Assembly: GCF_003206135.1 (NCBI RefSeq)
Contig: NZ_PZJT01000006.1
Span: 255,250-319,249 of the forward strand
Length of the DNA stretch: 64,000 nucleotides
Direction of reading: 5' to 3'
From: Salinicola salarius
GTDB lineage: Bacteria; Pseudomonadota; Gammaproteobacteria; Pseudomonadales; Halomonadaceae
Shown: positions 1-64,000 of the stretch, in pieces
Layout of the letters: each line of letters starts with the position of its first letter
Position numbering within the stretch: the first letter of the stretch is position 1
Made by a program: the position numbers and the translations under genes
The notes under the pieces: generated by a model
Seen by the model: the letters and a program-made list of their open reading frames with translations, nothing else
What the model was told of the DNA's origin: nothing
Databases searched by the model: none

Positions 1-1409
1 GCGCCATGTTCCATGCCGACAACGCCTACTCGCTGGGCGCCGCGCGGGTGACCGGCCATCGCGCCCGCACCCATACGGCATCGAACACGGCGTTTCGCGG
101 CTTCGGCGGCCCCCAGGGCATGATGATCGTCGAGCGGGCGATGGACGATATCGCCCGCCACATCGGCGAAGATCCGTTGACCGTGCGCAAGCGCAACCTC
201 TATCGCAGCGGTCGCGACACCACCCACTACGGCCAGCACGTCGACCAGCATCCACTGATGGTGGAGATCATCGAGCGGCTGGAACGCAGCAGCGATTACT
301 GGCAGCGGCGGGAGGAGATTCGTGCCTTCAATCGCCACAGCGCCGTGATCAAGCGCGGGCTGGCGCTGACGCCGGTCAAGTTCGGCATCTCGTTCACCGC
401 CAAGCATCTCAACCAGGCCGGCGCCCTGCTTCACGTCTATACCGACGGCAGCGTGATGATCAATCACGGCGGCACCGAGATGGGCCAGGGGCTTCACACC
501 AAGGTGTGCCAGGTCGTCGCCCGGGAACTCGGTATCGACTTCGAATCGGTGCGAATCAGCGCCACGCGCACCGACAAGGTGCCCAACACCTCGCCCACGG
601 CGGCCTCCAGCGGCGCGGACCTGAACGGCATGGCCGCGCGCGATGCCGCGACCCAGATCCGCCAGCGCCTGCTCGACTTCGCCGCCGAGCACTATCAGTT
701 GGATCGCGAAGGGCTGCGCCTCGAGAATGGGCAACTCGTCTCCGACGTCGGCGCGGTGACGCCCGCGGTATCGTGGGGAGAACTGATCCAGGCCGCCTAT
801 CTCGGCCGGGTCTCGCTGTCGGCGACCGGCTTCTATTCCACCCCGCTGATTCACTACGATCGCGATAGCGGTCAGGGCCGGCCGTTCTACTACTTCGCCT
901 ACGGCGCCTCGGTCAGCGAAGTGAGTGTCGATACGCTGAGCGGCGAATACCGCGTCGAGCGCGTCGATATCCTTCACGACGTCGGCGACTCGCTCAATCC
1001 GGCGATCGATCTGGGCCAGGTCGAGGGCGGTTTCATTCAGGGCATGGGCTGGCTGACCAGCGAAGAATTGAAGTGGAACGACGCGGGCCGCCTGCTCACC
1101 GACGGCCCCGCCACCTACAAGATCCCGACCTTCGGTGACCTGCCGCCGATCTTCAACGTCGAACTGCTCGAAGGCCATCCCAACTCCCAGGCCAGCCTCT
1201 ATCGCTCCAAGGCCGTGGGCGAGCCGCCGTTCATGCTCGGCATCTCGGTGTGGTCGGCACTGCGCGACGCCCTGTCGAGCCTTGCCGACTATCGTGTCAG
1301 CCCGCCGCTGGACACCCCCGCCACGCCGGAACGCGTGCTGATGGCGGCCGAAGCGCTGCGAGCCGAAGCACTGCGAACCAAGGATCCGAACGCCGGAGCG
1401 TCGCGATGA
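1..1409 (+). CDS. xdhB: Xanthine dehydrogenase, molybdopterin-binding subunit (5'-truncated by window edge)
   Basis: C-terminal part of the large subunit of xanthine dehydrogenase, which oxidises hypoxanthine/xanthine to urate at a molybdenum cofactor. The reading frame is open from the first base, so the gene begins upstream of the window; about 468 residues remain. Seen: the Mo-cofactor loop GTEMGQGLHTK and, near the C-terminus, the KAVGEPPFMLG segment that carries the family's catalytic glutamate. The ATGs inside this stretch are internal and not the real start. The stop overlaps the xdhC start (ATGA), showing an operon xdhB-xdhC followed by guaD. The family assignment is firm; the substrate (xanthine rather than another purine) is inferred from xdhC and guaD next to it. 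Confidence 0.93.
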   Translation, partial: AMFHADNAYSLGAARVTGHRARTHTASNTAFRGFGGPQGMMIVERAMDDIARHIGEDPLTVRKRNLYRSGRDTTHYGQHVDQHPLMVEIIERLERSSDYWQRREEIRAFNRHSAVIKRGLALTPVKFGISFTAKHLNQAGALLHVYTDGSVMINHGGTEMGQGLHTKVCQVVARELGIDFESVRISATRTDKVPNTSPTAASSGADLNGMAARDAATQIRQRLLDFAAEHYQLDREGLRLENGQLVSDVGAVTPAVSWGELIQAAYLGRVSLSATGFYSTPLIHYDRDSGQGRPFYYFAYGASVSEVSVDTLSGEYRVERVDILHDVGDSLNPAIDLGQVEGGFIQGMGWLTSEELKWNDAGRLLTDGPATYKIPTFGDLPPIFNVELLEGHPNSQASLYRSKAVGEPPFMLGISVWSALRDALSSLADYRVSPPLDTPATPERVLMAAEALRAEALRTKDPNAGASR

Positions 1410-2341
1410 GCGCTGGCGGCTCTCTCGAAGCCCGGGATCAGCACGAAAGCTGGCACGCCGCGCTGCATCGGCTGCAGGAGAGCGGGACGCCCCATGCGCT
1501 GGCCAGCGTGGTCGGCGCCGCCGGCTCGACCCCGCGAGAGCCCGGTGCCAAGCTGGTCGTCACGCCGAGGGACGTGATTGACACCCTGGGCGGCGGCCAC
1601 TTCGAACAGCAGGTGATCGAGATCGCCCGCCAGCATCTGGCAACGACGCCCGTCTCGTCCGGCACCTATCTCGAAGCGTTCCCGCTGGGTGGGCGCTCCG
1701 GACAGTGCTGCGGCGGATTCGTGCATGTGCTGATCGAAGTCTTCGTCGGCGCCGAAAGCCACCTGACACTGTTCGGCGCGGGGCATGTCGGCCAGGCGCT
1801 GGTGGAACTGCTCGCGCCGTTACCCTGGCGCATCAACTGGTACGACAGCCGGGCCGAGGCGTTTCCGCTTCAGGACGAGCATGAGCATGACCATGACCAT
1901 GAAGGCTATCCCGCCCGCGTGCGGCCCATGCGGCTATCACCGGATGCCGAAGGTGTGGCACGGGCCGTCGCGGCCATTCCACTCGCCAGCCATGTGCTGA
2001 TAATGACCCACGATCACGCTCAGGACCGCGATCTGATCGCGGCGTTGCTATCGCCTGAAAACCCGGGTCGCGAGGCGTTGAGCTCCATCGGCATGATCGG
2101 CTCGAAGAGCAAATGGGCCAGCTTCCGCTCGCGGCTCACCGCCGCCGGGTTCGACGACGCCGCGCTGGCTCGGGTTCGCTGCCCGATCGGCCTGGGCACG
2201 ACCGAAACCAAACGCCCGCGGGAGATCGCGATCAGCGTCGCCGCCGAACTGCTGGCCCAGCCCCGACCCTCGAACAAGTCGGCGCAGCGCGGCATCGCAC
2301 CGGAAACCCTGCGTCACACCTTTTCAGCCGCTCGACACTGA
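1406..2341 (+). CDS. xdhC: Xanthine dehydrogenase accessory protein XdhC
   Basis: Chaperone that binds the molybdenum cofactor, supports its sulfuration and inserts it into the XdhB subunit. 311 residues from the ATG overlapping the xdhB stop by 4 nt; longer upstream starts in this frame lie inside xdhB and are rejected. Seen: N-terminal XdhC/CoxI domain with GSTPREPGAK, GGGHFE and RSGQCCGGFVHV, then a Rossmann-like C-terminal domain (LFGAGHVGQALVELL) ending with the typical PIGLGTTETKRPREIA motif. Odd: a His/Asp/Glu-rich insert (DEHEHDHDHE, about residues 156-165), made by short GAYCATGAC-like repeats in the DNA. It lies between the Rossmann start and the rest of the domain and may be a flexible or metal-binding loop; that role is inference. 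Confidence 0.93.
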   Translation: MSAGGSLEARDQHESWHAALHRLQESGTPHALASVVGAAGSTPREPGAKLVVTPRDVIDTLGGGHFEQQVIEIARQHLATTPVSSGTYLEAFPLGGRSGQCCGGFVHVLIEVFVGAESHLTLFGAGHVGQALVELLAPLPWRINWYDSRAEAFPLQDEHEHDHDHEGYPARVRPMRLSPDAEGVARAVAAIPLASHVLIMTHDHAQDRDLIAALLSPENPGREALSSIGMIGSKSKWASFRSRLTAAGFDDAALARVRCPIGLGTTETKRPREIAISVAAELLAQPRPSNKSAQRGIAPETLRHTFSAARH

Positions 2342-2386
2342 GCGACACGACCGGGAATCTTCGGTCGAAAATCATAGGTAGAGATC

Positions 2387-3712
2387 ATGAACACGCACCA
2401 ACGCCTGCTCCGCGGCCCCCTGTTCACCTGCCTCGGCGATCCCGGCGAGGAGGCGACGCCGCTGCCCGATACCACGCGTTATCTCGAGGATGGCGCGATC
2501 TGGATCGTCGATGGCCATATCCAGGCCGTCGACCATTTCGAGACGCTGGCCGACCGGCTGCCGGCGGGCATCGAGATCGTCGATTACCGCGACAAACTGA
2601 TGATGCCGGGCTTCATCGACAGCCACGTGCATTACGTGCAGCTCGACATCATGGCGTCCTACGGCCGCCAGCTGCTCGACTGGCTCAACGACTACACCTT
2701 CCCCGCCGAATGCCGGTTTGCCGACGCCGCTTATGCCCAGGCCGGCGCCGAGCGGTTCCTCGACGAGATGCTGCGCGTCGGCACCACGACCGCTCAGGTG
2801 TTCTGTTCCTCGCATCCGGTGTCGGTCGACAGCTTCTTCAGCGCCGCCCAGCGTCGCCAGCTACGCATGATCGCCGGCAAGGTGCTGATGGATCGCCACG
2901 CCCCGGAGGCGTTGACCGACGACACGCTGGGCGGCGTACGCGACAGCGAACGCCTGATCGCCGACTGGCACGGCCGCGATCGGCTTAGCTACACCCTGAC
3001 GCCACGTTTCGCGCCGACCTCCACCCGCGAGCAGCTCGACGCCGTCGGCGGCGTGCTGCGCAACGCCTCGGATCTCTATCTGCAGACGCATCTGTCGGAA
3101 AATCGCGGCGAAGTCGCCTGGGTGGCAGAGCTGTTCCCGGAAAGCCGGGACTATCTCGATGTCTACGAGCGGTACGATCTGGTCGGGCCGCGCAGCACCT
3201 TCGCCCACGGCATTCACCTGAACGACGATCAGCGCGCCCGGCTGGCCCAGCGTGGCGCCAACGTCGCCTTCTGCCCGACCTCGAACCTGTTTCTGGGCAG
3301 CGGGTTGATGGACCGGCTGGCGTGTCGGGACGCGGGGCTCGCGACGTCGCTGGCCAGCGATGTCGGCGGCGGCACCTCGCTCTCGGGGTTCGGCACTCTG
3401 CAGGGCGCCTATCAGGTAGGAGCCCTACTCGGCCAGGCGCTGACCGGCTGGCAAGGGTTCTACCGTCTCACCCTCGGCAACGCGCGGGCATTGCACCTGG
3501 ATGACAGGATCGGCAGCCTGCAGGCGGGGTTCGAGGCGGATATCGTCGTTCTCGACCCTGAATCCACGCCGTTGATGGCGCGCCGCCTGTCGCAGACCAA
3601 GACCCTGTCGGAGCGCCTGTTCGCGATGATGATGCTGGGCGACGACCGCACGGTCGCGGCAACCTGGGCCAACGGGCGCCTGGTTCACGACCGCGATGCG
3701 GTAGCGGCGTAA
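2387..3712 (+). CDS. guaD: Guanine deaminase
   Basis: Zinc-dependent amidohydrolase that deaminates guanine to xanthine, feeding the xanthine dehydrogenase encoded just upstream. 441 residues, normal for GuaD. Seen: metal-binding PGFIDSHVHYVQ near residue 80, the QTHLSENRGE helix region, FAHGIHLNDD and the late LASDVGGGTSLSGFGTL motif with its metal-ligand Asp. The start ATG lies 45 nt after xdhC; a small dyad (CGACCG...CGGTCG, 2348-2367) sits in the gap, without a T-run, so co-transcription with xdhBC is likely. The family assignment is confident; the specificity is supported by sequence motifs and by context. Confidence 0.93.
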   Translation: MNTHQRLLRGPLFTCLGDPGEEATPLPDTTRYLEDGAIWIVDGHIQAVDHFETLADRLPAGIEIVDYRDKLMMPGFIDSHVHYVQLDIMASYGRQLLDWLNDYTFPAECRFADAAYAQAGAERFLDEMLRVGTTTAQVFCSSHPVSVDSFFSAAQRRQLRMIAGKVLMDRHAPEALTDDTLGGVRDSERLIADWHGRDRLSYTLTPRFAPTSTREQLDAVGGVLRNASDLYLQTHLSENRGEVAWVAELFPESRDYLDVYERYDLVGPRSTFAHGIHLNDDQRARLAQRGANVAFCPTSNLFLGSGLMDRLACRDAGLATSLASDVGGGTSLSGFGTLQGAYQVGALLGQALTGWQGFYRLTLGNARALHLDDRIGSLQAGFEADIVVLDPESTPLMARRLSQTKTLSERLFAMMMLGDDRTVAATWANGRLVHDRDAVAA

Positions 3713-3713
3713 T

Positions 3714-3840
3714 CGCCCGTCGAGGCTATTGTTGAGAGACTACGCACCCGTCGAGGCTGCACACCCGTTGAGGCTATCACCACACCAGTTGAGACTGCGC
3801 ACCCGTTGTGGTTGTCACTAGTCGAGACTGCACCAGTCGG
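3714..3840. repeat. Degenerate tandem repeat after guaD
   Basis: About seven imperfect copies of a 13-20 bp unit resembling CRCACCCGTYGAGRCTG fill the gap between guaD and the convergent HMG-CoA lyase gene. The copies differ by substitutions and small indels. No gene is visible in them. Confidence 0.7.
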
Positions 3841-3841
3841 C

Positions 3842-4807
3842 TTACGCTCGAGCGGAATCCGGCAGCGGATAGCGCCGGTCCGAGGTGCCGGCCTTGACCA
3901 CTTGGCCCGGCACGTCGTGGCCGATCATCGCCGGCAGCAGCTCCGCGGCGGCGATCAGCCGTTCGAGATCCACGCCGGTATCGACGCCCATCTGCGCGAA
4001 CATGTGAACCAGATCTTCGGTGCAGACGTTGCCGGTGGCGCCGGGCGCGTACGGACAGCCCCCCAGGCCGCCCAGCGAGGCGTCGAACCGGGTAATGCCG
4101 TTCTGCCACGCCACCAGCGCATTGGCCAGCCCCATGCCGCGCGTGTTGTGCAGATGAATCGTCACCGGCAGCCACGGCCAGCGGCTCAGCGTCTCGCGGC
4201 AGAGATCGGCGACCTGGCGCGGGTTAGCCATGCCGGTGGTATCGCAGAGAGAGATTCCCTGCACGCCCAGCGCCAGCAGCTTTTCGGTGATCGAAAGCAC
4301 TCGCTTGAACGGTACATCGCCCTCGAACGGGCAGCCAAAGGCCGTCGAGATCGAGGCGTTGACGAACACCTCGCTACCCTTGGTGATCTCGAGAATATTG
4401 GCGAAGCGTTCGAGCGACTGTTCCGCCGTCATGCGCAGGTTGGCGCGACCATGGCTGTCGCTGGCCGACAGCACCAGATTGATCTCGTCGACGCCGCAGG
4501 CCAGCGCGCGTTCGGCCCCCTTCTCGTTGGGCACCAGCACGACATAGTCGACCCCCTGCACGCGCTCGATCCCGCGCATGACCTCTTCGGCGTCACGCAG
4601 GTTGGGAATCGCCTTGGGCGAGGTGAACGAGGTCGCCTCGATCTTGGCCAGTCCGGTACGGGACAGCGCATCGATCAGCCGAATCTTCTCTTCCGTCGGC
4701 ACGAAGCGAGATTCGATCTGCAGGCCGTCTCGCGGCGCCACATCATTGATGGTGACGCCGGGTTGGGTGTTCGTCCCGGTCATCGAATCAATCATCGAAT
4801 CGGTCAT
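3842..4807 (-). CDS. Hydroxymethylglutaryl-CoA lyase family protein
   Basis: HMGL-like TIM-barrel lyase, predicted to split 3-hydroxy-3-methylglutaryl-CoA (or a related acyl-CoA) into acetyl-CoA and a keto acid. 321 residues. Seen: DVAPRDGLQIE at the N-terminus (catalytic Arg-Asp and metal ligand region), the HLHNTRGMGLANAL metal-binding His segment, and the signature GGLGGCPYAPGATGN with the catalytic Cys. The ATG overlaps the stop of the upstream CoA-transferase by one base (TGATG), so the two are translationally coupled. Residues 1-12 (MTDSMIDSMTGT) derive from a 12-bp tandem repeat. Citramalyl-CoA or other HMGL-like activities remain possible; the paired CoA-transferase suggests a free dicarboxylic acid is first activated. 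Confidence 0.88.
   Translation of the reverse strand: MTDSMIDSMTGTNTQPGVTINDVAPRDGLQIESRFVPTEEKIRLIDALSRTGLAKIEATSFTSPKAIPNLRDAEEVMRGIERVQGVDYVVLVPNEKGAERALACGVDEINLVLSASDSHGRANLRMTAEQSLERFANILEITKGSEVFVNASISTAFGCPFEGDVPFKRVLSITEKLLALGVQGISLCDTTGMANPRQVADLCRETLSRWPWLPVTIHLHNTRGMGLANALVAWQNGITRFDASLGGLGGCPYAPGATGNVCTEDLVHMFAQMGVDTGVDLERLIAAAELLPAMIGHDVPGQVVKAGTSDRRYPLPDSARA
4781..4807. repeat. 12-bp tandem repeat at start of HMGL-like gene
   Basis: Two copies of CATCGAATCRRT (4781-4792, 4793-4804) plus a partial third copy cover the start codon and first codons of the HMG-CoA lyase gene, giving the repeated peptide DSMIDSM. Confidence 0.6.
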
Positions 4808-6042
4808 CAGATCACTCCTCTTTCGCGCATTTTCGTCTGGGTTTCGCGGTCGATACCCAGTTCATCGAGCACATCCTGGGTATGCTGCCCCAACGCTGGG
4901 CCGCCACCCTCGATCCGCCCCGGCGTGCGGCTCAGCTTGGGCAGCACGCCAGGCACCTTGAGCGATTCACCATCACCCAGCCGAATGGTCTCGATCATCT
5001 CCCGCGCCAAGTAGTGCGGATCGGCGACTATGTCTTTTGCCGTATAGGGATAGCCCACCGGCACGTGGGCGCTCTCCAGCACGTCGAGCACGTAGTCGCG
5101 CTCGTGCTGCCGAGTCCAGTCCGCGATCGCCCCGTCGATCAGTTCGGCATGGCGGCTGCGGCCATCGTTGTGGGCGAAGCGCGGATCGTCGGCGAAATCC
5201 TGGCGGCCGATCGCCGTCATCAACCGCTTGAAGATGCTGTCGCCGTTGCCGGCGATCAGGACGTACTCGCCGCCCGCACTCTCTTTACAAGCACAGGGAT
5301 ACGCATTGGAGGGCGTGATGCCCGGCAAGGCACTACCGCTGGGCTCGCGGATCACGTCGGCGCCGTCGTATTCGGGAATCAGGCTCTCCATCATCGCGAA
5401 CACCGATTCGTAGAGCGCGACATCGATATACTGCCCCTGCCCGCTACGATGACGCTCCTGCAACGCCAGCAAGGCGCCGATCACGCCGTACAGCGCGGAC
5501 AGCGAATCGCCGATGCTGATGCCCACCCGCACGGAGGGCTGGTCCGGGTGGCCGGAAAGATAGCGCAGGCCGCCCATCGCCTCGCCGATGACGCCGAATC
5601 CCGGGCGATCGCGATAGGGGCCAGTCTGGCCGTAGCCTGAGATACGCACCATGATCAGGCCGGGATTGCGTTCGCTCAGCGTCTCCCACCCCAGGCCCCA
5701 CTTCTCGAGGGTACCGGGGCGGAAGTTCTCGATCACGATGTCCGCCTCGTCGACCAGACGCCGCACGACCTCCTGGCCCTCCTCGGAGCGCAGATCGAGT
5801 GCCAGCGAGCGCTTATTGCGGGTCTGAACGTGCCACCACAGCGAGGTGTCGTCCTTGAGCACGCGCCACTTGCGCAGCGGATCGCCCGTTCCCGGCGGCT
5901 CGATCTTGACCACGTCCGCGCCGAATTCTCCCAGCAACTTGCTGGCGAAAGGCCCCGCGATCAGCTGGCCCAGCTCCACCACCTTGAGTCCTGCCAGCGC
6001 CTGCGCATTGTTGCTGACCGCCTTGTCGTCGCTGGTCGCCAT
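4807..6042 (-). CDS. Class III (CaiB/BaiF) acyl-CoA transferase
   Basis: Family III CoA-transferase moving CoA between carboxylic acids through a glutamyl/aspartyl-anhydride mechanism. 411 residues from the ATG at 6042, which has a strong GGAGGAG ribosome-binding site 6 nt upstream; an upstream in-frame ATG at 6105 lacks this. Seen: N-terminal ALAGLKVVELGQLIAGPFAS and FGADVVKIEPPGTGDP, NKRSLALDLR, and GQGQYIDVALYE with the catalytic Asp. First gene of a two-gene leftward operon with the HMGL-like lyase, divergent from a LysR gene. Inference: it activates the acid that the lyase then cleaves. Confidence 0.88.
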   Translation of the reverse strand: MATSDDKAVSNNAQALAGLKVVELGQLIAGPFASKLLGEFGADVVKIEPPGTGDPLRKWRVLKDDTSLWWHVQTRNKRSLALDLRSEEGQEVVRRLVDEADIVIENFRPGTLEKWGLGWETLSERNPGLIMVRISGYGQTGPYRDRPGFGVIGEAMGGLRYLSGHPDQPSVRVGISIGDSLSALYGVIGALLALQERHRSGQGQYIDVALYESVFAMMESLIPEYDGADVIREPSGSALPGITPSNAYPCACKESAGGEYVLIAGNGDSIFKRLMTAIGRQDFADDPRFAHNDGRSRHAELIDGAIADWTRQHERDYVLDVLESAHVPVGYPYTAKDIVADPHYLAREMIETIRLGDGESLKVPGVLPKLSRTPGRIEGGGPALGQHTQDVLDELGIDRETQTKMRERGVI

Positions 6043-6106
6043 GTCGCTCTCCTCCGTGAATGTCCAACGATGTCGGGGCATCGCTAATGATGTGTCTTCT
6101 ATCAAT

Positions 6107-6121
6107 GGTCAGAGGTTGACC
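6107..6121. promoter_or_regulatory. Candidate LysR operator (GGTCA-N5-TGACC)
   Basis: Perfect 5-bp inverted repeat with a 5-nt spacer in the divergent intergenic region between the CoA-transferase (-) and lysR (+). Position and symmetry (T-N11-A type) fit a LysR-family binding site; binding is inferred. Confidence 0.4.
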
Positions 6122-6211
6122 CAGCCGGCGCGCGGCAACAATTAGGCGATCGTCAAGCTAGGCTTCGTCAGTGGCGAACGCTACAGTGGGGGCGTCAAAC
6201 GCTCCGACCTG

Positions 6212-7213
6212 ATGCCTATCGTCATGAAACGACTCGACTTCGTTACCCTCAAGCTATTCGTCGCGATTGCCGATTCGCGAAGCCTGACCCGCGCGGCCGA
6301 GCGCGAACATCTGGCGCTGGCGGCGGTCAGCAAGCGGATCAGCGATCTGGAGACACAGCTTTCGACGACACTGCTCTACCGGCGCCCGCGCGGCGTCGAG
6401 CTGACGCCCGCCGGCCACGCCCTGCTCCATCACGCGCGCCACATGCTCGATAGCCTCGATCACCTCAACGCCGACTTGAGCGAGTACAGCGTGGGGATCC
6501 GGGGCCACGTGCGACTGCATGCCAACACCTCGGCGGTGATCGAATTCCTTCCCGATGACCTGAGCGATTTCACCGCGCGCTATCCGCAGATTCGCATCGA
6601 CATGCAGGAGCGATTGAGTCACGAGATCATCGCGGCGGTGCGCGACGGCCTCACCGATATCGGCATCTTCTCCGCCCATATCCCCGCCGAAGGGTTGTCG
6701 ATCCACCCCTATCGCCGGGATCGGCTGGTCCTGGTCACGGCCCGGGATCACCCGCTGGCCACTCGCCAGAGCCTCGCCTTCGCCGAGACGCTGGATTACG
6801 ACTTCATCGGCCTGGAGCAGGACTCCTCGCTTCACGCCCTGTTGCACCAGGATTCCCAACGTCTGGCGCAGCCGCTGCGGATGCGCATCCAGGTACGCAG
6901 CTTCGAAGGCATCTGCCGGATGATCGATCGCGGCATGGGCATCGGCATTCTCCCGGCCCGCGCCGTCGCCGCCTATCGGGAAAGCCTGTCGCTGGCGACG
7001 ATTCCACTGATCGACGAGTGGGCGGAACGGGAACTGGTCATCGGCGTCCGCGATCTGGAGGCCCTGCCGCTGATCGCCCGCCAGATGGTCGAGCACCTCG
7101 CCGGCGCCAGTTCGCGCGATCCCGGCCCCGATACTGATACTGACGCCGATGCCGATGTCGATGCCGAAGACGCCCGCAACTCGGCTTCCGCTGGTGTTAC
7201 GACGAAGGTGTAA
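6212..7213 (+). CDS. LysR-family transcriptional regulator
   Basis: LysR-type regulator with an N-terminal winged HTH (about residues 7-65, RSLTRAAEREHLALAAVSKR) and a periplasmic-binding-protein-like effector domain (about 95-300). 333 residues from the first ATG; an ATG four codons later (6224, MKRLDF) fits the family's usual N-terminus better, and neither has a clear ribosome-binding site. Divergent from the CoA-transferase/HMGL operon, so probably its regulator, with the acid substrate or its CoA ester as a possible effector. The C-terminus carries a low-complexity Asp/Ala tail (DTDTDADADVDAED) encoded by a GAYGCC-like microrepeat around 7130-7170. Confidence 0.88.
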   Translation: MPIVMKRLDFVTLKLFVAIADSRSLTRAAEREHLALAAVSKRISDLETQLSTTLLYRRPRGVELTPAGHALLHHARHMLDSLDHLNADLSEYSVGIRGHVRLHANTSAVIEFLPDDLSDFTARYPQIRIDMQERLSHEIIAAVRDGLTDIGIFSAHIPAEGLSIHPYRRDRLVLVTARDHPLATRQSLAFAETLDYDFIGLEQDSSLHALLHQDSQRLAQPLRMRIQVRSFEGICRMIDRGMGIGILPARAVAAYRESLSLATIPLIDEWAERELVIGVRDLEALPLIARQMVEHLAGASSRDPGPDTDTDADADVDAEDARNSASAGVTTKV

Positions 7214-7400
7214 ACCCTTCGAAAAGCGCGAAGGCTCGCTTGTTCAAATGCCAATTTTTCCCGCCGACGCCGCTCGCTAGAGTCCTCTCGAGACACACCG
7301 CTGCGCCATGTTCGCTGTCGATCGATCGTGAGCAGCGGCCAGAAGGCAACGAGCAACGAGCGAAAGCGCAGCTCGATAACAACACGAAGAGGAACACGCC

Positions 7401-8387
7401 ATGACCCCACGTAGCCTGAAAACGCTGATCGCCGGCGGCCTGCTCTTGAGCGCCGCCAGCACTTCCCAGGCCTTCGAGCAGAGCGGCAAGGTAGACTGCA
7501 TCGCCCCGGCCAATCCCGGCGGCGGCTGGGACTTCACCTGCCGCTCCGTCGGCCGGGTGCTCGGCGATCTCGGTCTGGTCGACGGCAACGTGCAGACCAC
7601 CAACATGCCGGGTGCCAGCGGCGGCGTCGGCTTCTCCCACGTGGTCCAGAAGCGCGCCGGACAGGAGAATCTGATCGTCGCCGCCAGCACCGTGACCACG
7701 ACAGGCCTGGCACGCGGCCAGTTCCCGGGAATGAACGCCGGCATGGTCAACTGGATCGGCACGCTGGGAGCGGACTACGGCGTGATTGCGGTCGCCGCCG
7801 ACTCTCCCTATCAGTCGCTCAACGAGGTCATGGCAGCGCTCAAGGAAGATCCGCGCGCGCTGACCTTCACTGGCGGTACCGCTTCCGGCGGCTGGGATCA
7901 CCTGAAGCTGCTGATGACCGCCAACGAGGCCGGCGTCGATGATCTGGCCCGCATCGCCTACCTGGGCTACAACGGCGGCGGCGAGGCGGTGACCCAGACC
8001 CTGGGCGGCCATGTGGACGCCTTCACCGGCGACATTTCGGAGGTGGTCAGCTTCATCGAGTCCGGCGACCTGCGCCCCCTGGCGATCCTCTCCGAAGAGC
8101 GCCTCCCCGGCAAACTGCACCAGTGGCCGACGGCACGCGAACAGGGCATCGATACGATCGCCCCCAACTGGCGCGGGTTCTACATGCCGGCGGACGTCTC
8201 CGAAGACGCCTATGAGTGGTGGGTCGACACCATCGACACGCTGTACGCGAGCGACGAGTGGAAAGGCGTCATGACGCAGAACGGCCTGATGCCCTTCGAG
8301 ATGCATGGCGAAGCCTTCACCACGTTCGTCAACGACCAGATCGCCCAGATCGAAGACATCTCGCGCCAGATCGGGCTTTCCCAGTAA
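7401..8387 (+). CDS. Tripartite tricarboxylate transporter substrate-binding protein (TctC/Bug family)
   Basis: Periplasmic solute receptor for a carboxylate. 328 residues with a Sec signal peptide (LIAGGLLLSAASTSQA, cleavage predicted after residue 24). Seen: the early IAPANPGGGWDFTCR segment and the NMPGASGGVGF segment typical of Bug/TctC folds. ATG preceded by AAGAGGAA. Odd: the TctA and TctB membrane subunits normally encoded alongside are absent; the next gene is an MscS channel. Many Bug proteins are orphans. Closeness to the CoA-transferase/lyase operon suggests it binds the same acid; that is inference. Confidence 0.9.
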   Translation: MTPRSLKTLIAGGLLLSAASTSQAFEQSGKVDCIAPANPGGGWDFTCRSVGRVLGDLGLVDGNVQTTNMPGASGGVGFSHVVQKRAGQENLIVAASTVTTTGLARGQFPGMNAGMVNWIGTLGADYGVIAVAADSPYQSLNEVMAALKEDPRALTFTGGTASGGWDHLKLLMTANEAGVDDLARIAYLGYNGGGEAVTQTLGGHVDAFTGDISEVVSFIESGDLRPLAILSEERLPGKLHQWPTAREQGIDTIAPNWRGFYMPADVSEDAYEWWVDTIDTLYASDEWKGVMTQNGLMPFEMHGEAFTTFVNDQIAQIEDISRQIGLSQ

Positions 8388-8401
8388 CCGTAACCTGCCC
8401 C

Positions 8402-8433
8402 ACGCGCTCGCTCGGCCACCGGGCGGGCGCGTT
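8402..8433 (+). terminator. Possible terminator after tctC-like gene
   Basis: GC-rich imperfect hairpin (ACGCGC...GCGCGT arms around CGG-CCG) 15 nt after the stop codon, followed by only a short TTT run. Confidence 0.45.
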
Positions 8434-8509
8434 TGCCTGCGAGCCGCGAAGGCTCTCGAACAAAACTGCCTGCCGCGACGAAAGTTGTATCCAAACCGCC
8501 TACGCTTGA

Positions 8510-9949
8510 ATGAATCGATCCTCGTCATCAACAGGCTCATTCATGAATGCATCGGTTACCAATGCAGCGTTTATCAATACCCTGATCGTGCAGTGGCTTG
8601 ATGCGCTGCCGTTCTGGATCATGGCAGCGGCCATCATCGGCGCGACCATCGTCGCCCATGGGCTGCTCAAGTACATTCACTTCCGCCTGCGAAGGCTCAA
8701 CGACAGTCGTCTGCACCTGATGAGCACGACGGCGATCGCCGTCCACCCACCGCTGGTTGGCGTCCTGTGGACATACGGATTGTTTGGCGCGGCGTATTTC
8801 CTGATTCCGCCAGCCGTGCAGGGTCACTCGCTGATCATGACGGCGGCGCACTTCTGCGCGGCGCTGCTGGGTGTATGGCTGCTGGTGCGAATGTCACGAC
8901 GTCTCGTCAGGGTCATGGATCGCTGGGCCGGCCGGCGCAAGTCGATGCTGGAACGCTTCCTGGTGCCGTTCATGGTGAGGTGCCTGGCAGTACTGATACC
9001 CATCTTCGTACTGTTCTCGTTGTTCCCGATTTTCGTCACCTCGGTACGCCTCGACACGGCGCTGCACAACCTCGCCAGCCTGATCCTCATCGCCAGCATC
9101 GCAGGCATACTGATCCACGGCGTCAACATCAGCGAGCGAGCGCTGAGCGAACGCTACCGCTTCGGTGACGAGGAGGACGCTATCGCACGCAAGGTGCATA
9201 CCCAGATCACCGTGCTGCGCAAGTTGATCAACTTCATCATCATCGTTCTGGCCGTCGCCTCGATGATGATGGTGTTCGAGAAAGTCCGCCAGCTCGGCAC
9301 CAGCATTCTGGCCTCGGCAGGCATTCTCGGTGTGGTACTGGGCTTTGCCGCGCAGAAGGTGCTGGGTAACCTGATCGCCGGCATCCAGATCGCGCTGACG
9401 CAGCCGGTGCAGCTGAACGACGCGGTGATCGTCGAAGGCGAATGGGGCTGGGTGGAGGAGCTGACGCTCACCTATGTCGTCGTGAGATTGTGGGACTGGC
9501 GGCGGCTGGTCCTGCCGATCACCTATTTCGTCGACCACGCGTTCGAGAACTGGACACGCCGCGACAAGGACCTCATCGGAACGGTCATCCTGTACGCGGA
9601 TTACCACTTGCCCATGGAGCCGCTGAGAGAGGAAGCGCAACGTCTGGCGGAAGCCTCGCCGTTGTGGAACCGCCGCGTCTGCGTCGTGCAGACACTGGAG
9701 ATGACCGAGCGCAACAAGCAGCTGCGTGTGCTGGTCAGCGCCACCGGCGGGCCCAACACGTTCGACCTGCGCTGCGCGATCCATGAAGGGCTGATCGATT
9801 TCATCTGCCGGCACTACCCGGAGTATCTCCCCACCGTGCGTCTGCAGATGCCAATGCGCAACGGCGGCAACGAACCTCAGCCGCCGCTGGCGGAAGCCAT
9901 GGGCGACAACGCGCTACCCAATGACGCCGACGGCCAGCCGAATTCCTGA
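8510..9949 (+). CDS. MscS-family mechanosensitive ion channel
   Basis: Inner-membrane small-conductance mechanosensitive channel relieving osmotic downshock, a plausible need for a halophile. 479 residues, longer than E. coli MscS (286) because of extra N-terminal membrane helices. Seen: several hydrophobic segments in residues 25-215, then the pore-lining helix region ASAGILGVVLGFAAQKVLGN, and the beta domain after it (PVQLNDAVIVEG). Start is uncertain: ATG at 8510 or ATG at 8543 (MNASVTNAAF); neither has a strong ribosome-binding site. No partner genes. Confidence 0.88.
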   Translation: MNRSSSSTGSFMNASVTNAAFINTLIVQWLDALPFWIMAAAIIGATIVAHGLLKYIHFRLRRLNDSRLHLMSTTAIAVHPPLVGVLWTYGLFGAAYFLIPPAVQGHSLIMTAAHFCAALLGVWLLVRMSRRLVRVMDRWAGRRKSMLERFLVPFMVRCLAVLIPIFVLFSLFPIFVTSVRLDTALHNLASLILIASIAGILIHGVNISERALSERYRFGDEEDAIARKVHTQITVLRKLINFIIIVLAVASMMMVFEKVRQLGTSILASAGILGVVLGFAAQKVLGNLIAGIQIALTQPVQLNDAVIVEGEWGWVEELTLTYVVVRLWDWRRLVLPITYFVDHAFENWTRRDKDLIGTVILYADYHLPMEPLREEAQRLAEASPLWNRRVCVVQTLEMTERNKQLRVLVSATGGPNTFDLRCAIHEGLIDFICRHYPEYLPTVRLQMPMRNGGNEPQPPLAEAMGDNALPNDADGQPNS

Positions 9950-9960
9950 GTCTCGATCCT

Positions 9961-10023
9961 GACGTTCAACTAGCATTCTAACATTCAAGTAGCCATCAAG
10001 TGGCACTCAAGTGGCGCTCAATC
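9961..10023. repeat. Degenerate tandem repeat between mscS-like gene and manC
   Basis: Run of 10-18 bp units of the type (A)YTCAAGTRGC: CATTCAAGTAGC, CATCAAGTGGC, ACTCAAGTGGC, GCTCAATCGC. It lies in the short gap between two convergent genes and enters the last codons of manC. Confidence 0.6.
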
Positions 10024-11451
10024 GCGATGATAGGCGTCGTCGAAGCGCTCGATATCGTCTTCGCCGAGATAGCTGCCGCTCTGCACCTCGATCAACTCCA
10101 GCTCGATCTTGCCGGGGTTCTCGAGGCGATGAACCACGCCCAGGGGGATATACGTCGACTGGTTCTCTTCCAGCAGGAATATCTCCTCGCCACGCGTCAC
10201 CCGGGCGGTGCCGCGTACCACGATCCAGTGCTCGGCACGATGGAGATGCTTCTGGAGTGACAGCCGGCCGCCGGGCGTCACCCGGATATGCTTGACCTGA
10301 TAACGCTCGGCGGCATGCACGCCGTCATAGCTGCCCCAGGGGCGATGAACACGGCGATGCTGATCCCATTCGGGGCGATTCTGGCGCTTGAGCCTCTCCG
10401 CGATGACCTTGACCGCCTGCGCGGCGTCCCGATGCGCGACCATCACCGCATCCGGCGTCTCGATCACCATCAGATCGCGTATACCGACCGCCGCCACCAG
10501 GCGGCTGTCGCTGTGAAGCAGGCAGCCGTTCACGTCTTCGGCGATTACATCACCGCGAAGCACGTTGTCGTTACCATCCTTCGGAGAGATTTCCCACAAC
10601 GACTGCCAGGAGCCGACATCCGACCAGCCGGCATCGAGCGCAACCACGCTGGCGTCCGCGGTATTCTCCATCACCGCGCAGTCGATCGACTCGGCGTCAC
10701 AGGCGATGAAGGGCTCAGCCGCAATCCGCAGGAAATCGAGATCGGCCTGGCGCCCCTCCCAGGCATTCGTGACCGCCTCCCGCATTGCCGGGCGCTGCTG
10801 CTCGAGTTCCTGCAGGTAGCGATCCGCTCGCATCAGAAACATGCCGCTGTTCCACAGGTAACGGCCGCTGGCGACATACGCCTGCGCGGTCTTTGCGTCG
10901 GGCTTTTCGACGAAGCGCCGGATCGGTATCGCGTCGGCGCCGGAAGCTTCGTCTGGCTCGATGTCGATACCGGTCTCGATGCCTATCTCGATATAACCGT
11001 AGCCGGTCTCCGCACGGGTCGGCGTCACGCCGAACGTCACCAGCTTGCCCTGCCTGGCCGCTGCCTGCGCCGGCGCCATCGCCTGGATCAGCGCCTCGGG
11101 GCTGGCGATCGCGTGATCGGCCGGCAATACCAGCATCAGCGCATCCGGATCACGGCTCATGGCCTGCAACGCGGCCAGCGCGATGGCCGGTGCGGTGTTG
11201 CGCATCGCCGGCTCGAGCAGGATATCCGCCGACCGGCCCGCTTCGCGCAACTGCTCGGCCACCAGAAAGCGGTGCGCCTCCTGGCAGACGACGATCGGCT
11301 CCGCGACATCCAGAGGCTCGAAGCGCGCCAGCGTTTCCACCAGCATGCTGCGCGCGCCCGTGATCCGAAGGAACTGTTTGGGATGGCTCGCCCGCGACAT
11401 CGGCCACAGGCGAGAGCCGGAACCGCCGGCCAGGACAACGGGAATCAGCAT
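10018..11451 (-). CDS. manC: Mannose-1-phosphate guanylyltransferase / mannose-6-phosphate isomerase
   Basis: Bifunctional enzyme making GDP-mannose for surface polysaccharides. 477 residues from the ATG at 11451 (AAGGA-like site 9 nt upstream); a GTG two codons earlier is possible. Seen: N-terminal nucleotidyltransferase signature PVVLAGGSGSRLWPMSR with HPKQFL, VLPADHAI, FVEKPD, and a C-terminal cupin domain (RPWGSYDG, HRAEHWIVVRGTARV) that carries the isomerase function. Same strand as ugd and the O-antigen-ligase-like gene upstream, with a terminator between ugd and manC. Confidence 0.93.
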   Translation of the reverse strand: MLIPVVLAGGSGSRLWPMSRASHPKQFLRITGARSMLVETLARFEPLDVAEPIVVCQEAHRFLVAEQLREAGRSADILLEPAMRNTAPAIALAALQAMSRDPDALMLVLPADHAIASPEALIQAMAPAQAAARQGKLVTFGVTPTRAETGYGYIEIGIETGIDIEPDEASGADAIPIRRFVEKPDAKTAQAYVASGRYLWNSGMFLMRADRYLQELEQQRPAMREAVTNAWEGRQADLDFLRIAAEPFIACDAESIDCAVMENTADASVVALDAGWSDVGSWQSLWEISPKDGNDNVLRGDVIAEDVNGCLLHSDSRLVAAVGIRDLMVIETPDAVMVAHRDAAQAVKVIAERLKRQNRPEWDQHRRVHRPWGSYDGVHAAERYQVKHIRVTPGGRLSLQKHLHRAEHWIVVRGTARVTRGEEIFLLEENQSTYIPLGVVHRLENPGKIELELIEVQSGSYLGEDDIERFDDAYHRD

Positions 11452-11510
11452 GGGCACATCCTTGGCTTTGCTGTAGTGGAAGATCGTTCGACGCTATCGA
11501 GCCTAGCGAC

Positions 11511-11541
11511 AAAAAAGCCCGATACCAAATGGTACCGGGCT
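11511..11541 (-). terminator. Rho-independent terminator after ugd
   Basis: On the minus strand AGCCCGGTACC-ATTT-GGTATCGGGCT is followed by TTTTTT, a clean hairpin plus T-run just downstream of ugd. It separates ugd from manC or allows partial read-through. Confidence 0.85.
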
Positions 11542-11587
11542 CTCTCGAGTTCATGCCTGAACGTGCCGGGCCCGATGCAATCCGGCT

Positions 11588-12943
11588 TCAGTGGGCCTTG
11601 CGCTGACCGACCTGCAGCGAATCGCCCCGCCCCACCGCGAAGTAGAGCAGCCCCGCCGCGCGAACTTGTGCCGGCTCGAACAGGTTGCGCCCGTCCACGA
11701 TCACAGGCGTCTTCAGCGTGCGCTGCAGATGGGCGAAATTCACCGTGCGGAAGGACTTCCACTCCGTGCAGATCACCAGGGCATCGGCACCGTTCAACGC
11801 CGCGTCGCGCCCATCGGCCAGCGTCAGGTCGTCCCGTTCACCGTAGATGCGACGACACTCTTCCATGGCTTCCGGGTCGTACGCCTGAACCTTGGCGCCG
11901 GCCGCCCAGAGCGCCTCCATCAGATGGCGGCTGGGAGCTTCGCGCATGTCATCGGTGTTGGGTTTGAAGGCCAGCCCCCAGACCGCCACCGTCTTGCCTT
12001 CCAGTTGCCCATCGAATGCCTGGCTCAGCTTGCTGAACAGGGTCGCCTTCTGGCGGTCGTTGACGGCTTCGACGGCATTGAGCAGTTGCGGGTCGTAACC
12101 GATCTGGCTGGCCGTCCGCGCCAGCGCCTGAACGTCCTTCGGGAAGCAGGAGCCGCCGTACCCGCAGCCGGGATAGATGAAGTGGTAGCCGATTCGCGGA
12201 TCGCTGCCGATGCCACGGCGAACCTGTTCGATATCCGCTCCCAACCGCTCGGCCAGGTTGGCGATCTCGTTCATGAAACTGATCTTGGTCGCCAGCATGG
12301 CGTTGGCGGCGTACTTGGTCAGCTCCGCGCTGCGCACGTCCATGAACATCAGCTTCTCGACGCGGCGGTTGTACGGGGCATAACACTCCCGCATCAACGA
12401 CTTGACCCGATCCGACTCGGTGCCCACGACGATACGCGCGCCATGGGTGAAGTCCTCGATGGCTGCGCCTTCCTTGAGAAACTCCGGATTCGAGCAGACA
12501 TCGAAGTCCAGCTTGGCGCCACGCTCGGTCAGGGTGCTGGCGATGGCTTCATGAACGCGGTCCGCCGTACCGACCGGCACCGTGGACTTGTCGATCACGA
12601 CCTTATAATCATCCATGTACTGACCAATGGTTCTGGCGACCGCCAGCACATACTGCAGATCGGCACTGCCATCTTCATCGGGCGGCGTGCCCACCGCAAT
12701 GAACTGCAACGTGCCGAACGCCACCGCCTCCGCCGCATCGGTCGTGAACGATAGACGCTGCTGGCCGACGTTCTCGATGACCAACGTTTCCAACCCGGGT
12801 TCATAGATCGGAATCTCGCCCTGCTTGAGGCGCGCGACCTTCCCCTCGTCGATATCCATGCACATGACTTCATGGCCGGCATCAGCCAGGCAGGCGCCGG
12901 TCACCAGGCCCACATATCCGGTACCGAAAATCGTGATTCGCAT
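11588..12943 (-). CDS. ugd: UDP-glucose 6-dehydrogenase
   Basis: NAD-dependent four-electron oxidation of UDP-glucose to UDP-glucuronate, a precursor of acidic polysaccharides. 451 residues from the ATG at 12943, preceded by GAAGGGATAGCA; an upstream ATG at 12970 has no such site. Seen: N-terminal Rossmann motif [48 protein letters not shown] with the catalytic Cys, and the [14 protein letters not shown] segment. Lies between the ligase-like gene and manC in a leftward surface-polysaccharide group. The function is well supported; the product polymer is unknown. Confidence 0.94.
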
Positions 12944-12977
12944 TGCTATCCCTTCAACCGTCGTATGCAATCAGCGT

Positions 12978-13002
12978 GTAAAAAGCGCGGCTATCCGCGC
13001 TT
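12978..13002 (-). terminator. Rho-independent terminator upstream of ugd
   Basis: Perfect 8-bp stem AAGCGCGG-ATAG-CCGCGCTT followed on the minus strand by a T-run. It would end transcripts coming from the O-antigen-ligase-like gene before ugd. Confidence 0.8.
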
Positions 13003-13022
13003 GATGCCCATTTCAGACAGAG

Positions 13023-13164
13023 GGAAACGCTGAATAAATCGGCGAGCAGGATGAAGCGCAAGGCGCACGGAGCGCAGGAACCGGAGCCTATGGGGTATAG
13101 GTGAGGATTCCTAGCACCGCGCAACGCAGCGATTCGCCTGCGTAGGCATTTATGCAGTGTTTCC
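13023..13164. mobile_element. MITE-like element with 17-bp terminal inverted repeats
   Basis: A 142-bp element with ends GGAAACGCTGAATAAAT (13023-13039) and the inverted ATTTATGCAGTGTTTCC (13148-13164), matching at 15 of 17 positions. The inside is GC-rich and also partly self-complementary, with no coding capacity. No target duplication is obvious. The arrangement fits a non-autonomous transposon relic or a dispersed palindromic repeat; I recall similar ends from repeats in other gammaproteobacteria but cannot check copy number here. Confidence 0.65.
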
Positions 13165-13176
13165 AAAGCCTAGGCC

Positions 13177-14490
13177 TCATGGTAATCGGTTTTGGCCGAC
13201 ATAACCCGCATCGCCTGGCGAACGCCAGTACAGTGTGAGGAGTCCCGCCACGATCAGGTTGTGCACGTAGATGCCCGTCCAGAAGGAGAGATAGGACTCG
13301 AACTGATTGACCACCAGCCAGTAAAAGAAGAAAGCCAGCGCAAACAACGCCACATCGTTGGGCATGTCGCCCCGTTTCCAGGCTTTCCAGCTGATGACAG
13401 CGACCCATGCCACCAGCGCGCCCATCACCGCCAAGCCGAGCACGCCATAATTGACCAGTGTCTCCAGCAGGAAATTATGCAAATGACCGAAGTGCGCTTT
13501 CACGAACTCGGGAAGCCACGGCGTGTGTTCGATGACCAGCTCGCGCCCATTGCTACCCCATCCCAGCCACGGTCTTTCAGCGATCCAGTGCGTAGCCGCG
13601 ACCCAGGAATGAATCCGAATACCGATGCTGGTATAGGGGAGCGTATCCAGCTTCCCGGAGAGCAGCTGCGCGATGACCTGATCCTCGGTGAACACCCGGT
13701 CAGTCAGCACATGCCCGAACGAAGCGGCGACGATCCCGCCAGCCACTACGAGAACAACGCCAATGGAAATCGTCGTTCGGTTCCATAGACGGACCTGGTA
13801 ACGCTTCCTGGCGTACCATCCGACCACTGCCAATGCAACGACCGAGGACACCAGCAGCGCCAGCCAGACGGCTCGAGTCTGACCGAACAGAATCCCCACC
13901 AGTGTCATCAGCGTCAGCCCCAGCCAGAGGCATGCACGCCCCCATCGAAGCCCGCCGGACCAGCAGAAACGCCTGGCAAAGGCCATGAGCCCAATCAGCG
14001 CGACCCCAAACAACATCGAGGCATGCTGATTGTTCTGGATGCCAAAGCCGACGCGCTCGCCCTGCAGGCCAGCGGCCCATGAATCACGCCCTTCGGGGAA
14101 GATCACCGTCGTCAGCAGGAACGCCAGGAGCGCCAGCCCCCAGACCCAGAAAACATGGCGGAGACTCCCACGCAGCCACCAGGCAATGGCAATGAAGATG
14201 AAAAGCTTCGCCATCCGCTCGGTATCCGGGTTGGGCCTGGCCCACTGCGGATGATCAGCGATGGCAAGCCACCAACTGAGGAGCTGCACCAGGCAGATCG
14301 CAACCAGCAATCCCAGGGCAGCGCTCCTTCGGCGCCAACCCCCAAAAATCAGCAGGGAAACCAGCCCTAGAAACGCCATGTAAGGCTCGATGACGTCTTT
14401 CAGCGGATGTGCCGCGATACCCAGCGCGGCGTACACCAACACCAATGCAAACCCCAGCCGCCAGAGACTCTTGGGGCAATCCCAACCCAT
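13177..14490 (-). CDS. O-antigen ligase / polymerase family membrane protein
   Basis: Polytopic inner-membrane protein of the Wzy/WaaL (Wzy_C) superfamily, which polymerises or ligates lipid-linked glycans in the periplasm. 437 residues with about 10-12 hydrophobic segments spread along the chain. Seen: the central motif RTVWLALLVSSVVAL (as QTRAVWLALL) and, in the large periplasmic loop, ERPWLGWGSN and FGHLHNFLLETLVNYGVLG, typical of the Wzy_C domain. ATG at 14490. Same direction as ugd and manC, so likely part of surface-polysaccharide assembly. Ligase versus polymerase cannot be decided from sequence alone. A protein O-glycan ligase is also possible, but the neighbours favour a polysaccharide. 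Confidence 0.85.
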   Translation of the reverse strand: MGWDCPKSLWRLGFALVLVYAALGIAAHPLKDVIEPYMAFLGLVSLLIFGGWRRRSAALGLLVAICLVQLLSWWLAIADHPQWARPNPDTERMAKLFIFIAIAWWLRGSLRHVFWVWGLALLAFLLTTVIFPEGRDSWAAGLQGERVGFGIQNNQHASMLFGVALIGLMAFARRFCWSGGLRWGRACLWLGLTLMTLVGILFGQTRAVWLALLVSSVVALAVVGWYARKRYQVRLWNRTTISIGVVLVVAGGIVAASFGHVLTDRVFTEDQVIAQLLSGKLDTLPYTSIGIRIHSWVAATHWIAERPWLGWGSNGRELVIEHTPWLPEFVKAHFGHLHNFLLETLVNYGVLGLAVMGALVAWVAVISWKAWKRGDMPNDVALFALAFFFYWLVVNQFESYLSFWTGIYVHNLIVAGLLTLYWRSPGDAGYVGQNRLP

Positions 14491-15060
14491 GCCGTTACCT
14501 CACAAATTGAAAACGCCGCAAATGCGGCGTCATTGACCGTTCATCACCAGATCACCACAAACCGCGCGCCCACCGGGTTCACGCGCTTCCGGTAGGCAGC
14601 GAGGTTAATGAACCCTCGATAACTTGTCAGCAGAATAATATCGGGATCTTACCGGGGACGGCTTTCGATGGTTCGCTGGCCCCGATGCCCGAGCGGCAAG
14701 CGCCATTCGCTGTATGGAACCATCGCAGCGCCTGGAGCCACCACCGCCGCTGCCTTGGCTTCACCGCATCCCTGGCGCATGACAGCAAAGCGACTTCTCG
14801 ATGGTTTCTTCACCACGAATTCAGTAGCGCGGGTAGAACAGAGAGCCACCTGATGCTGCGCAGGTCTTACCTCAACGCCGTTATCTCTCGTTTTCCGTTA
14901 ATATCCTGACGGCAGACAATCCGGCTTGATGACCCTATCGATAACAAGACATGCACCAGTAGAGACACTGAGCGCCTTGGCAGCCTCAGAAAGAGTTAAA
15001 AATCAGTTTAAAACCGACCCGCCGTCATCGAAACAAGCCATCTCGCCCGGATAATGAGAC
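14491..15060. other. Gene-free interval
   Basis: 570 nt with no convincing gene. It contains the hairpin at 14508-14531 and an inverted repeat CGATGGTTC...GAACCATCG (about 14668-14726). Small open frames here have no recognisable features or ribosome-binding sites. The right end (about 14880-15050) is AT-richer than its surroundings. Confidence 0.5.
14508..14531 (-). terminator. Rho-independent terminator-like hairpin
   Basis: Minus strand CGCCGC-ATTT-GCGGCG followed by TTTTC. It sits just upstream of the ligase-like gene and would stop leftward transcripts arriving from the small gene at 15061-15306. Confidence 0.6.
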
Positions 15061-15306
15061 TTATCGAATTCTCTTGTACTCCAGTAACGTGCTCAGCATT
15101 TCATGCACACAGCTCTGGCTCAACGCGTACTCGGCCATCAGGCTGTGCAGGCGTTCCTCGAACGCCGGAAGCGTATTTTCCGGCTCCGCTTCTACCGATC
15201 GACCGGATCGAGACCCACCGTCGAGATCACGGAGCGCCTGGGCAAAAGCATCATCGAGTTCACGAAACTTACGGAGTTTTTCACGTTCATCCATCGTGCG
15301 AGGCAT
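15061..15306 (-). CDS. Small protein resembling the N-terminal (oligomerisation) part of MvaT
   Basis: 81 residues, charged and helical. The segment FEERLHSLMAEYALSQ closely matches the MvaT segment FEEKLRALMGEYQKS as I remember it from Pseudomonas; the first part (MDEREKLRKFRELDDAFAQ) also looks like an N-terminal coiled coil. The protein stops just after this, so the AT-rich-DNA-binding domain of MvaT/H-NS proteins is missing, and I see no continuation in other frames downstream. ATG at 15306 chosen; the ATG at 15294 is also possible, and no strong ribosome-binding site marks either. It could act as a dominant-negative partner of a full-length MvaT, as truncated H-NS proteins do; this is inference from a short similarity. 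Confidence 0.55.
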   Translation of the reverse strand: MPRTMDEREKLRKFRELDDAFAQALRDLDGGSRSGRSVEAEPENTLPAFEERLHSLMAEYALSQSCVHEMLSTLLEYKRIR

Positions 15307-15920
15307 AATAATTAATTGGGATCCTGAAAAATGACCCGAAACGGGCCGCAACAAGCCTGATTAATAAATAGTTGTGACTAGCGTAGAACGGAATGAATAA
15401 TTTGCTGCTGAAAAATAATCGATGACTATCCAAAGAGCCAGCCTAGTCTAGCCAAACTCGCCTCAAAAATCATCAAAGCCGCCCCCGTTCAGGCAGGCCA
15501 GTGAATCTCATTCCGCCTCGGCCATCAAGCCCAGGCGGGGCGGAGGGAAAACCGTTGGCGCATCCGCCGCCCGCCCCTCCAGCCCGCTCGAGGTTCTACG
15601 GGCCATCAATGCCCGCCAGCAGTTGTATCGACTCTGAATTCAACGACGCACCACGAAGCATCATTACGGAAGCCGGCAGGTTCCCGGCGATCGAATGCCG
15701 CCGGAGCCGAGCGCCATAAGATGAGGCGGCACATCACTATCGTTCGGCGCCAGCCCGCTATAAGTTCGGCGCCGGCATTGCGCCTACCACACGGGGCGTG
15801 GCCGAAGGCAGTGCTATCGAAGGGGCCTCCTGCGCCCCGCTTCACGCCGGGCAGCCAGGCACTTCTCGAAGGCCGAATCCATACTGCGCACACGCACATC
15901 AAAAATTTCTCAAATGGGCC
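15307..15920. other. Gene-free interval upstream of the fliC1 promoter
   Basis: About 610 nt. The left 130 nt are AT-rich, the rest GC-rich with overlapping open frames on both strands that lack ribosome-binding sites and family features. The only functional element I can support is the sigma-28 promoter at its right end. Confidence 0.5.
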
Positions 15921-15947
15921 TAAAGCAAAATTGAGTAGCGCCGATAA
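15921..15947 (+). promoter_or_regulatory. Sigma-28 (FliA) promoter of fliC1
   Basis: TAAA (15921-15924), a 15-nt spacer, then GCCGATAA (15940-15947): an exact match to the flagellar class 3 consensus. The flagellin ATG lies about 100 nt downstream, giving a fairly long leader. Confidence 0.9.
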
Positions 15948-16053
15948 CAGGGGTAACGGCCACGGGGCCGTTGCAGCAGGATCCGGCACCACCTGCCATC
16001 GCGCAGCGGATCAGGCCCAAATTGCCCTCTCAAAGTGAGAAAGGAATACGACA

Positions 16054-16968
16054 ATGGCAGTTATCAATACCAACATCACAGCGTTGATCGGTCAGAACAA
16101 CCTGAACAAGTCTCAGAGCAATCTGCAGACCGCCATGGAGCGCCTCTCTTCCGGCCTGCGTATCAACAGCGCCAAGGACGACGCTGCCGGCCAGGCCATT
16201 GCCAACCGCATGAGCTCCACCATCACTGGCCTGAACCAGGCTAGCCGTAATGCCAACGACGGTATCTCTCTGGCCCAGACTGCTGAAGGCGCGATGGACC
16301 AGATCAACGACAACCTGCAGCGTATTCGTGAGCTGACCGTCCAGGCCCAGAACGGCACCAACACTGCCCAGGACATTGACTCCATCCAGAAGGAAGTCAA
16401 CCAGCGTCTGGAAGAGATCAATCGCGTTACCACCCAAACGTCTTTCAACGGAACAAAAGTCTTCGGTTCTTCCGCCAGCACATCCTTCTCGATCCAAGTT
16501 GGCGCGAAAGATGGAGAAACTATCGGTATCAGCATCAGCAAATCTACCGCTGACGGTGCTTCCAGTGCTGCCAATAGTGGCTGGAACATGTACAGCTCTA
16601 CAGGAACAGCAGGAAGCAGCCTTGCCAGCGTTAACGGTGTAGCACGCACCGAAGCAGCAAAAGGTTTCGACGTGATGGCTACGGCTTCTGGCGAATCCAA
16701 CGCCTTGGCTATCATCGATGCTAAGCTCAACGCAATTGACACTGAGCGCAGCAACCTGGGTGCGGTTCAGAACCGCTTCGAGACTGCTATTGATAACATC
16801 ACCACTACTTCTACCAACCTGTCGGCAGCCCGCTCGCGCATCGAAGATGCCGACTATGCTGAAGAAGTTTCCAACATGACGCGTGCCAACATCCTGCAGC
16901 AGGCTGGCACCTCGGTTCTGGCCCAGGCTAACCAGACACCGCAGAGCGTGTTGTCGCTGCTTCAGTAA
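16054..16968 (+). CDS. fliC: Flagellin (short form)
   Basis: Structural subunit of the flagellar filament, exported by the flagellar type III system. 304 residues, a short flagellin. Seen: conserved N-terminal D0/D1 region ([46 protein letters not shown]) and C-terminal D1/D0 region ([36 protein letters not shown] end); the middle domain is only about 90 residues (roughly 170-260) and rich in Ser/Thr/Ala, offering O-glycosylation sites. AAAGGA precedes the ATG by 8 nt. Own sigma-28 promoter and strong terminator, so monocistronic. The adjacent OGT-like gene suggests it is glycosylated. Confidence 0.97.
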
Positions 16969-16986
16969 GCTTAATACTGAGTAGGA

Positions 16987-17018
16987 AACAAGGCCGGCAT
17001 GATGCCGGCCTTGTTTTA
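16987..17018 (+). terminator. Rho-independent terminator of fliC1
   Basis: Perfect 14-nt arms AACAAGGCCGGCAT and ATGCCGGCCTTGTT around a single G, ending in TTTT-rich sequence, 18 nt after the fliC1 stop. Confidence 0.92.
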
Positions 17019-17132
17019 TCTCAACACCTCGCAATAAAGGGCCTAGAGTGCCAACTATTCGGCGCTTTAAACGACATCAATTCTAGGAAACTAGCGTAAT
17101 CCCAATAGCACTAGGCCGGAAAACTGATTCTT

Positions 17133-20100
17133 ATGAGCCAGCATCCTCATGTCCCATCGCCTCTTCAAAAGCGATTCATGGATCTCTATCGCCAAGGAAA
17201 GTACAAGCTCGCCGGAGAAGAGGCCGAGCGTTTGGTTGAGAAGTACCCCGAGGATGTTTTTGCGTGGAAAGCGTTGGGCAATTGCCAACTGCAAACTGGG
17301 CATCTTGCTCGCGCCAAAGATACGCTGGAGATAGCCTACGAGATCGCGCCGGAAGACCCTCTACTCCTCACGGCTTTGTCACGAGCGTGTTTCATGATAG
17401 GAGAAAAAGACCGAGCGCATAGACTGCAGGCACAAAGTATTGAGCTCGACCCTAGGAATGCGAGGGCTCATTTCAATATGGCTGAGATGCTCTATCAGAT
17501 GGGAGCGTATTCAAAGGCAGAGAATTATTTATCAGACGCTGAGGAATTGGGGCATCCTATAGAAGAAATTCTGCCGATCCGGAGCATCATTTTATCACTT
17601 AACTTCCGGTTCCAAGAAGGGCTAGATGCATTAAATCAGCTGAAAGCATTGAAGCCGCAAAACCCGTCAGTACTCAATACTCTCGGCAACTATCACAAGG
17701 ACATGGCGGACTTCAAAAATGCCGAGTGGTATTATCGTGAAGCCCAGCGCCTCAGCCCGGGCTATTCGCAAGCCTACTCCAACGAAGTCCTCACTCTACA
17801 TTATGATCCACAGGCTTCAGCAGAGAGCATCCTACAAAAATCCCGCGAGTGGACCGAGCTTTTCACTCCGCCGCACGTCTTCGAGCATACCCGGACGGAC
17901 TTGTTTGAAAATCGAACGATCAAGGTAGGGCTGGTTTCCGGCAACCTGCGAGCTCACCCGGTCGGCTGGATGATCAGTAGCGCGCTCGAGCACCTCCCGA
18001 AAGATATCGAGCTACATGCCTATACTGATAGCGAATCGGACGATCCGATTGCCGAAAGCATCAGAAAGGTGTGCCACTGGAAGCCCGTCTATCACCTGGA
18101 TCACCAGCAACTCGCGGCGAAGATCGCCGAGGACGGCATCGATATCCTGATCGACCTGGCTGGGCATGGAGGACACAGCCGTCTCCCGACCATGGACATG
18201 AAGCCTGCCCCGATCATCGTCAAATGGGTCGGCATGCAGATTAGCAGCATGGGGACTCCTGCGTTCGACTACTTCCTGAGCGACAGTATCGAAACCCCTG
18301 TCGGTGTAGACGACCAATACACGGAAAAGCTCATCCGCCTACCCGATGACTACGTCTGCTATCAGCCTCCGTCCTACAAGCCATCGATAACCTCCCTGCC
18401 GGCGCTCAAGAATGGCCATGTGACTTTCGGCTGTTTCAATAACCCTGCCAAGGTAAACGATACCTTGCTGAAAGAGTGGGCCGAGCTGCTCAAGCTGCTC
18501 CCGCAAAGCCGCCTGTTCCTGAAAGGTGGTCAGTACAGCAGTCCTGACGTATGCGAACGCATCCTGAATACGCTCGAGAGCCAAGGCATAGCCCGCGATA
18601 GAGTGCTACTGGAAGGGCCGTCGAGACACCAGCAACTTCTCGAGAGCTACAACAGAGTCGATATCGCGCTCGACACATGGCCCTACTCCGGCGGCCTGAC
18701 CACTTGCGAAGCCCTGTTGATGGGTGTGCCCGTTGTCACGCTGCCCGGCCCAACCTTTGCCGGGCGACACTCCGCGACGCACCTGACCAACGCGGGCATG
18801 CAGGAGCTGGTCGTCAGCAGTTGGGATGAATACCGGCAGCGTGCCATCGAGCTGGCCGCCGACTTGCCCAGCCTGGCCGTGATTCGTGCCTCGTTGCGAA
18901 CTTATCTAGAGCAGTCTCCGATTTGCGATGCGCCACGCTTCGGCCGATTCCTACACAAGGCTCTGCGCGGCATATGGACGCGCCACTGCCAAGGAAGCGC
19001 ACCTACTGCTTTAACATTCAATCAGTCAGGACAGGCATGGTTCGAGGGAGAGAAACAATCTTTTCGGCTGCCAAAGCCCCTGCGCCATCCCGCCGAACTC
19101 GACGAGGATCTCGGTTCACCAATCACCATTCTCGATAATGGCGGGATCTTGGTCTCGCGAAGCGATGTCGATTTGCTGCCCGACAGTGGACAAATCGTCG
19201 CTCTGCTGTTCGATCCCGCTTCGCGGCTACTGGGACATTCACGCCTGCTGGAGAACCAGGCAATTCAGTACTTTCCTCAGGTAACCCTGGGGGATGGATC
19301 ACCAACCGTGCTGTATCAGGATGATGATGAAGCCGGGGGCATCACTGCGCCCAACGTCTCGCCTATCGGTGATATCGAAAACTTGACTATCCCCAGCATC
19401 GCGCTGGACAGCATCGAAGGCCTCGAGAGTTTTGACATTCTAGCCCTGGATGCAAGCTTCGATGTCGATGCCATACTGACAAACGGCAGCCGGACGCTCT
19501 CTGAAACCTTGGTAGTCTTGGTCAAACTCGATCTCACAGATCCACGACAAAAGGACCCCATCCGTCTGACCGAGATAATGAGATCTTGCGGGCTTACATT
19601 ACATCGAACGCTCAACCTGATGTCTTCCAGACCGACATCATCTGATCGTGATCGGTTTTCCGAAAATCTCACGTCCATGGAATTGATCTTCATCCCCTCG
19701 GCGTCTAGAAGAAACACATTCGAGGAAGGCGCAAGGACAAAGCTATCATGGAGCCTGCGCCAGCTAATTCACACGCAAGTGCCTTCAGATCTGCTTGAGG
19801 CATCTCCGGAAGATGATCGTCAGTCCTTCACCAATGCCCTCGAAGTGCTTAACCGCAAGGCACCTCAGATCAAACCATCCGCGCCGGTCACCCACTGGCA
19901 GCAAGTCATCAAGTCGATGATAGCGGTCAATCAGCCCAAGGAGTCTAGACAGCATGGCCTGAAAGGCGAATTGATTGTCTCGCTGACCTCCTACCCCCGC
20001 CGCTACGATTATCTGCCGGTGGCACTTGAGAGCCTTCTTTCCCAGACCGTCAAGCCGGATCGCATCATTCTATGGATCGCGGAACAGGATCGCTCGGCAC

Positions 20101-20726
20101 TAAGCAAAGATATCCTTGCATTCGAAAAACAAAGCCTGGATATCAGATTCTGCCGAGACATAAGGTCCTACAAAAAGATCATTCCGGCTCTGGAACAATT
20201 CCCCAATGCCTACATTGTCACGGCTGACGACGACACATATTACTCGACGTACTGGCTGGAAGAACTGGTTTCCGCGCATAAAAGCTCAGGAAAGATACCC
20301 GGACATCGCCTGCACCGAATAGTACTATCAGCTTCAGGTGAACCACTTCCCTACAACCGGTGGCAACGTGAAATACGAAAGGATTTACGACCCCATCCAT
20401 TGAACTTTCCCACCGGCATAGGGGGCGTGTTGTATCCGCCGAACAGTTTTCATTCTGATGTAACGAACGATGAACTATTCATGTCGCTTTGCCCGACGGC
20501 AGACGACATGTGGCTCTACTTCATGGCACGCTTGGCGGGCAAGGAATTTCATCCAGCAACCGACTCGGTCAGAATCCTGGAACTCCCCGGTAGCCTGGAA
20601 ATGAGCTTATTCTCCGAAAACTACAACGGCGGCAACGACAAACAGATGAAGGCACTGCTCGATCACTACGGCCAGCAACTTTTCAACTCAAAGCTGAACG
20701 CTAAAAAGAGCGGAAAAATCTCATGA
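17133..20726 (+). CDS. TPR + GT41 (OGT-like) + second glycosyltransferase fusion; probable flagellin glycosyltransferase
   Basis: 1197-residue cytoplasmic protein predicted to glycosylate flagellin Ser/Thr before export. Seen in order: TPR repeats (about 10-235, e.g. FAWKALGNCQLQTGHLARAK); an SPINDLY/OGT-like GT41 catalytic region (about 260-640) with DLAGHGGHSRLPTM near residue 345, FLKGGQYSSPDV near 465, and the UDP-sugar signature YSGGLTTCEALLMGVPVVTL near 518 followed by GRHSATHL; a linker of about 300 residues without clear family; then a second domain (about 943-1190) starting GELIVSLTSYPRRYDYLPVA with an Asp triad DDD at 1032-1034 (IVTADDDTYYS), like the metal-binding DXD of GT-A enzymes. 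The ATG at 17133 lacks an obvious ribosome-binding site. It overlaps the next glycosyltransferase by 4 nt. Flagellin as acceptor is inferred from adjacency to fliC. Confidence 0.88.
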   Translation: MSQHPHVPSPLQKRFMDLYRQGKYKLAGEEAERLVEKYPEDVFAWKALGNCQLQTGHLARAKDTLEIAYEIAPEDPLLLTALSRACFMIGEKDRAHRLQAQSIELDPRNARAHFNMAEMLYQMGAYSKAENYLSDAEELGHPIEEILPIRSIILSLNFRFQEGLDALNQLKALKPQNPSVLNTLGNYHKDMADFKNAEWYYREAQRLSPGYSQAYSNEVLTLHYDPQASAESILQKSREWTELFTPPHVFEHTRTDLFENRTIKVGLVSGNLRAHPVGWMISSALEHLPKDIELHAYTDSESDDPIAESIRKVCHWKPVYHLDHQQLAAKIAEDGIDILIDLAGHGGHSRLPTMDMKPAPIIVKWVGMQISSMGTPAFDYFLSDSIETPVGVDDQYTEKLIRLPDDYVCYQPPSYKPSITSLPALKNGHVTFGCFNNPAKVNDTLLKEWAELLKLLPQSRLFLKGGQYSSPDVCERILNTLESQGIARDRVLLEGPSRHQQLLESYNRVDIALDTWPYSGGLTTCEALLMGVPVVTLPGPTFAGRHSATHLTNAGMQELVVSSWDEYRQRAIELAADLPSLAVIRASLRTYLEQSPICDAPRFGRFLHKALRGIWTRHCQGSAPTALTFNQSGQAWFEGEKQSFRLPKPLRHPAELDEDLGSPITILDNGGILVSRSDVDLLPDSGQIVALLFDPASRLLGHSRLLENQAIQYFPQVTLGDGSPTVLYQDDDEAGGITAPNVSPIGDIENLTIPSIALDSIEGLESFDILALDASFDVDAILTNGSRTLSETLVVLVKLDLTDPRQKDPIRLTEIMRSCGLTLHRTLNLMSSRPTSSDRDRFSENLTSMELIFIPSASRRNTFEEGARTKLSWSLRQLIHTQVPSDLLEASPEDDRQSFTNALEVLNRKAPQIKPSAPVTHWQQVIKSMIAVNQPKESRQHGLKGELIVSLTSYPRRYDYLPVALESLLSQTVKPDRIILWIAEQDRSALSKDILAFEKQSLDIRFCRDIRSYKKIIPALEQFPNAYIVTADDDTYYSTYWLEELVSAHKSSGKIPGHRLHRIVLSASGEPLPYNRWQREIRKDLRPHPLNFPTGIGGVLYPPNSFHSDVTNDELFMSLCPTADDMWLYFMARLAGKEFHPATDSVRILELPGSLEMSLFSENYNGGNDKQMKALLDHYGQQLFNSKLNAKKSGKIS

Positions 20727-21727
20727 CGACAGAACAGCAACACGGCTCAAGCCTGGCCCCTCCGCAGGAAGTCATCATGGCCAATTGGGAACCAGTCGAT
20801 ATACAAGTGACGGTCGTCGTACCGACGTTCAATCATGCCCCCTATCTAGATCAGGCCATGAAAGGAATCCTTGGCCAGAAGACGAGTTTTCCCTTCAAGG
20901 TTGTAGTGTACGACGATGCATCGACAGACGGCACTAGCGATATCGTCAAAGGTTACCAGCAGCGCTATCCAGAGATAGTGGACGCCTATATCGCGTCTTT
21001 TAACCATTATTCCCAAGATATTCCTCGGACAGAGCACTTTTCACTGCTGCGCGGTGAATACATCGCCTATTGCGAAGGCGACGATTACTGGATAAATGAA
21101 GATAAACTGCAAATCCAGTTTGATCTTCTAGAGCGGTACGATGTCAACCTATGCGTCCACCCTGCGATAATATATTTCGAGGAATCAGGGCGAACCGATC
21201 TTTTTTGCAGCTACGGTGACAAACTCTCATTGCTTTCACCGCAGCTAACTTACAAATTAAAAAACCAATTTGCACCCACTGCTTCGTATTTTCTCAGGCA
21301 AAGCTGCCATGCATCACTGCAACAATTCATGGAAGAGAGAAGACCTGGCTATGGTGATTTTTTTATTGAAGCCCTTTGTGGAGAAAAACCTTACCTCTAC
21401 ACGCCTGAAGTTATGTCAGTTTATCGACGTGGCCATATCGGCTCATATAGCGCGAACACATCAAGAAACCAGACAGAAGAATTGCAAAGAGATTTTGACA
21501 ACAGCATTCATAATCTCAACCTGCTTCACAAGTTTATCATGACTAATGAAAACCTACTGGAAGAACGGCGCCTAAATATCGAAAAAGACTTTTGCCAAAA
21601 AATGCTATCTTTACATGGACCAATTGCTCAACTCCACCAAAGGCTGGAAACGATTAACCGCTCACTTGGCACCATACAAGTTGATGAATACATTAGCCCA
21701 CTAAAAAAACCTCATGCACCAAATTAA
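20723..21727 (+). CDS. Family 2 glycosyltransferase
   Basis: GT-A fold glycosyltransferase transferring a nucleotide-activated sugar. 334 residues; domain about 25-240. Seen: VTVVVPTFNHAPYLDQAM, VYDDASTDGTSDIV, and the metal/nucleotide-binding GEYIAYCEGDDYWIN, all typical of the GT2 family. The start ATG overlaps the fusion-protein stop (ATGA), so translation is coupled and the two very likely build one glycan in sequence. The C-terminal third is AT-rich compared with the upstream gene. A methionine at residue 19 (MANWEPVDI) is a weaker alternative start. Likely role: extending the first sugar placed on flagellin. Confidence 0.88.
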   Translation: MTTEQQHGSSLAPPQEVIMANWEPVDIQVTVVVPTFNHAPYLDQAMKGILGQKTSFPFKVVVYDDASTDGTSDIVKGYQQRYPEIVDAYIASFNHYSQDIPRTEHFSLLRGEYIAYCEGDDYWINEDKLQIQFDLLERYDVNLCVHPAIIYFEESGRTDLFCSYGDKLSLLSPQLTYKLKNQFAPTASYFLRQSCHASLQQFMEERRPGYGDFFIEALCGEKPYLYTPEVMSVYRRGHIGSYSANTSRNQTEELQRDFDNSIHNLNLLHKFIMTNENLLEERRLNIEKDFCQKMLSLHGPIAQLHQRLETINRSLGTIQVDEYISPLKKPHAPN

Positions 21728-22005
21728 TTAAGAACACAAAGCAGAACATCAATTTCATTATTCAAGGGCAGTAGCGAATCTTATAGACCAGCTACTGCCA
21801 ATCAATTGCATCAGAGCAACCAGACAGCACTTAACGCCTCAGGCTCCTTGCCATAACCCTTCCAAAAAAGAGCTATCTAACTTCCGTCTTTATTAGCTCG
21901 CTTCTAAACTAAAAGTGCTTTAAAATGATTGCCTCCATAGCTGCACAGATTAGAGAGTTCTTTTATCAGAAAAACAGAATAAACGATGACAACTCCATCA
22001 AATGA

Positions 22006-22202
22006 TGGCCCCCCAAGCGTAAAGCCGCCGTAGTCATGGGAATGTTCAATTGCAAGACTACGGCTGCTGAAGTGGATCGCCAGTATGGCCTCACTGTCTC
22101 TGAGATCGAGAGCTGGATTGACCAGGTCCAGCGCAGCATGGAGACGGCTCCAAAGCCCGTCCCAAGAACATCCGTAAGCAGTATGAATCAGAGATCTCAT
22201 AG
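22006..22202 (+). pseudogene. IS3-type orfA (HTH transposase subunit) relic
   Basis: Reading from 22006 gives KRKAAVVMGMFNCKTTAAEV and then VDRQYGLTVSEIESWIDQVQ, an HTH of the IS3/IS911 OrfA kind. Within 22147-22153 the frame slips; the frame after it resumes as KARPKNIRKQYESEIS and a TAG stop. The start and the region beyond about 65 residues are missing, and no orfB follows (only a short open stretch to about 22302). It is a decayed insertion-sequence fragment in the middle of the glycosylation island. A 125-codon open frame on the opposite strand here is its shadow. Confidence 0.65.
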
Positions 22203-22363
22203 GCATTGATTCATCGAAAGCGTCAAAGACAAATTCAGGGACGCTGTCTCGACCAGCATCAGCCCTGTCAAGAGGAAGCATTCAACGAAATCAGACAATA
22301 GAAAGCACCACACATAACACAGAAGCTCCTAACACTGGTAGCGGCCAAGTTAACACCGGCCAA

Positions 22364-23134
22364 CTATGAAATATTTTGCTGGACTTTAGACTTTAGAATA
22401 AAAATCGGTCGGTTTAAAAACTCGCCTAGAGAGTCATCACGAGCAATATTTTCATTACTGCAATCTCTATAAACAACTTTATTATTTACTTTTTCTGCAA
22501 CACCAATTTTTTCAACCTCCCAAAATTCTTCTACCCCGGCTTTAATAAAACCAATCATCTCTGACTTTAAACCTAACTCAAAGAGAGGAGAACTTCTTTC
22601 ACCTTTCCAGCAGAATCCCATCTGGAAAACCAAATATTGAGAGCACTTAGACAAACTATTCAAATTAGACAACATTAATTTCTTAGCCTTGGATATATCT
22701 GACTTAGGGTCACCATAATCGTCGCCAAAATGATGTACGACATTCATCAGATATGACACGTCATACCGTTTTTTCAAACTCTGATCAAAATCATAATAAT
22801 TATTAAAAATATTGATGCGTTCTTCTAGCTCCAAGTATCGGCCAGCTACTGATACAAATTCAGCGTGAGCCGAATCTCCTTCGACATAATCAACATGCCT
22901 AGCACCAAGACTAAGGCTTTCAAATGAAAAATATCCAGTATTGCCACCGATATCCAGGACTACAGCTTTCTCCAACGGAACATTTTCAGCAATAAAACTC
23001 AACCTTTCCCTATCAAACTTCGTCGTTTTAGGCAACTCCCCTAACAACGCTCCAAGTGCGGTTGGCAGCGCTTGATACTGCGAATGTTTACTTGCAAGCA
23101 TATATAGAGTTTTAAGGTTTTTTACATACATCAC
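22364..23134 (-). CDS. Class I SAM-dependent methyltransferase-like protein
   Basis: About 256 residues. Seen: motif I VVLDIGGNTGYFSFESLSLG (about 58-77), acidic YVEGD after beta-2, and SYLMNVVHHFGDD at the position of motif IV, giving a Rossmann-type SAM methyltransferase fold. Starts at GTG 23134, overlapping the ATP-grasp stop (GTGA), or at the following ATG 23131; AAAGGA lies just upstream. AT-rich, unlike the bulk of the window, suggesting acquisition by transfer. Inference: O- or N-methylation of the amino-sugar or its acyl group, within the flagellin-glycan pathway. A sequence-specific target cannot be read from the protein. Confidence 0.72.
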   Translation of the reverse strand: MMYVKNLKTLYMLASKHSQYQALPTALGALLGELPKTTKFDRERLSFIAENVPLEKAVVLDIGGNTGYFSFESLSLGARHVDYVEGDSAHAEFVSVAGRYLELEERINIFNNYYDFDQSLKKRYDVSYLMNVVHHFGDDYGDPKSDISKAKKLMLSNLNSLSKCSQYLVFQMGFCWKGERSSPLFELGLKSEMIGFIKAGVEEFWEVEKIGVAEKVNNKVVYRDCSNENIARDDSLGEFLNRPIFILKSKVQQNIS

Positions 23135-24243
23135 AGCAATTCCTTTAAAAAAATCCCAACGGAATCTTTCCGAGAGTAAATATCAAACTTCATCCAATCA
23201 TTAACTTCAAACATCTTTTCAGATTGACCTGTAGCGCACCTAACAGGAAACTTATTTTCTCGAAGAGTTTGACATAAACCACCAAACCAAAAGTATTTTT
23301 TTTGCTTACAGGCATAATCCCGCGGCTTATAAAAACTATATGCACCACACCAATCCTGTATGAATGCCTCAAAAAAACCTACATTATTATCCACCAAAAG
23401 CTGAGAAGGTCCCCAAAGTCTAGGGTTAGCCTCAATCATATAACAACCTGACTCGTTCAATTTAACTTCTACCATAACCAATCCTTGGAAACCCAGATCC
23501 AATAACATTTTTTCGTAAATTTTTGAATATTCGCTCATATGAAAGGTTGATGGCTCTGCCGCTAAAATTGATTTACCATCTGGTTGCTGGAGAATGTTTT
23601 TCTGGGAAAATTTCAAAACCTGACCACGAGCAAAGTAGTAGAGAAGATAAACACTCTCTCCTATCAAATATTCCTGAAAATAAAAACTATCTAAATTGTA
23701 ATTATCAAAAAACTCTTTCCTTTTTTCTTCTGAGTTTACAAGGACGGGAGAAATTGGCTTTGCCGATAAAGATTCACGATATGTCCTCGGCTTAGCAACA
23801 AAAGTCGACCCCAACTTATATACAGACATTTCCTTGGGAACTTCAATATTAAACGACCGGCATATCTGCGAAAAGGACTCTTTGTCAGATAATGACTCAT
23901 AAAGAATCCTATCTACTAAAGGAATAATATATCCAAGCTCTTCCAGCTCCCCCCTATTTTGAAGTAAAAATCGATTCAGGTACTCTGAGGTGGGCAGTAA
24001 GACTATCTTACAAAGCCCATCTTGTCGTAAAACGGCCTCCCTTATTCCTCTCATAAGTTCTATATCTAAGCCCTTATGACGCCTACGATATATAATCCTA
24101 TCCAAGTAAGTCGTTGTATTTATCGGATCATCATCACCACAAGAAACAATACGGAAATTTACTTTGCTTTTCGCTGCACATCTCAGGAAGGCAATAGCAG
24201 CCCGCTGGTTAAAACCGGTAAAAATCAACAAAATTTTTTTCAT
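23131..24243 (-). CDS. ATP-grasp domain protein
   Basis: 370 residues. N-terminal pre-ATP-grasp-like domain (KKILLIFTGFNQRAAIAFL), then ATP-grasp fold: FVAKPRTYRESLSAKP (about 170-185) in the phosphate/adenine region, FYFQEYLIGESVYLLYYFA, and the metal-binding end VMVEVKLNESGCYMIEANPR with the conserved E-x-N-P-R. Such enzymes form an amide or thioester from a carboxylate and ATP. AT-rich and coupled by overlap to the methyltransferase. In this setting (after a sugar aminotransferase gene) it may attach an amino acid or other acid to the amino group of a dideoxy sugar; this is inference. Carbamoyl-phosphate-synthase-like annotations would be generic. Confidence 0.75.
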   Translation of the reverse strand: MKKILLIFTGFNQRAAIAFLRCAAKSKVNFRIVSCGDDDPINTTTYLDRIIYRRRHKGLDIELMRGIREAVLRQDGLCKIVLLPTSEYLNRFLLQNRGELEELGYIIPLVDRILYESLSDKESFSQICRSFNIEVPKEMSVYKLGSTFVAKPRTYRESLSAKPISPVLVNSEEKRKEFFDNYNLDSFYFQEYLIGESVYLLYYFARGQVLKFSQKNILQQPDGKSILAAEPSTFHMSEYSKIYEKMLLDLGFQGLVMVEVKLNESGCYMIEANPRLWGPSQLLVDNNVGFFEAFIQDWCGAYSFYKPRDYACKQKKYFWFGGLCQTLRENKFPVRCATGQSEKMFEVNDWMKFDIYSRKDSVGIFLKELL

Positions 24244-24334
24244 ATAAAACCTAAGCCAACGCGACTTAAAAAAGCCCAGCCACTATCAAAAGCAGAACCA
24301 AGATGTTCGGTATCAGCAAAATCAAAGTGGCACC

Positions 24335-25453
24335 TTAGACCTTAGCTTCAATTTTCCGATCTATCTGTGACAGAACACAGTCTATGATTGAGCGTTGCGA
24401 AAAGTGATCCAGATCGCTATACAAGGGTAGACAAAGAATACGGCTTGCAATATTTTCTGAAACTTCGCAATCATTTTCCACATCCATAAAAATACTTTTG
24501 TTAATAGATGGATAAAAGTAACGTCTGGCAAAAATTGCTTTAGACTGAAGAGATGTCTGTACCAATTCAAGCTCATGTGAATCACTAAGCAGTATAGGGA
24601 AGTATGAGCAATTATTGCTACAGTTAACATTTTTTTTCTGGGTTACCAACTTATCAGCCAGCTTTGATTCGTAATTTGACCACACTTTGCTTCTAAGACC
24701 CAAATTCTCCTCCAACTCATCTAAAACAGAGAGTCCCATAGCAGCCTGAAACTCGTTCATCTTAGCGTTAATTCCAAGGCAATCAATATTTTCCGGCCCC
24801 GTTATACCAAAATTAATCATTTTTCGAGCCGCTTCATAGTGCTTGCGCTCTTTAAAAACAATGGCTCCACCTTCAATAGAGTGAAAAAGCTTCGTAGCAT
24901 GGAAGCTCAAAGTTGCGGCATCTCCATATTTGAGAATGCTATCCCCTTTATAAGTCACTCCAAAGGAGTGAGCACCATCATATACAACCTTCAAATTATT
25001 ACGCAGAGCAATCTCATTTATCTTCTCTATATAGCAAGCATTGCCAAACACATGAGTGGGCACAATAGCCCTTGTTGCAGGAGTTATCGCCGATTCAATA
25101 TTAGCCGGATCAAGGCACCATGTCGCCGAATCAATATCCACGAAAACTGGCTCGACGCCTTCCCATTTCAATGAGCTAGCCGTTGCCACAAATGTGAAAG
25201 GCGTCGTGATCGCCTCTACCCGTTCATAATGGGCGCGTTCGGAGATACCGAGCGCCCGATAAGCGATTTGCAGAGCAAGCGTACCGTTCGAGACCAATAG
25301 CAGGTTTTCTACGCCCAGATACGTTTCCAGTCTGGCAGTCAGTTCCTGCACCAGCTGGCCGTTATTGGTGAGCCATTGGCGTTCGTAGATACCGTCTATA
25401 TATTTATCCAGCCGTTCACGGGCTGGCAGATAAGGGCGAGTATAGGGAATCAT
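24335..25453 (-). CDS. DegT/DnrJ/EryC1/StrS-family sugar aminotransferase
   Basis: PLP-dependent aminotransferase acting on nucleotide-linked keto-sugars. 372 residues. Seen: [15 protein letters not shown] (PLP phosphate region), [46 protein letters not shown], and [18 protein letters not shown] with the PLP-binding Lys (about 187). The start ATG overlaps the end of the rfbA remnant (ATGA) and has no ribosome-binding site of its own, so it relied on coupling to rfbA. Next to rfbB it would aminate dTDP-4-keto-6-deoxyglucose at C4 (VioA/WecE type) or its 3-keto isomer (FdtB/QdtB type). No isomerase gene is present, which favours C4. GC falls sharply along this gene from start to end. Confidence 0.86.
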
Positions 25454-25883
25454 AAGGTAGACAGGCTCCGTAAATAACGACCGTAACCGTTCTTGGAAAA
25501 TTGTCTGGCGGCTTCCAAGAGCTGCTCTTCATGCAGCCAGCCGTTACGCCATGCGATCTCCTCCAGACAGGCAATTTGATAGCTATGAACTTTTCACCGA
25601 TCAGAAATGCCTGTGCCAGCCCATCCGGGCTGGCCTGGACCGCATAGCTCAGTTCGACACCGAAGCGATCGCCCTCCCCCAACAGGCGTTTGAAGCTCTC
25701 CTGATCCTGGGGCGTGGTAATGATGAGGATCTCTCGAATCCCTGCCAGCATGAGAACCGAAAGCGGGTAGTAGATCATCGGCTTGTCGTAGATCGGCAGC
25801 AGCTGTTTGGAAACCCCCATGGTGATGGGGTGCAGCCGGCTACCGGTGCCTCCGGCCAGCACAATGCCCTTGTAGCCCTTCAT
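25450..25883 (-). pseudogene. rfbA: Glucose-1-phosphate thymidylyltransferase, internally deleted
   Basis: The first 100 codons are intact RfbA ([57 protein letters not shown], ending GEKFI). At about 25582-25586 the frame shifts and the C-terminal piece [20 protein letters not shown] ... SKNGYGRYL continues in another frame to a TGA at 25450. Normal RfbA has about 290 residues, so roughly 145 residues of the catalytic middle are missing. Both flanking ATGA overlaps (with rfbB and with the aminotransferase) survive, so the loss was a clean internal deletion. Sugar activation must come from another rfbA copy if the pathway still works. Confidence 0.88.
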
Positions 25884-26947
25884 GCCGATACTCCGAGACG
25901 ACCCGCAGCGTTTTGCTCGAGCGTCGATGCGCCGGACCAATGTCGATTGGCGAGATACCAGGCCACTGTCTTTCTCAGTCCGTGTTCGAAACTTTCCCGT
26001 GGCTGCCATCCCAGCTCTCGCCGGATCTTGCTGGCATCGATGGCATAGCGCTCGTCATGTCCGGGACGGTCGGTCACGAATCGAATGAGAGAGTCGTAGG
26101 TATCGACTCCATGGGGCTTGTCGGGGGCGAGCTGCTCCAAGAGGGCACAGATCGCCCTTACGACATCGAGATTGGTCAGCTCGTTACCGCCACCTACGTT
26201 ATAGGTTTCCCCGACCACGCCCCGCGTGACGATAGTCGTCAACGCGTGAGCGTGATCTTCGACGTACAGCCAGTCCCGGATCTGCTGGCCACTGCCATAG
26301 ACAGGCATCGGCCGACCGTGCAGCGCAGAGAGAATCATCAACGGGATGAGCTTCTCCGGGTACTGATAGGGACCGTAGTTGTTGGAGCAGTTGGAGACGA
26401 TGACCGGCAACCCGTAGGTGCGATACCAGGCCCTGACGAGATGGTCCGCGCCGGCCTTGCTGGCTGAGTACGGCGAACTGGGCGCATAGGCGGAACCCTC
26501 ATCGAAGCGCGCCTGCCGATCCTCGCCAAGATCACCGAAGACTTCGTCAGTGGAAACATGATGAAAGCGGAAGCTCTGACGTCGTACACCGCTCAACCCA
26601 CGCCAGTAGTGGCGCACGACCTCCAGCAGCGTTGCTGTGCCCAGCATGTTGGCATGGACGAACGGCATCGGATCGTCAATGGAACGGTCGACATGGGTTT
26701 CTGCCGCCAGGTGCATGACGGCATCCGGTTCATGCCGCTCGAAAACCGCTTCCAGCGCGGGGCGATCGGTGATATCGACTTTTTCGAAGCGATACCGCGC
26801 TTGGCCGTGGTGAGCGAGTGACGCTTCCGGATGCGCCGCATAGCCCAGCTTGTCGATATTGACGACCGAGTGCGATGTCTCCGCGAGAAGATGCCGAACC
26901 AGCGCGCTACCGATGAAGCCCGCTCCGCCAGTCACTAATATTTTCAT
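25880..26947 (-). CDS. rfbB: dTDP-glucose 4,6-dehydratase
   Basis: Extended short-chain dehydrogenase converting dTDP-glucose to dTDP-4-keto-6-deoxyglucose. 355 residues, full length. Seen: [20 protein letters not shown] (NAD-binding), [30 protein letters not shown] with the catalytic Thr-Asp-Glu, and [14 protein letters not shown] with the Tyr-x3-Lys. First gene of the leftward set rfbB-(rfbA)-aminotransferase, joined by overlaps. It has the high GC of the main genome, unlike the genes further down the same operon. It faces away from fliC2 and would be transcribed from the short region 26948-27084. Confidence 0.95.
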
Positions 26948-27084
26948 CAGGCGTGGCTACCGCATGGAAAGTATTGCGGACCATGATGTGCGAGAAACCG
27001 CCACGTCATTCTCTCGAATAGAAGCTACTGCGACCGCCTATTTGGCAGGAGCAAGCCGGGCCGGCTCGTGAAGCTACTGTGCGC

Positions 27085-27111
27085 TAAAGAACACCGCCGC
27101 GCGGCCGATAA
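27085..27111 (+). promoter_or_regulatory. Sigma-28 (FliA) promoter of fliC2
   Basis: TAAA (27085-27088), 15-nt spacer, GCCGATAA (27104-27111): exact consensus, 41 nt before the flagellin ATG. Confidence 0.9.
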
Positions 27112-27152
27112 AGTCAGAACGCCTCCCTATTTTCCCGGAGCTGGTTCTCGCC

Positions 27153-29129
27153 ATGTCGGTCATCAATACCAATCTTCTTGCCCTCAGGGCCCAGCAGAAT
27201 CAAGGGCGAGCTTCGAATGGGCTTTCTACCTCGCTAGAGCGTCTGGCTTCTGGCCTGCGCGTCAACGGTGCCAAGGATGATGCCGCTGGGCAGGCGATCG
27301 GTAACCGCATGACGTCCCAAGTCAAGGGCCAGCAGCAGGCGATGCGCAATGCCAACGACGGTGTGTCACTGTCGCAGACGGCTCAGGATGCCTTGAGCGA
27401 AGTGAACGATCGTCTTCAGCGCATTCGTGAGCTAACGGTTCAAGGGTTGAGCGACACCTTGAGCGTGGCCGACCACGATGCGGTGCAAGCCGAGATCAAC
27501 CTCAATCTGAAAGAAATCGATCGCCTCGCGCAGCAGTCGAATTTCAATGGTTTATCGCTCCTGGATGGCTCGGCTGGCAACGTCCAGCTTCAGGTTGGTG
27601 CCAATGATGACGAGACGCTGGGTGTCGACCTCTCTCCGCCGGGTTTCAGCGTGGATGAACTGGGGCTGACCGACTTCACCGTCTATGGCGTCGAGGGAAA
27701 TCCGCAGCCTCTCGACACCTTGATGGGTACCGCTCGCAATATGGAGCTGAAGCCAGCAGCTGATGCCCAGGTCTCGACTGATCTGACTTTCCTCATCAAT
27801 GGGTCATCAGTAGACACCAGCACTACCGACCTTGTCCGAAACGATAGCCGCGAGTTCGAGGGGCTTTACCTGACTCGCGTGGAAGACGGTGCACCCGCTT
27901 ATTATTATTACAACCGGCTGGATGCGACACATTATACCGCCGAGAACCATAACGACATCACTATTGGAGGTGGCACATCGCTGTTCGAGGACCAGGCTCG
28001 TGTTAGCTTCGATGCGTCTCGAGCCACGTTCCTTGATGCCGACGACACTTCGACTTCGGGTACATTAGTCGAGTCCAACGACAACTATTATTTGCAGACC
28101 ATGGATGGCGACGGGAATGCGTTATATCAACTCGCAACCGTTACCATGAACCCCGACGGATCTTCCGTCGTGAAGGCTCAGAATAATACGATTTATAGCG
28201 ACCGAGGCGCAGATGGTGATGAGCCGCTTCCTGTTGCCGAAGGCAGTCTAACCGCTGTAGAGCACATCGTGATTCCTGATAGCGCAACTATCAATTATGG
28301 CAGTGATGTCGATACCAGTGGCGGCACGCGGCTATTGGAGAAAAACACTTTCCTGCCAGGTGGACAAGGTCTCTACATCGAAACCTCGAGCGGCGGTGAG
28401 TATCAGTATCGACAGGCGGAAGTCTCCGTTATCGCAAGCAGCAAGAGCAATATCAACGTCGACGCGAGCTACGATGCGGGCAGCTCGGCAGCCACCTTCG
28501 ATGTAGTCGACACGGTCGATGGGAAGTCAGTCATTACGCTTGATCCTTCGAACGTTCAGGTGGACTACCAGACATCGCAGAACACCTACGATGACGTACT
28601 CAGTACCGATGAGGACGGCTACGTCATGAATCTCGAGCAAAATGACGACGGTACCTATACTCAAGCAACGCTCGTTAACGACGACTTGAACTTCGGTACA
28701 CTAATTCGCACCGAGAGCGGTAGTGGTGATCTCGTCATCTATCATCAGATGTCTTTCTCCGCCGTGACAGACGCCAGCCTGGAACAAACTGGCGGCGCAG
28801 TTCGCACCCAAATTGTCTTGACCCAAAGTGATGAAGATTTACGTATCAAGACGCCGAAAGACCCGCTTGCAACCCTGGACCGCGCCATTGCTCGCGTCGA
28901 CGACAAGCGCAGCCTGCTGGGCGCAACAGAAAATCGCCTAGGTAGCGCTATCGATAACCTTGGTGCCAATACCCTCAATCTCAGCGAAGCCCGCTCTCGG
29001 ATCATGGACGCCGACTATGCGACAGAAGTCTCCAACATGACTCGTGAGCAGATCCTGCAGCAGGCTGGCACCTCGGTTCTGGCCCAGGCCAACCAGGTTC
29101 CGCAAGGCATTCTGTCTCTACTGCAGTGA
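27153..29129 (+). CDS. fliC: Flagellin (long form with large variable domain)
   Basis: Second flagellin, 658 residues. D0/D1 ends are conserved: [34 protein letters not shown] and IRELTVQGL at the N-terminus; EARSRIMDADYATEVSNMT and [15 protein letters not shown] at the C-terminus. Between about residues 170 and 570 lies a large acidic, Ser/Thr/Asp/Tyr-rich domain. In it a short motif recurs about five times (YLTRVEDGAPAYYYY near 238, YYLQTMDGDGNALYQLA near 310, LYIETSSGGEYQYRQAE near 406, YVMNLEQNDDGTYTQAT near 488, LIRTESGSGDLVIY near 517), suggesting repeated beta-hairpins exposed on the filament. GGAG lies 14 nt upstream of the ATG. Own sigma-28 promoter and terminator. Probable glycosylation target of the neighbouring enzymes. 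Confidence 0.95.
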   Translation: MSVINTNLLALRAQQNQGRASNGLSTSLERLASGLRVNGAKDDAAGQAIGNRMTSQVKGQQQAMRNANDGVSLSQTAQDALSEVNDRLQRIRELTVQGLSDTLSVADHDAVQAEINLNLKEIDRLAQQSNFNGLSLLDGSAGNVQLQVGANDDETLGVDLSPPGFSVDELGLTDFTVYGVEGNPQPLDTLMGTARNMELKPAADAQVSTDLTFLINGSSVDTSTTDLVRNDSREFEGLYLTRVEDGAPAYYYYNRLDATHYTAENHNDITIGGGTSLFEDQARVSFDASRATFLDADDTSTSGTLVESNDNYYLQTMDGDGNALYQLATVTMNPDGSSVVKAQNNTIYSDRGADGDEPLPVAEGSLTAVEHIVIPDSATINYGSDVDTSGGTRLLEKNTFLPGGQGLYIETSSGGEYQYRQAEVSVIASSKSNINVDASYDAGSSAATFDVVDTVDGKSVITLDPSNVQVDYQTSQNTYDDVLSTDEDGYVMNLEQNDDGTYTQATLVNDDLNFGTLIRTESGSGDLVIYHQMSFSAVTDASLEQTGGAVRTQIVLTQSDEDLRIKTPKDPLATLDRAIARVDDKRSLLGATENRLGSAIDNLGANTLNLSEARSRIMDADYATEVSNMTREQILQQAGTSVLAQANQVPQGILSLLQ

Positions 29130-29157
29130 TTCGCCAGGCGAAGTTTAATTAGCACTC

Positions 29158-29184
29158 AAAGGCCGGCGCGAGCCGCCCTTTTGT
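29158..29184 (+). terminator. Probable terminator of fliC2
   Basis: AAAGGCCGGC-GCGA-GCCGCCCTTTT: GC-rich hairpin with one mismatch and a T-run, about 30 nt after the stop codon. Confidence 0.75.
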
Positions 29185-29295
29185 CTTCTGCTCTCGACTG
29201 CCGATCAAACGACAAAACACTTCTTTAATCAGGCCAATGGCTGGCGCTTCTGCATGGTTTCATGCGCCCAAACTCGCCGTTTCCAGGTAGCATCA

Positions 29296-29532
29296 ATGAC
29301 AATAGAAGACTACGAATTCGTGTTGGCAGAGCTGCAGCGGCTCGTCGACGATGCCAAGTCGCTGATGACGAAATTCGAAGCCACGGGATCGAACCAGCAA
29401 ATGCCGGGTGAATACCACACGCTGCATGAACTCTATGCCCGGGCGGTGAAGGCTCAAAAGCGTTATACCTATGAGGCATTGGATCTCATCGAATCCGACA
29501 CTTCAGCATTGGAAAATTTTAATTTTAATTAA
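29296..29532 (+). CDS. Small helical protein between flagellin and flaG, function unknown
   Basis: 78 residues from the ATG at 29296 (AGG 8 nt upstream); an upstream in-frame ATG at 29254 lies further from any site. Predicted almost fully helical (YEFVLAELQRLVDDAKSLMT, LHELYARAVKAQKRYTYEAL), acidic, ending NFNFN. No family recognised. Its size, helical nature and place between fliC2 and flaG recall flagellar chaperones of the FliT type, but I see no sequence match. No sigma-28 promoter in front of it. Confidence 0.6.
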   Translation: MTIEDYEFVLAELQRLVDDAKSLMTKFEATGSNQQMPGEYHTLHELYARAVKAQKRYTYEALDLIESDTSALENFNFN

Positions 29533-29931
29533 ATCACATCAATTCCAATAAACAGTACGCACCTGCCGATTCAGCGCTCTATCCTCTTTTTATATGCGCT
29601 AGGCCTCCTTCCTCACTTCAGAATTCCTCTTTACTGTCGATAACTCTAGGAATCAGTGTCGTCAGCCTTCCAGGCTTCGCCGGCTGGGCAGATTATCGCT
29701 GGCTCACCCGTCTCTGAGCCGGCACGCGAGGGGTGATGGCAAACTGCATCGGCACGCTCGAAGGTATCAATAGTGCTGGTTTGCAGGCGATTGACGATGG
29801 CGAAGTCGCTTCCCGACGGGTGGTTCGAATAAGCCGCCGGTATCAGGGGAAGCCGGTGCCATCATGTATGGCGTTCATAGCATCAGCGCGGTATTCCGAC
29901 ATTCTGGTTTGATCCTTCGAGGAAGATAGTC
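29533..29931. other. Gene-free interval upstream of flaG
   Basis: About 400 nt. No convincing gene and no sigma-28 consensus. A GCCGATTC at 29564-29571 has a TAAA upstream but with a 12-nt instead of 15-nt spacer. A short open frame near 29735-29880 (MANCIGTLEGINSAGLQAID) could be a decayed gene but matches nothing I recognise. Confidence 0.45.
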
Positions 29932-30324
29932 ATGCCTAACCCCGTCGATATGGCGACACTCCATCTGAACCTGTCATCGAACAGCTCATCCCAGCAGCGG
30001 CTCGACATTCTGCTCAACGACACGGAGCGAATGCCGAAGCCGACGCTCGAACAGCATGGCGATTCCCCTGTTGCCGATTCAGCGTCTGTCTTCAGCGGCC
30101 AGCTGGCCGACCGGGTCGATGAGCTCAACGAAGTCATGCGGCAGTATGGCCTGCGCTTCGAGCTGAGCGAGTTCGACAGCCGTGTCATCACCAAGGTGGT
30201 GGACAAGGAGACCGGTGATGTCATCCGGCAGATTCCGGCGGAGGAGGTGTTGCGGATTGCCGAGGCGTTTTCCGGCCATTTTTCCGGAGATCTGGGAAGA
30301 GGGTTGGTCGACGCTTCGGCATGA
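29932..30324 (+). CDS. flaG: FlaG family flagellar protein
   Basis: 130 residues. The C-terminal half is a clear FlaG domain: LRFELSEFDSRVITKVVDKE and TGDVIRQIPAEEVLRIAEAF. The N-terminus is a low-complexity Ser/Asn-rich tail. FlaG affects filament length in several bacteria; its mechanism is not known. ATG preceded by GAGGAAGA. Usually flaG is followed by fliD, fliS and fliT, but not here; a short unknown gene follows after about 200 nt, then a SulP transporter. Confidence 0.9.
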   Translation: MPNPVDMATLHLNLSSNSSSQQRLDILLNDTERMPKPTLEQHGDSPVADSASVFSGQLADRVDELNEVMRQYGLRFELSEFDSRVITKVVDKETGDVIRQIPAEEVLRIAEAFSGHFSGDLGRGLVDASA

Positions 30325-30529
30325 CCGCGCTGCCCTTCTTCAAACGCCCGCCGGCCAGGCTTCCATTGCTCTGGCGTCTCGATGCCTGGGTAGCGTTTCA
30401 TGCGCGGTGCGTCTCATGTGTGGTGCGTCAGAAGCGCACAAGTTTCCGCAGAACAGACCGATATTCGCTGGCATACGGCGCTCATCTTGCAGCGCCTAGC
30501 CTGCCCTGACCCAAACGGCCATTTCAAGT

Positions 30530-30910
30530 ATGCCTATTTTGCAAGACCACTCCCCACTGAGCACTGACGGCAAGCTATTCGCCCGAGACCTCGTTCACGA
30601 TCTGATTCCCAAACTCAAGACGACGCAAAATCTCGTGAACGATACGCTTCGCGTTAGAGTTGCAAAGGCTGGCAATGACGACGAACGCAGCCACTACCAG
30701 CTTCTGCAGCAGGAGTTCGAGCTGGAAATCATGATGATCAACATGAACCTGGAACATCTGCTGCAACGCTACGCTCAGGAAATCCGGGATGTCGCCGAAT
30801 CTTACGGCAGCCTGACCGGCCCCATGCTGGAACTGGATCGACATGAACGCTTTGCCATCGATAGCGCCAGGAAACTCTATGAGCGGGCGCGGGCCATCCA
30901 GACCGCCTGA
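30530..30910 (+). CDS. Helical protein after flaG, function unknown
   Basis: 126 residues, predicted nearly all alpha-helix with heptad-like Leu/Met spacing (QQEFELEIMMINMNLEHLLQ). No signal peptide, no membrane segment and no family that I recognise. ATG at 30530 has no clear ribosome-binding site. Being next to flaG, it may be a flagellar chaperone or regulator, but the 200-nt gap before it means co-transcription is not certain. Confidence 0.6.
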   Translation: MPILQDHSPLSTDGKLFARDLVHDLIPKLKTTQNLVNDTLRVRVAKAGNDDERSHYQLLQQEFELEIMMINMNLEHLLQRYAQEIRDVAESYGSLTGPMLELDRHERFAIDSARKLYERARAIQTA

Positions 30911-31039
30911 CGGCGCGTGGAGCGCGGCCGACCGGCCCCCCTTCTGCGGCTTGATGCGTCCGACTTGCATGCGCCAGCCTTGAAGCGCACCATTTATCGT
31001 TTCGAACGATAAGCTTATGCAAGGGAGTTACATAGCACG

Positions 31040-32878
31040 ATGAGCCTTTGGCGCCGACTGAGGGGAACCGATACCCGAGAGCAGATCCATTTCCGTGCCC
31101 GTCTGGCACGTTATTTTCCGATCATCAGTTGGGCGCCCTATTACAACCGCCATCTCCTCAACGAGGATCTGGTGGCATCCCTCATCGTCACGCTGATGGT
31201 GATCCCTCAGGCGCTGGCCTATGCCATTCTCGCCGGGCTGCCGGCGATTACCGGCCTCTACGCCAGCATGCTGCCACTGATTCTCTACTCGATCTTCGGG
31301 ACTAGCCGGACGTTGGCCGTGGGGCCGATGGCGATCGTTTCGCTGATGACGGCCGCCGCGCTCTCGCCGCTGTTCGCCAGCGGTACGGCGGCTTACAGCC
31401 AGGCCGCGACGACGCTTGCCATGCTGTCGGGTCTGGTGCTGGCCGTCATGGGCCTGCTGAAGCTCGGTTTCTTCGCCAATTTCCTCAGTCACCCGGTGGT
31501 TTCCGGCCTGCTCACGGCTTCCGGCGTGCTGATCGCCGCCAGCCAGTTCGCCAGTCTGATCGGCGTCGGCGGTTCGGGGTTCACGCTGATCGATCAGTTG
31601 GCCCATCTGTTGACCCACCTGAACGATGTCCATTGGCCGACTCTGATACTGGGCGCCTCGGCGCTGGTGTTCCTGCTGCTCATGCGCCGGGCCGGCCCCG
31701 TGTTGCGGAAGATGGGGCTGCGTGCCGGCGTGGCGACGTTCATCGTGCGCCTGGGGCCGGTCATGGCGGTCGCGATCACGACGCTGATTTCCTGGTCGCT
31801 GGATCTGCCGGCGCTCGGGGTGGATGTCGTCGGCCACATCCCCGCTCACCTGCCGCCGCTGAGCCTGCCATCGTTCGATCCGGGCCTGCTGCGCGACCTG
31901 CTGCTGCCTGCGTTCCTGATCAGCGTGGTGGGGTTCATCGAGTCGGTCTCGCTGGCGCAGATGCTGGCGGCGCGCCGGCGCGAGCGCATCTCGCCGGATC
32001 AGGAGCTGGTGGGCCTCGGCACTGCCAACCTCGCGGCGGCCTTCACCTCCGGCATGCCGGTGACGGGCAGCCTGTCGCGCACGGTGATCAACTTCGATTC
32101 GGGCGCCCGCACGCCGGCCGCGGGGGCATTCGCGGCGCTGGGCGTCGGGTTGGTGATCCTGTTTCTGACCTCGCTGATCGCCTACCTGCCTATCGCGACT
32201 CTGGCGGCCAGCATCATCGTTTCGGCGATGACGCTGGTCGACCTGCCCGGCCTGAAGCGGACCTGGCACTATTCCCGCAGCGACTTCGCCGCGATGCTGA
32301 TCACGATCGTGCTGACGTTCGTCGAGGGCGTGGAAGCCGGCGTCATGGCCGGTGTCGGCGTGTCGCTGGCGCTCTATCTCTATCGCACCAGCCGGCCGCA
32401 CACGGCGGAAGTCGGCCGCCTGCCGGGCACGGAGCATTTCCGCAACATCCAGCGCCACGAGGCGGAAGTCGACGACGAGATCGCCCTGCTGCGCGTCGAC
32501 GAAAGCCTCTACTTCGCCAACGCCCGCTATCTCGAGGATACCGTCTACGGCCTGCTGGCCGATCGCGCCAACCTGAAGCATCTGGTGCTGATCTGCTCGG
32601 CGGTGAACCTGATCGATGCCTCGGCGCTGGAAAGTCTGGAGGCGATCAATGCCCGCCTGAAGGATTCGCAGGTCACGCTGCATCTGGCGGAGGTGAAAGG
32701 GCCGGTCATGGATAGACTCAGCAAGAGCGACTTCCTGGAGCACCTGACCGGGGAGTCCTACCTCAGCACCTTTTCGGCCTGGACCAACATCCGCCATCGG
32801 CTCGACGATGAACGGGCCGCGCTTCTGGCGTCGAAAGCGTCGTCCACCGAAGCGGTCTCCGACACGTCAGACCGATGA
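31040..32878 (+). CDS. SulP family anion transporter with STAS domain
   Basis: Inner-membrane sulfate/bicarbonate-type permease. 612 residues: N-terminal cytoplasmic stretch, then about 10-14 transmembrane segments (45-440) with the SulP signature region VIPQALAYAILAGLPAITGL and YASMLPLILYSIFGTSRTLAVG, then a C-terminal STAS domain (about 465-575: RVDESLYFANARYLEDTV ... LVLICSAVNLIDASALESL). AGGGAG lies 12-17 nt upstream of the ATG. The substrate (sulfate, bicarbonate, dicarboxylate) cannot be told from the sequence. Its last 12 bases overlap the end of the convergent epimerase gene. Confidence 0.93.
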   Translation: MSLWRRLRGTDTREQIHFRARLARYFPIISWAPYYNRHLLNEDLVASLIVTLMVIPQALAYAILAGLPAITGLYASMLPLILYSIFGTSRTLAVGPMAIVSLMTAAALSPLFASGTAAYSQAATTLAMLSGLVLAVMGLLKLGFFANFLSHPVVSGLLTASGVLIAASQFASLIGVGGSGFTLIDQLAHLLTHLNDVHWPTLILGASALVFLLLMRRAGPVLRKMGLRAGVATFIVRLGPVMAVAITTLISWSLDLPALGVDVVGHIPAHLPPLSLPSFDPGLLRDLLLPAFLISVVGFIESVSLAQMLAARRRERISPDQELVGLGTANLAAAFTSGMPVTGSLSRTVINFDSGARTPAAGAFAALGVGLVILFLTSLIAYLPIATLAASIIVSAMTLVDLPGLKRTWHYSRSDFAAMLITIVLTFVEGVEAGVMAGVGVSLALYLYRTSRPHTAEVGRLPGTEHFRNIQRHEAEVDDEIALLRVDESLYFANARYLEDTVYGLLADRANLKHLVLICSAVNLIDASALESLEAINARLKDSQVTLHLAEVKGPVMDRLSKSDFLEHLTGESYLSTFSAWTNIRHRLDDERAALLASKASSTEAVSDTSDR

Positions 32879-34075
32879 CGCTGCCTGCCGCTCGCCGTGC
32901 TGGCGACGCATGATCGGCAAAATATCGCAACAGGCGCCGAGGGTCTGGTGGTCGGTCTTGGGCGCCGGGCTCTTCTCTCTGGAATAGCGACGGTTGTCCG
33001 GCGTCAGGATCCGATACCAGGCGCCGTGCTCGTGATCGATCATGTGCTGCCAGCAGTAATTGGCGATCTTGTCGTACCAGCGCCAGTAGCGGGCTTCGCC
33101 CGTCAGGTCGCCAAGCATCGCCGCGGCGACCAGGCTTTCGGCCTGCACCCAGTACACCTTGTCGCGATTGAGAAACTGGCGGTTGAAATTCACGCCGTAG
33201 ACCAGCCCGTCGTATCGGGCATCCCACCCCTTCTCGACCGCTTCGATGAACAGACGCTTGGCGGTGGAAATCAACCAGCTCTCCCTCGGGCAATGGCGCG
33301 AAAGCACTACCATCAGCCTGGCCCAGGTGGTCTGATGCCCGATCTGGAACCCCCAGGGGCGAAACAGGTCGTCGGGCTGGTCGCGGTGGTAATCGAAATC
33401 AGGGTGCCAATCGCGGTCGTAATGCTCCCAGAGCCAGCCATCGCCCATCGGCGCGAGCTTGTGCCACAGCGTCCGCGCGATGGTCAGCGCCCGTTCCAGA
33501 AAGGCGGCATCCCCGGTCGCGTCGAAGGCGCAGATCAGCGCTTCGCAGTTGCGCAGGTTGGCGCTCTGGCCCCGGTAGCCGGTCAGCCGCCAATGGTCGT
33601 CCGCTTCGGCGGCGTACAATTGCCGATGGGGCTCGAAAAACCGCCGGGTCTGTAATGCATGCACGCGGTCGAGCCCGGCTCGGGCTTCGGTAACGCCTGC
33701 CTTCAGGGCCGTGGCGTAGGCCAGCATGACCGAGGCCAGACCGTAGCAGTGCTGGGTGGTGTCGTCGGGTTTGCCGTTGTCCAGCGTCCAGGCGTAGCCC
33801 TGGGTTCGGGTCTGGTAATGGCTCTCTTCCAGAAACTTCAGCCCGTGCCGCGCCCACGCCAGGTATTCGGGGTCGCCAGTGTGCATGGCGTAGCGGGCAT
33901 AGAGGATCACGTAGCCGGCGCTGGAGACGAGATGCCGATGGTGGCGGTTGTAGAGATGCCCGTCGTCGGTGAGGTAATGATAAAACCCCGCCTGAGGGTC
34001 GATACAGCGCGGGTGATAGAACGCCATGATTCTGGCGATATGCTGCTCGATCTGGTGCGGTGTGGTCAGCGGCAT
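32867..34075 (-). CDS. AGE (N-acylglucosamine 2-epimerase) family sugar isomerase/epimerase
   Basis: (alpha/alpha)6-barrel enzyme, 402 residues. Seen: RHHRHLVSSAGYVILYARYA, QHCYGLASVMLAYATAL, RGQSANLRNCEALICAF, and GFQIGHQTTWARLMVVL with a conserved catalytic His; a second late His sits in HMIDHEHGAWYRIL. These fit the D-mannose isomerase/YihS/AGE group, which interconverts aldoses and ketoses or epimerises at C2. Length and the RxxxN/His pattern favour a free-sugar isomerase (e.g. mannose to fructose), but specificity cannot be set. It stands alone between convergent and divergent neighbours. Confidence 0.85.
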   Translation of the reverse strand: MPLTTPHQIEQHIARIMAFYHPRCIDPQAGFYHYLTDDGHLYNRHHRHLVSSAGYVILYARYAMHTGDPEYLAWARHGLKFLEESHYQTRTQGYAWTLDNGKPDDTTQHCYGLASVMLAYATALKAGVTEARAGLDRVHALQTRRFFEPHRQLYAAEADDHWRLTGYRGQSANLRNCEALICAFDATGDAAFLERALTIARTLWHKLAPMGDGWLWEHYDRDWHPDFDYHRDQPDDLFRPWGFQIGHQTTWARLMVVLSRHCPRESWLISTAKRLFIEAVEKGWDARYDGLVYGVNFNRQFLNRDKVYWVQAESLVAAAMLGDLTGEARYWRWYDKIANYCWQHMIDHEHGAWYRILTPDNRRYSREKSPAPKTDHQTLGACCDILPIMRRQHGERQAASSV

Positions 34076-34384
34076 GACGGATCTCTCTTCTATCGCAAAC
34101 GCTTCTATCGCAAACGCTTCGTCGCGAACGTGCCTTGATCGGGCCTATTTCGTGATCGAGAACGACGCTTCGCCGCCAACGTCTCCCGATCGAGAACGAC
34201 GCGAGCGTCTCTCACGACGAACCATTCGCCTAGCCGTGGCAACGTCGAAGTCTTCCTTGCCAGTCTGGTCGGCGGTCCGGCCCATCACAATGCGCCTCTC
34301 GTCGAGTGCCTTTTGTCTCGACATAGACGTCGATATTTTTATTCAATATCGACAGACCTGAATGACACACTGATCGATTCCGAC
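34076..34384. other. Intergenic region between AGE gene and gntR
   Basis: About 310 nt with no gene. It holds two groups of tandem or spaced repeats (34087-34130 and 34154-34202) and should contain both divergent promoters; near gntR a more AT-rich patch (34330-34350, ATATTTTTATTCAATATCG) may hold a promoter. Confidence 0.5.
34087..34130. repeat. 15-bp tandem repeat
   Basis: Two perfect copies of CTTCTATCGCAAACG (34087-34101, 34102-34116) and a diverged third (CTTCGTCGCGAACG). Further on, GATCGAGAACGACGC occurs twice (34154-34168 and 34188-34202). Confidence 0.75.
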
Positions 34385-35086
34385 ATGGCCCAAGACATGA
34401 CCGCGATTTCCGACCGTTCCCCCACCGCGCTCGATGTCTATCATCGCCTGAAGGCGGACATCATCCGCGGCCTCTACGCGCCGCAGGAAAAGCTGCTGAT
34501 GAGCCGGCTCAAGGCCCGCTATGACACCGGTGTCGGCCCCTTGCGCGAGGCGTTGACGCGGCTGATCGGCGAACGCCTGGTCACCGGCATCAGCCAGCGG
34601 GGCTATCGGGTGGCGCCGATGTCGATTTCCGAGCTGGAAGCGATCTACGACGCGCGGGCGGAACTGGAAGGGTTGCTGATTCGGCTCGCCATCGAACGCG
34701 GCGATGACGAATGGGAAGCGACAGTGCTGGCACGTACCCATACCCTGGCCAAGGTTACCCGGGTGCAGGACGCCGACGAGATGCTCGAACGCTGGGATGC
34801 GCGCCATCAGGCACTGCACGATGCCATGGTGGCGGGGTGCGGCTGCCTGCCGCTGCTGCAGTCCCGCGCGGCACTATTCGATCAGGCCCAGCGCTATCGC
34901 CACCTGTGGCTGCGCCAGACCGTCTTTTCCGAGCAGGCGCTCGCCGAGAAGCAGCGCGAACATCAGGCGCTGCTGGACACGATCCTGGCTCGCGACGCCT
35001 CCGCTGCCAGTGTGCTGATGCGGGAACATCTGATGACGCCGGTGCCGATCATCCGGGAGCGGTTGCAGGAACAGGGCTGGGTTTAA
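34385..35086 (+). CDS. GntR-family regulator with FCD domain
   Basis: Winged-HTH repressor of the FadR subfamily, 233 residues from the first ATG (34385); an ATG four codons later is also possible, and an earlier TTG is unlikely. Seen: HTH (LDVYHRLKADIIRGLYAPQE, GVGPLREALTRLIGERLV) and an all-helical FCD effector domain (about 90-220) with Asp/His residues that bind metal in this family. Convergent with the glutarate pair (CoA-transferase, glutaryl-CoA dehydrogenase), so a CsiR-like control of glutarate catabolism is plausible; the link is inference. Its stop codon lies inside a 16-bp tandem repeat. Confidence 0.87.
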   Translation: MAQDMTAISDRSPTALDVYHRLKADIIRGLYAPQEKLLMSRLKARYDTGVGPLREALTRLIGERLVTGISQRGYRVAPMSISELEAIYDARAELEGLLIRLAIERGDDEWEATVLARTHTLAKVTRVQDADEMLERWDARHQALHDAMVAGCGCLPLLQSRAALFDQAQRYRHLWLRQTVFSEQALAEKQREHQALLDTILARDASAASVLMREHLMTPVPIIRERLQEQGWV

Positions 35087-35143
35087 ACGTCTCTGGTTTT
35101 AAACGTCTCCGGGTTCAAGCGTTTCTGGATTCAAGCGGCCCGG
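35081..35143. repeat. 16-bp tandem repeat across the gntR stop codon
   Basis: Four diverging copies: GTTTAAACGTCTCTG, GTTTTAAACGTCTCCG, GGTTCAAGCGTTTCTG, GATTCAAGCGGCCCGG. The first copy contains the gntR TAA stop; the rest fill most of the gap to the convergent CoA-transferase gene. Confidence 0.75.
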
Positions 35144-35155
35144 AGCCCTTCCCGC

Positions 35156-36418
35156 TCAGCCAATCGCGCCGGTGCGACGCAGATCCGCCAATGCCTCGGC
35201 ATCCAGCGCCAGCCAATCGCTCAGCACGCCCTCGGTGTGCTCGCCCAGGCGCGGCGGCGAATGCGGTGAGGTCATCCGCTGACCGTCCAGCGTGATCGGG
35301 TTGGCGACCAGCCGCGCAGGGTGTCCATCGCTCATGGTGCGCTCCACCACCATCTCCCGGTGGCGCACCTGCGGATCGTCGAACACCTGATCCAGCGTAT
35401 TGATGGGGCCGCAAGGCACGCCGTGGGCTTCCAGCAGCGCGAGCCACTCGTCCCTCGGCCTGGCGATCAGGCGTTCGCTCAAGCGCGTGACGAGAAGCTC
35501 GCGGTGGGCGACCCGCTGGGCATTGGTGGCGAAGCGCGGGTCCGTCGCCCACTCGCTCTCGCCCAGCGCCTCGCAAAGATGCCGGAACTGGGTGTCGTTG
35601 CCCACGGTGACGATGAGGTGGCCATCCGACGCGGCAAAGGCCTGATACGGCACGATGTTGGGATGCGCGTTGCCCATGCGCTGCGGCGTCTGCCCGCTGG
35701 TCAGATAGTTGAGCGCCTGGTTGGCGAGCACGCCGACCTGAACGTCCAGCAGCGCCATGTCGATATAACCGCCCTCGCCGGTGGCATCCCGTCGGCGCAG
35801 CGCCGCGAGAATCGCGTTGGCGGCGTAGAGCCCGGTGAAGATATCGGTGATCGCGACGCCCACCTTCATCGGCTCGCCGCCGCGATCAACGGGTTCGCCG
35901 GTCAGGCTCATCAAACCGCCCATGCCCTGGATCAGGAAGTCGTAACCAGCGCGGCCGGCGTAGGGGCCGTCCTGACCGAAGCCGGTGATCGAACAGTAGA
36001 CCAGCTCCGGCTTGAGCCTTTTGAGGCTGGCGTAATCGAGCCCGTAGGCGGCCAGCCCGCCAACCTTGAAGTTCTCGATCACCACGTCGGCCTTCGTTGC
36101 CAGTCGACGGACCAGCTCCTGCCCCTCGGCCGTCGAAAGATCGATGGCGACCGAGCGCTTGCCGCGGTTGGCGCTGAGGAAATAGGCGGAGGCTTTCGTC
36201 TGCTGCCCCGTGCCCGGCGTCGATTCCGGCTCTGCATCTTCCAGCCACGGCGGCCCCCAGGCGCGGGTGTCGTCGCCCTGCCCTGGCCTTTCGATCTTGA
36301 CCACTTCGGCGCCGAGATCCGCCAGCTGCTGCGTACACCACGGGCCGGCCAGCACCCGCGAGAGATCCAGCACCTTGAGCCCGGCCAGCGGCTGGGTGAC
36401 GTCGCTCATCGCGCTCAC
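35156..36418 (-). CDS. Class III (CaiB/BaiF) CoA-transferase, probable succinyl-CoA:glutarate CoA-transferase
   Basis: 420 residues. Seen: [52 protein letters not shown], and [15 protein letters not shown] with the catalytic Asp. The start is a GTG overlapping the glutaryl-CoA dehydrogenase stop (GTGA); an ATG three codons later (36409) is the alternative. Coupling to gcdH is the reason to propose glutarate activation to glutaryl-CoA, as in the human SUGCT/bacterial lysine-glutarate route. Sequence alone does not set the acid. Confidence 0.87.
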
Positions 36419-37593
36419 CCGAACGCCTGGATGCCGGTCTGGGCGCGGCCCAGGATCAGAGCGTGGACATCATGCGTGCCCTCGTAGGTGTTGACCGTCT
36501 CCAGGTTGATCATGTGGCGGATCACGCCAAATTCCAGCGAGATGCCGTTGCCGCCGTGCATGTCCCGCGCGACGCGGGCGATGTCGAGCGCCTTGCCGCA
36601 GTGATTGCGCTTGATCAGCGAGATCATCTCCGGCGTCGCCTGGCCATCGTCCAGCAGGCGGCCGACCCGCAGACAGGCCTGCAGGCCCAGGGCGATTTCG
36701 GTCTGCATGTCCGCCAGCTTGAGCTGGACCAGCTGAGTCGCTGCCAGCGGACGCCCGAATTGCTGGCGATCCAGCGTGTACTGACGCGCTGCATGCCAGC
36801 AGAATTCCGCCGCGCCCATGGTGCCCCAGCTAATGCCGTAGCGCGCCTTGTTGAGACACCCGAACGGTCCGCCCAGCCCGGAGGCGCCGGGCAACAATGC
36901 CTCTTCCGGCACGAAGACGTCATCCAGCACGATCTCGCCGGTCACCGAGGCCCGCAACGACGCCTTGGCCTGAATGGTCGGCGTCGAGAAGCCCTCGGCA
37001 CCGCGCTCGACCACGAAGCCCTTGATCTTGCCCTCGTGGGCATCGGATTTGGCCCAGACCACGGCGATATCGGCGATGGGGCTATTGGTGATCCACATCT
37101 TCTGGCCGCTGAGACGGTAGCCGCCTTCGACCTTCTTCGCCCGGGTCTGCATGCTGCCGGGGTCGGAGCCCGCGTTGGGCTCGGTCAGGCCGAAGCAGCC
37201 CACCATCTCGCCGCTCGCCAGCTCGGGCAGATAGCGCTGCTTCTGCGCCTCGGTGCCGTAGGTCTCGATCGGATACATCACCAGCGAGGATTGCACGCTC
37301 ATGGCGGAACGGTAGCCGGAGTCGACCCGCTCGACCTCTCTCGCGATCAGCCCGTAGGCGACGTGATTGGCGCCAGCGCCGCCATAGGTCTCGGCCACCG
37401 TCGCGCCCAGCAGGCCCAACCCGCCCATCTCGCGCAGGATTTCGCGATCGAAGTGATCCTTCTCGAAGGCCTTGAGCACCCGCGGCTGCAGGCGCTCCTG
37501 ACAGTAGTCGCGCGCCAGTTGCTGAATCTGGCGCTCTTCGTCGCTGAGCTGCTGGTCAAACAGAAAAGGGTCGTCCCATTGGAAGGCGGACAT
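36415..37593 (-). CDS. gcdH: Glutaryl-CoA dehydrogenase
   Basis: FAD-dependent acyl-CoA dehydrogenase that oxidises and decarboxylates glutaryl-CoA to crotonyl-CoA in lysine/tryptophan/glutarate catabolism. 392 residues from the ATG at 37593, preceded by AGGAG at 8-nt spacing; an ATG six codons upstream lacks this. Seen: [20 protein letters not shown] (substrate/FAD region), [17 protein letters not shown], and the late [20 protein letters not shown], with the catalytic Glu in TYEGTHD as in known GcdH. First gene of a two-gene leftward operon with the CoA-transferase. Confidence 0.92.
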
Positions 37594-37678
37594 GTCTTTG
37601 GCTCCTGGCACCGTCGATGCCGTTCTTGAGAAGCCACCACGATAGCGTCATTCATAACGTCGACACTATTGGCAAAAT

Positions 37679-37737
37679 GTCTACGTTTTTAAGCATGACC
37701 AAGGAATAAGTAGACGCATAATCTATACAAAAGTAGA
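37679..37737. promoter_or_regulatory. Candidate operator cluster upstream of gcdH
   Basis: AT-rich stretch with GTCTAC (37679-37684) and its inverse GTAGAC (37710-37715), then a near-palindrome TCTATACAAAAGTAGA (37722-37737). It lies 85-145 nt upstream of gcdH and could bind the FCD-type GntR regulator. Symmetry is seen; binding is inferred. Confidence 0.35.
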
Positions 37738-37827
37738 TTTGGTGTTCACTTATGCCCCTCAGACCAGCTCCGGAATTCTTACTGTAAACGCAAAAACGCG
37801 CTGGTTTCGGTCGTCGAATAGCCGCTG

Positions 37828-39504
37828 CTAACCGAGGAGTTGTGCGCCATGTTGGCCCGGCACCAGCCGCCAGTAGCGATCGCAGCGGGGCAGTGCCGCT
37901 TCGTCGTGCCCCAGCAATAGCGTCGTGCGGCCGGACAGCCAGGCGTCCAGTGTCTTTGCGAGCGACGCGGCGGTGGCGGCGTCCAGGCCGCTCAAGGGTT
38001 CGTCCAGGATCACCAGCGGCGAGTCGCGCAGCATCACCCGCGCCAGTGCGACCCGGCGGGCCTGACCGCCGGAAAGCTGACGCCCCTGCTCGCCGACCCA
38101 GGTTTCCAGCCCTTCCGGCAGCGCCTCCGCCCAGGCCTTGAGCTCGACGCGCTCGAGCGCATCCCACAGCTGCGCATCGCTGGCGTCCGGATCGCCCATT
38201 CGCAGGTTGGCGGCCAGGGTGTCGTGGAACAGCTCGCTGCGCTGGGTGAGATAGCCGATTCTGGCTCTCAGCGAGTCGGGCGCGATCCCGGCAATATCCC
38301 GGTGATCGAATTCGACATGCCCACCCTGCGGGTCGAAGGCGCGCACGGCCAACTGCGCCAGCGTCGACTTGCCGATCCCCGAGGCGCCGATGATGCCGAT
38401 ACGCTGGCCGGGGGCGAGGGAAAGGTTCAGGCCGCTGAACACGAATCGCGCCCCGTGGGCGACCTCGACGTTTCGATAGTCCAGCGACGGCGCCGCGCCG
38501 CCCGAGGTCAAGCGCTCGCCGGTCAATGGCGTCTTCAGTTCGGCCTGAGCGTTGAGGCGCTCCGCCGCTCTCACCGTCGCGCCCAGTTGCGTGAACGCCA
38601 TCGGCAGGTTGCCCAGCCCCTCGCTCACCGCGAGCGTTCCCAGCGCCAGCATCACCATGACCGGGCCGCTCACCTGGCCGCTACGAAAGGCCTCGAGCCC
38701 CAGCAGCAGCACGGCCAGCGTGGCCAGTTGGATTCCCACGGTGACGACGAGATTGCCCGTGGCCGTGCGCTGGCCGAGTCGGCGCTGATCGTCGAGCAGC
38801 GCCCGCTCTTCGCGATGCCAGAGCTCACGGTGGGCATCCAGCGCCCGGTAGCTGGTCAGTTCCGCCAGACCTTCGACCTGCTCGATGGCGCGGACACGCA
38901 ATTGCTCCTGACGATCGACCCGGCGATGACTGGCTTGCCAGCCCCACCAGGCGCAGCCGGCGGTGGCAACCAGCCCCAGCGGCAACAGAATGGCTAGCAG
39001 GACGATTCCCGCGATGGGCAGAAACGCCGCCGCGAAGGCCGCGAACGCCAGGATGCTGATTAGCGCGACCAGCGGCGGCGCCAGCAGGCGCAGGTAGAGG
39101 TTGTCGAGGGTGTCGATATCCGCCGTCAGCCGGTTGAGCCACTGGGAAGCGCGTGCCCGTGCCAGCGTGCGCGCATCCAGGGTGACCAGCCTCGCGAACA
39201 CGCGCCCGCGCAGATCGGCCAGCAGCCGCAATATCGTATCGTGATTGTAGAGCCGCTCCAGATAGCGACTGACCGTGCGCGAGACGGCGAAGAATCGAAT
39301 CCCGCCCCCCGGCGTGAACACGTCCAGATAGCCCGAGGCGCTAACCGCCGCGATTGCCGTGGCGGTAATGAACCAGCCGGAGAGCGACAGCAGCCCCAAT
39401 GCGCTGAGCAGCGTGGCGAGCATCAGCAGCGCCCCCAGCAGCAAGCGCCCGCGACGCTCGACCAGGACGCCGAGCCAGGGTCGCAGGGATAGCAGTGCTT
39501 TCAT
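37828..39504 (-). CDS. cydC: Thiol reductant ABC exporter subunit CydC
   Basis: Half of the CydDC heterodimeric ABC transporter, which exports cysteine/glutathione (or affects haem handling) and is required for bd oxidase assembly. 558 residues from the ATG overlapping the cydD stop; longer upstream frames are rejected because they lie within cydD. Seen: N-terminal six-helix membrane domain (LLSLSGWFITATAIAAVSAS is the CydC-type start), then nucleotide-binding domain with Walker A IGASGIGKSTLAQ near residue 370, LSGGQARRVALARVML and Walker B SPLVILDEPLSGLD. Last gene of cydABDC. Confidence 0.93.
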   Translation of the reverse strand: MKALLSLRPWLGVLVERRGRLLLGALLMLATLLSALGLLSLSGWFITATAIAAVSASGYLDVFTPGGGIRFFAVSRTVSRYLERLYNHDTILRLLADLRGRVFARLVTLDARTLARARASQWLNRLTADIDTLDNLYLRLLAPPLVALISILAFAAFAAAFLPIAGIVLLAILLPLGLVATAGCAWWGWQASHRRVDRQEQLRVRAIEQVEGLAELTSYRALDAHRELWHREERALLDDQRRLGQRTATGNLVVTVGIQLATLAVLLLGLEAFRSGQVSGPVMVMLALGTLAVSEGLGNLPMAFTQLGATVRAAERLNAQAELKTPLTGERLTSGGAAPSLDYRNVEVAHGARFVFSGLNLSLAPGQRIGIIGASGIGKSTLAQLAVRAFDPQGGHVEFDHRDIAGIAPDSLRARIGYLTQRSELFHDTLAANLRMGDPDASDAQLWDALERVELKAWAEALPEGLETWVGEQGRQLSGGQARRVALARVMLRDSPLVILDEPLSGLDAATAASLAKTLDAWLSGRTTLLLGHDEAALPRCDRYWRLVPGQHGAQLLG

Positions 39505-41285
39505 GAGTTCGTCTCCCGCGCATCGGCCGAGCGCTCGATCCGTGACAACCGGCCTTGTTCGATCGCGAAGACCCGACCGGCCATCGCCATGATCGCTGGA
39601 TGGTGGGTGGCGACGATCAGGGTCCGCCCGCTCGCCGCCAGTTGCGTCAGCCCCGCGATCACGTGCTGTTCGGTTTCCGGGTCCAGCGCCGCCGTCGGCT
39701 CGTCCAGCAGCACCAGCCTGGCCTGGGAGAGAAACACCCGGGCCAGCGCCAGCCGCTGCCCTTCGCCACCGGAAAGCCCGACACCGCGTTCGCCCAGCGG
39801 CGTCTCGAGCCCGCTTGATGCCGATGCCAACCACTGGCCCAGCCCGGCCTGCGTCAAGGCGCTGCGCAATGCCTCGTCACTGGCATCGGGTGCGACCAGC
39901 CGCAGATTTTCGGCCAGCGTGCCCTGGATGATCAGCGGACGCTGATCCAGCCAGGCGATGGCAGGATCGCGGCGTACCTCGACCTCCCCCGCGCTCGGCG
40001 CGATGAACCCGGCGATCAGCTGCAGCAGACTGGATTTGCCGCTGCCGGATGGACCGATCAGCGCTACCACTTCGCCCGAATCGACACGCAGCGACAGCGG
40101 CCCGAGAATTCGCTCGCGCCCCGCATGGCGCAGTTCGACGTTCACGAGCTCGACAGCACTAGAAATGAGTTCACGGCTGGCCGTCTCGTCGGATCGGGCG
40201 CTTTCCGCAGGTGCGGTTTCTTCTTCTGCATCCGGTTCGAGCAGTGCCACCAGCCCTTCGGCAGCCCCCAGGGCGGAGGCGCGATCGTGGTAGTGCTGAG
40301 AGAGCGTGCGCAGCGGCTGGAAGAACTCCGGCGCCAGCAGCAGGATGAACAGCCCGCTGAACAGATCGAGCTGCTCGGCCGGCCCGTACTGAATGTAGCC
40401 CAGCAGACCGAGACCGATGTAGATGGCCACGACGGCCACCGACACGGCAGCGAAGAATTCGAGCACCGCCGATGACAGAAACGCCACTCGCAGCGTCTTG
40501 AGGCTGCGCCGGCGATAGTCGTGGGCGACCTCGCTGACCTCTTCGACGCTGCGCTCGGCGAGCCCGAAGAGCTGAAGGGTCGCGATCCCCCGGACCCGAT
40601 CGAGGAAATGACCGGAAAGCCGGGTGACCGCCTGGAACTGCGCTTCGTTGAGACGCTGGGCGCCCATGCCGATCAGCGCCATGAACAGCGGAATCAAGGG
40701 GGCGGCGATCAACAGCCAGATCGCCGCCAGCCAGTTGAGCCAGAACACCACGACGAGATAGATCAGTGGAATCAGCGCTGCCAACACCATCTGAGGCAGG
40801 AAGCGGGAGTAGTAGCCTTCCAGCGACTCGACCTGATCCACCAGTTGACTGGCCAGCCCCGCGCTATGGCGGGAAGCCAGGCGCACCGGCCCCAGTTGTT
40901 GTAGGCGCACCAGCAGGCGCGCCCTTACCTGCTGCTTGACCCGCAGGCCGCAAGCCTGACCGCAGACTTCCTGCCCCCATTGCGCCAGGGCACGGGCGGC
41001 AATGGCGATCACGATCAGCGCGACGCCGATGGCGACATCGTCCAGCGTGGCCTGGTTCGACACGACATCATCGACGACCCAGGCCAGTGCGCCCATCTGG
41101 ATCAGGGTGGCGAGGCCCGCCAGCAGACCGCAGCCGACGGCGCCTCGATACCATGGCCGGACGCCGGCCGCTTGCTGCTTCAACCACTCTCTCGAAACGC
41201 TCGCACGTGAAGCGCTCGTACGTGAAGCGTTCATGCGTGACGCATTCGTGCGTGATAGACCTGCGGTTCGCCTCGCGGCACTCAA
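39501..41285 (-). CDS. cydD: Thiol reductant ABC exporter subunit CydD
   Basis: Partner of CydC. 594 residues: membrane domain (about 45-330, with WLAAIWLLIAAPLIPLFMAL) and nucleotide-binding domain with Walker A IGPSGSGKSSLLQLI near 408, LSGGEGQRLALARVFLSQA and Walker B ARLVLLDEPTAALD. The start chosen is TTG at 41285, overlapping the cydB stop, with GAGGG upstream; an ATG at 41234 is the alternative. Odd: residues about 9-29 are a five-residue peptide repeat (LSRTN/ASRMN/ASRTS/ASRAS) encoded by a 15-bp DNA tandem repeat, which looks like a recent extension of the N-terminus. Confidence 0.92.
   Translation of the reverse strand: MSAARRTAGLSRTNASRMNASRTSASRASVSREWLKQQAAGVRPWYRGAVGCGLLAGLATLIQMGALAWVVDDVVSNQATLDDVAIGVALIVIAIAARALAQWGQEVCGQACGLRVKQQVRARLLVRLQQLGPVRLASRHSAGLASQLVDQVESLEGYYSRFLPQMVLAALIPLIYLVVVFWLNWLAAIWLLIAAPLIPLFMALIGMGAQRLNEAQFQAVTRLSGHFLDRVRGIATLQLFGLAERSVEEVSEVAHDYRRRSLKTLRVAFLSSAVLEFFAAVSVAVVAIYIGLGLLGYIQYGPAEQLDLFSGLFILLLAPEFFQPLRTLSQHYHDRASALGAAEGLVALLEPDAEEETAPAESARSDETASRELISSAVELVNVELRHAGRERILGPLSLRVDSGEVVALIGPSGSGKSSLLQLIAGFIAPSAGEVEVRRDPAIAWLDQRPLIIQGTLAENLRLVAPDASDEALRSALTQAGLGQWLASASSGLETPLGERGVGLSGGEGQRLALARVFLSQARLVLLDEPTAALDPETEQHVIAGLTQLAASGRTLIVATHHPAIMAMAGRVFAIEQGRLSRIERSADARETNS
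41200..41259. repeat. 15-bp tandem repeat within the start of cydD
   Basis: Four consecutive 15-bp units (CTCGCACGTGAAGCG, CTCGTACGTGAAGCG, TTCATGCGTGACGCA, TTCGTGCGTGATAGA), with a degenerate fifth at 41187-41199. Being a multiple of three, the repeat keeps the cydD frame open. Confidence 0.8.
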
Positions 41286-42283
41286 TGGTAGCCCTCACCC
41301 ACGCGGACCTTGCCGCGGAACACCCAGTAGGACCACGCGGTGTAGGTCAGCACGATCGGTACCACGAACAGCACGCCGATCAGGATGAAGAACTGGGATT
41401 CCGGCGCCGAGGCGGCGTCCCAGAGCGTGTAGTCCGGCGGAATCACGTAAGGCCAGCGGCTGACCAGCAGCCCCAGGTAGGTGAAGATGAACAGTCCCAG
41501 TGTCAGCAGGAAGGCCAGACCTTCACGCTGGCGACGAGTCGCCACGTAGATGCCCACGGCACACAGTAGCGCCGCGAACGGCAGCAGCCAGATCACCTGC
41601 ATGTGGTCGAACCAGCGATCGAACACGCCCGGATCGATCCACGGGGTCCACAGGCTGACGATGACGAACACGGCCAGTACACCGATCAGCAGCTTGGGAA
41701 TCAGACCTCGCGCCCATTCGCGAACGTGCCCTTCCGACTTCAGCACCAGCCAGGTCGCCCCCAGCAGGGTATAGCCGATCACCAGCCCGAGACCGGTCAG
41801 AATGGAGAACGGTGTCAGCCAGTCGAACGCCCCGCCGGTGTAGACGCGATCGGCAGTTTCGAAACCTTGAATATAGGCACCTACCACGCAGCCCTGCGCG
41901 AACGCTGCAACGAAGGAGCCACCGGCGAAGGCGGCATTCCACCAGCCGCGCGTGCGCTTGGACTTGAAGCGGAATTCGAACGCCACCCCGCGGAAGATCA
42001 GGCCGGCCAGCATCAGGAAGACGCCCAGGTACAGCGCTGGCAGCAAGATGGTGTAGACCAGCGGGAAGGCCGCGATGAGCCCGGCGCCGCCCAGCACCAG
42101 CCAGGTTTCGTTGCCATCCCATACCGGCGCGACGGAGTTCATCATCACGTCACGGGCGTCCTCGTCCGGGGCGAACGGGAACAGGATCCCCAATCCCAGA
42201 TCGAAACCGTCCATCAGTACGTACATGATAACGCCAAAGGCGATGATGACGGCCCAGATCAGCGACAGATCGTACATTTCCAT
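41282..42283 (-). CDS. cydB: Cytochrome bd ubiquinol oxidase subunit II
   Basis: Membrane subunit pairing with CydA. 333 residues from the ATG at 42283 with AGGAG 8 nt upstream; longer frames upstream are spurious. Seen: DLSLIWAVIIAFGVIMYVLM at the N-terminus, DGFDLGLGILFPF, APVWDGNETWLVLGGAGLIA (the strongest CydB signature), RGVAFEFRFK, and a C-terminal SRWPYVIPPDYTLWDAASAP. Eight to nine transmembrane segments. Four nt after cydA, coupled to cydD. No cydX-like small gene is visible between cydB and cydD. Confidence 0.95.
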   Translation of the reverse strand: MEMYDLSLIWAVIIAFGVIMYVLMDGFDLGLGILFPFAPDEDARDVMMNSVAPVWDGNETWLVLGGAGLIAAFPLVYTILLPALYLGVFLMLAGLIFRGVAFEFRFKSKRTRGWWNAAFAGGSFVAAFAQGCVVGAYIQGFETADRVYTGGAFDWLTPFSILTGLGLVIGYTLLGATWLVLKSEGHVREWARGLIPKLLIGVLAVFVIVSLWTPWIDPGVFDRWFDHMQVIWLLPFAALLCAVGIYVATRRQREGLAFLLTLGLFIFTYLGLLVSRWPYVIPPDYTLWDAASAPESQFFILIGVLFVVPIVLTYTAWSYWVFRGKVRVGEGYH

Positions 42284-42287
42284 GGGC

Positions 42288-43700
42288 TTAACTCCTGGAA
42301 GACACTGTGGTGCCATCGAACGGCACATGGGAGGCGGACATCGGACGCATGGGGCGATCGGCATCGTGGACTTCTTCATCGCCGCGAAGATCGTCCAGCC
42401 CCTGACGCACGACCTTGAACAGGTAGTAGATACCGGCCCAGAAGATCACCGCATAAACCGCGAGATAGCCGATCAGCGTCGCCAGCACCATTCCGCCGGA
42501 AAGCGAAGGCGTGACGGCGTCGGCGTAGGAAAGAACGCCATAGACCAGCCACGGCGAGCGCCCGATTTCGGTCACGAACCAGCCGGCCAGCACTGCCACG
42601 AACGGCGCCAGACTCATCCCCTGCAAACCGTGCAGGAACCAGCGCGACGTATACAGCCGCCCTCCCCGGCGCAGCACCAGGCCGGCGATGGCGAACGCGA
42701 TCATCAGAATGCCCAGCGCGACCATCACGCGGAAGCTGTAGAACACCATCCACACCGGCTGCTGCTCTTCGACGGGAATCTCCTTGAGCCCCGGCACCAC
42801 GCCGTCGGCGTCGTGACGCAGAATCAGGCTGGCGCCATTGGGAATGCCGATCTCGGCACGGTTGGCCTGGAGATCGCGATCCGGCAGCGCGAACAGCAGC
42901 AACGGCACGTTGGACTGGGTTTCCCAGTTGCCTTCCATGGCCGCAATCTTCATCGGCTGATGCTCGAGCGTGTTGAGCCCGTGCTCGTCACCGACCCAGG
43001 CCTGCAGCGGGGCCAGAATCAGCAACAGCCACATGGTCATGGAGAGCGCTCGCTTGTGCGCCTCCACGTCACGACGCCGCAGCAGGAACCAGGCGCTGAC
43101 GCCGCAAACCACGAAACCGCCGGTCAAGAATGCCGCCATCGCCATGTGCGTGAAGCGATACGGGAAGGAAGGATTGAAAATGGCTTCGACCCAGGAAGTG
43201 ACATGCACCATGCCCTCACGAATCTCGTAGCCCTGCGGCGTCTGCATCCAGCTGTTGGTCGCCAGAATCCAGAATGCCGAGATGAAGGTACCGACCGCGA
43301 CCATCAAGGCGGCGAAGAAATGCACCGATGGCGAGACGCGGTGACGCCCGAACAGCAGTACCCCGAGGAAACCCGCTTCCAGGAAGAACGCGGTAATGAC
43401 CTCGTAGCTCAGCATCGGCCCGATGAAGTTCGAGGCGAACTGGGAAAAGTTGCTCCAGTTGGTGCCGAACTGAAACGCCATGACGATGCCGGAAACCACG
43501 CCCATGCCGAAGACGACGGCAAAGATCTTGGTCCAGAAAAGGCCCAGACGATCCCAGACCGTGTTGCCCGTCGCGACGAAGAGACCTTGCAACACCGCCA
43601 CGTAGGAAGCGAGACCGATCGTGAAGACCGGGAAGATCGCATGAAAAGAAACCACGAAAGCGAACTGCAATCGTGAAAGCAGGATAGGATCTAACGCCAT
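42288..43700 (-). CDS. cydA: Cytochrome bd-type ubiquinol oxidase subunit I (short Q-loop form)
   Basis: Haem- and quinol-binding subunit of the oxygen-reducing bd oxidase. 470 residues from the ATG at 43700 (GAGGAG upstream); upstream in-frame ATGs lack such a site. Seen: haem ligand His20 in VVSFHAIFPVFTIG, the proton-path Glu pair in SYEVITAFFLEAGFLG, the second His in PYRFTHMAMAAF, and the Met region in FYSFRVMVALGILM. The Q-loop is short, as in cyanide-insensitive oxidases (CioA), not the long E. coli form. Odd: the normally conserved GRQPW is GRSPW here. First gene of cydABDC. Confidence 0.93.
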   Translation of the reverse strand: MALDPILLSRLQFAFVVSFHAIFPVFTIGLASYVAVLQGLFVATGNTVWDRLGLFWTKIFAVVFGMGVVSGIVMAFQFGTNWSNFSQFASNFIGPMLSYEVITAFFLEAGFLGVLLFGRHRVSPSVHFFAALMVAVGTFISAFWILATNSWMQTPQGYEIREGMVHVTSWVEAIFNPSFPYRFTHMAMAAFLTGGFVVCGVSAWFLLRRRDVEAHKRALSMTMWLLLILAPLQAWVGDEHGLNTLEHQPMKIAAMEGNWETQSNVPLLLFALPDRDLQANRAEIGIPNGASLILRHDADGVVPGLKEIPVEEQQPVWMVFYSFRVMVALGILMIAFAIAGLVLRRGGRLYTSRWFLHGLQGMSLAPFVAVLAGWFVTEIGRSPWLVYGVLSYADAVTPSLSGGMVLATLIGYLAVYAVIFWAGIYYLFKVVRQGLDDLRGDEEVHDADRPMRPMSASHVPFDGTTVSSRS

Positions 43701-44273
43701 GGCTGACTCCTCGCAAGCGTTCAGGGCAGCGGTTCCCTCATGCCCTAACGACAGATGTTTCTTCGTTCTGTTTGCCCGTCGAACGACCATTGCAGCCGTC
43801 GATGCTTAACATCGCTTTACATCATAAGGAAAGTGTTCCCGTCGGCCGCCGTGTCCTGATGTCGCATGCCAGCGCCGACCTTTCCCTTTTTCTCCCTAGA
43901 CAACCTAGGCAATAGTGCCGGAAGTCGCCAGTGGCGAGGGCTTGCGACCAGCCTTGAGGCTTACCGAGTGCGACGTCATGGCCTCGGTGGAATTCATCTC
44001 TGCGACAATCTGTCAGCCTGACTGGATCGAATCGGCCTACCCGCCTCTCTCCTCGCCCGCCCTTGCTGCTCCGCGCGGAGTCCCTTCATGCGTCGGGTGC
44101 TGTTCGTGAACCAGGCTCTTCCGACGATAAGCAAAGCGCTTCGACGACGTGGGCGCTCCAGTCAGACGCAAGGCTTTGGTCAAATAGTCATACAAAGCCG
44201 AATCGCGTAAGGTCCTAATGGCTACTGCGCTATTCGATAGCTCGTCAACCACCGCCACTTCACGAGGCGCTTC
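43701..44273. other. Intergenic region between cydA and the MFS pump
   Basis: About 570 nt between divergent genes with no convincing gene. A dyad CGATG-CTTAA-CATCG (43800-43814) lies 100 nt upstream of cydA and is a weak candidate operator. No FNR/ANR box (TTGAT-N4-ATCAA) was found by eye. Confidence 0.45.
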
Positions 44274-45503
44274 GTGACCGACCCCGCCACATCGACGTCC
44301 TCCTCCACGACGCAAGCCACGCCCGCGCGCGCAGTGCCGGCGCTATGGATGCTGGTTCTCATCACGCTGGCCGGCACGTTGGCCATGCATATTTTCGTAC
44401 CGGCACTGCCCATTGCCGGCGAGGCGCTGAGCGCCGACAACGCCCAGATGCAGTTGACCATCAGCCTCTACATTCTGGGGCTGGCGATCGGTCAACTCTT
44501 CTACGGACCGCTATCCGACGCGGTGGGCCGGCGACCGGCATTGATGCTGGGCATGCTGATCTACAGCGTGGCGGGGATCGTTGCCTGGCAGGCGCAAAGC
44601 GTCGAAACGCTGATCACGGCGCGGTTTTTCCAGGCCTTCGGCGGCTGTGCCGGGCTGGCACTGGGCCGCGCCATGATCCGCGACACCGCTGCGCCGGACC
44701 GCGCCGTGCAACGGCTGGCCGTGCTCAATCTGGTCGTGGCCATCGGGCCGGCCATGGCGCCGCTCATCGGCAACCTGCTGACTACCACACTGGGTTGGCG
44801 TACCGTGCTGCTGGCGCTCTGCCTGATGGGCGTGGGCAATCTGCTGTTCGTCTGGCGGCTGATGCCGGAGACGGCGAAGCCCAGCGGCCGGGTCGACCTG
44901 CCCAACCTGGCGCATGAGTACCGAACGCTGATCCGCTCGCCGGCTTTCATCGGTTACGCCATCGGCGGCGGCTGTGTCACCACCGCGATGTTTGCCTTCG
45001 TTGCCTCGGCGCCGTTCATCTTCGTCGAACAACTGGGCAAGCCGGCAAGCCACGTGGCGTACTATCTTTCGTTGCTGATCCTGAGCATTTCGCTGGGCAA
45101 TTTCATCACCAACCGCACCATCCAGCGTGTCGGGCTGGTTCGACTGATGCTGTCGGCCAGCTTTCTGAGCCTGGCCGGCGGACTATCGATGCTGACCATC
45201 GTGCTCGCCGGCTGGACTTCGGTCGTCACCCTCGAAGCCTCGATGCTGCTGTTCACCTTCGGCGTAGGCATGACCGGGCCGACGGCGTTGACGCTGGCCG
45301 TCGGCGTCAATCCTCGGGTCGTGGGCTCGGCGGCCGGTCTCTACGGATTCGCGCAGATGGGTATCGGCGCGCTCTGCACCGGGCTTGCCGGGCTGGGAGA
45401 CAACCCGGCGCAGGCGGCAGCCGTGGTGCTCGCCACCGCTGCCATCATCGGCCAGATCGCGCTGAGGAGCGCCTTGCGGTTCGATCGCCAGCCGCATCAT
45501 TGA
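44274..45503 (+). CDS. Bcr/CflA family multidrug efflux MFS transporter
   Basis: 12-helix proton-driven drug exporter, 409 residues, start GTG at 44274 with GAGG 7 nt before it. Seen: motif A GQLFYGPLSDAVGRRPALML between helices 2 and 3, the VPALPIAGEAL segment in loop 1 typical of Bcr/CflA, and ARFFQAFGGCAGLALGRAMI with the antiporter motif-like region in helix 5 (LNLVVAIGPAMAPLIGN). Monocistronic. Substrate unknown (bicyclomycin, chloramphenicol or sulfonamide in relatives). Confidence 0.9.
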   Translation: MTDPATSTSSSTTQATPARAVPALWMLVLITLAGTLAMHIFVPALPIAGEALSADNAQMQLTISLYILGLAIGQLFYGPLSDAVGRRPALMLGMLIYSVAGIVAWQAQSVETLITARFFQAFGGCAGLALGRAMIRDTAAPDRAVQRLAVLNLVVAIGPAMAPLIGNLLTTTLGWRTVLLALCLMGVGNLLFVWRLMPETAKPSGRVDLPNLAHEYRTLIRSPAFIGYAIGGGCVTTAMFAFVASAPFIFVEQLGKPASHVAYYLSLLILSISLGNFITNRTIQRVGLVRLMLSASFLSLAGGLSMLTIVLAGWTSVVTLEASMLLFTFGVGMTGPTALTLAVGVNPRVVGSAAGLYGFAQMGIGALCTGLAGLGDNPAQAAAVVLATAAIIGQIALRSALRFDRQPHH

Positions 45504-45671
45504 TCGCTTGCCTACCGCGCCGGCGGGACGCCTCGAATACCACCACACCCTTCGCGCCTGATGCGTTCGTCTAACGGAGCGCGCCACTCTTCTTCGGTAG
45601 GGTAGACGTACCACAACAACGCATGTGGGCGTGGTCCGTTCCACGCTCGCCATAACAATCAAGGAACGCGC

Positions 45672-47429
45672 ATGAACGCTATCTGGATCGCCCTGTTTGG
45701 CGCCGTGTGTTTCGTGATGGGCTATCGCTTCTATTCGAAGTTCATCGCCGAACGCATCTACCGACTCGACGCCGATTTCCAAACCCCGGCGCACACCTAT
45801 CGTGACGGCGTCGACTACGTCCCCACCAACAAGTGGATTCTCTGGGGCCACCATTTCACCTCGGTAGCTGGTGCAGCGCCCATCGTGGGGCCGGCCATCG
45901 CGATCTATTGGGGCTGGTTGCCGGCCATCCTGTGGGTCGTGCTGGGCACCGTATTCGCCGCCGGGGTGCATGACTTCGGGGCGGTAGTGCTTTCCAACCG
46001 CCACAAGGGCCACTCGATCGGCACGCTGGCCAACCGGCTGATCGGACAGCGTGCCAAGCTGCTGTTTTTGTTCATCATCTTGATCCTGGTGTTGATGGTC
46101 AACGCGGTCTTCGCCTGGGTCATCGCCAAGCTGTTCATTACCTTTCCGGCCAGCGTGCTGTCGGTCTTCATCCAGATTCCGCTCGCCGTGTGGATCGGCT
46201 ATCGCGTCTATCGTCATTCGGGCTCGATGCTGCTGCCGTCGGTGATCGCTCTGGCCGTGATGTACGGTGCGGTGCTGCTGGCCAGCGAAGTGCCCTGGCT
46301 GCAGTTCGACCTCGTGAGCTGGTTCGGTGGCCCTGACGCGCCGGTCGTCGGTGGCTTCAACGGCACCTCGATGGCCTTTCTGGTGTGGATCGTGGTGTTG
46401 ATGGTCTACGTCTACATCGCCTCGACGCTCCCCGTCTGGAAGCTGCTGCAACCGCGCGATTACATCAATTCGCACCAGCTGGTGGTCGGCCTGGCGCTGC
46501 TGTATCTGGGGCTGCTCTTCGGCGCGCCGGAAATGACCGCACCCAGCGTCAACAGCGAAGCGGACATCAGTTGGTACCCGCTGCTGTTCATCACCATCGC
46601 CTGCGGGGCGATCTCCGGCTTCCATGGCCTGGTCGCCTCGGGCACCACGTCCAAGCAGCTCGACAAGGAGACCGACGCCCGCATGATCGGCTATGGCGGC
46701 GCCCTGGGCGAAGGCATGCTGGCAATGATCGCGATCATTGCAGTGGGCACTCTGTTCGCCTCCGGCGCCGACTTCACCGCGACCTACTCGAGCTTTTCCG
46801 CGGCCGGCTCCAACGGCCTGGGCTCGTTCGTGCGGGGCGCCGGGCAGCTCGCCGGCAATCTCGGTATCCCCGAGCACATGGGGTCGACCCTGATCGCGGT
46901 GATCGTGGTGAGCTTCGCCGCTACCACGCTGGATACCGCCGTACGCCTGATGCGCTACATCATCGCCGAGCTGGGCAACGAGTACGGCATGCCGGTGATC
47001 GCTCGTAAGCACGTCGCGACCAGCATCGCCGTCGTCACAAGCGCCGCGCTGGTCATCCTGCCGGAAGGCCCCAACGGCTTCGGCTCGGGTGGCTACCTGC
47101 TATGGCCGTTGTTCGGCACCAGCAACCAGTTGCTGGCCGGCATTACGCTGATGCTGGTCTCGGTATGGCTCAAGCGCCAGGGCCGCCCGGTGGTATTCAC
47201 CCTGGCTCCCATGCTGTTCCTGCTGGTCATGACCTTATGGGCCATGGGACAACAGGTGATTTTCACCTGGTCGGGCTTCGGCGATGCCGACCGCAACCTG
47301 CTGCTGTTCACCTTCGGCAGCCTGATCATGGTATTCACGCTGTGGATTCTGCTCGAAGCGTCGCGCAGCTTCCGCCAGGGTGGCCCGGCCGCGCAGCAGC
47401 AACCGCTGAGCTCCGATGAGTCACGCTGA
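45672..47429 (+). CDS. cstA: Carbon starvation protein CstA family transporter
   Basis: Inner-membrane transporter (peptide/pyruvate uptake in E. coli relatives). 585 residues, over 100 shorter than E. coli CstA (701) and BtsT. Seen: the family hallmark TPAHTYRDGVDYVPTNKWIL, GHHFTSVAGAAPIVGPAIA, WGWLPAILWVVLGTVFAAGV, SGFHGLVASGTTSKQL, and GEGMLAMIAIIAVGTLFASG. AAGGAA precedes the ATG. Fourteen bases of its end overlap the next small gene, which is followed by an ArsA-like ATPase; the three look like one unit. No DUF4161-type C-terminal extension is present. Confidence 0.93.
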   Translation: MNAIWIALFGAVCFVMGYRFYSKFIAERIYRLDADFQTPAHTYRDGVDYVPTNKWILWGHHFTSVAGAAPIVGPAIAIYWGWLPAILWVVLGTVFAAGVHDFGAVVLSNRHKGHSIGTLANRLIGQRAKLLFLFIILILVLMVNAVFAWVIAKLFITFPASVLSVFIQIPLAVWIGYRVYRHSGSMLLPSVIALAVMYGAVLLASEVPWLQFDLVSWFGGPDAPVVGGFNGTSMAFLVWIVVLMVYVYIASTLPVWKLLQPRDYINSHQLVVGLALLYLGLLFGAPEMTAPSVNSEADISWYPLLFITIACGAISGFHGLVASGTTSKQLDKETDARMIGYGGALGEGMLAMIAIIAVGTLFASGADFTATYSSFSAAGSNGLGSFVRGAGQLAGNLGIPEHMGSTLIAVIVVSFAATTLDTAVRLMRYIIAELGNEYGMPVIARKHVATSIAVVTSAALVILPEGPNGFGSGGYLLWPLFGTSNQLLAGITLMLVSVWLKRQGRPVVFTLAPMLFLLVMTLWAMGQQVIFTWSGFGDADRNLLLFTFGSLIMVFTLWILLEASRSFRQGGPAAQQQPLSSDESR

Positions 47430-47712
47430 CGACGACGGTTCCGTGATCGCCCTGTGGCGATCACGGTTGCGTCGCGCGATCCAGGGGTACGACGCGGTCC
47501 TGAGCTTGCCGCACCGGCGCGAAATCGCCCGGGAGCTTCAGGATGAGGAGGACCTCTTCATGCTGCTGTGCTTCTGCGACATGATGGGCATTCCCAATCC
47601 CGTCAGCGACATGACCCTGGAGCTCTACCCGCACATGCTCGACCGCTTCCACGAGTGGCACACACGCCAGGGCATGCCGCGTTCGCCCCTGGCGGGCTTC
47701 CGCTGCTGTTAG
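47416..47712 (+). CDS. Small Cys-Cys-ending protein coupled to cstA
   Basis: 98 residues, helical and acidic, with exactly four Cys in two pairs: C52-x-C54 (LLCFCDMMGI) and the terminal C97-C98 (FRCC-stop). His residues lie at 73, 79 and 82. It overlaps the cstA end by 14 nt and precedes an ArsA-family ATPase by 43 nt. I recall that NCBI names such CC-terminal proteins 'cory-CC-star'; I cannot confirm that family here. The paired Cys could bind a metal or form a redox or thiol-transfer site; function unknown. The stop codon lies in a GTTAGCY heptamer repeat. Confidence 0.82.
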   Translation: MSHADDDGSVIALWRSRLRRAIQGYDAVLSLPHRREIARELQDEEDLFMLLCFCDMMGIPNPVSDMTLELYPHMLDRFHEWHTRQGMPRSPLAGFRCC

Positions 47713-47728
47713 CTGTTAGCCGTTAGCT
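47708..47728. repeat. 7-bp tandem repeat at the end of the CC-protein gene
   Basis: GTTAGCT, GTTAGCC, GTTAGCT; the first unit contains the TAG stop codon. Confidence 0.6.
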
Positions 47729-47755
47729 AGAAGCATGTCCAACGAGGAGTTTTCC

Positions 47756-48697
47756 ATGGCCAAGAGCATCTTCTTCGGCGGCAAGGGCGGTGTCGGCAAG
47801 ACCAGCTGTGCCACCGCCTATGCGCTGAGCTGCGCGGAGGCCGGCTGGCGTACCTTGCTGGTCTCCACCGACCCGGCGCACAACCTGGCCGATCTGTTCG
47901 GACGCGCGCCGGGGCCGACGCCAACGCGCATGCAGGCCGATCTCGATGTCGTCGAACTCGACCCCGACCATGAAACGCAGCGCTACCTGGAGCAAGTGAA
48001 GGCCACACTGCGACCTCTGGTCAGCGGCGAGCGTAGCGCGGCGGTGTTTCGCCAGCTCGACCTGGCACGACACGCTCCCGGCACCGAGGAAGCCGCCCTG
48101 TTCGACGCCCTGGTCGGCCTGTTGCTGGATACCGGCGATAAGTACGATCGGCTGATCTTCGACACCGCGCCCGGCGGGCACACGGTACGCTTGCTGGCGC
48201 TCCCCGAGATCATGGGCGCCTGGGTGGAAGGGTTGATGCAACGCCGGCGCAAGGTGCGCAGCGACTACAAGGCGTGGCTCGGCGACGGCGAGGTCGTCGA
48301 CGATCCTATTCAGGAAACGCTGATGCGACGCCGCGGGCGCCTCGCCGCTGCCCGCGAGCACCTGACCTGCCCCGCGCATTCGGCGGTGATCCTGGTCGCC
48401 AATCCGGAACGCTTGCCGGCGCTGGAAACCGCACGCACCCGCGAGCTGCTGGAAAGCCATGGCCTGCACGTCGGCGCCGTGGTGATCAACAAGTGCCTGC
48501 CCGCCGAGGTCGACAGTCAATGGCTCGCCAACTGGCGCGAGGAGCAACGCCCCTGGATCGAACATCTCGAGGCGTCGTTCCCCGACCGCGAGCGCATACG
48601 CATCGACCACCAGCCCCATGCGCCCGCTTCCTGCGGCGACCTGGCGCCTCTCCAGGAGGCGCTGGGCGGGCTGGTCCCCTGGCATGCTCACGCCTGA
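47756..48697 (+). CDS. Single-domain ArsA/GET3-like ATPase
   Basis: SIMIBI-class P-loop ATPase of 313 residues from the ATG at 47756 (GAGGAG 6 nt before it; an earlier ATG at 47735 is less likely). Seen: deviant Walker A GGKGGVGKT (8-16) with signature Lys10, switch I STDPAHNLADLF (37-48), and switch II DTAPGGHT (136-143), all as in ArsA/Get3. It has one ATPase domain rather than the two fused halves of ArsA, and lacks the CxxC of eukaryotic Get3. It would work as a homodimer. No arsB, arsC or arsR is nearby; instead it follows cstA and the CC protein, so arsenite pumping is unlikely. Its role may be in handling a membrane protein or a metal; inference only. Confidence 0.88.
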   Translation: MAKSIFFGGKGGVGKTSCATAYALSCAEAGWRTLLVSTDPAHNLADLFGRAPGPTPTRMQADLDVVELDPDHETQRYLEQVKATLRPLVSGERSAAVFRQLDLARHAPGTEEAALFDALVGLLLDTGDKYDRLIFDTAPGGHTVRLLALPEIMGAWVEGLMQRRRKVRSDYKAWLGDGEVVDDPIQETLMRRRGRLAAAREHLTCPAHSAVILVANPERLPALETARTRELLESHGLHVGAVVINKCLPAEVDSQWLANWREEQRPWIEHLEASFPDRERIRIDHQPHAPASCGDLAPLQEALGGLVPWHAHA

Positions 48698-48723
48698 AAG
48701 ACAGGCCGCTAGCGTCGATCCAT

Positions 48724-49698
48724 CTACCGTGCGCCGACCACGCTGTAGACCAGCCATGCGGTGTAGGCCACGAAACTGGCAAGCAGCAGAGCGCCCTCCA
48801 GACGATTGATCCGCCCCTGCCCCTTGATCCCGATGCCGAATACCAGCAGAGCCAGGGTCAGCGCGGCCATCACGGGCCAGTCCCGAACCAGCACTTCCGG
48901 ATCGACGCCGATGGGCTGAATCAGGCCGGCCAGCCCGACCACCGCCAGCGTATTGAACAGGTTGGATCCGACCACGTTGCCAATGACCAGATCGTGCTCG
49001 TTCTTGCGCACCGCGCTGATGGAAGAGGCAAGCTCCGGCAACGACGTGCCGATGGCGACCACGGTCAGGCCGATGACCAGATCGCTGACGCCGAACGCCT
49101 CGGCGATCGATACCGCGCCCCACACCAGAAAACGCGAACTGATGATCAGCAGTACCAGCCCGACCAGCGTCCAGGTCACGCTGCGCTTGAGCGACATGTT
49201 CTGCCCTGCGGTATCGGCCTCGACGTCGGTCTGCAAGGTATCTGTCCCCGGGCGGCGCGAGCGCCAGATGCTGTAGCCCAGGAAGCCGCCCAGCAGCAAC
49301 AGCAGGATAACGGCATCGATGCGTGAGATCACGCCATCGAAGAGACACCAGAGCGAAATCAACGTCATCACGCCGAGCACCGGCAGCTCCTGGCGAATGA
49401 CCTGGGAATGCACGGTCAATGGGCTGATCAACGCCACCAGCCCCGCGATCAGGGCGATGTTGGTGATGTTGGAACCATAGGCATTACCCAGGGCCAGGCC
49501 GGGGTTCCCCTGGACAGCCGCCAGCGCCGAGACCATCAGTTCGGGCGCGGAGGTGCCGAAGCCGATCACCACCATGCCAATCAACAGCGGCGGCAGCCCG
49601 AGATGACGAGCGGTGGCAGCCGCCCCATCCACGAAGCGATCCGCGCTCCATACCAGTACGACAAGACCGGCCACAATGGCCCCAAGCGCCATCCACAC
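48724..49698 (-). CDS. Calcium/sodium antiporter (CaCA family)
   Basis: Ten-helix cation exchanger of the YrbG type, 324 residues. Start GTG at 49698 (GGGGGAG 6 nt upstream) or the ATG two codons later. Seen: both alpha-repeats of the family, GFGTSAPELMVSALAAVQGN in the first half and AIGTSLPELASSISAVRKNE in the second, each with the G-T-S-x-P-E ion-binding core, followed by LALGNAYGSNITNIALI and DLVIGNVVGSNLFNTLAVVG. Convergent with the ArsA-like gene. Exports Ca2+ (or another divalent ion) using Na+ or H+ gradients; useful in a salty habitat. Confidence 0.92.
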   Translation of the reverse strand: MWMALGAIVAGLVVLVWSADRFVDGAAATARHLGLPPLLIGMVVIGFGTSAPELMVSALAAVQGNPGLALGNAYGSNITNIALIAGLVALISPLTVHSQVIRQELPVLGVMTLISLWCLFDGVISRIDAVILLLLLGGFLGYSIWRSRRPGTDTLQTDVEADTAGQNMSLKRSVTWTLVGLVLLIISSRFLVWGAVSIAEAFGVSDLVIGLTVVAIGTSLPELASSISAVRKNEHDLVIGNVVGSNLFNTLAVVGLAGLIQPIGVDPEVLVRDWPVMAALTLALLVFGIGIKGQGRINRLEGALLLASFVAYTAWLVYSVVGAR

Positions 49699-50033
49699 GT
49701 CGAGCTCCCCCTTTGACTATCAGTCGTCTTTATCAGTCGTCTCTATCAGACCCGGTCGACCTGACGGCCGAGCCTGTTCGTTTTGGTGCGTTCATCGCTT
49801 GGCGTCACCCCGCCGATTCGCGGACGAACGAGCCAACGTTCGATTTTCTCGCCTCCTATTCTGCCGGACAAACACGGCAGAGAAACGAAATGCTGGTGAT
49901 TGTACTTCTTCGGCAAAGCCCTCATCACCTACTATAGTGTCCAAACGATTGAACTATCGGGTATTTTTTGGCGACGGCATTGCCGTCGAAACGGCCGCCG
50001 ATAAACATGCATGCGCGTATGTATTCGAGTAAG
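49699..50033. other. Divergent intergenic region between the antiporter and pqiA
   Basis: About 335 nt, no gene. It holds the 13-bp repeat at 49718-49749 and should contain both promoters. A GCCGATAAA near 49994-50002 lacks a TAAA element at the right distance. Confidence 0.45.
49718..49749. repeat. 13-bp tandem repeat upstream of the antiporter gene
   Basis: TATCAGTCGTCTT (49718-49730), TATCAGTCGTCTC (49731-49743), and a partial third TATCAG. It lies 20 nt upstream of the antiporter start codon. Confidence 0.7.
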
Positions 50034-51458
50034 ATGGCCGTTTACGCAGCGCGACGCTTCCTCAATTCTGCTTCCGTGTTAGGTACTGCTTTGGCATCAG
50101 GCATCAACGACAACGGCACCGAAAAGGCGACTTTCCTGACGCCCCGGCGTACACGACGCCGTCTTCGCGCTTGTCACGAATGTGACTTGCTGGTCGCGTT
50201 GCCGCCGTTGCAACCCGGCCAGCGAGCCAGTTGCCCGCGCTGTGACCATACCTTGAGCCATCGCCATTTTCGTCCGGCCGAACGCAGCCTCGCGTTTGCC
50301 ATCAGCGCCTTGATCGCGCTCGTGGCCGCGCTCTGCTTTCCATTCATCAGTTTCGAGGCACGCGGCGTCAGCAACGCCATCCAGCTCACCGACACCTCGG
50401 CAAGCCTGGTATCGTTGCACGAACCGTTCGTCGGCATTCTCGTACTGCTGACCATCGTCGTGCTGCCTGCCTTCTATCTGCTCGCCGTCATCTGGCTGCA
50501 TCTCGGCTTGCTGCAACGTCGGCCGCTCCCGCGTAGCCACCGCATCGCGCGCGCGCTTTCGCACCTGGGGCCGTGGATGATGGCCGATGTCTTCGTGATC
50601 GGCACGCTGGTCAGCCTGATCAAGATCGCCGGCATGGCGTCAATCGATCTAGGACTGTCGTTCTGGTCATTCTGTGTCTACGCCCTTCTGCTGCTGCTGA
50701 CCGCTCGCTCGATCGACACCGATTGGATGTGGTTTTCGCTGGCTGGAGAGCCGCTGGCGCCGGAGGGCTGTCGCCCCGGCCAGTCGGCGGCCGAGCAGGA
50801 TCTCACCGGCTGCCCGACCTGCGGGCTGGTCACCCGGCTCAGCCACTTCGGCCGTGGCCGCTGTGCACGTTGTGGCGAGCCGTTGCGGTTTCGGAGCCCG
50901 CACAGCCTGCAGAAGACCTGGGCCCTGCTGATTGCGGCAACGCTGTGTTATATCCCGGCCAATCTCTATCCGATCATGACCACGACGTCGCTAGGCGACT
51001 CGACTCCCTCGACCATCATCGGCGGCGTGCTGATCTTTCTCGGCCATGGCGACTGGCCCATTGCCCTGATCATCTTTACCGCCAGCGTGGTGGTGCCGAT
51101 CGGCAAGGTGTTCGCGCTGGCCTGGCTTTGTGTCACGGTCCGGCGCAGCGGGGAATCCCGCTTCAAGCACAAGCGCCAGACGCTCTACCGCATCACCGAG
51201 CTGATCGGCCGCTGGTCGATGATCGATGTCTTCGTGGTCGCCATTCTGGTCTCGCTGGTACACGCCGGATCACTGCTGTCGATCACGCCCGGGCCCGCGG
51301 CGCTGGCCTTTTCCGCCGTGGTCATCCTTACCATGCTGGCCGCCATCAGTTTCGATCCGCGTCTGATCTGGGACGCGCGCAACATGCAGCCTCCCATGCC
51401 GGCCGCGCTCAAGCGGCAATCTCCCTATTCGCCTGTCAAGGAAGTCGACGATGCCTGA
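50034..51458 (+). CDS. pqiA: Paraquat-inducible membrane protein A
   Basis: Inner-membrane part of the PqiABC envelope system, which helps keep the outer-membrane lipid barrier. About 474 residues; the start is uncertain (ATG at 50034 after GAGTAAG; ATGs at 50007 and 50019 also in frame). Seen: two homologous halves, each starting with a zinc-ribbon (ACHECDLLVALPPLQ with CPRC; GCPTCGLVTRLS with CARC) and followed by four membrane helices. Its end overlaps pqiB by 8 nt. Longer N-terminus than E. coli PqiA. Confidence 0.92.
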   Translation: MAVYAARRFLNSASVLGTALASGINDNGTEKATFLTPRRTRRRLRACHECDLLVALPPLQPGQRASCPRCDHTLSHRHFRPAERSLAFAISALIALVAALCFPFISFEARGVSNAIQLTDTSASLVSLHEPFVGILVLLTIVVLPAFYLLAVIWLHLGLLQRRPLPRSHRIARALSHLGPWMMADVFVIGTLVSLIKIAGMASIDLGLSFWSFCVYALLLLLTARSIDTDWMWFSLAGEPLAPEGCRPGQSAAEQDLTGCPTCGLVTRLSHFGRGRCARCGEPLRFRSPHSLQKTWALLIAATLCYIPANLYPIMTTTSLGDSTPSTIIGGVLIFLGHGDWPIALIIFTASVVVPIGKVFALAWLCVTVRRSGESRFKHKRQTLYRITELIGRWSMIDVFVVAILVSLVHAGSLLSITPGPAALAFSAVVILTMLAAISFDPRLIWDARNMQPPMPAALKRQSPYSPVKEVDDA

Positions 51459-53103
51459 TTCGATGCAACGCGCCAAACGGGTGTCGCAGTCGCGGCTCTC
51501 CCCGATCTGGATAGTGCCGCTGCTGGCCGCCCTGATTGGCGCCTGGATGGTCTGGGACAACTTCTCCAGCCGCGGGCCGCTGATCACCTTGAACATGAAG
51601 AATGCCGAGGGCATCGAGGCCGGCAAGACACAGATCAAGACGCGCAATGTCCAGGTCGGACACGTGGAGGCCGTGCGGCTGTCGGATGATCTGTCGCATA
51701 CCGTCATCACTGCGCGCATGTCCAACGATGCGGCACGCATGCTCAACAGCGATGCGCGCTTCTGGGTGGTCAAGCCGCGTATCGGGCGCGAAGGCATCAG
51801 CGGTCTGAACACCGTGCTTTCAGGGGCGTACATCCAGCTCGCGCCGGGCAAGAGCGAAGAATCCCAGGACAGCTTCGACGTTCTCGAACAGCCGCCGGTC
51901 GCGCCGCCCGACGCCCCGGGCCTACGCATCAATCTGGTGAGTCAGGTGGGCAACTCGCTCAGCGCCGGGGATCCCATCACCTATCAGGGTTATACCGTCG
52001 GTCGCGTCGAGAGTACCGATTTCGATCCCGACAAGCGGGAAATGCGCCACCGTCTCTTCATCCAGGCCCCCTACGACAGTCTGGTCACCGATACCACGCG
52101 GTTCTGGAGCTCTTCGGGTATCGATGTGCAGCTGGACTCCGAAGGGGTCAACGTCAATCTGGACTCCTTCGAGACACTGATCAGCGGTGGCGTGACCTTT
52201 GGCGTGCCGGAAGACATCACGCGTGGCAATCCCGCCAAGCAGGATGCGACCTATACGCTCTACAACAGCGAAGAGAGCGCGCGCGAAGGCACTTACGATC
52301 AGTACATCGAATACGTGCTGCTGGTCGACGATACCGTTCGTGGGCTCAGCCGCGGCGCGCCCGTCGAATATCGTGGTGTCCGGGTGGGTACCGTGGTCAG
52401 TGTTCCCTGGCACTTCACCGCGCCCCAACCCGATTCGTTGACCCAGTTCGCGATTCCGGTATTGGTTCGTATCGAACCGCAGCGCCTGGAAAGCAACGAG
52501 GATATCAATACGGATATCGACGACCAGGAGGTTCGGAACCGCTTCGAGACCATGTTCAAGGAATATGGCCTGCGAGCCACGCTCAAGGCGGGCAACCTGC
52601 TGACGGGCGCGCTGTTCGTCGATCTCAACTTCAGCGACGACGCGCCTCCCTACGAGGCGATGACGTTCGACGGCAAGCCGGTGTTCCCGACCATTTCCGG
52701 CGGCTTCGCGCAGATCGAGCAGAAGGTTTCCAACCTGCTCGACAAGCTCAACGAACTGCAGGTCGAACCGATTCTCGATCGCCTGGACGAGACCATGCAG
52801 ACCTCCCAGCAGACGCTCGAACAGGTGCGCCAGATCGCCGAGTCGGTCAATTCCATCGTCTCCGACCCCGCGACTCAGCAGTTGCCGGGCAACCTCAATG
52901 ACACGTTGCAGGAACTGCAGAACACGCTGAATGGGTTCTCTGCCGGTTCTTCGGGGTATCGTCAATTGAATGACACGCTCAAGCAGCTGGAGATGCTGAC
53001 GCGGGATCTGCAGCCAGTCGCCAAGACCTTGAGCGAAAAACCCAACGCGCTGATTTTCGACCGTGAAGTTAAAACCGATCCCGTGCCGAGGGCTCCCCAA
53101 TGA
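51451..53103 (+). CDS. pqiB: Intermembrane transport protein PqiB (three MCE domains)
   Basis: Periplasm-spanning MCE protein, 550 residues. One N-terminal membrane anchor (SPIWIVPLLAALIGAWMVWD, about 16-35), then three MlaD/MCE domains recognised by GIEAGKTQIKTRNVQVGHVE (about 52-75), GDPITYQGYTVGRVES (about 170-190) and GAPVEYRGVRVGTVVSV (about 300-320), then a long C-terminal helical region (about 420-530) that in E. coli forms the needle-like tube. Coupled to pqiA and pqiC by overlaps. Proposed to carry lipids between membranes. Confidence 0.94.
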   Translation: MPDSMQRAKRVSQSRLSPIWIVPLLAALIGAWMVWDNFSSRGPLITLNMKNAEGIEAGKTQIKTRNVQVGHVEAVRLSDDLSHTVITARMSNDAARMLNSDARFWVVKPRIGREGISGLNTVLSGAYIQLAPGKSEESQDSFDVLEQPPVAPPDAPGLRINLVSQVGNSLSAGDPITYQGYTVGRVESTDFDPDKREMRHRLFIQAPYDSLVTDTTRFWSSSGIDVQLDSEGVNVNLDSFETLISGGVTFGVPEDITRGNPAKQDATYTLYNSEESAREGTYDQYIEYVLLVDDTVRGLSRGAPVEYRGVRVGTVVSVPWHFTAPQPDSLTQFAIPVLVRIEPQRLESNEDINTDIDDQEVRNRFETMFKEYGLRATLKAGNLLTGALFVDLNFSDDAPPYEAMTFDGKPVFPTISGGFAQIEQKVSNLLDKLNELQVEPILDRLDETMQTSQQTLEQVRQIAESVNSIVSDPATQQLPGNLNDTLQELQNTLNGFSAGSSGYRQLNDTLKQLEMLTRDLQPVAKTLSEKPNALIFDREVKTDPVPRAPQ

Positions 53104-53729
53104 TGAAGTCGTCCCTGCCCCGTTGGCGCCGAGTTGGCGCCACCGTCCTGCTGGCGATCGCCGCCGCGGCGCTTGCCGGCTGCGCCTCCCAGTCGACGCC
53201 GACCAACCGGTATACCCTGCCGAAGGCCGACAGTCCGCAGCAGGCGAGCGAACCTTCTCCGCAAGCGGCCACGCTGGCGGTCGGTCCTGTCGAGGTGGCC
53301 AGCTACCTCGACCAGGAAGGGATCGTCATGCAGACCAGCGATATCGAACTCAACGCGGCCAACCAGAACCTGTGGGCCGAGTCGCTGGGGCAGCAATTGA
53401 CACGCCGTCTGCGGCAATCGCTGGCAGCGGATTTGCCGAATGTCGTGGTGCTGAACACCAGTCGCAGCGAAGCGAGCGCGCAACGACTGACGCTCAGTGT
53501 CGACCAGTTCCAGGGTCGCTATGACGGCCAGGCTGTGGCATCGGGGGAATGGCAGCTCCACGAGGGCAACGACCTGGTGGCACAGCGCCACTTCGCGGTC
53601 ACGCAACCCTTGAGCGACGACGGCTATCCTGCCCTGGTGCGCACTCTCGGTGCCGTGTGGGACGACGTGGCGCGTCAGATCGCCGACGATATCCGCGCTG
53701 TCTCGACAACGTCGCCCGTCGCCGATTGA
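53100..53729 (+). CDS. pqiC: PqiC-type outer-membrane lipoprotein
   Basis: ABC-type transport auxiliary lipoprotein, 209 residues. Signal peptide with lipobox (LLAIAAAALAGC, Cys about 27) followed by ASQSTPTNRYTLP; acidic residues do not follow the Cys, consistent with sorting to the outer membrane. The middle LAVGPVEVASYLDQEGIV and the GEWQLHEGNDLVAQRHF segment fit the PqiC/YmbA fold. It starts four bases before the pqiB end. Third gene of the pqiABC operon. Confidence 0.9.
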   Translation: MMKSSLPRWRRVGATVLLAIAAAALAGCASQSTPTNRYTLPKADSPQQASEPSPQAATLAVGPVEVASYLDQEGIVMQTSDIELNAANQNLWAESLGQQLTRRLRQSLAADLPNVVVLNTSRSEASAQRLTLSVDQFQGRYDGQAVASGEWQLHEGNDLVAQRHFAVTQPLSDDGYPALVRTLGAVWDDVARQIADDIRAVSTTSPVAD

Positions 53730-53903
53730 GCAACGCCAACGTCAAAGCGCCTATCGAACCTGCATGGCAACGTAGTCAGACATGTAGTCAGACAAAGTCT
53801 GCCATGCCGGGCTCGATAGACGCTCGGGAGCCGCCGGGTGTTTCTGGCGTGGGCAGAGAGCCCGATCTCGATCGGGAGCCCAGAGGATGAGTGATTCAGG
53901 CGA

Positions 53904-54602
53904 TCAGTGATTCAGACGGCTGCGCAGACGCGCTACCGCCTGGCTGTGCAACTGGCAGACGCGGGATTCGCTGACGCCGAGCACGGCACCGATTTCCTTC
54001 AGGTTGAGCTCTTCCTGGTAATAGAGCCCCAGCAACAGCTTTTCTCGCTCCGGCAAGGCATCGATCGCCGCCATCACGTTGGTACGGTTGTCCGCATCGA
54101 GCAGTGCCTCCAGCGGCGATGGCAGACTGCCTTCCGCGACCGTGGCGACGCCATTTTCGGTGTCGCTCTCGTCGTACGTCAGCAGAAAGCCATTATTGGC
54201 ATCGATCAGCAATTGATGATAGTCGTCCCGGGATATGCCCATCTCCTGGGCGATCTCGCGTTCGTCCGGCGCCCGTCCCAACTGCTGCTCCAGCCGGCGC
54301 ACGGCCTGATCCAGTGCCCGGGCGTTTCGCCGCACGCTGCGCGGCATCCAGTCACGACTACGGAGCTCATCGATCATCGCGCCGCGAATGCGCTGGTTGG
54401 CATAAGTCGAGAAGCTCGCGCCGTGCGAATTGTCATAGCGCCCCATGGCGTCCAGCAGACCGAGCATGCCGGCTTGAACGAGATCATCGAGTTCCACGCT
54501 GGCGGGTAGGCGCACCTGGAGGGAGAGCGCGTGGCGTCTCACCATCGGCATGTACTGCTCAATCAATGCATGCTGATCGATTTTGCCCTGTGCGGTATAC
54601 AT
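53904..54602 (-). CDS. fliA: Flagellar sigma factor sigma-28
   Basis: RNA polymerase sigma factor for late flagellar and chemotaxis genes. 232 residues from the ATG at 54602 (MYTAQGKIDQ); a start 14 codons upstream lacks support. Seen: region 2 (VELDDLVQAGMLGLLDAMGR, FSTYANQRIRGAMIDELRSR), region 3 (RRLEQQLGRAPDEREIAQEM), region 4 (LPEREKLLLGLYYQEELNLK and IGAVLGVSESRVCQLHSQAV). It reads the TAAA-N15-GCCGATAA promoters seen at 15921, 27085 and 59765. It lies at the end of the leftward flagellar group; flhF and fleN (flhG), which often lie between flhA and fliA in Pseudomonas, are absent here. Confidence 0.96.
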   Translation of the reverse strand: MYTAQGKIDQHALIEQYMPMVRRHALSLQVRLPASVELDDLVQAGMLGLLDAMGRYDNSHGASFSTYANQRIRGAMIDELRSRDWMPRSVRRNARALDQAVRRLEQQLGRAPDEREIAQEMGISRDDYHQLLIDANNGFLLTYDESDTENGVATVAEGSLPSPLEALLDADNRTNVMAAIDALPEREKLLLGLYYQEELNLKEIGAVLGVSESRVCQLHSQAVARLRSRLNH

Positions 54603-54731
54603 CGAATGGCCTCGTGCAAAACACCTTACGGTCATGGGACGCATGACCTATACCCCATTATGCCTCGCGGCCGCCGAGCCAAGACGGCAAACTGCCAGTT
54701 TTCCAGCGGCTATTTCGGCTGTTTGTCAGCG

Positions 54732-55256
54732 TCACTGACGGTAGTCGACGATCAGTTGGCCGCTGGAGATTACCCGGTTGCCATTGGCATGCTCTCCCGG
54801 TGGCAACAGGAAGCGCAGCCGGAATGGAAGGGACGCGGCTCGCCCCGCAAAGCGCTGCGTTTCCCCCCGCGCTCGAACCAGCGGTAGACAGAGCTGTCCA
54901 TGGCAGAGCCAGGTCTTTAATGTCGGCGCTGGCGTATCGGTCTGGAAAACCCAGCGAACGTTCGCGATCTCGCCCTGTTCCGCTGACGGCGGCAGCGTGA
55001 TCGGCGCACTTTCCAGGGGGCGCTCCGACACGACGATCGTCTGGCGCGGCAGTTGGCCTATCCAAGTGCTCTGGGCCGCCGAAACTGGCGCGATCGCTCC
55101 CATGAAGACCATCACCCCGGTGGCGATCGCACCGACTAGCATGCAGGTGGCCTTTGAGCGCGCGCTCGGCGCCAGGGAAAACGCTCTTGATAAAGACGAC
55201 GCCCGCGGCATCGCGGACAAGGCTCCCGTTCTCACCGACCGGAGATCGACAGTCAT
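54732..55256 (-). CDS. flhE: Flagellar protein FlhE
   Basis: Periplasmic flagellar accessory protein, linked in enterobacteria to control of proton leak through the export gate. 174 residues. The start ATG overlaps the flhA stop (ATGA). Residues 1-38 are basic; a hydrophobic signal segment (MLVGAIATGVMVFMGAIAPVSA) follows, so translation might also begin at the ATG at 55142. The mature part matches FlhE by pattern: WIGQLPRQTIVVSERPL, TWLCHGQLCLPLV with two Cys, and the end SSGQLIVDYR. An alternative frame on the same strand (54658-55284) is rejected, as it has no family features. Confidence 0.8.
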   Translation of the reverse strand: MTVDLRSVRTGALSAMPRASSLSRAFSLAPSARSKATCMLVGAIATGVMVFMGAIAPVSAAQSTWIGQLPRQTIVVSERPLESAPITLPPSAEQGEIANVRWVFQTDTPAPTLKTWLCHGQLCLPLVRARGETQRFAGRAASLPFRLRFLLPPGEHANGNRVISSGQLIVDYRQ

Positions 55257-57337
55257 GACGATGCCCCGATGGTCGTGGTGACACGCAAGGTGCGATCGTC
55301 GGGAATCTCAGCCTGGGAAAGCACGACCAGAGACTTGATCTGGCGGCGCAAGAAACGCGCCAGCAGCGCCCGCAGGCCGTGTTGAACGACCAATACGGTC
55401 GGCTCGTCCCGGCTCTGCTGCCGCTCCACCGCGGCGGCGGTCTGCTGCATCAGCGTTTCGGCCAGCCCCGGTTCGAGCGCACCGCCGTTGTTGAGCGCTT
55501 GCGCCAGGACCTGCTCCAGGCGGGGCTCCAGCCCCATTACGTGCATCGGCTCTCGTCCCGGGAACCACTGTTGGGTAATTGCCCGGCCCAGCGCAACACG
55601 CACCAGCGCGGTCAACTCGTTGGCATCCGACTGCTGCGGCGCGTACTCCGCCAGCACGTCGAGAATCGTGTGCATGTCGCGGATCGGGACGTCTTCGGCA
55701 AGCAGGTTCTGCAGGATGCGTTGCAACGTCGTCAGCGCCAGCAGCTTGGGCACGACGTCTTCCACCAGCGATTTCTGCTGCTCCGCGACCTTGTCCAGCA
55801 GCTGCTGAACCTCGGCGCGTCCCAGCATGTCGCCGGCGTTTTCATGCAGCAGATGATTGAGATGCGTGGCGATCACGGTACTCGCGTCCACCACGGTATA
55901 GCCGTAGATCTGGGCTCGTTCCCGTTGCGCCGTATCGATCCAGTAGGCGGTCAGGCCAAATGCAGGATCCTGGGTGCGGGTGCCATCCAGCGTTCCGGAA
56001 ACCTGGCCCGGGTCGATCGCCAGCCATTTGCCCGGGAATGCCTCTGCGCGACCGACTTCCACGCCTTTCAGGGTGATCACGTAGGTGTTGGGGCTGAGTT
56101 CGAGATTGTCGCGAATATGGACGACCGACGGCAGGAATCCGACATCCTGGGCGAACTTCTTGCGCACACTCTTGATGCGTCCCAGCAGTTCTCCCTGCTG
56201 GCGCTGGTCTACCAGCGGGATCAGGCGGTGCCCCACTTCCAGTCCCAGGGTATCGACCAGTTGCACGTCGTCCCAGCTCGCCTCCGGCGTTTCCTGTACC
56301 GCTGGGGGGGCCTTTTCTTCCACCGCGCGCACGGCCTTGACCTGCTCGCGCCGGGACATCCACCAGCCCAGCGATCCCAGGATCACGGCAAACAGCAGGA
56401 AGACGACGTTCGGCATGCCGGGGATCAGACCGAGCAGCCCCATGACGCCAGCCGCGAGGAACATGACCCGCGGGTTATTGAAAAGCTGACTCAACAGCTG
56501 CTGACCGACGTCCTGGTCGGTATTGACGCGAGACACCGTGACGCCCGCCGCCGTCGAGATCACCAGCGCCGGAATCTGGGCGACCAGGCCGTCGCCCACG
56601 GTCAGCAATGTATAGGTCTTCACGGCTTCGCCGAATGGCAGGCCATGCTGCGCCACACCGATCATCAACCCGCCGATCAGGTTGATCACCATGATCAGCA
56701 GGCCCGCCATGGCATCGCCGCGGACGAACTTGCTGGCACCGTCCATGGAGCCGTAGAACTCCGACTCCTGATTGATCTCGGTTCGCCGTCTGCGGGCCTC
56801 TTCCTCGCCGATCAGACCGGCGTTGAGGTCGGCATCGATCGCCATCTGCTTGCCGGGCATGGAGTCCAGAGTAAAACGCGCGCCCACTTCGGCAATTCGC
56901 CCGGCGCCCTTGGTGATGACCATGAAGTTGATCACCACCAGAATCAAGAACACCACCAGACCAACGGCGAAGTTGCCGCCGATCAGGAACTCGCCGAAGG
57001 CCTCGATCACCTTGCCCGCGGCATCGCCCCCTTCGTGGCCTTCCATCAGCACCACACGGGTGGATGCCACGTTCAGCGACAGTCGCAGCAGCGTCGAGAA
57101 CAGCAGGACCGCCGGGAACGCCGCGAAGTCCAGCGGCTTTTCCGTGAACATGCTGACCAGCAGCACCATGATCGACAGCGCGATATTGAAGGTGAAAAAG
57201 AGATCGAGCGCGAATGGCGGTAACGGCAGGATCATCATGCTCAAGATCATGATGATCAGCACAGGGCCGGCCAGGATCTTGAACTGTGTGTCAGCCGGCC
57301 ACTTGCGCTGACCGAACCACTGGGTGAGCGCGTTCAT
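55253..57337 (-). CDS. flhA: Flagellar biosynthesis protein FlhA
   Basis: Major export-gate protein of the flagellar type III secretion system. 694 residues: eight N-terminal membrane helices (to about 330) with the FHIPEP signature ARFTLDSMPGKQMAIDADLN, then the cytoplasmic nonameric-ring domain (about 360-694: GLEVGHRLIPLVDQRQQGEL, IGKW-type WLAIDPGQVSG). ATG overlaps the flhB stop, flhE follows with another overlap. Full length. Confidence 0.96.
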   Translation of the reverse strand: MNALTQWFGQRKWPADTQFKILAGPVLIIMILSMMILPLPPFALDLFFTFNIALSIMVLLVSMFTEKPLDFAAFPAVLLFSTLLRLSLNVASTRVVLMEGHEGGDAAGKVIEAFGEFLIGGNFAVGLVVFLILVVINFMVITKGAGRIAEVGARFTLDSMPGKQMAIDADLNAGLIGEEEARRRRTEINQESEFYGSMDGASKFVRGDAMAGLLIMVINLIGGLMIGVAQHGLPFGEAVKTYTLLTVGDGLVAQIPALVISTAAGVTVSRVNTDQDVGQQLLSQLFNNPRVMFLAAGVMGLLGLIPGMPNVVFLLFAVILGSLGWWMSRREQVKAVRAVEEKAPPAVQETPEASWDDVQLVDTLGLEVGHRLIPLVDQRQQGELLGRIKSVRKKFAQDVGFLPSVVHIRDNLELSPNTYVITLKGVEVGRAEAFPGKWLAIDPGQVSGTLDGTRTQDPAFGLTAYWIDTAQRERAQIYGYTVVDASTVIATHLNHLLHENAGDMLGRAEVQQLLDKVAEQQKSLVEDVVPKLLALTTLQRILQNLLAEDVPIRDMHTILDVLAEYAPQQSDANELTALVRVALGRAITQQWFPGREPMHVMGLEPRLEQVLAQALNNGGALEPGLAETLMQQTAAAVERQQSRDEPTVLVVQHGLRALLARFLRRQIKSLVVLSQAEIPDDRTLRVTTTIGASS

Positions 57338-58497
57338 TCACTCTCCTTGGAAGAATCTGACGCCGCTTCATCTAGCGCTGGCGGCACGGGCAGGTCGCGA
57401 GGCGTTGGCGGTACATCGCCGCCGTCGGTTTCGACCTGTTTGAGACGGAAGGCCCAGGCCAGGACCTCGGCGACCGCCGTATAGAGATCGCCAGGTATTT
57501 CCTGTTCCAGATCGACATGGTGATACAGCGCACGCGCCAGCGGCGGCGCTTCCAGTCGCGGTATGCGATTTTCGTCGCCCAGTTCCCTGATCTTGGCAGC
57601 GACGTGATCGGCCCCCTTGGCAACGACCCGAGGGGCGGACATGGAATCCTGCTGGTAGCTCAGCGCCACGGCATAGTGCGTCGGGTTGGTCACGATCACG
57701 TCGGCGGTCGGCACCTTGCTCATCATCCGACGTCTCGCCATGGCCTGCTGCTGAGAACGTATGCGACCCTTGACGTGCGGGTCGCCTTCGCTCTCCTTGT
57801 GTTCCTGGCGAATGTCCTCGCGGCTCATGCGCAGCTTCTTGTTGTGGCTCCATATCTGATAGGGAACGTCGATCAGGATGACCAGTATCAAAGAGGCCAC
57901 GATGAGCGCACAGCCCACGGCCGCCAAGCGCATCGCCGTGGCCAGCGCCTGCTGGATCGGCATCTCCATGAGACCAAGCAGCGTACCGTGCTGCGACCAA
58001 AGATACGCCACGCCGACGCCACCAACCAGCACCGACTTGGCGATGGCCTTTGCCAGTTCCGCCAACGCCTGGGTCGAGAACATGCGCTTTAAACCCTTGA
58101 ACGGGTTCAGCTTACCCAACTGCGGCTTGAGCGATTTCGCCGAGACCAGCCAGCCACCCAGCATCGTCGGCCCCAGGATCGCCGCGGTCGTGAACAACAG
58201 GAACAGAGGCAGCAACGCCAATAGCGTATGCTGCCCCAGCACCCAGACGTGGCTCAGCATCCGAGCGCTGTCGAATGCCAGCCCGTGATCGAAAAGGAAG
58301 GACTGCTCCATGACGAGGCTCAGCTCGTCATAGAGATTGTTGCCCATGACCCACAGGCCCAGTACACCGCTGACCAGCAACAGGAAGGTGGCGAGTTCAC
58401 GTGACCTTGCGACCTGCCCCTCTTCTCGCGCTTTCTCGATTCGTCTGGGCGTCGCCGGTTCGGTTTTTTCCTGATCGCTGTCGTTCTGCTCGGCCAA
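57334..58497 (-). CDS. flhB: Flagellar biosynthesis protein FlhB
   Basis: Export-gate substrate-specificity switch. 387 residues. Start TTG at 58497 with GGAG 5 nt upstream; no in-frame ATG fits the conserved N-terminus (EKTEPATPRRIEKAREEGQV). Seen: four membrane helices (about 30-210) and the cytoplasmic autocleavage site NPTH in VIVTNPTHYAVAL (about 268-280). The C-terminal tail is extended by about 20 residues compared with short FlhBs. First gene of flhB-flhA-flhE, about 150 nt after cheZ. Confidence 0.95.
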   Translation of the reverse strand: MAEQNDSDQEKTEPATPRRIEKAREEGQVARSRELATFLLLVSGVLGLWVMGNNLYDELSLVMEQSFLFDHGLAFDSARMLSHVWVLGQHTLLALLPLFLLFTTAAILGPTMLGGWLVSAKSLKPQLGKLNPFKGLKRMFSTQALAELAKAIAKSVLVGGVGVAYLWSQHGTLLGLMEMPIQQALATAMRLAAVGCALIVASLILVILIDVPYQIWSHNKKLRMSREDIRQEHKESEGDPHVKGRIRSQQQAMARRRMMSKVPTADVIVTNPTHYAVALSYQQDSMSAPRVVAKGADHVAAKIRELGDENRIPRLEAPPLARALYHHVDLEQEIPGDLYTAVAEVLAWAFRLKQVETDGGDVPPTPRDLPVPPALDEAASDSSKESE

Positions 58498-58570
58498 GCG
58501 CGCACTCCGCCACGAAAGGGGATGGATACCTGGACGCTATTCTGCTTGGAGAGAAGGAATATCAAACGGA

Positions 58571-58600
58571 GAAATAGCAGGATGTACACCCTGCTATTTC
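58571..58600 (-). terminator. Stem-loop between cheZ and flhB
   Basis: Perfect 11-bp stem GAAATAGCAGG / CCTGCTATTTC with an 8-nt loop. No long T-run follows, so it may attenuate or protect the RNA ends rather than fully stop transcription. Confidence 0.5.
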
Positions 58601-58647
58601 GGAAGGCTGGACATTGTCGATGGCCGGAAAGATCCTATCGGCCAAGA

Positions 58648-59316
58648 TCAGAACCCGAGACTGTCCAGCAGGTCGTCGACCTGATCCTGGCTGCTGACGA
58701 CATCGGCAGCCTGCGGATTGACCTGAGGGCCGTTGAGCAGCGAGTCGGATTGATCGGCCACGCGATTGGTACGTTCACGACGCTCGGTTCCCTCGGGCGC
58801 ATTATCGATCAGCACCTGGAGCAGTTGCTGCTCGATCTCGTGGATCACGTCCATCATCTTCTTGATGACCTGGCCGGTGAGATCCTGAAAATCCTGCGCC
58901 ATCATGATCTCGAGCAGTTGGGCGTTGGTGGCGCTGGTCTGCTTGGGCACGTTCTGCAGATAGGAACGGGTGTCCTTGACCAGCGCCTTGGCCTCGTCGA
59001 GCGCCTTGGGTTCGGCAAACCACTCGTCCCAACGCTTGTCGAGCGCGATCGCTTCGCTCTCGAGCGCATTCTGCAGAGGCTGGGCATGATCAATGGCATT
59101 GAGTGCGCGTTCTGCCGCCTGTTCGGTCATCGACGCGACGTAGCTGAGCCGGTCACGAGCATCCGGAATCGCCTGTGCCGCCTTCTCTACCTCCTTATCG
59201 AGACCCAGCTCACGCATGTTCTCGCGCAGCATGCGAGTCAGGTGACCGATACGGCGAATCAGATCGTCGGAAGCCACGCTTTCCGCACCGCTGCCTTGAG
59301 GGGTGGCACCACTCAT
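58648..59316 (-). CDS. cheZ: Chemotaxis phosphatase CheZ
   Basis: Dephosphorylates CheY-P. 222 residues. Seen: long helical hairpin with the active-site segment [20 protein letters not shown] (catalytic Gln and Asp) and the C-terminal CheY-binding peptide [14 protein letters not shown]. Good ribosome-binding site GGAGG before the ATG. 19 nt after cheY, under the same sigma-28 promoter. Confidence 0.95.
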
Positions 59317-59335
59317 GATCTACCCTCCGTAGGCG

Positions 59336-59725
59336 TCACTTGCCCAGTTTTTCAAAAATTTTGTTGAGCTTCTCCTCGAGCGTCGCCGCCGTGAACGGTT
59401 TGACGACGTAGCCGTTGGCGCCAGCCTGAGCAGCCGCGATGATATTTTCCTTCTTGGCTTCGGCCGTCACCATCAGCACGGGTAGCGAGGAGAGCTTCGG
59501 GTCCTGACGGATTTCCTTGAGCATCTCCAGGCCGTCGAGATTGGGCATGTTCCAATCGGAGACCACGAATTCGAAGCCACCGGCTCGCAACTTGGTCAAC
59601 GCTTCCTGCCCATCCTCGGCCTCTTCCACGTTTTCGAACCCGAGTTCCTTGAGCAGACTGCGGACGATCCGACGCATGGTCGGGAAATCGTCCACTACCA
59701 GAATGCTCATGTTCTTGTCAGCCAT
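59336..59725 (-). CDS. cheY: Chemotaxis response regulator CheY
   Basis: Single receiver domain that binds the flagellar switch when phosphorylated. 129 residues. Seen: acidic pair D12-D13, phospho-acceptor D57 ([12 protein letters not shown]), T87 (MVTAEA) and K109 ([14 protein letters not shown]), all as in E. coli CheY. Own sigma-28 promoter about 30 nt upstream; cotranscribed with cheZ. Confidence 0.97.
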
Positions 59726-59764
59726 CGTCTTTCCTCTTCACTTCATTAGGCGGGCATGGTGAGG

Positions 59765-59791
59765 TTATCGGCAGCATGCCTGCTCGCTTTA
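59765..59791 (-). promoter_or_regulatory. Sigma-28 (FliA) promoter of cheYZ
   Basis: On the minus strand TAAA (59791-59788), a 15-nt spacer and GCCGATAA (59772-59765): exact consensus, about 40 nt before the cheY ATG. It lies in the 76-nt gap after cheB. Confidence 0.9.
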
Positions 59792-59801
59792 AACATCCTG
59801 T

Positions 59802-60866
59802 TTATACGCGCTGCGCGCGTCCGGCCAAGTGCATCTGCTGAACCAGGTGTCCTGCAATGTCATTCAGTGCAATGACCTCTGTGGCTCCGCCAAGCGCGAT
59901 CGCTTCCTTGGGCATGCCGAATACCACGCAGCTCGCCTCGTCCTGGGCCACGGTATGGGCGCCGGCCTCGCGCATCTGGAGAAGCCCGGCGGCACCGTCA
60001 CGCCCCATCCCGGTCAGAATGACACCCAGCGCATTACGACCAGCGCAGGCGGCGGCGGACTGGAACAACACATCGACCGAGGGCCGGTGGCGGTTGACGG
60101 GAGGCCCGTCATCGAGCGCAATCACGTAGTTCGCTCCCGAGCGAGTCAGGCGCATGTGCCAGTCCCCCGGCGCGATATAGACATGCCCGGGCAGGACACG
60201 CTCACGGTCTTCGGCCTCCTTGACGGTGACCCGGCAAAGGCGATCGAGCCGCTCGGCGAAGGAGCGCGTGAAGCCTCCCGGCATATGTTGCGTAATCAAC
60301 ACCGCGGGACTGTTCGCCGGCAATGGCTCGATGACCTGGCGAATGGCTTCGGTCCCCCCCGTCGAGGCGCCGATAATGATGATCTTTTCGCTCGAGAGCA
60401 TCGGAGCCTTCAACACCTTTCGCGGTGCCGCCGGCTTGGCCAGAGCTCCTTGGCGACTTGGCCGGGCTTGCGCGGCAGCCCGGATCTTCTCGGCGATCAT
60501 GCCGGCATATTCCAGCATGCCATCGCGGATTCCGACTTCCGGCTTGGCGACGAAATCGACGGCACCCAACTCCAACGCCCTCAGCGTGATTTCGGAACCC
60601 CGCTGCGTCAGAGAAGAAACCATCAGCACCGGCATCGGACGCAAACGCATCAGACGCTCAAGAAAATCCAGCCCGTCCATGCGCGGCATTTCGACATCCA
60701 GAGTCAGGACGTCGGGATTGTGCTTCTTGATCAGGTCCCGCGCTACCAGCGGATCCGGCGCCGTGGCAACCACGGTCATGTCCGGCTGGGCATCGATGAT
60801 CTTGGTCATCAAGTCGCGAATGAGCGCCGAATCATCGACACAAAGTACTTTGATCTTCGGATTCAC
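59802..60866 (-). CDS. cheB: Chemotaxis methylesterase/deamidase CheB
   Basis: Removes methyl groups from receptors when phosphorylated. 354 residues, start GTG at 60866 with GGGAG 8 nt upstream. Seen: receiver domain with D11-D12 and phospho-Asp57 ([13 protein letters not shown]), linker (about 130-160), and esterase domain with the catalytic triad Ser168 (GASTGGTEA), His194 (TQHMPGGFT) and Asp290 ([10 protein letters not shown]). 11 nt after cheR. Confidence 0.96.
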
Positions 60867-60877
60867 CGTTTCACTCC

Positions 60878-61774
60878 CTAGCGCGAGACGTCCGGCGTCG
60901 TTCGCGCCGACGGCGATGCCAACGTATAGATGGTCTGGCCTCTCAAGCGAAAAGCCTGACTCAGGAAGGAGAAATTCTCGGAGTGACCGGCAAACAGCAA
61001 GCCATCCGGTTTCATTTGGGATGCAAAGCGACGCAGGATATTCGTCTGTGTCTCTCTATCGAAATAAATCATGACGTTGCGGCAAAAAATGATGTCGAAC
61101 GGGCCATTGATGGACCATGTTCCCGTGACCAGATTGAGCGGCCGGTAATCGATCATGGCCGCCAGCTCGGGGCGCACCCGCGCCTTGCCGGCGCGGGCCC
61201 CGCTACCACGCTGAAAAAATTGCCGGCAACGGGCCTCACCGAGCTTCTCTACCACTTCCAGCGGATAGATACCGGCGCGAGCGACATTCAGCGCTTCGGT
61301 ATCGATGTCCGTCGCCAGGATCTTGACCTGGGAGGCTGCAGCTCCCAGCGTCTCCCTCACCGTCATGGCCAGGGAATAAGGCTCTTCCCCGGTAGACGCA
61401 CCGGCACACCAGATTTTGATGCCGGGCCCGCGCCGACACACCTCTTCGGCCAATGCCGGGAAGTGATGGGCTTCACGGAAGAAAGCTGTCAGGTTCGTGG
61501 TCAAGGCGTTGGTAAAGGCTTCCCACTCCTTGGAATCTGACCGACGCTCGAGCCTGTCCAGATAATCGCTGAAACGATTCATGCCGTGCACCCGCAGCCG
61601 TTTGGCCAGGCGGCTGTAGACCATTTCGCGCTTATTGTCCGCCATGACGATACCGGCACGGCGGTAGATCAGGTCTCGAACCCGCTCGAAATCGCGCGAG
61701 GTGAAATCGAGGTCTCGCGTGAAACCTGTGCCATTGTCACCGTTGCCACCCTGAGATCCGGGGCTCGAAAACAT
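60878..61774 (-). CDS. cheR: Chemotaxis methyltransferase CheR
   Basis: SAM-dependent glutamate methyltransferase of receptors. 298 residues from the ATG at 61774 (GAGG upstream); a GTG at 61804 would overlap less sensibly. Seen: helical N-terminal domain ([20 protein letters not shown]), SAM-binding [17 protein letters not shown], and [16 protein letters not shown]. Lies between the receptor gene and cheB. Confidence 0.95.
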
Positions 61775-61788
61775 GGCTGCCTCGGTTT

Positions 61789-63963
61789 TCAAAATGCCTC
61801 CCACTCCTCATTGTCATCCGTCACCGCGCGACGACCGACCTCTGGTTGCTTGGCCAGGGGTTTCGCCGGCTTGGCTTTATGCTGCCGGTCGTCTGCATGC
61901 GCGTCGGAGGCAGAGTATCCGATTCGAATCACGCGCTCGTCACCGCTACCCGCCAGGCGGAATACGGCAATGGACGAGGTCAGATGTTCGACGCTGGCCC
62001 GCAACTCGGCGGCCGTGGTTGCCGTGATTTGCACACGCTCGGCGTTCTGCTGGGTCACCTGATCCATTTGCGTGACCGCCTGGCTGATCTGCTGAATCCC
62101 GCTGGTCTGCTCCTCGGAGGCTGCGGAGATCTCGCTGATGATATCGTTGACGCGCGTCACGGCACTGATCACTTCCTCGATCGATCCTTCGGCCTGACGT
62201 ACCAGGTCGGCACCGCGCCCCACTTCCTGGGTCGAACTATCGATGAGATTGCGAATTTCCTTCGCGGCATCGGCGCTGCGGCTGGCAAGGTTGCGCACTT
62301 CGCCGGCCACCACGGCAAAACCACGACCCTGTTCGCCGGCTCTCGCCGCCTCGACGGAGGCATTGAGTGCCAGGATATTGGTCTGGAACGCGATCGAGTC
62401 GATCACGCCGATAATATCGGCGACCTTGCGCGAGCTATCGGTAATACGATCCATGGTGCCAACGACCTGCCCCATCACCTCGCCGCTTCGGCGTACGGTG
62501 TCGGTCGCGCCATCAGCCAACTGACTGGCTTGGCGAGCATTGTCGGCATTCTGTTTCACGGTCGCCGTCATCTGCTCCATGCTGGTCGCGGTCTCCGCCA
62601 GTGAAGCAGCCTGCTGTTCGGTACGTGAGGAGAGGTCTTCGTTACCGCTGGCGATATCCCGCGTGGCCGGGACCACAACCGCCACGTTCGAATTGACGTC
62701 GCCCACGATCGTGCCCAGGCTCTGGCGCATGCGATTGAGTGCGCCGACTAGACGCCCGACCTCATCATCACCGCGTTGCTTCAACGTGGCACCCAGATTG
62801 CCCGAAGCGATCTGCAGTGAAAATTCCAGGGCTTCGCGAACGGGCTTCAGTGTCGCGCGTATCGTCGTCCACCCCACCGCAATCAGCAGGATGGCGCCTA
62901 CTGCCAGCAACGAGATAAAGATGAGCATCGTGGTGCGCTGGGATTCGGCAGCGCTGATTGCCATCTCCGCCCCGCTCGCACGCTTCGCTTCCACCAGAAC
63001 ATTCAGATCACTGCTGATCTTATCGCTGTTGGCCTCCAGCACGTCGTTGTATGCCACGTAGGATTGATAGAAATCTCCCCCGTTGAGCGCCGCCATGACG
63101 CCTTTCAGGCCATCGTCCCGGTAGCTCTGGAGATCGGCGGCAAAGGTTTCCGCCGCCGCCGTCTGGTTGGCGGGACGATCCTGATAGTAGGCATCCCAGG
63201 TATTGTTGAGCTCGGCGATGAGTGCATCGACCTGCTTGTTGACCGGCGCCAGGTCAGCCGCCATCGGATTGCTGACCGGCTTGTCGACCAGATCTCGCCC
63301 TTTCGACATCAACTGATCGATCTTCTGTAGACGTGCCAGATCCTCCAGCCCGTCGTTGGTCAACTGCTGCAATCGTTGGCCACTTTCATGCAGCGCATAC
63401 AGCGAAACGCCACCGCTACCCGCCAGCACGACCAACGCCAGCACCGTCATCGAAACCAGCCGCCCTTTCAGCGAACGCAAGTTGAGACGCCGGATCGCCG
63501 GGAGCACTCCTCGCGGCTTCAACTCGCCATGGTCGAGCTTGACGCCCCGTTTGCGCCCCGCCAGCAGCTGTGGATAGTGCTTTTCCGCCAGACGGCGCGA
63601 TTTATCGGTGACCTTGACCCGCACCGAGGTGTAGCCCACGACCTTGCCCCCTTCGACGATGGGAGTAACGGTCGATTGAACCCAGTAATGCGACCCGTCC
63701 TTGCGACGATTCTTGATGACCCCAGACCAGTTCTCGCCCTTCTGCAGCGTTTTCCAGAGATTCTCGAAAGCCGCCGGAGGCATGTCCGGGTGGCGAACGA
63801 TGTTATGAGGTGCACCGATCAGCTCTTCGCGGCTGAAGCCGCTGATCCGGACGAAAGCCGGATTGGCGTAGGTGATCCTGCCTTTCAGATCGGTTCGCGA
63901 GATCAGGTAATCCGATTCGCTTATCACGAATTCCTGGTCGGTGACAGGCTGATTGTTTCGCAT
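61789..63963 (-). CDS. PAS-domain methyl-accepting chemotaxis protein
   Basis: Chemoreceptor of about 724 residues from the ATG at 63963 (AGGA upstream). In order: cytoplasmic PAS domain (about 15-120; [31 protein letters not shown] as in Aer); basic linker; membrane helix (about 172-194); periplasmic helical bundle (about 195-350); membrane helix (about 355-378); HAMP (about 380-430); signalling domain with the hairpin tip [20 protein letters not shown] near 545-565. It ends in EWEAF, a xWxxF pentapeptide like the NWETF that tethers CheR/CheB, encoded right after it. The PAS plus an additional periplasmic domain suggests both redox/energy and outside sensing. Confidence 0.92.
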
Positions 63964-64000
63964 CACAGCATTCCTGGTGTTGTTATGCCCACTCGTGATC

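Follow-up and report, generated by a model that had tools for sequence, protein, structure and literature searches.

A candidate flagellin glycosylation island with an ATP-grasp ligase and a methyltransferase in Salinicola salarius

What is made by a set of sugar-modification genes placed directly between two flagellin genes, and what part might an ATP-grasp enzyme play among them? The locus that raises this question belongs to Salinicola salarius (assembly GCF_003206135.1, contig NZ_PZJT01000006.1) and was analysed within a stretch of 64,000 nt of the forward strand (positions 255,250-319,249), called the window below. The island under study occupies window positions 15921-29129. A preliminary description proposed that its genes make a dTDP-4-amino-4,6-dideoxyhexose, modify it with an acid and a methyl group, and build it on flagellin. 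The reading that we consider reasonably probable is that of a viosamine-type flagellin O-glycosylation island in which the ATP-grasp ligase, and not the acyl-carrier route of Pseudomonas, N-acylates the 4-amino sugar before it is methylated.

The plus strand carries fliC1, a gene for a TPR-GT41-GT fusion, a GT2 gene and, at the far end, fliC2. Convergent to the plus-strand genes, the minus-strand operon comprises rfbB, an rfbA remnant, and genes for an aminotransferase (AT), the ATP-grasp ligase and a methyltransferase (MT), which confirms the gene set described between the flagellins. The genes had been called AT-rich, and G+C contents of 0.371 for MT, 0.372 for ATP-grasp and 0.433 for AT, against 0.602 for the window, bear this out. 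FliC1 (16054..16968, +; 304 aa) matches PF00669 (8e-44) and PF00700 (3e-32), as does FliC2 (27153..29129, +; 658 aa; 7e-33 and 2e-27), whose long central domain is absent from all 17 genus relatives searched. Both genes had been described as sigma-28-driven, and each is indeed preceded by an exact match (15921..15947 for fliC1 and 27085..27111 for fliC2, both +) to TAAA-N15-GCCGATAA, which we take to be the sigma-28 consensus. Six sites with at most two mismatches occur in the window, three of them exact, where 1.88 would be expected by chance. Upstream of fliC1 lies an O-antigen-ligase-like (Wzy_C-type) gene (13177-14490), adjoined by a gene that in our estimation resembles Ugd. At the end of the operon, an IS transposase-associated HTH gene (DUF1153; 22006..22137, +) survives as a remnant, with 25.3 bits to PF06627 (cut-off 23.5) and 16.6 bits, below the cut-off, to HTH_Tnp_1.

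The fusion gene, fgt (17133..20726, +), encodes 1197 residues that match PF13844 (9e-38) and several TPR models, followed by a GT2-like segment (residues 956-1054) scoring 20.5 bits with PF00535, under the cut-off of 23.3. Its relatives adjoin fliC in genomes of the genus, and on sequence grounds it is likely a flagellin glycosyltransferase. The start of the GT2 gene (20723..21727, +; 334 aa; PF00535, 4.5e-16) overlaps the end of fgt. In the corresponding island of another genome of the family, G223, a GT2 relative that is 43% identical holds the same position.

The sugar nucleotide pathway is better preserved than had been described. RfbB, the dTDP-glucose 4,6-dehydratase (25880..26947, -), had been called broken; its frame of 355 aa is complete and scores 479 bits against TIGR01181 (cut-off 365), so that this view was abandoned. 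Of the two rfb genes only rfbA is damaged, as had been noted: an internal deletion and a frame change have left model positions 1-97 in one frame and 241-284 in another (25450..25883, -). This decay may be a sign of a degenerating island. The idea that it blocks dTDP-sugar supply was rejected, since another contig carries two intact rmlA genes, each with an rfbB copy (the adjoining rfbD and rfbC were assigned by visual reading of the translations), and dTDP-glucose can be supplied from these copies, as judged from their sequences. The AT (24335..25453, -; 372 aa) belongs to the DegT family (PF01041, 3e-86) and is probably a sugar 4-aminotransferase, in kind compatible with a VioA-type enzyme for dTDP-sugars, and the overlap of its start with the native rfbA stop (ATGA) is preserved. 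Its best NCBIfam model is DesI, at 240 bits, under that model's cut-off of 650, and its best PDB match is 2po3, presumably DesI itself. Together with the position of the genes, the intact rfbB, the rmlA/rfbB copies and two similar cassettes in Vreelandella (see below), the closeness of AT to DesI gives good support to the earlier proposal of a flagellin glycosylation island for a 4-amino-4,6-dideoxyhexose.

For the ATP-grasp ligase and MT, no convincing solved relatives were found by sequence (best E values 0.2 and 0.0055, respectively), so that a fold search was needed. The ATP-grasp protein (23131..24243, -; 370 aa) scores 22.3 bits with PF02655, slightly below the cut-off of 23.2, and this model matches 15 of 27 family members at E 0.001. 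Its predicted model (pLDDT 90.9) shows an ATP-grasp fold over the whole chain, with a Z score by VIA of 23.2 to 2pn1 (280 residues, rmsd 3.3) and of 22.4 to PylC, the 3-methylornithine-lysine ligase, which is also the top Foldseek match (4ffl, E 4e-15). Biotin carboxylases tie with PylC by VIA and purine enzymes lie within about one Z unit, and the chemistry is for that reason not readable from the fold. The protein also differs from PylC in its gene context and in its score for TIGR03909, 28.1 bits against a cut-off of 248.3. Six residues, K121, K151, E259, E271, N273 and R275, are invariant across the 27 ATP-grasp sequences, and we take them to be catalytic. The MT (22364..23134, -; 256 aa) is assigned to the class I SAM methyltransferases by its family alignment, its relatives' Pfam matches and its fold; the window protein alone has no Pfam match, and its predicted model (pLDDT 88.2) matches methyltransferases including CmoB, UbiG and OvoM. 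The frames of AT, ATP-grasp and MT are all intact and retain the residues invariant in their families. The predicted folds fit the acid and methyl substituents that had been proposed.

The favored pathway would start with RmlA, encoded elsewhere, and RfbB, which would yield dTDP-4-keto-6-deoxyglucose for amination at C4 by AT. The ATP-grasp ligase would then use ATP to form an amide between the 4-amino group of the sugar and a carboxylate, probably that of an amino acid, and MT would methylate the product, either in its sugar part or in the newly added acyl group. Transfer of the finished sugar to Ser/Thr residues of FliC1 and FliC2 would fall to the two glycosyltransferases, the TPR-GT41-GT fusion and the GT2 enzyme, the sugar being attached by itself or capping a short chain.

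AT, ATP-grasp and MT occur together as a rare but recurrent module. A single ATP-grasp scan with two short peptide patterns gave 27 loci, a number that is a lower bound. MT is adjacent or fused to ATP-grasp in 22 of them (fused in five), AT is near ATP-grasp in 20, and both AT and MT are present in 18. The gene order may vary, as in L021 (rfbB, ATP-grasp, MT, AT, rfbA). Counting the S. salarius genome each time, the ATP-grasp family was found in 5 of 275 genomes of the family, 2 of 390 in the order and 3 of 369 in the class. MT occurs in 4 of the 275 family genomes, three of which also have the window-type ATP-grasp, the fourth being G223. A flagellin gene lies inside the locus in seven of the 27 cases and within about 15 kb on the same contig in three more (10/27 in total; L084 and L089 are both flagellin-linked). 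In the other 17 no flagellin link is visible, linkage there being judged mostly from the piece, several of these loci lying on short contigs; in L020, flagellin is on a contig of 164610 bases and the cassette on a separate one of 131957 bases. A whole-genome search covering 26 genomes, L021 having been left out with a flagellin already seen inside its locus, gave no flagellin match at all in four.

Cassettes with the same ATP-grasp family are found next to flagellins or in their vicinity in Vreelandella, a gammaproteobacterial MAG, Burkholderiales, Cohnella and Lachnospiraceae. A comparison of fliC neighborhoods in related genomes had been suggested, and it shows Vreelandella songnenensis and V. 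populi to have four fliC genes and a glycosyltransferase gene, then convergent MT, ATP-grasp and AT genes (identities to the window proteins of 45-49%, 40% and 60-61%, respectively). In quick trees, AT groups the window with Vreelandella (99, starred), whereas ATP-grasp and MT, with only five starred branches in each tree, do not; as the three trees disagree in detail, a single inherited module was rejected.

The position following AT appears to be variable. For the family, 64 AT loci were compared. An ATP-grasp gene comes immediately after AT, at most 100 nt away, in 8 of the 15 loci that are flagellin-linked and in 4 of the other 49, one of the four being L206, whose AT is partial (Fisher p 4e-4, uncorrected for relatedness). 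The count rests on three query types, from the window, G223 and G177, a choice that favors flagellin-type loci and would miss further types, and 8 of the 64 AT pieces are shorter than 15 kb, so that a flagellin past the contig end is invisible there. None of the three types is present in the remaining seven flagellin-linked loci, six of which have one gene each assigned by Pfam as a WbqC, hexapeptide transferase or sulfotransferase gene. The ATP-grasp proteins in this slot fall into several dissimilar types, BLASTP giving no match better than E 0.66 between the window and G223 or G177, and E 2e-7 between the window and L156. In G223 the island has retained fgt, GT2, MT and AT as well as rfbB and an unbroken rfbA, and its slot is filled by an L-amino-acid-ligase-like ATP-grasp. 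The ATP-grasp of G177 is fused to an SDR. On a family tree of 17 ATs the ATP-grasp label requires four changes, as few as in 65 of 500 shuffles, and is thus not clearly clustered.

Among known systems, the viosamine island of Pseudomonas syringae pv. tabaci (vioA, M, T, S, B, R and acp) and the glycosylation island of P. aeruginosa PAK, as described, resemble the window in their separate methyltransferase, large glycosyltransferases, dTDP-sugar route and flagellin target, and VioA has the length of AT, 372 aa, a likeness taken from description and not from sequence (PMC3927599). The window differs from that description in that its genes lie directly between flagellins, with an ATP-grasp gene where the acyl carrier and acyltransferase set would be (PMC3927599); acyl carrier protein, ketoacyl synthase, reductase and VioB-type acyltransferase found no match among the nine island proteins scanned. 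The preliminary description held the combination with an ATP-grasp enzyme to be unfamiliar, but it is not wholly new, as the accounts of two other systems indicate. The type B flagellin locus of Clostridioides difficile (CDR20291_0241-0247) has an aminotransferase and, compared by description only, an ATP-grasp gene, together with ornithine cyclodeaminase-like and FemAB-like genes; its known structure is an amino sugar with an amino-acid cap, taurinyl-Ala-Gly (PMC5207246; PMC5207245). In contrast to the window, its aminotransferase is described as FdtB-like, its sugar as Fuc3N, and its methyltransferase domain as part of a GT2 glycosyltransferase (PMC5207246; PMC5207245). No FemAB-like or ornithine cyclodeaminase-like gene was matched among the nine proteins. 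Similarly, the ATP-grasp protein SfmE and the methyltransferase SfmD of Shewanella oneidensis sfmABCDE are required for full flagellin modification (PMC3765264). That glycan is, however, proposed to be of nonulosonic-acid type: SfmA is NeuB/PseI-like, a TPP enzyme and an oxoacyl-ACP reductase are also encoded, and an aminotransferase is absent from the five operon genes as described (PMC3765264). The nine scanned proteins include no PseI/NeuB-like synthase. A limited literature search returned no description of the AT, ATP-grasp and MT trio, and the ATP-grasp family may already figure in the survey of Iyer et al. (2009); no Halomonas paper on flagellin glycosylation with a glycosyltransferase was found.

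Could the operon make a sugar of lipopolysaccharide or capsule, its place between flagellin genes being accidental? The 17 loci with no visible flagellin link, the four genomes without any flagellin match, and the Wzy_C-type ligase gene with its presumed Ugd-like neighbor upstream of fliC1 point that way. It had been stated beforehand that finding the same genes elsewhere next to lipopolysaccharide genes, and not at fliC loci, would refute a flagellin role; the module does occur away from flagellins and in flagellin-less genomes, but it recurs beside or near them from Vreelandella to Lachnospiraceae. Moreover, no flippase or polymerase gene was matched among the nine scanned proteins, and the large glycosyltransferase and GT2 genes are oriented toward the operon both in the window and in G223. 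We regard a lipopolysaccharide or capsule origin as unlikely.

It is improbable, too, that the island is in decay and makes no modified amino sugar, any flagellin glycan consisting only of sugars such as rhamnose from other rml genes. Such decay would accord with the deletion in rfbA, the transposase remnant and a FliC2 central domain not common to genus relatives, but AT, ATP-grasp and MT have intact frames with their invariant residues, the ATGA overlap persists, and two rmlA genes with rfbB copies are available. A last alternative gives ATP-grasp a different role: it would not acylate the sugar itself but build an acyl donor (e.g., an amino acid with an N-modification, or a dipeptide) that MT methylates and another enzyme attaches. 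The ATP-grasp-MT fusion in five loci and the gene set and cap described for C. difficile type B (PMC5207246; PMC5207245) are in its favor. In the window operon, however, no acyltransferase was matched, hence no second enzyme is evident locally, and we give this alternative little credence.

The viosamine-type island with direct N-acylation by the ATP-grasp ligase remains our preferred reading. If it is right, bacteria would have an alternative to CoA- or carrier-protein-dependent acylation of amino sugars, one driven by ATP and drawing on free acids, amino acids among them; this finishing step would be exchangeable like a cartridge at flagellin loci. More tentatively, and with doubts that outweigh our confidence, ATP-grasp and MT might be a general, horizontally moving cassette that decorates the 4-amino sugars of flagella and other surfaces with methylated (N- or otherwise) amino acids, flagellin islands diversifying by swapping dissimilar ATP-grasp ligases in a fixed slot after AT. 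Aminoacyl-amido flagellar glycans such as those of C. difficile would then be recurrent in Gram-negative bacteria. On the preferred reading, the ATP-grasp/MT pair, which is without a close solved sequence relative, would gain a specific and testable candidate class of substrates, and amino-acid-bearing flagellin glycans would be predicted in environmental Gram-negative bacteria.

The island of the window is very probably a flagellin glycosylation island, as the preliminary description had it, and the gene coordinates first assigned to it are borne out by gene calls and domain matches. The flagellin gene fliC1 (16054-16968, + strand) is followed on the same strand by fgt (17133-20726), whose 1197 aa product joins TPR repeats to a GT41 domain and, C-terminally, a GT2-like one, and by a GT2 gene (20723-21727; 334 aa). 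Convergent to these runs a - strand operon of an intact rfbB (25880-26947), an rfbA remnant (25450-25883), and genes for a DegT aminotransferase (AT; 24335-25453), an ATP-grasp protein (23131-24243) and a methyltransferase (MT; 22364-23134); fliC2 (27153-29129, +) lies beyond. A promoter-pattern search of the window found exact sigma-28-type sites upstream of both flagellin genes; a third exact match (59765-59791, -) lies immediately past the point where a CheB-type chemotaxis gene (59802-60866, -) ends. The third PF00669 match of the genome, weaker and on the same contig as fliC1 and fliC2, may be flgL.

The long central domain of FliC2 (27690-28830) has matches in 16 of 275 Halomonadaceae genomes, its own included, and in none of the 17 other genus genomes, a distribution that suggests exchange of flagellin genes. 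The C-terminal GT module of fgt (residues 938-1180) seems to have been exchanged, since best matches in most genus relatives end near residue 880; its relatives occur elsewhere in the same genome (C4:39285-40043) and in 10 Gordonia phage records. At the operon end lies the remnant of a DUF1153/HTH transposase-type gene (22006-22203, +), and a longer gene that resembles it by eye is found in the flagellin-linked cassette region of a related genome, G215 (locus L170, 6290-6739, -). An O-antigen-ligase-like (Wzy_C) protein is encoded 1.6 kb upstream of fliC1 (13177-14490, -), beside a gene that we take to be Ugd-like.

Both rfbA and rfbB had been called broken. This holds for rfbA, of whose model positions only 1-97 and 241-284 remain, split between two frames, whereas rfbB is whole by its NCBIfam model. 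ATGA overlaps persist at both junctions, rfbB-rfbA and rfbA-AT, so the operon was probably assembled with a whole rfbA, the middle of which was lost afterwards. Two rmlA genes on another contig of the genome are intact; an rfbB copy accompanies each, and neighbours were named rfbD and rfbC by eye. With these two rmlA genes, the loss of rfbA need not block the dTDP-sugar pathway.

The best NCBIfam model for the AT is DesI (240 bits, under the equivalog cut-off of 650), and its best match among solved structures is 2po3, presumably DesI itself. As DesI is a dTDP-4-keto-6-deoxyglucose 4-aminotransferase, the island sugar is likely, from this similarity, to be a 4-amino-4,6-dideoxyhexose (gluco or galacto). 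The ATP-grasp protein has weak Pfam and NCBIfam matches. PylC is the best Foldseek match of its AlphaFold2 model (27 sequences; pLDDT 90.9), and 2pn1, biotin carboxylases and PylC tie at Z 22 to 23 in a second structural comparison. Residues K121, K151, E259, E271, N273 and R275 are invariant in 27/27 sequences, which we take to fit an active ATP-grasp site. The MT model (pLDDT 88.2) has a class I SAM methyltransferase fold, with CmoB, UbiG and OvoM among its Foldseek matches.

A single scan, run with the ATP-grasp alignment against genome contigs, found 27 loci, spread over Pseudomonadota, Bacillota, Bacteroidota, Balneolota and Synergistota. MT adjoins or is fused to ATP-grasp in 22 of them, AT lies nearby in 20, and AT and MT occur together in 18; the fusion in five loci (L033, L034, L035, L038, L041) suggests that ligase and MT work on one intermediate or on consecutive ones. 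Flagellin genes lie inside seven loci (L021, L024, L026, L028, L029, L037, L040) and within about 15 kb on the same contig in three further ones (L022, L030, L036); no such link is visible in 17 of the 27, and four of 26 searched genomes gave no flagellin match (L019, L023, L031, L038). In Cohnella (L102), FlaG and FliD genes separate the cassette from flagellin, and FliW stands immediately past it. The Anaerocolumna locus (L036) has an MptE-like gene near flagellin, and its ATP-grasp domain is C-terminal, behind the first 500 residues of an 875 aa protein (6450-9077). The ATP-grasp family is rare (5/275 genomes in the family, 2/390 in the order and 3/369 in the class, own genome counted). Closest in arrangement are Vreelandella songnenensis and V. 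populi, where a GT follows four flagellins and MT, ATP-grasp and AT come next in convergent orientation. The window-type ATP-grasp occurs in 0/17 other genus genomes.

Regions around fgt were compared in 14 of these 17 genomes, some ending at contig ends, and three hold an AT cassette. In G177 and G178 the order is rfbB, rfbA, AT, with a PylC/CPS-like ATP-grasp protein next; the G177 protein also has an SDR domain fused to it. In G189, AT is followed by a different ATP-grasp. The most telling comparison is G223, whose island (L119) has, as in the window, fgt, GT2 (43% identical), MT (44%), AT (42%), and rfbA, here unbroken, and rfbB; the slot of the window ATP-grasp is taken by an ATP-grasp of L-amino-acid-ligase-like type together with a 276 aa protein. 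This protein (6722-7552, -), between ATP-grasp and MT, has no Pfam or NCBIfam match; a relative lies in L157 (8253-9104). No flagellin is seen in the 16 kb piece of G223, which begins at a contig end 1.3 kb before fgt. BLASTP of the window ATP-grasp gave no significant match with the enzymes of G223 and G177, and its match to L156 is weak.

Three ATP-grasp types were looked for at each of the 64 AT places in the family (E 1e-90). ATP-grasp lies directly 3' of AT on the same strand in 8 of the 15 loci with flagellin in the piece, against 4 of the 49 others (p 4e-4, uncorrected for kinship of loci or choice of ATP-grasp types), these four being L119 and L155 (both with an fgt-like gene, though their pieces show no flagellin), L158, and L206 (AT partial). 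Six of the seven remaining flagellin-linked loci, looked at for one gene each, have WbqC (L166, L169 and, on the opposite strand, L157), a hexapeptide transferase (L172, L154) or a sulfotransferase (L151). In the flagellin loci L084 (11261-13318) and L170 (7497-9530), an ATP-grasp-type domain fused to an SDR/epimerase lies directly 3' of the sugar aminotransferase; a similarly sized relative is present in L089. That dissimilar ATP-grasp types directly follow AT in flagellin-linked loci suggests that they share one task, amide formation on the AT product.

In P. syringae, the viosamine amino group is acylated via an acyl-carrier route (VioS, VioR, acp, VioB), VioM methylates, and VioT transfers the modified viosamine (PMC3927599). 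The island is alike in kind in AT, MT and large glycosyltransferases, but it lacks the acyl-carrier set and has an ATP-grasp ligase instead. The ligase would take the place of that set, the other enzymes being kept in kind, and it is rather likely to be an amide ligase on the 4-amino group or its direct donor. C. difficile type B flagellin bears Fuc3N with a taurinyl-Ala-Gly cap; its locus, like the island, includes an ATP-grasp gene, and mutation of this gene abolishes the cap (PMC5207246, PMC5207245). The S. oneidensis sfm genes also pair a methyltransferase (sfmD) with an ATP-grasp (sfmE), and flagellin mass drops on deletion of either (PMC3765264).

The words ATP-grasp and carbamoyl are absent from the texts of flagellin-island surveys of Enterobacteriaceae (PMC4875605) and Geobacillus (PMC5109656), and literature searches, with incomplete coverage of ATP-grasp surveys, found no published description of the AT, ATP-grasp and MT trio. 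As to the combination with ATP-grasp, first called unfamiliar, ATP-grasp itself has precedents in C. difficile type B and S. oneidensis sfm. The whole statement, a flagellin glycosylation island making a 4-amino-4,6-dideoxyhexose with an ATP-grasp amide ligase, appears somewhat probable. Since ATP-grasp genes already figure in the flagellin modification of both organisms, we regard the island as a variant within a known kind, not as a kind of its own.
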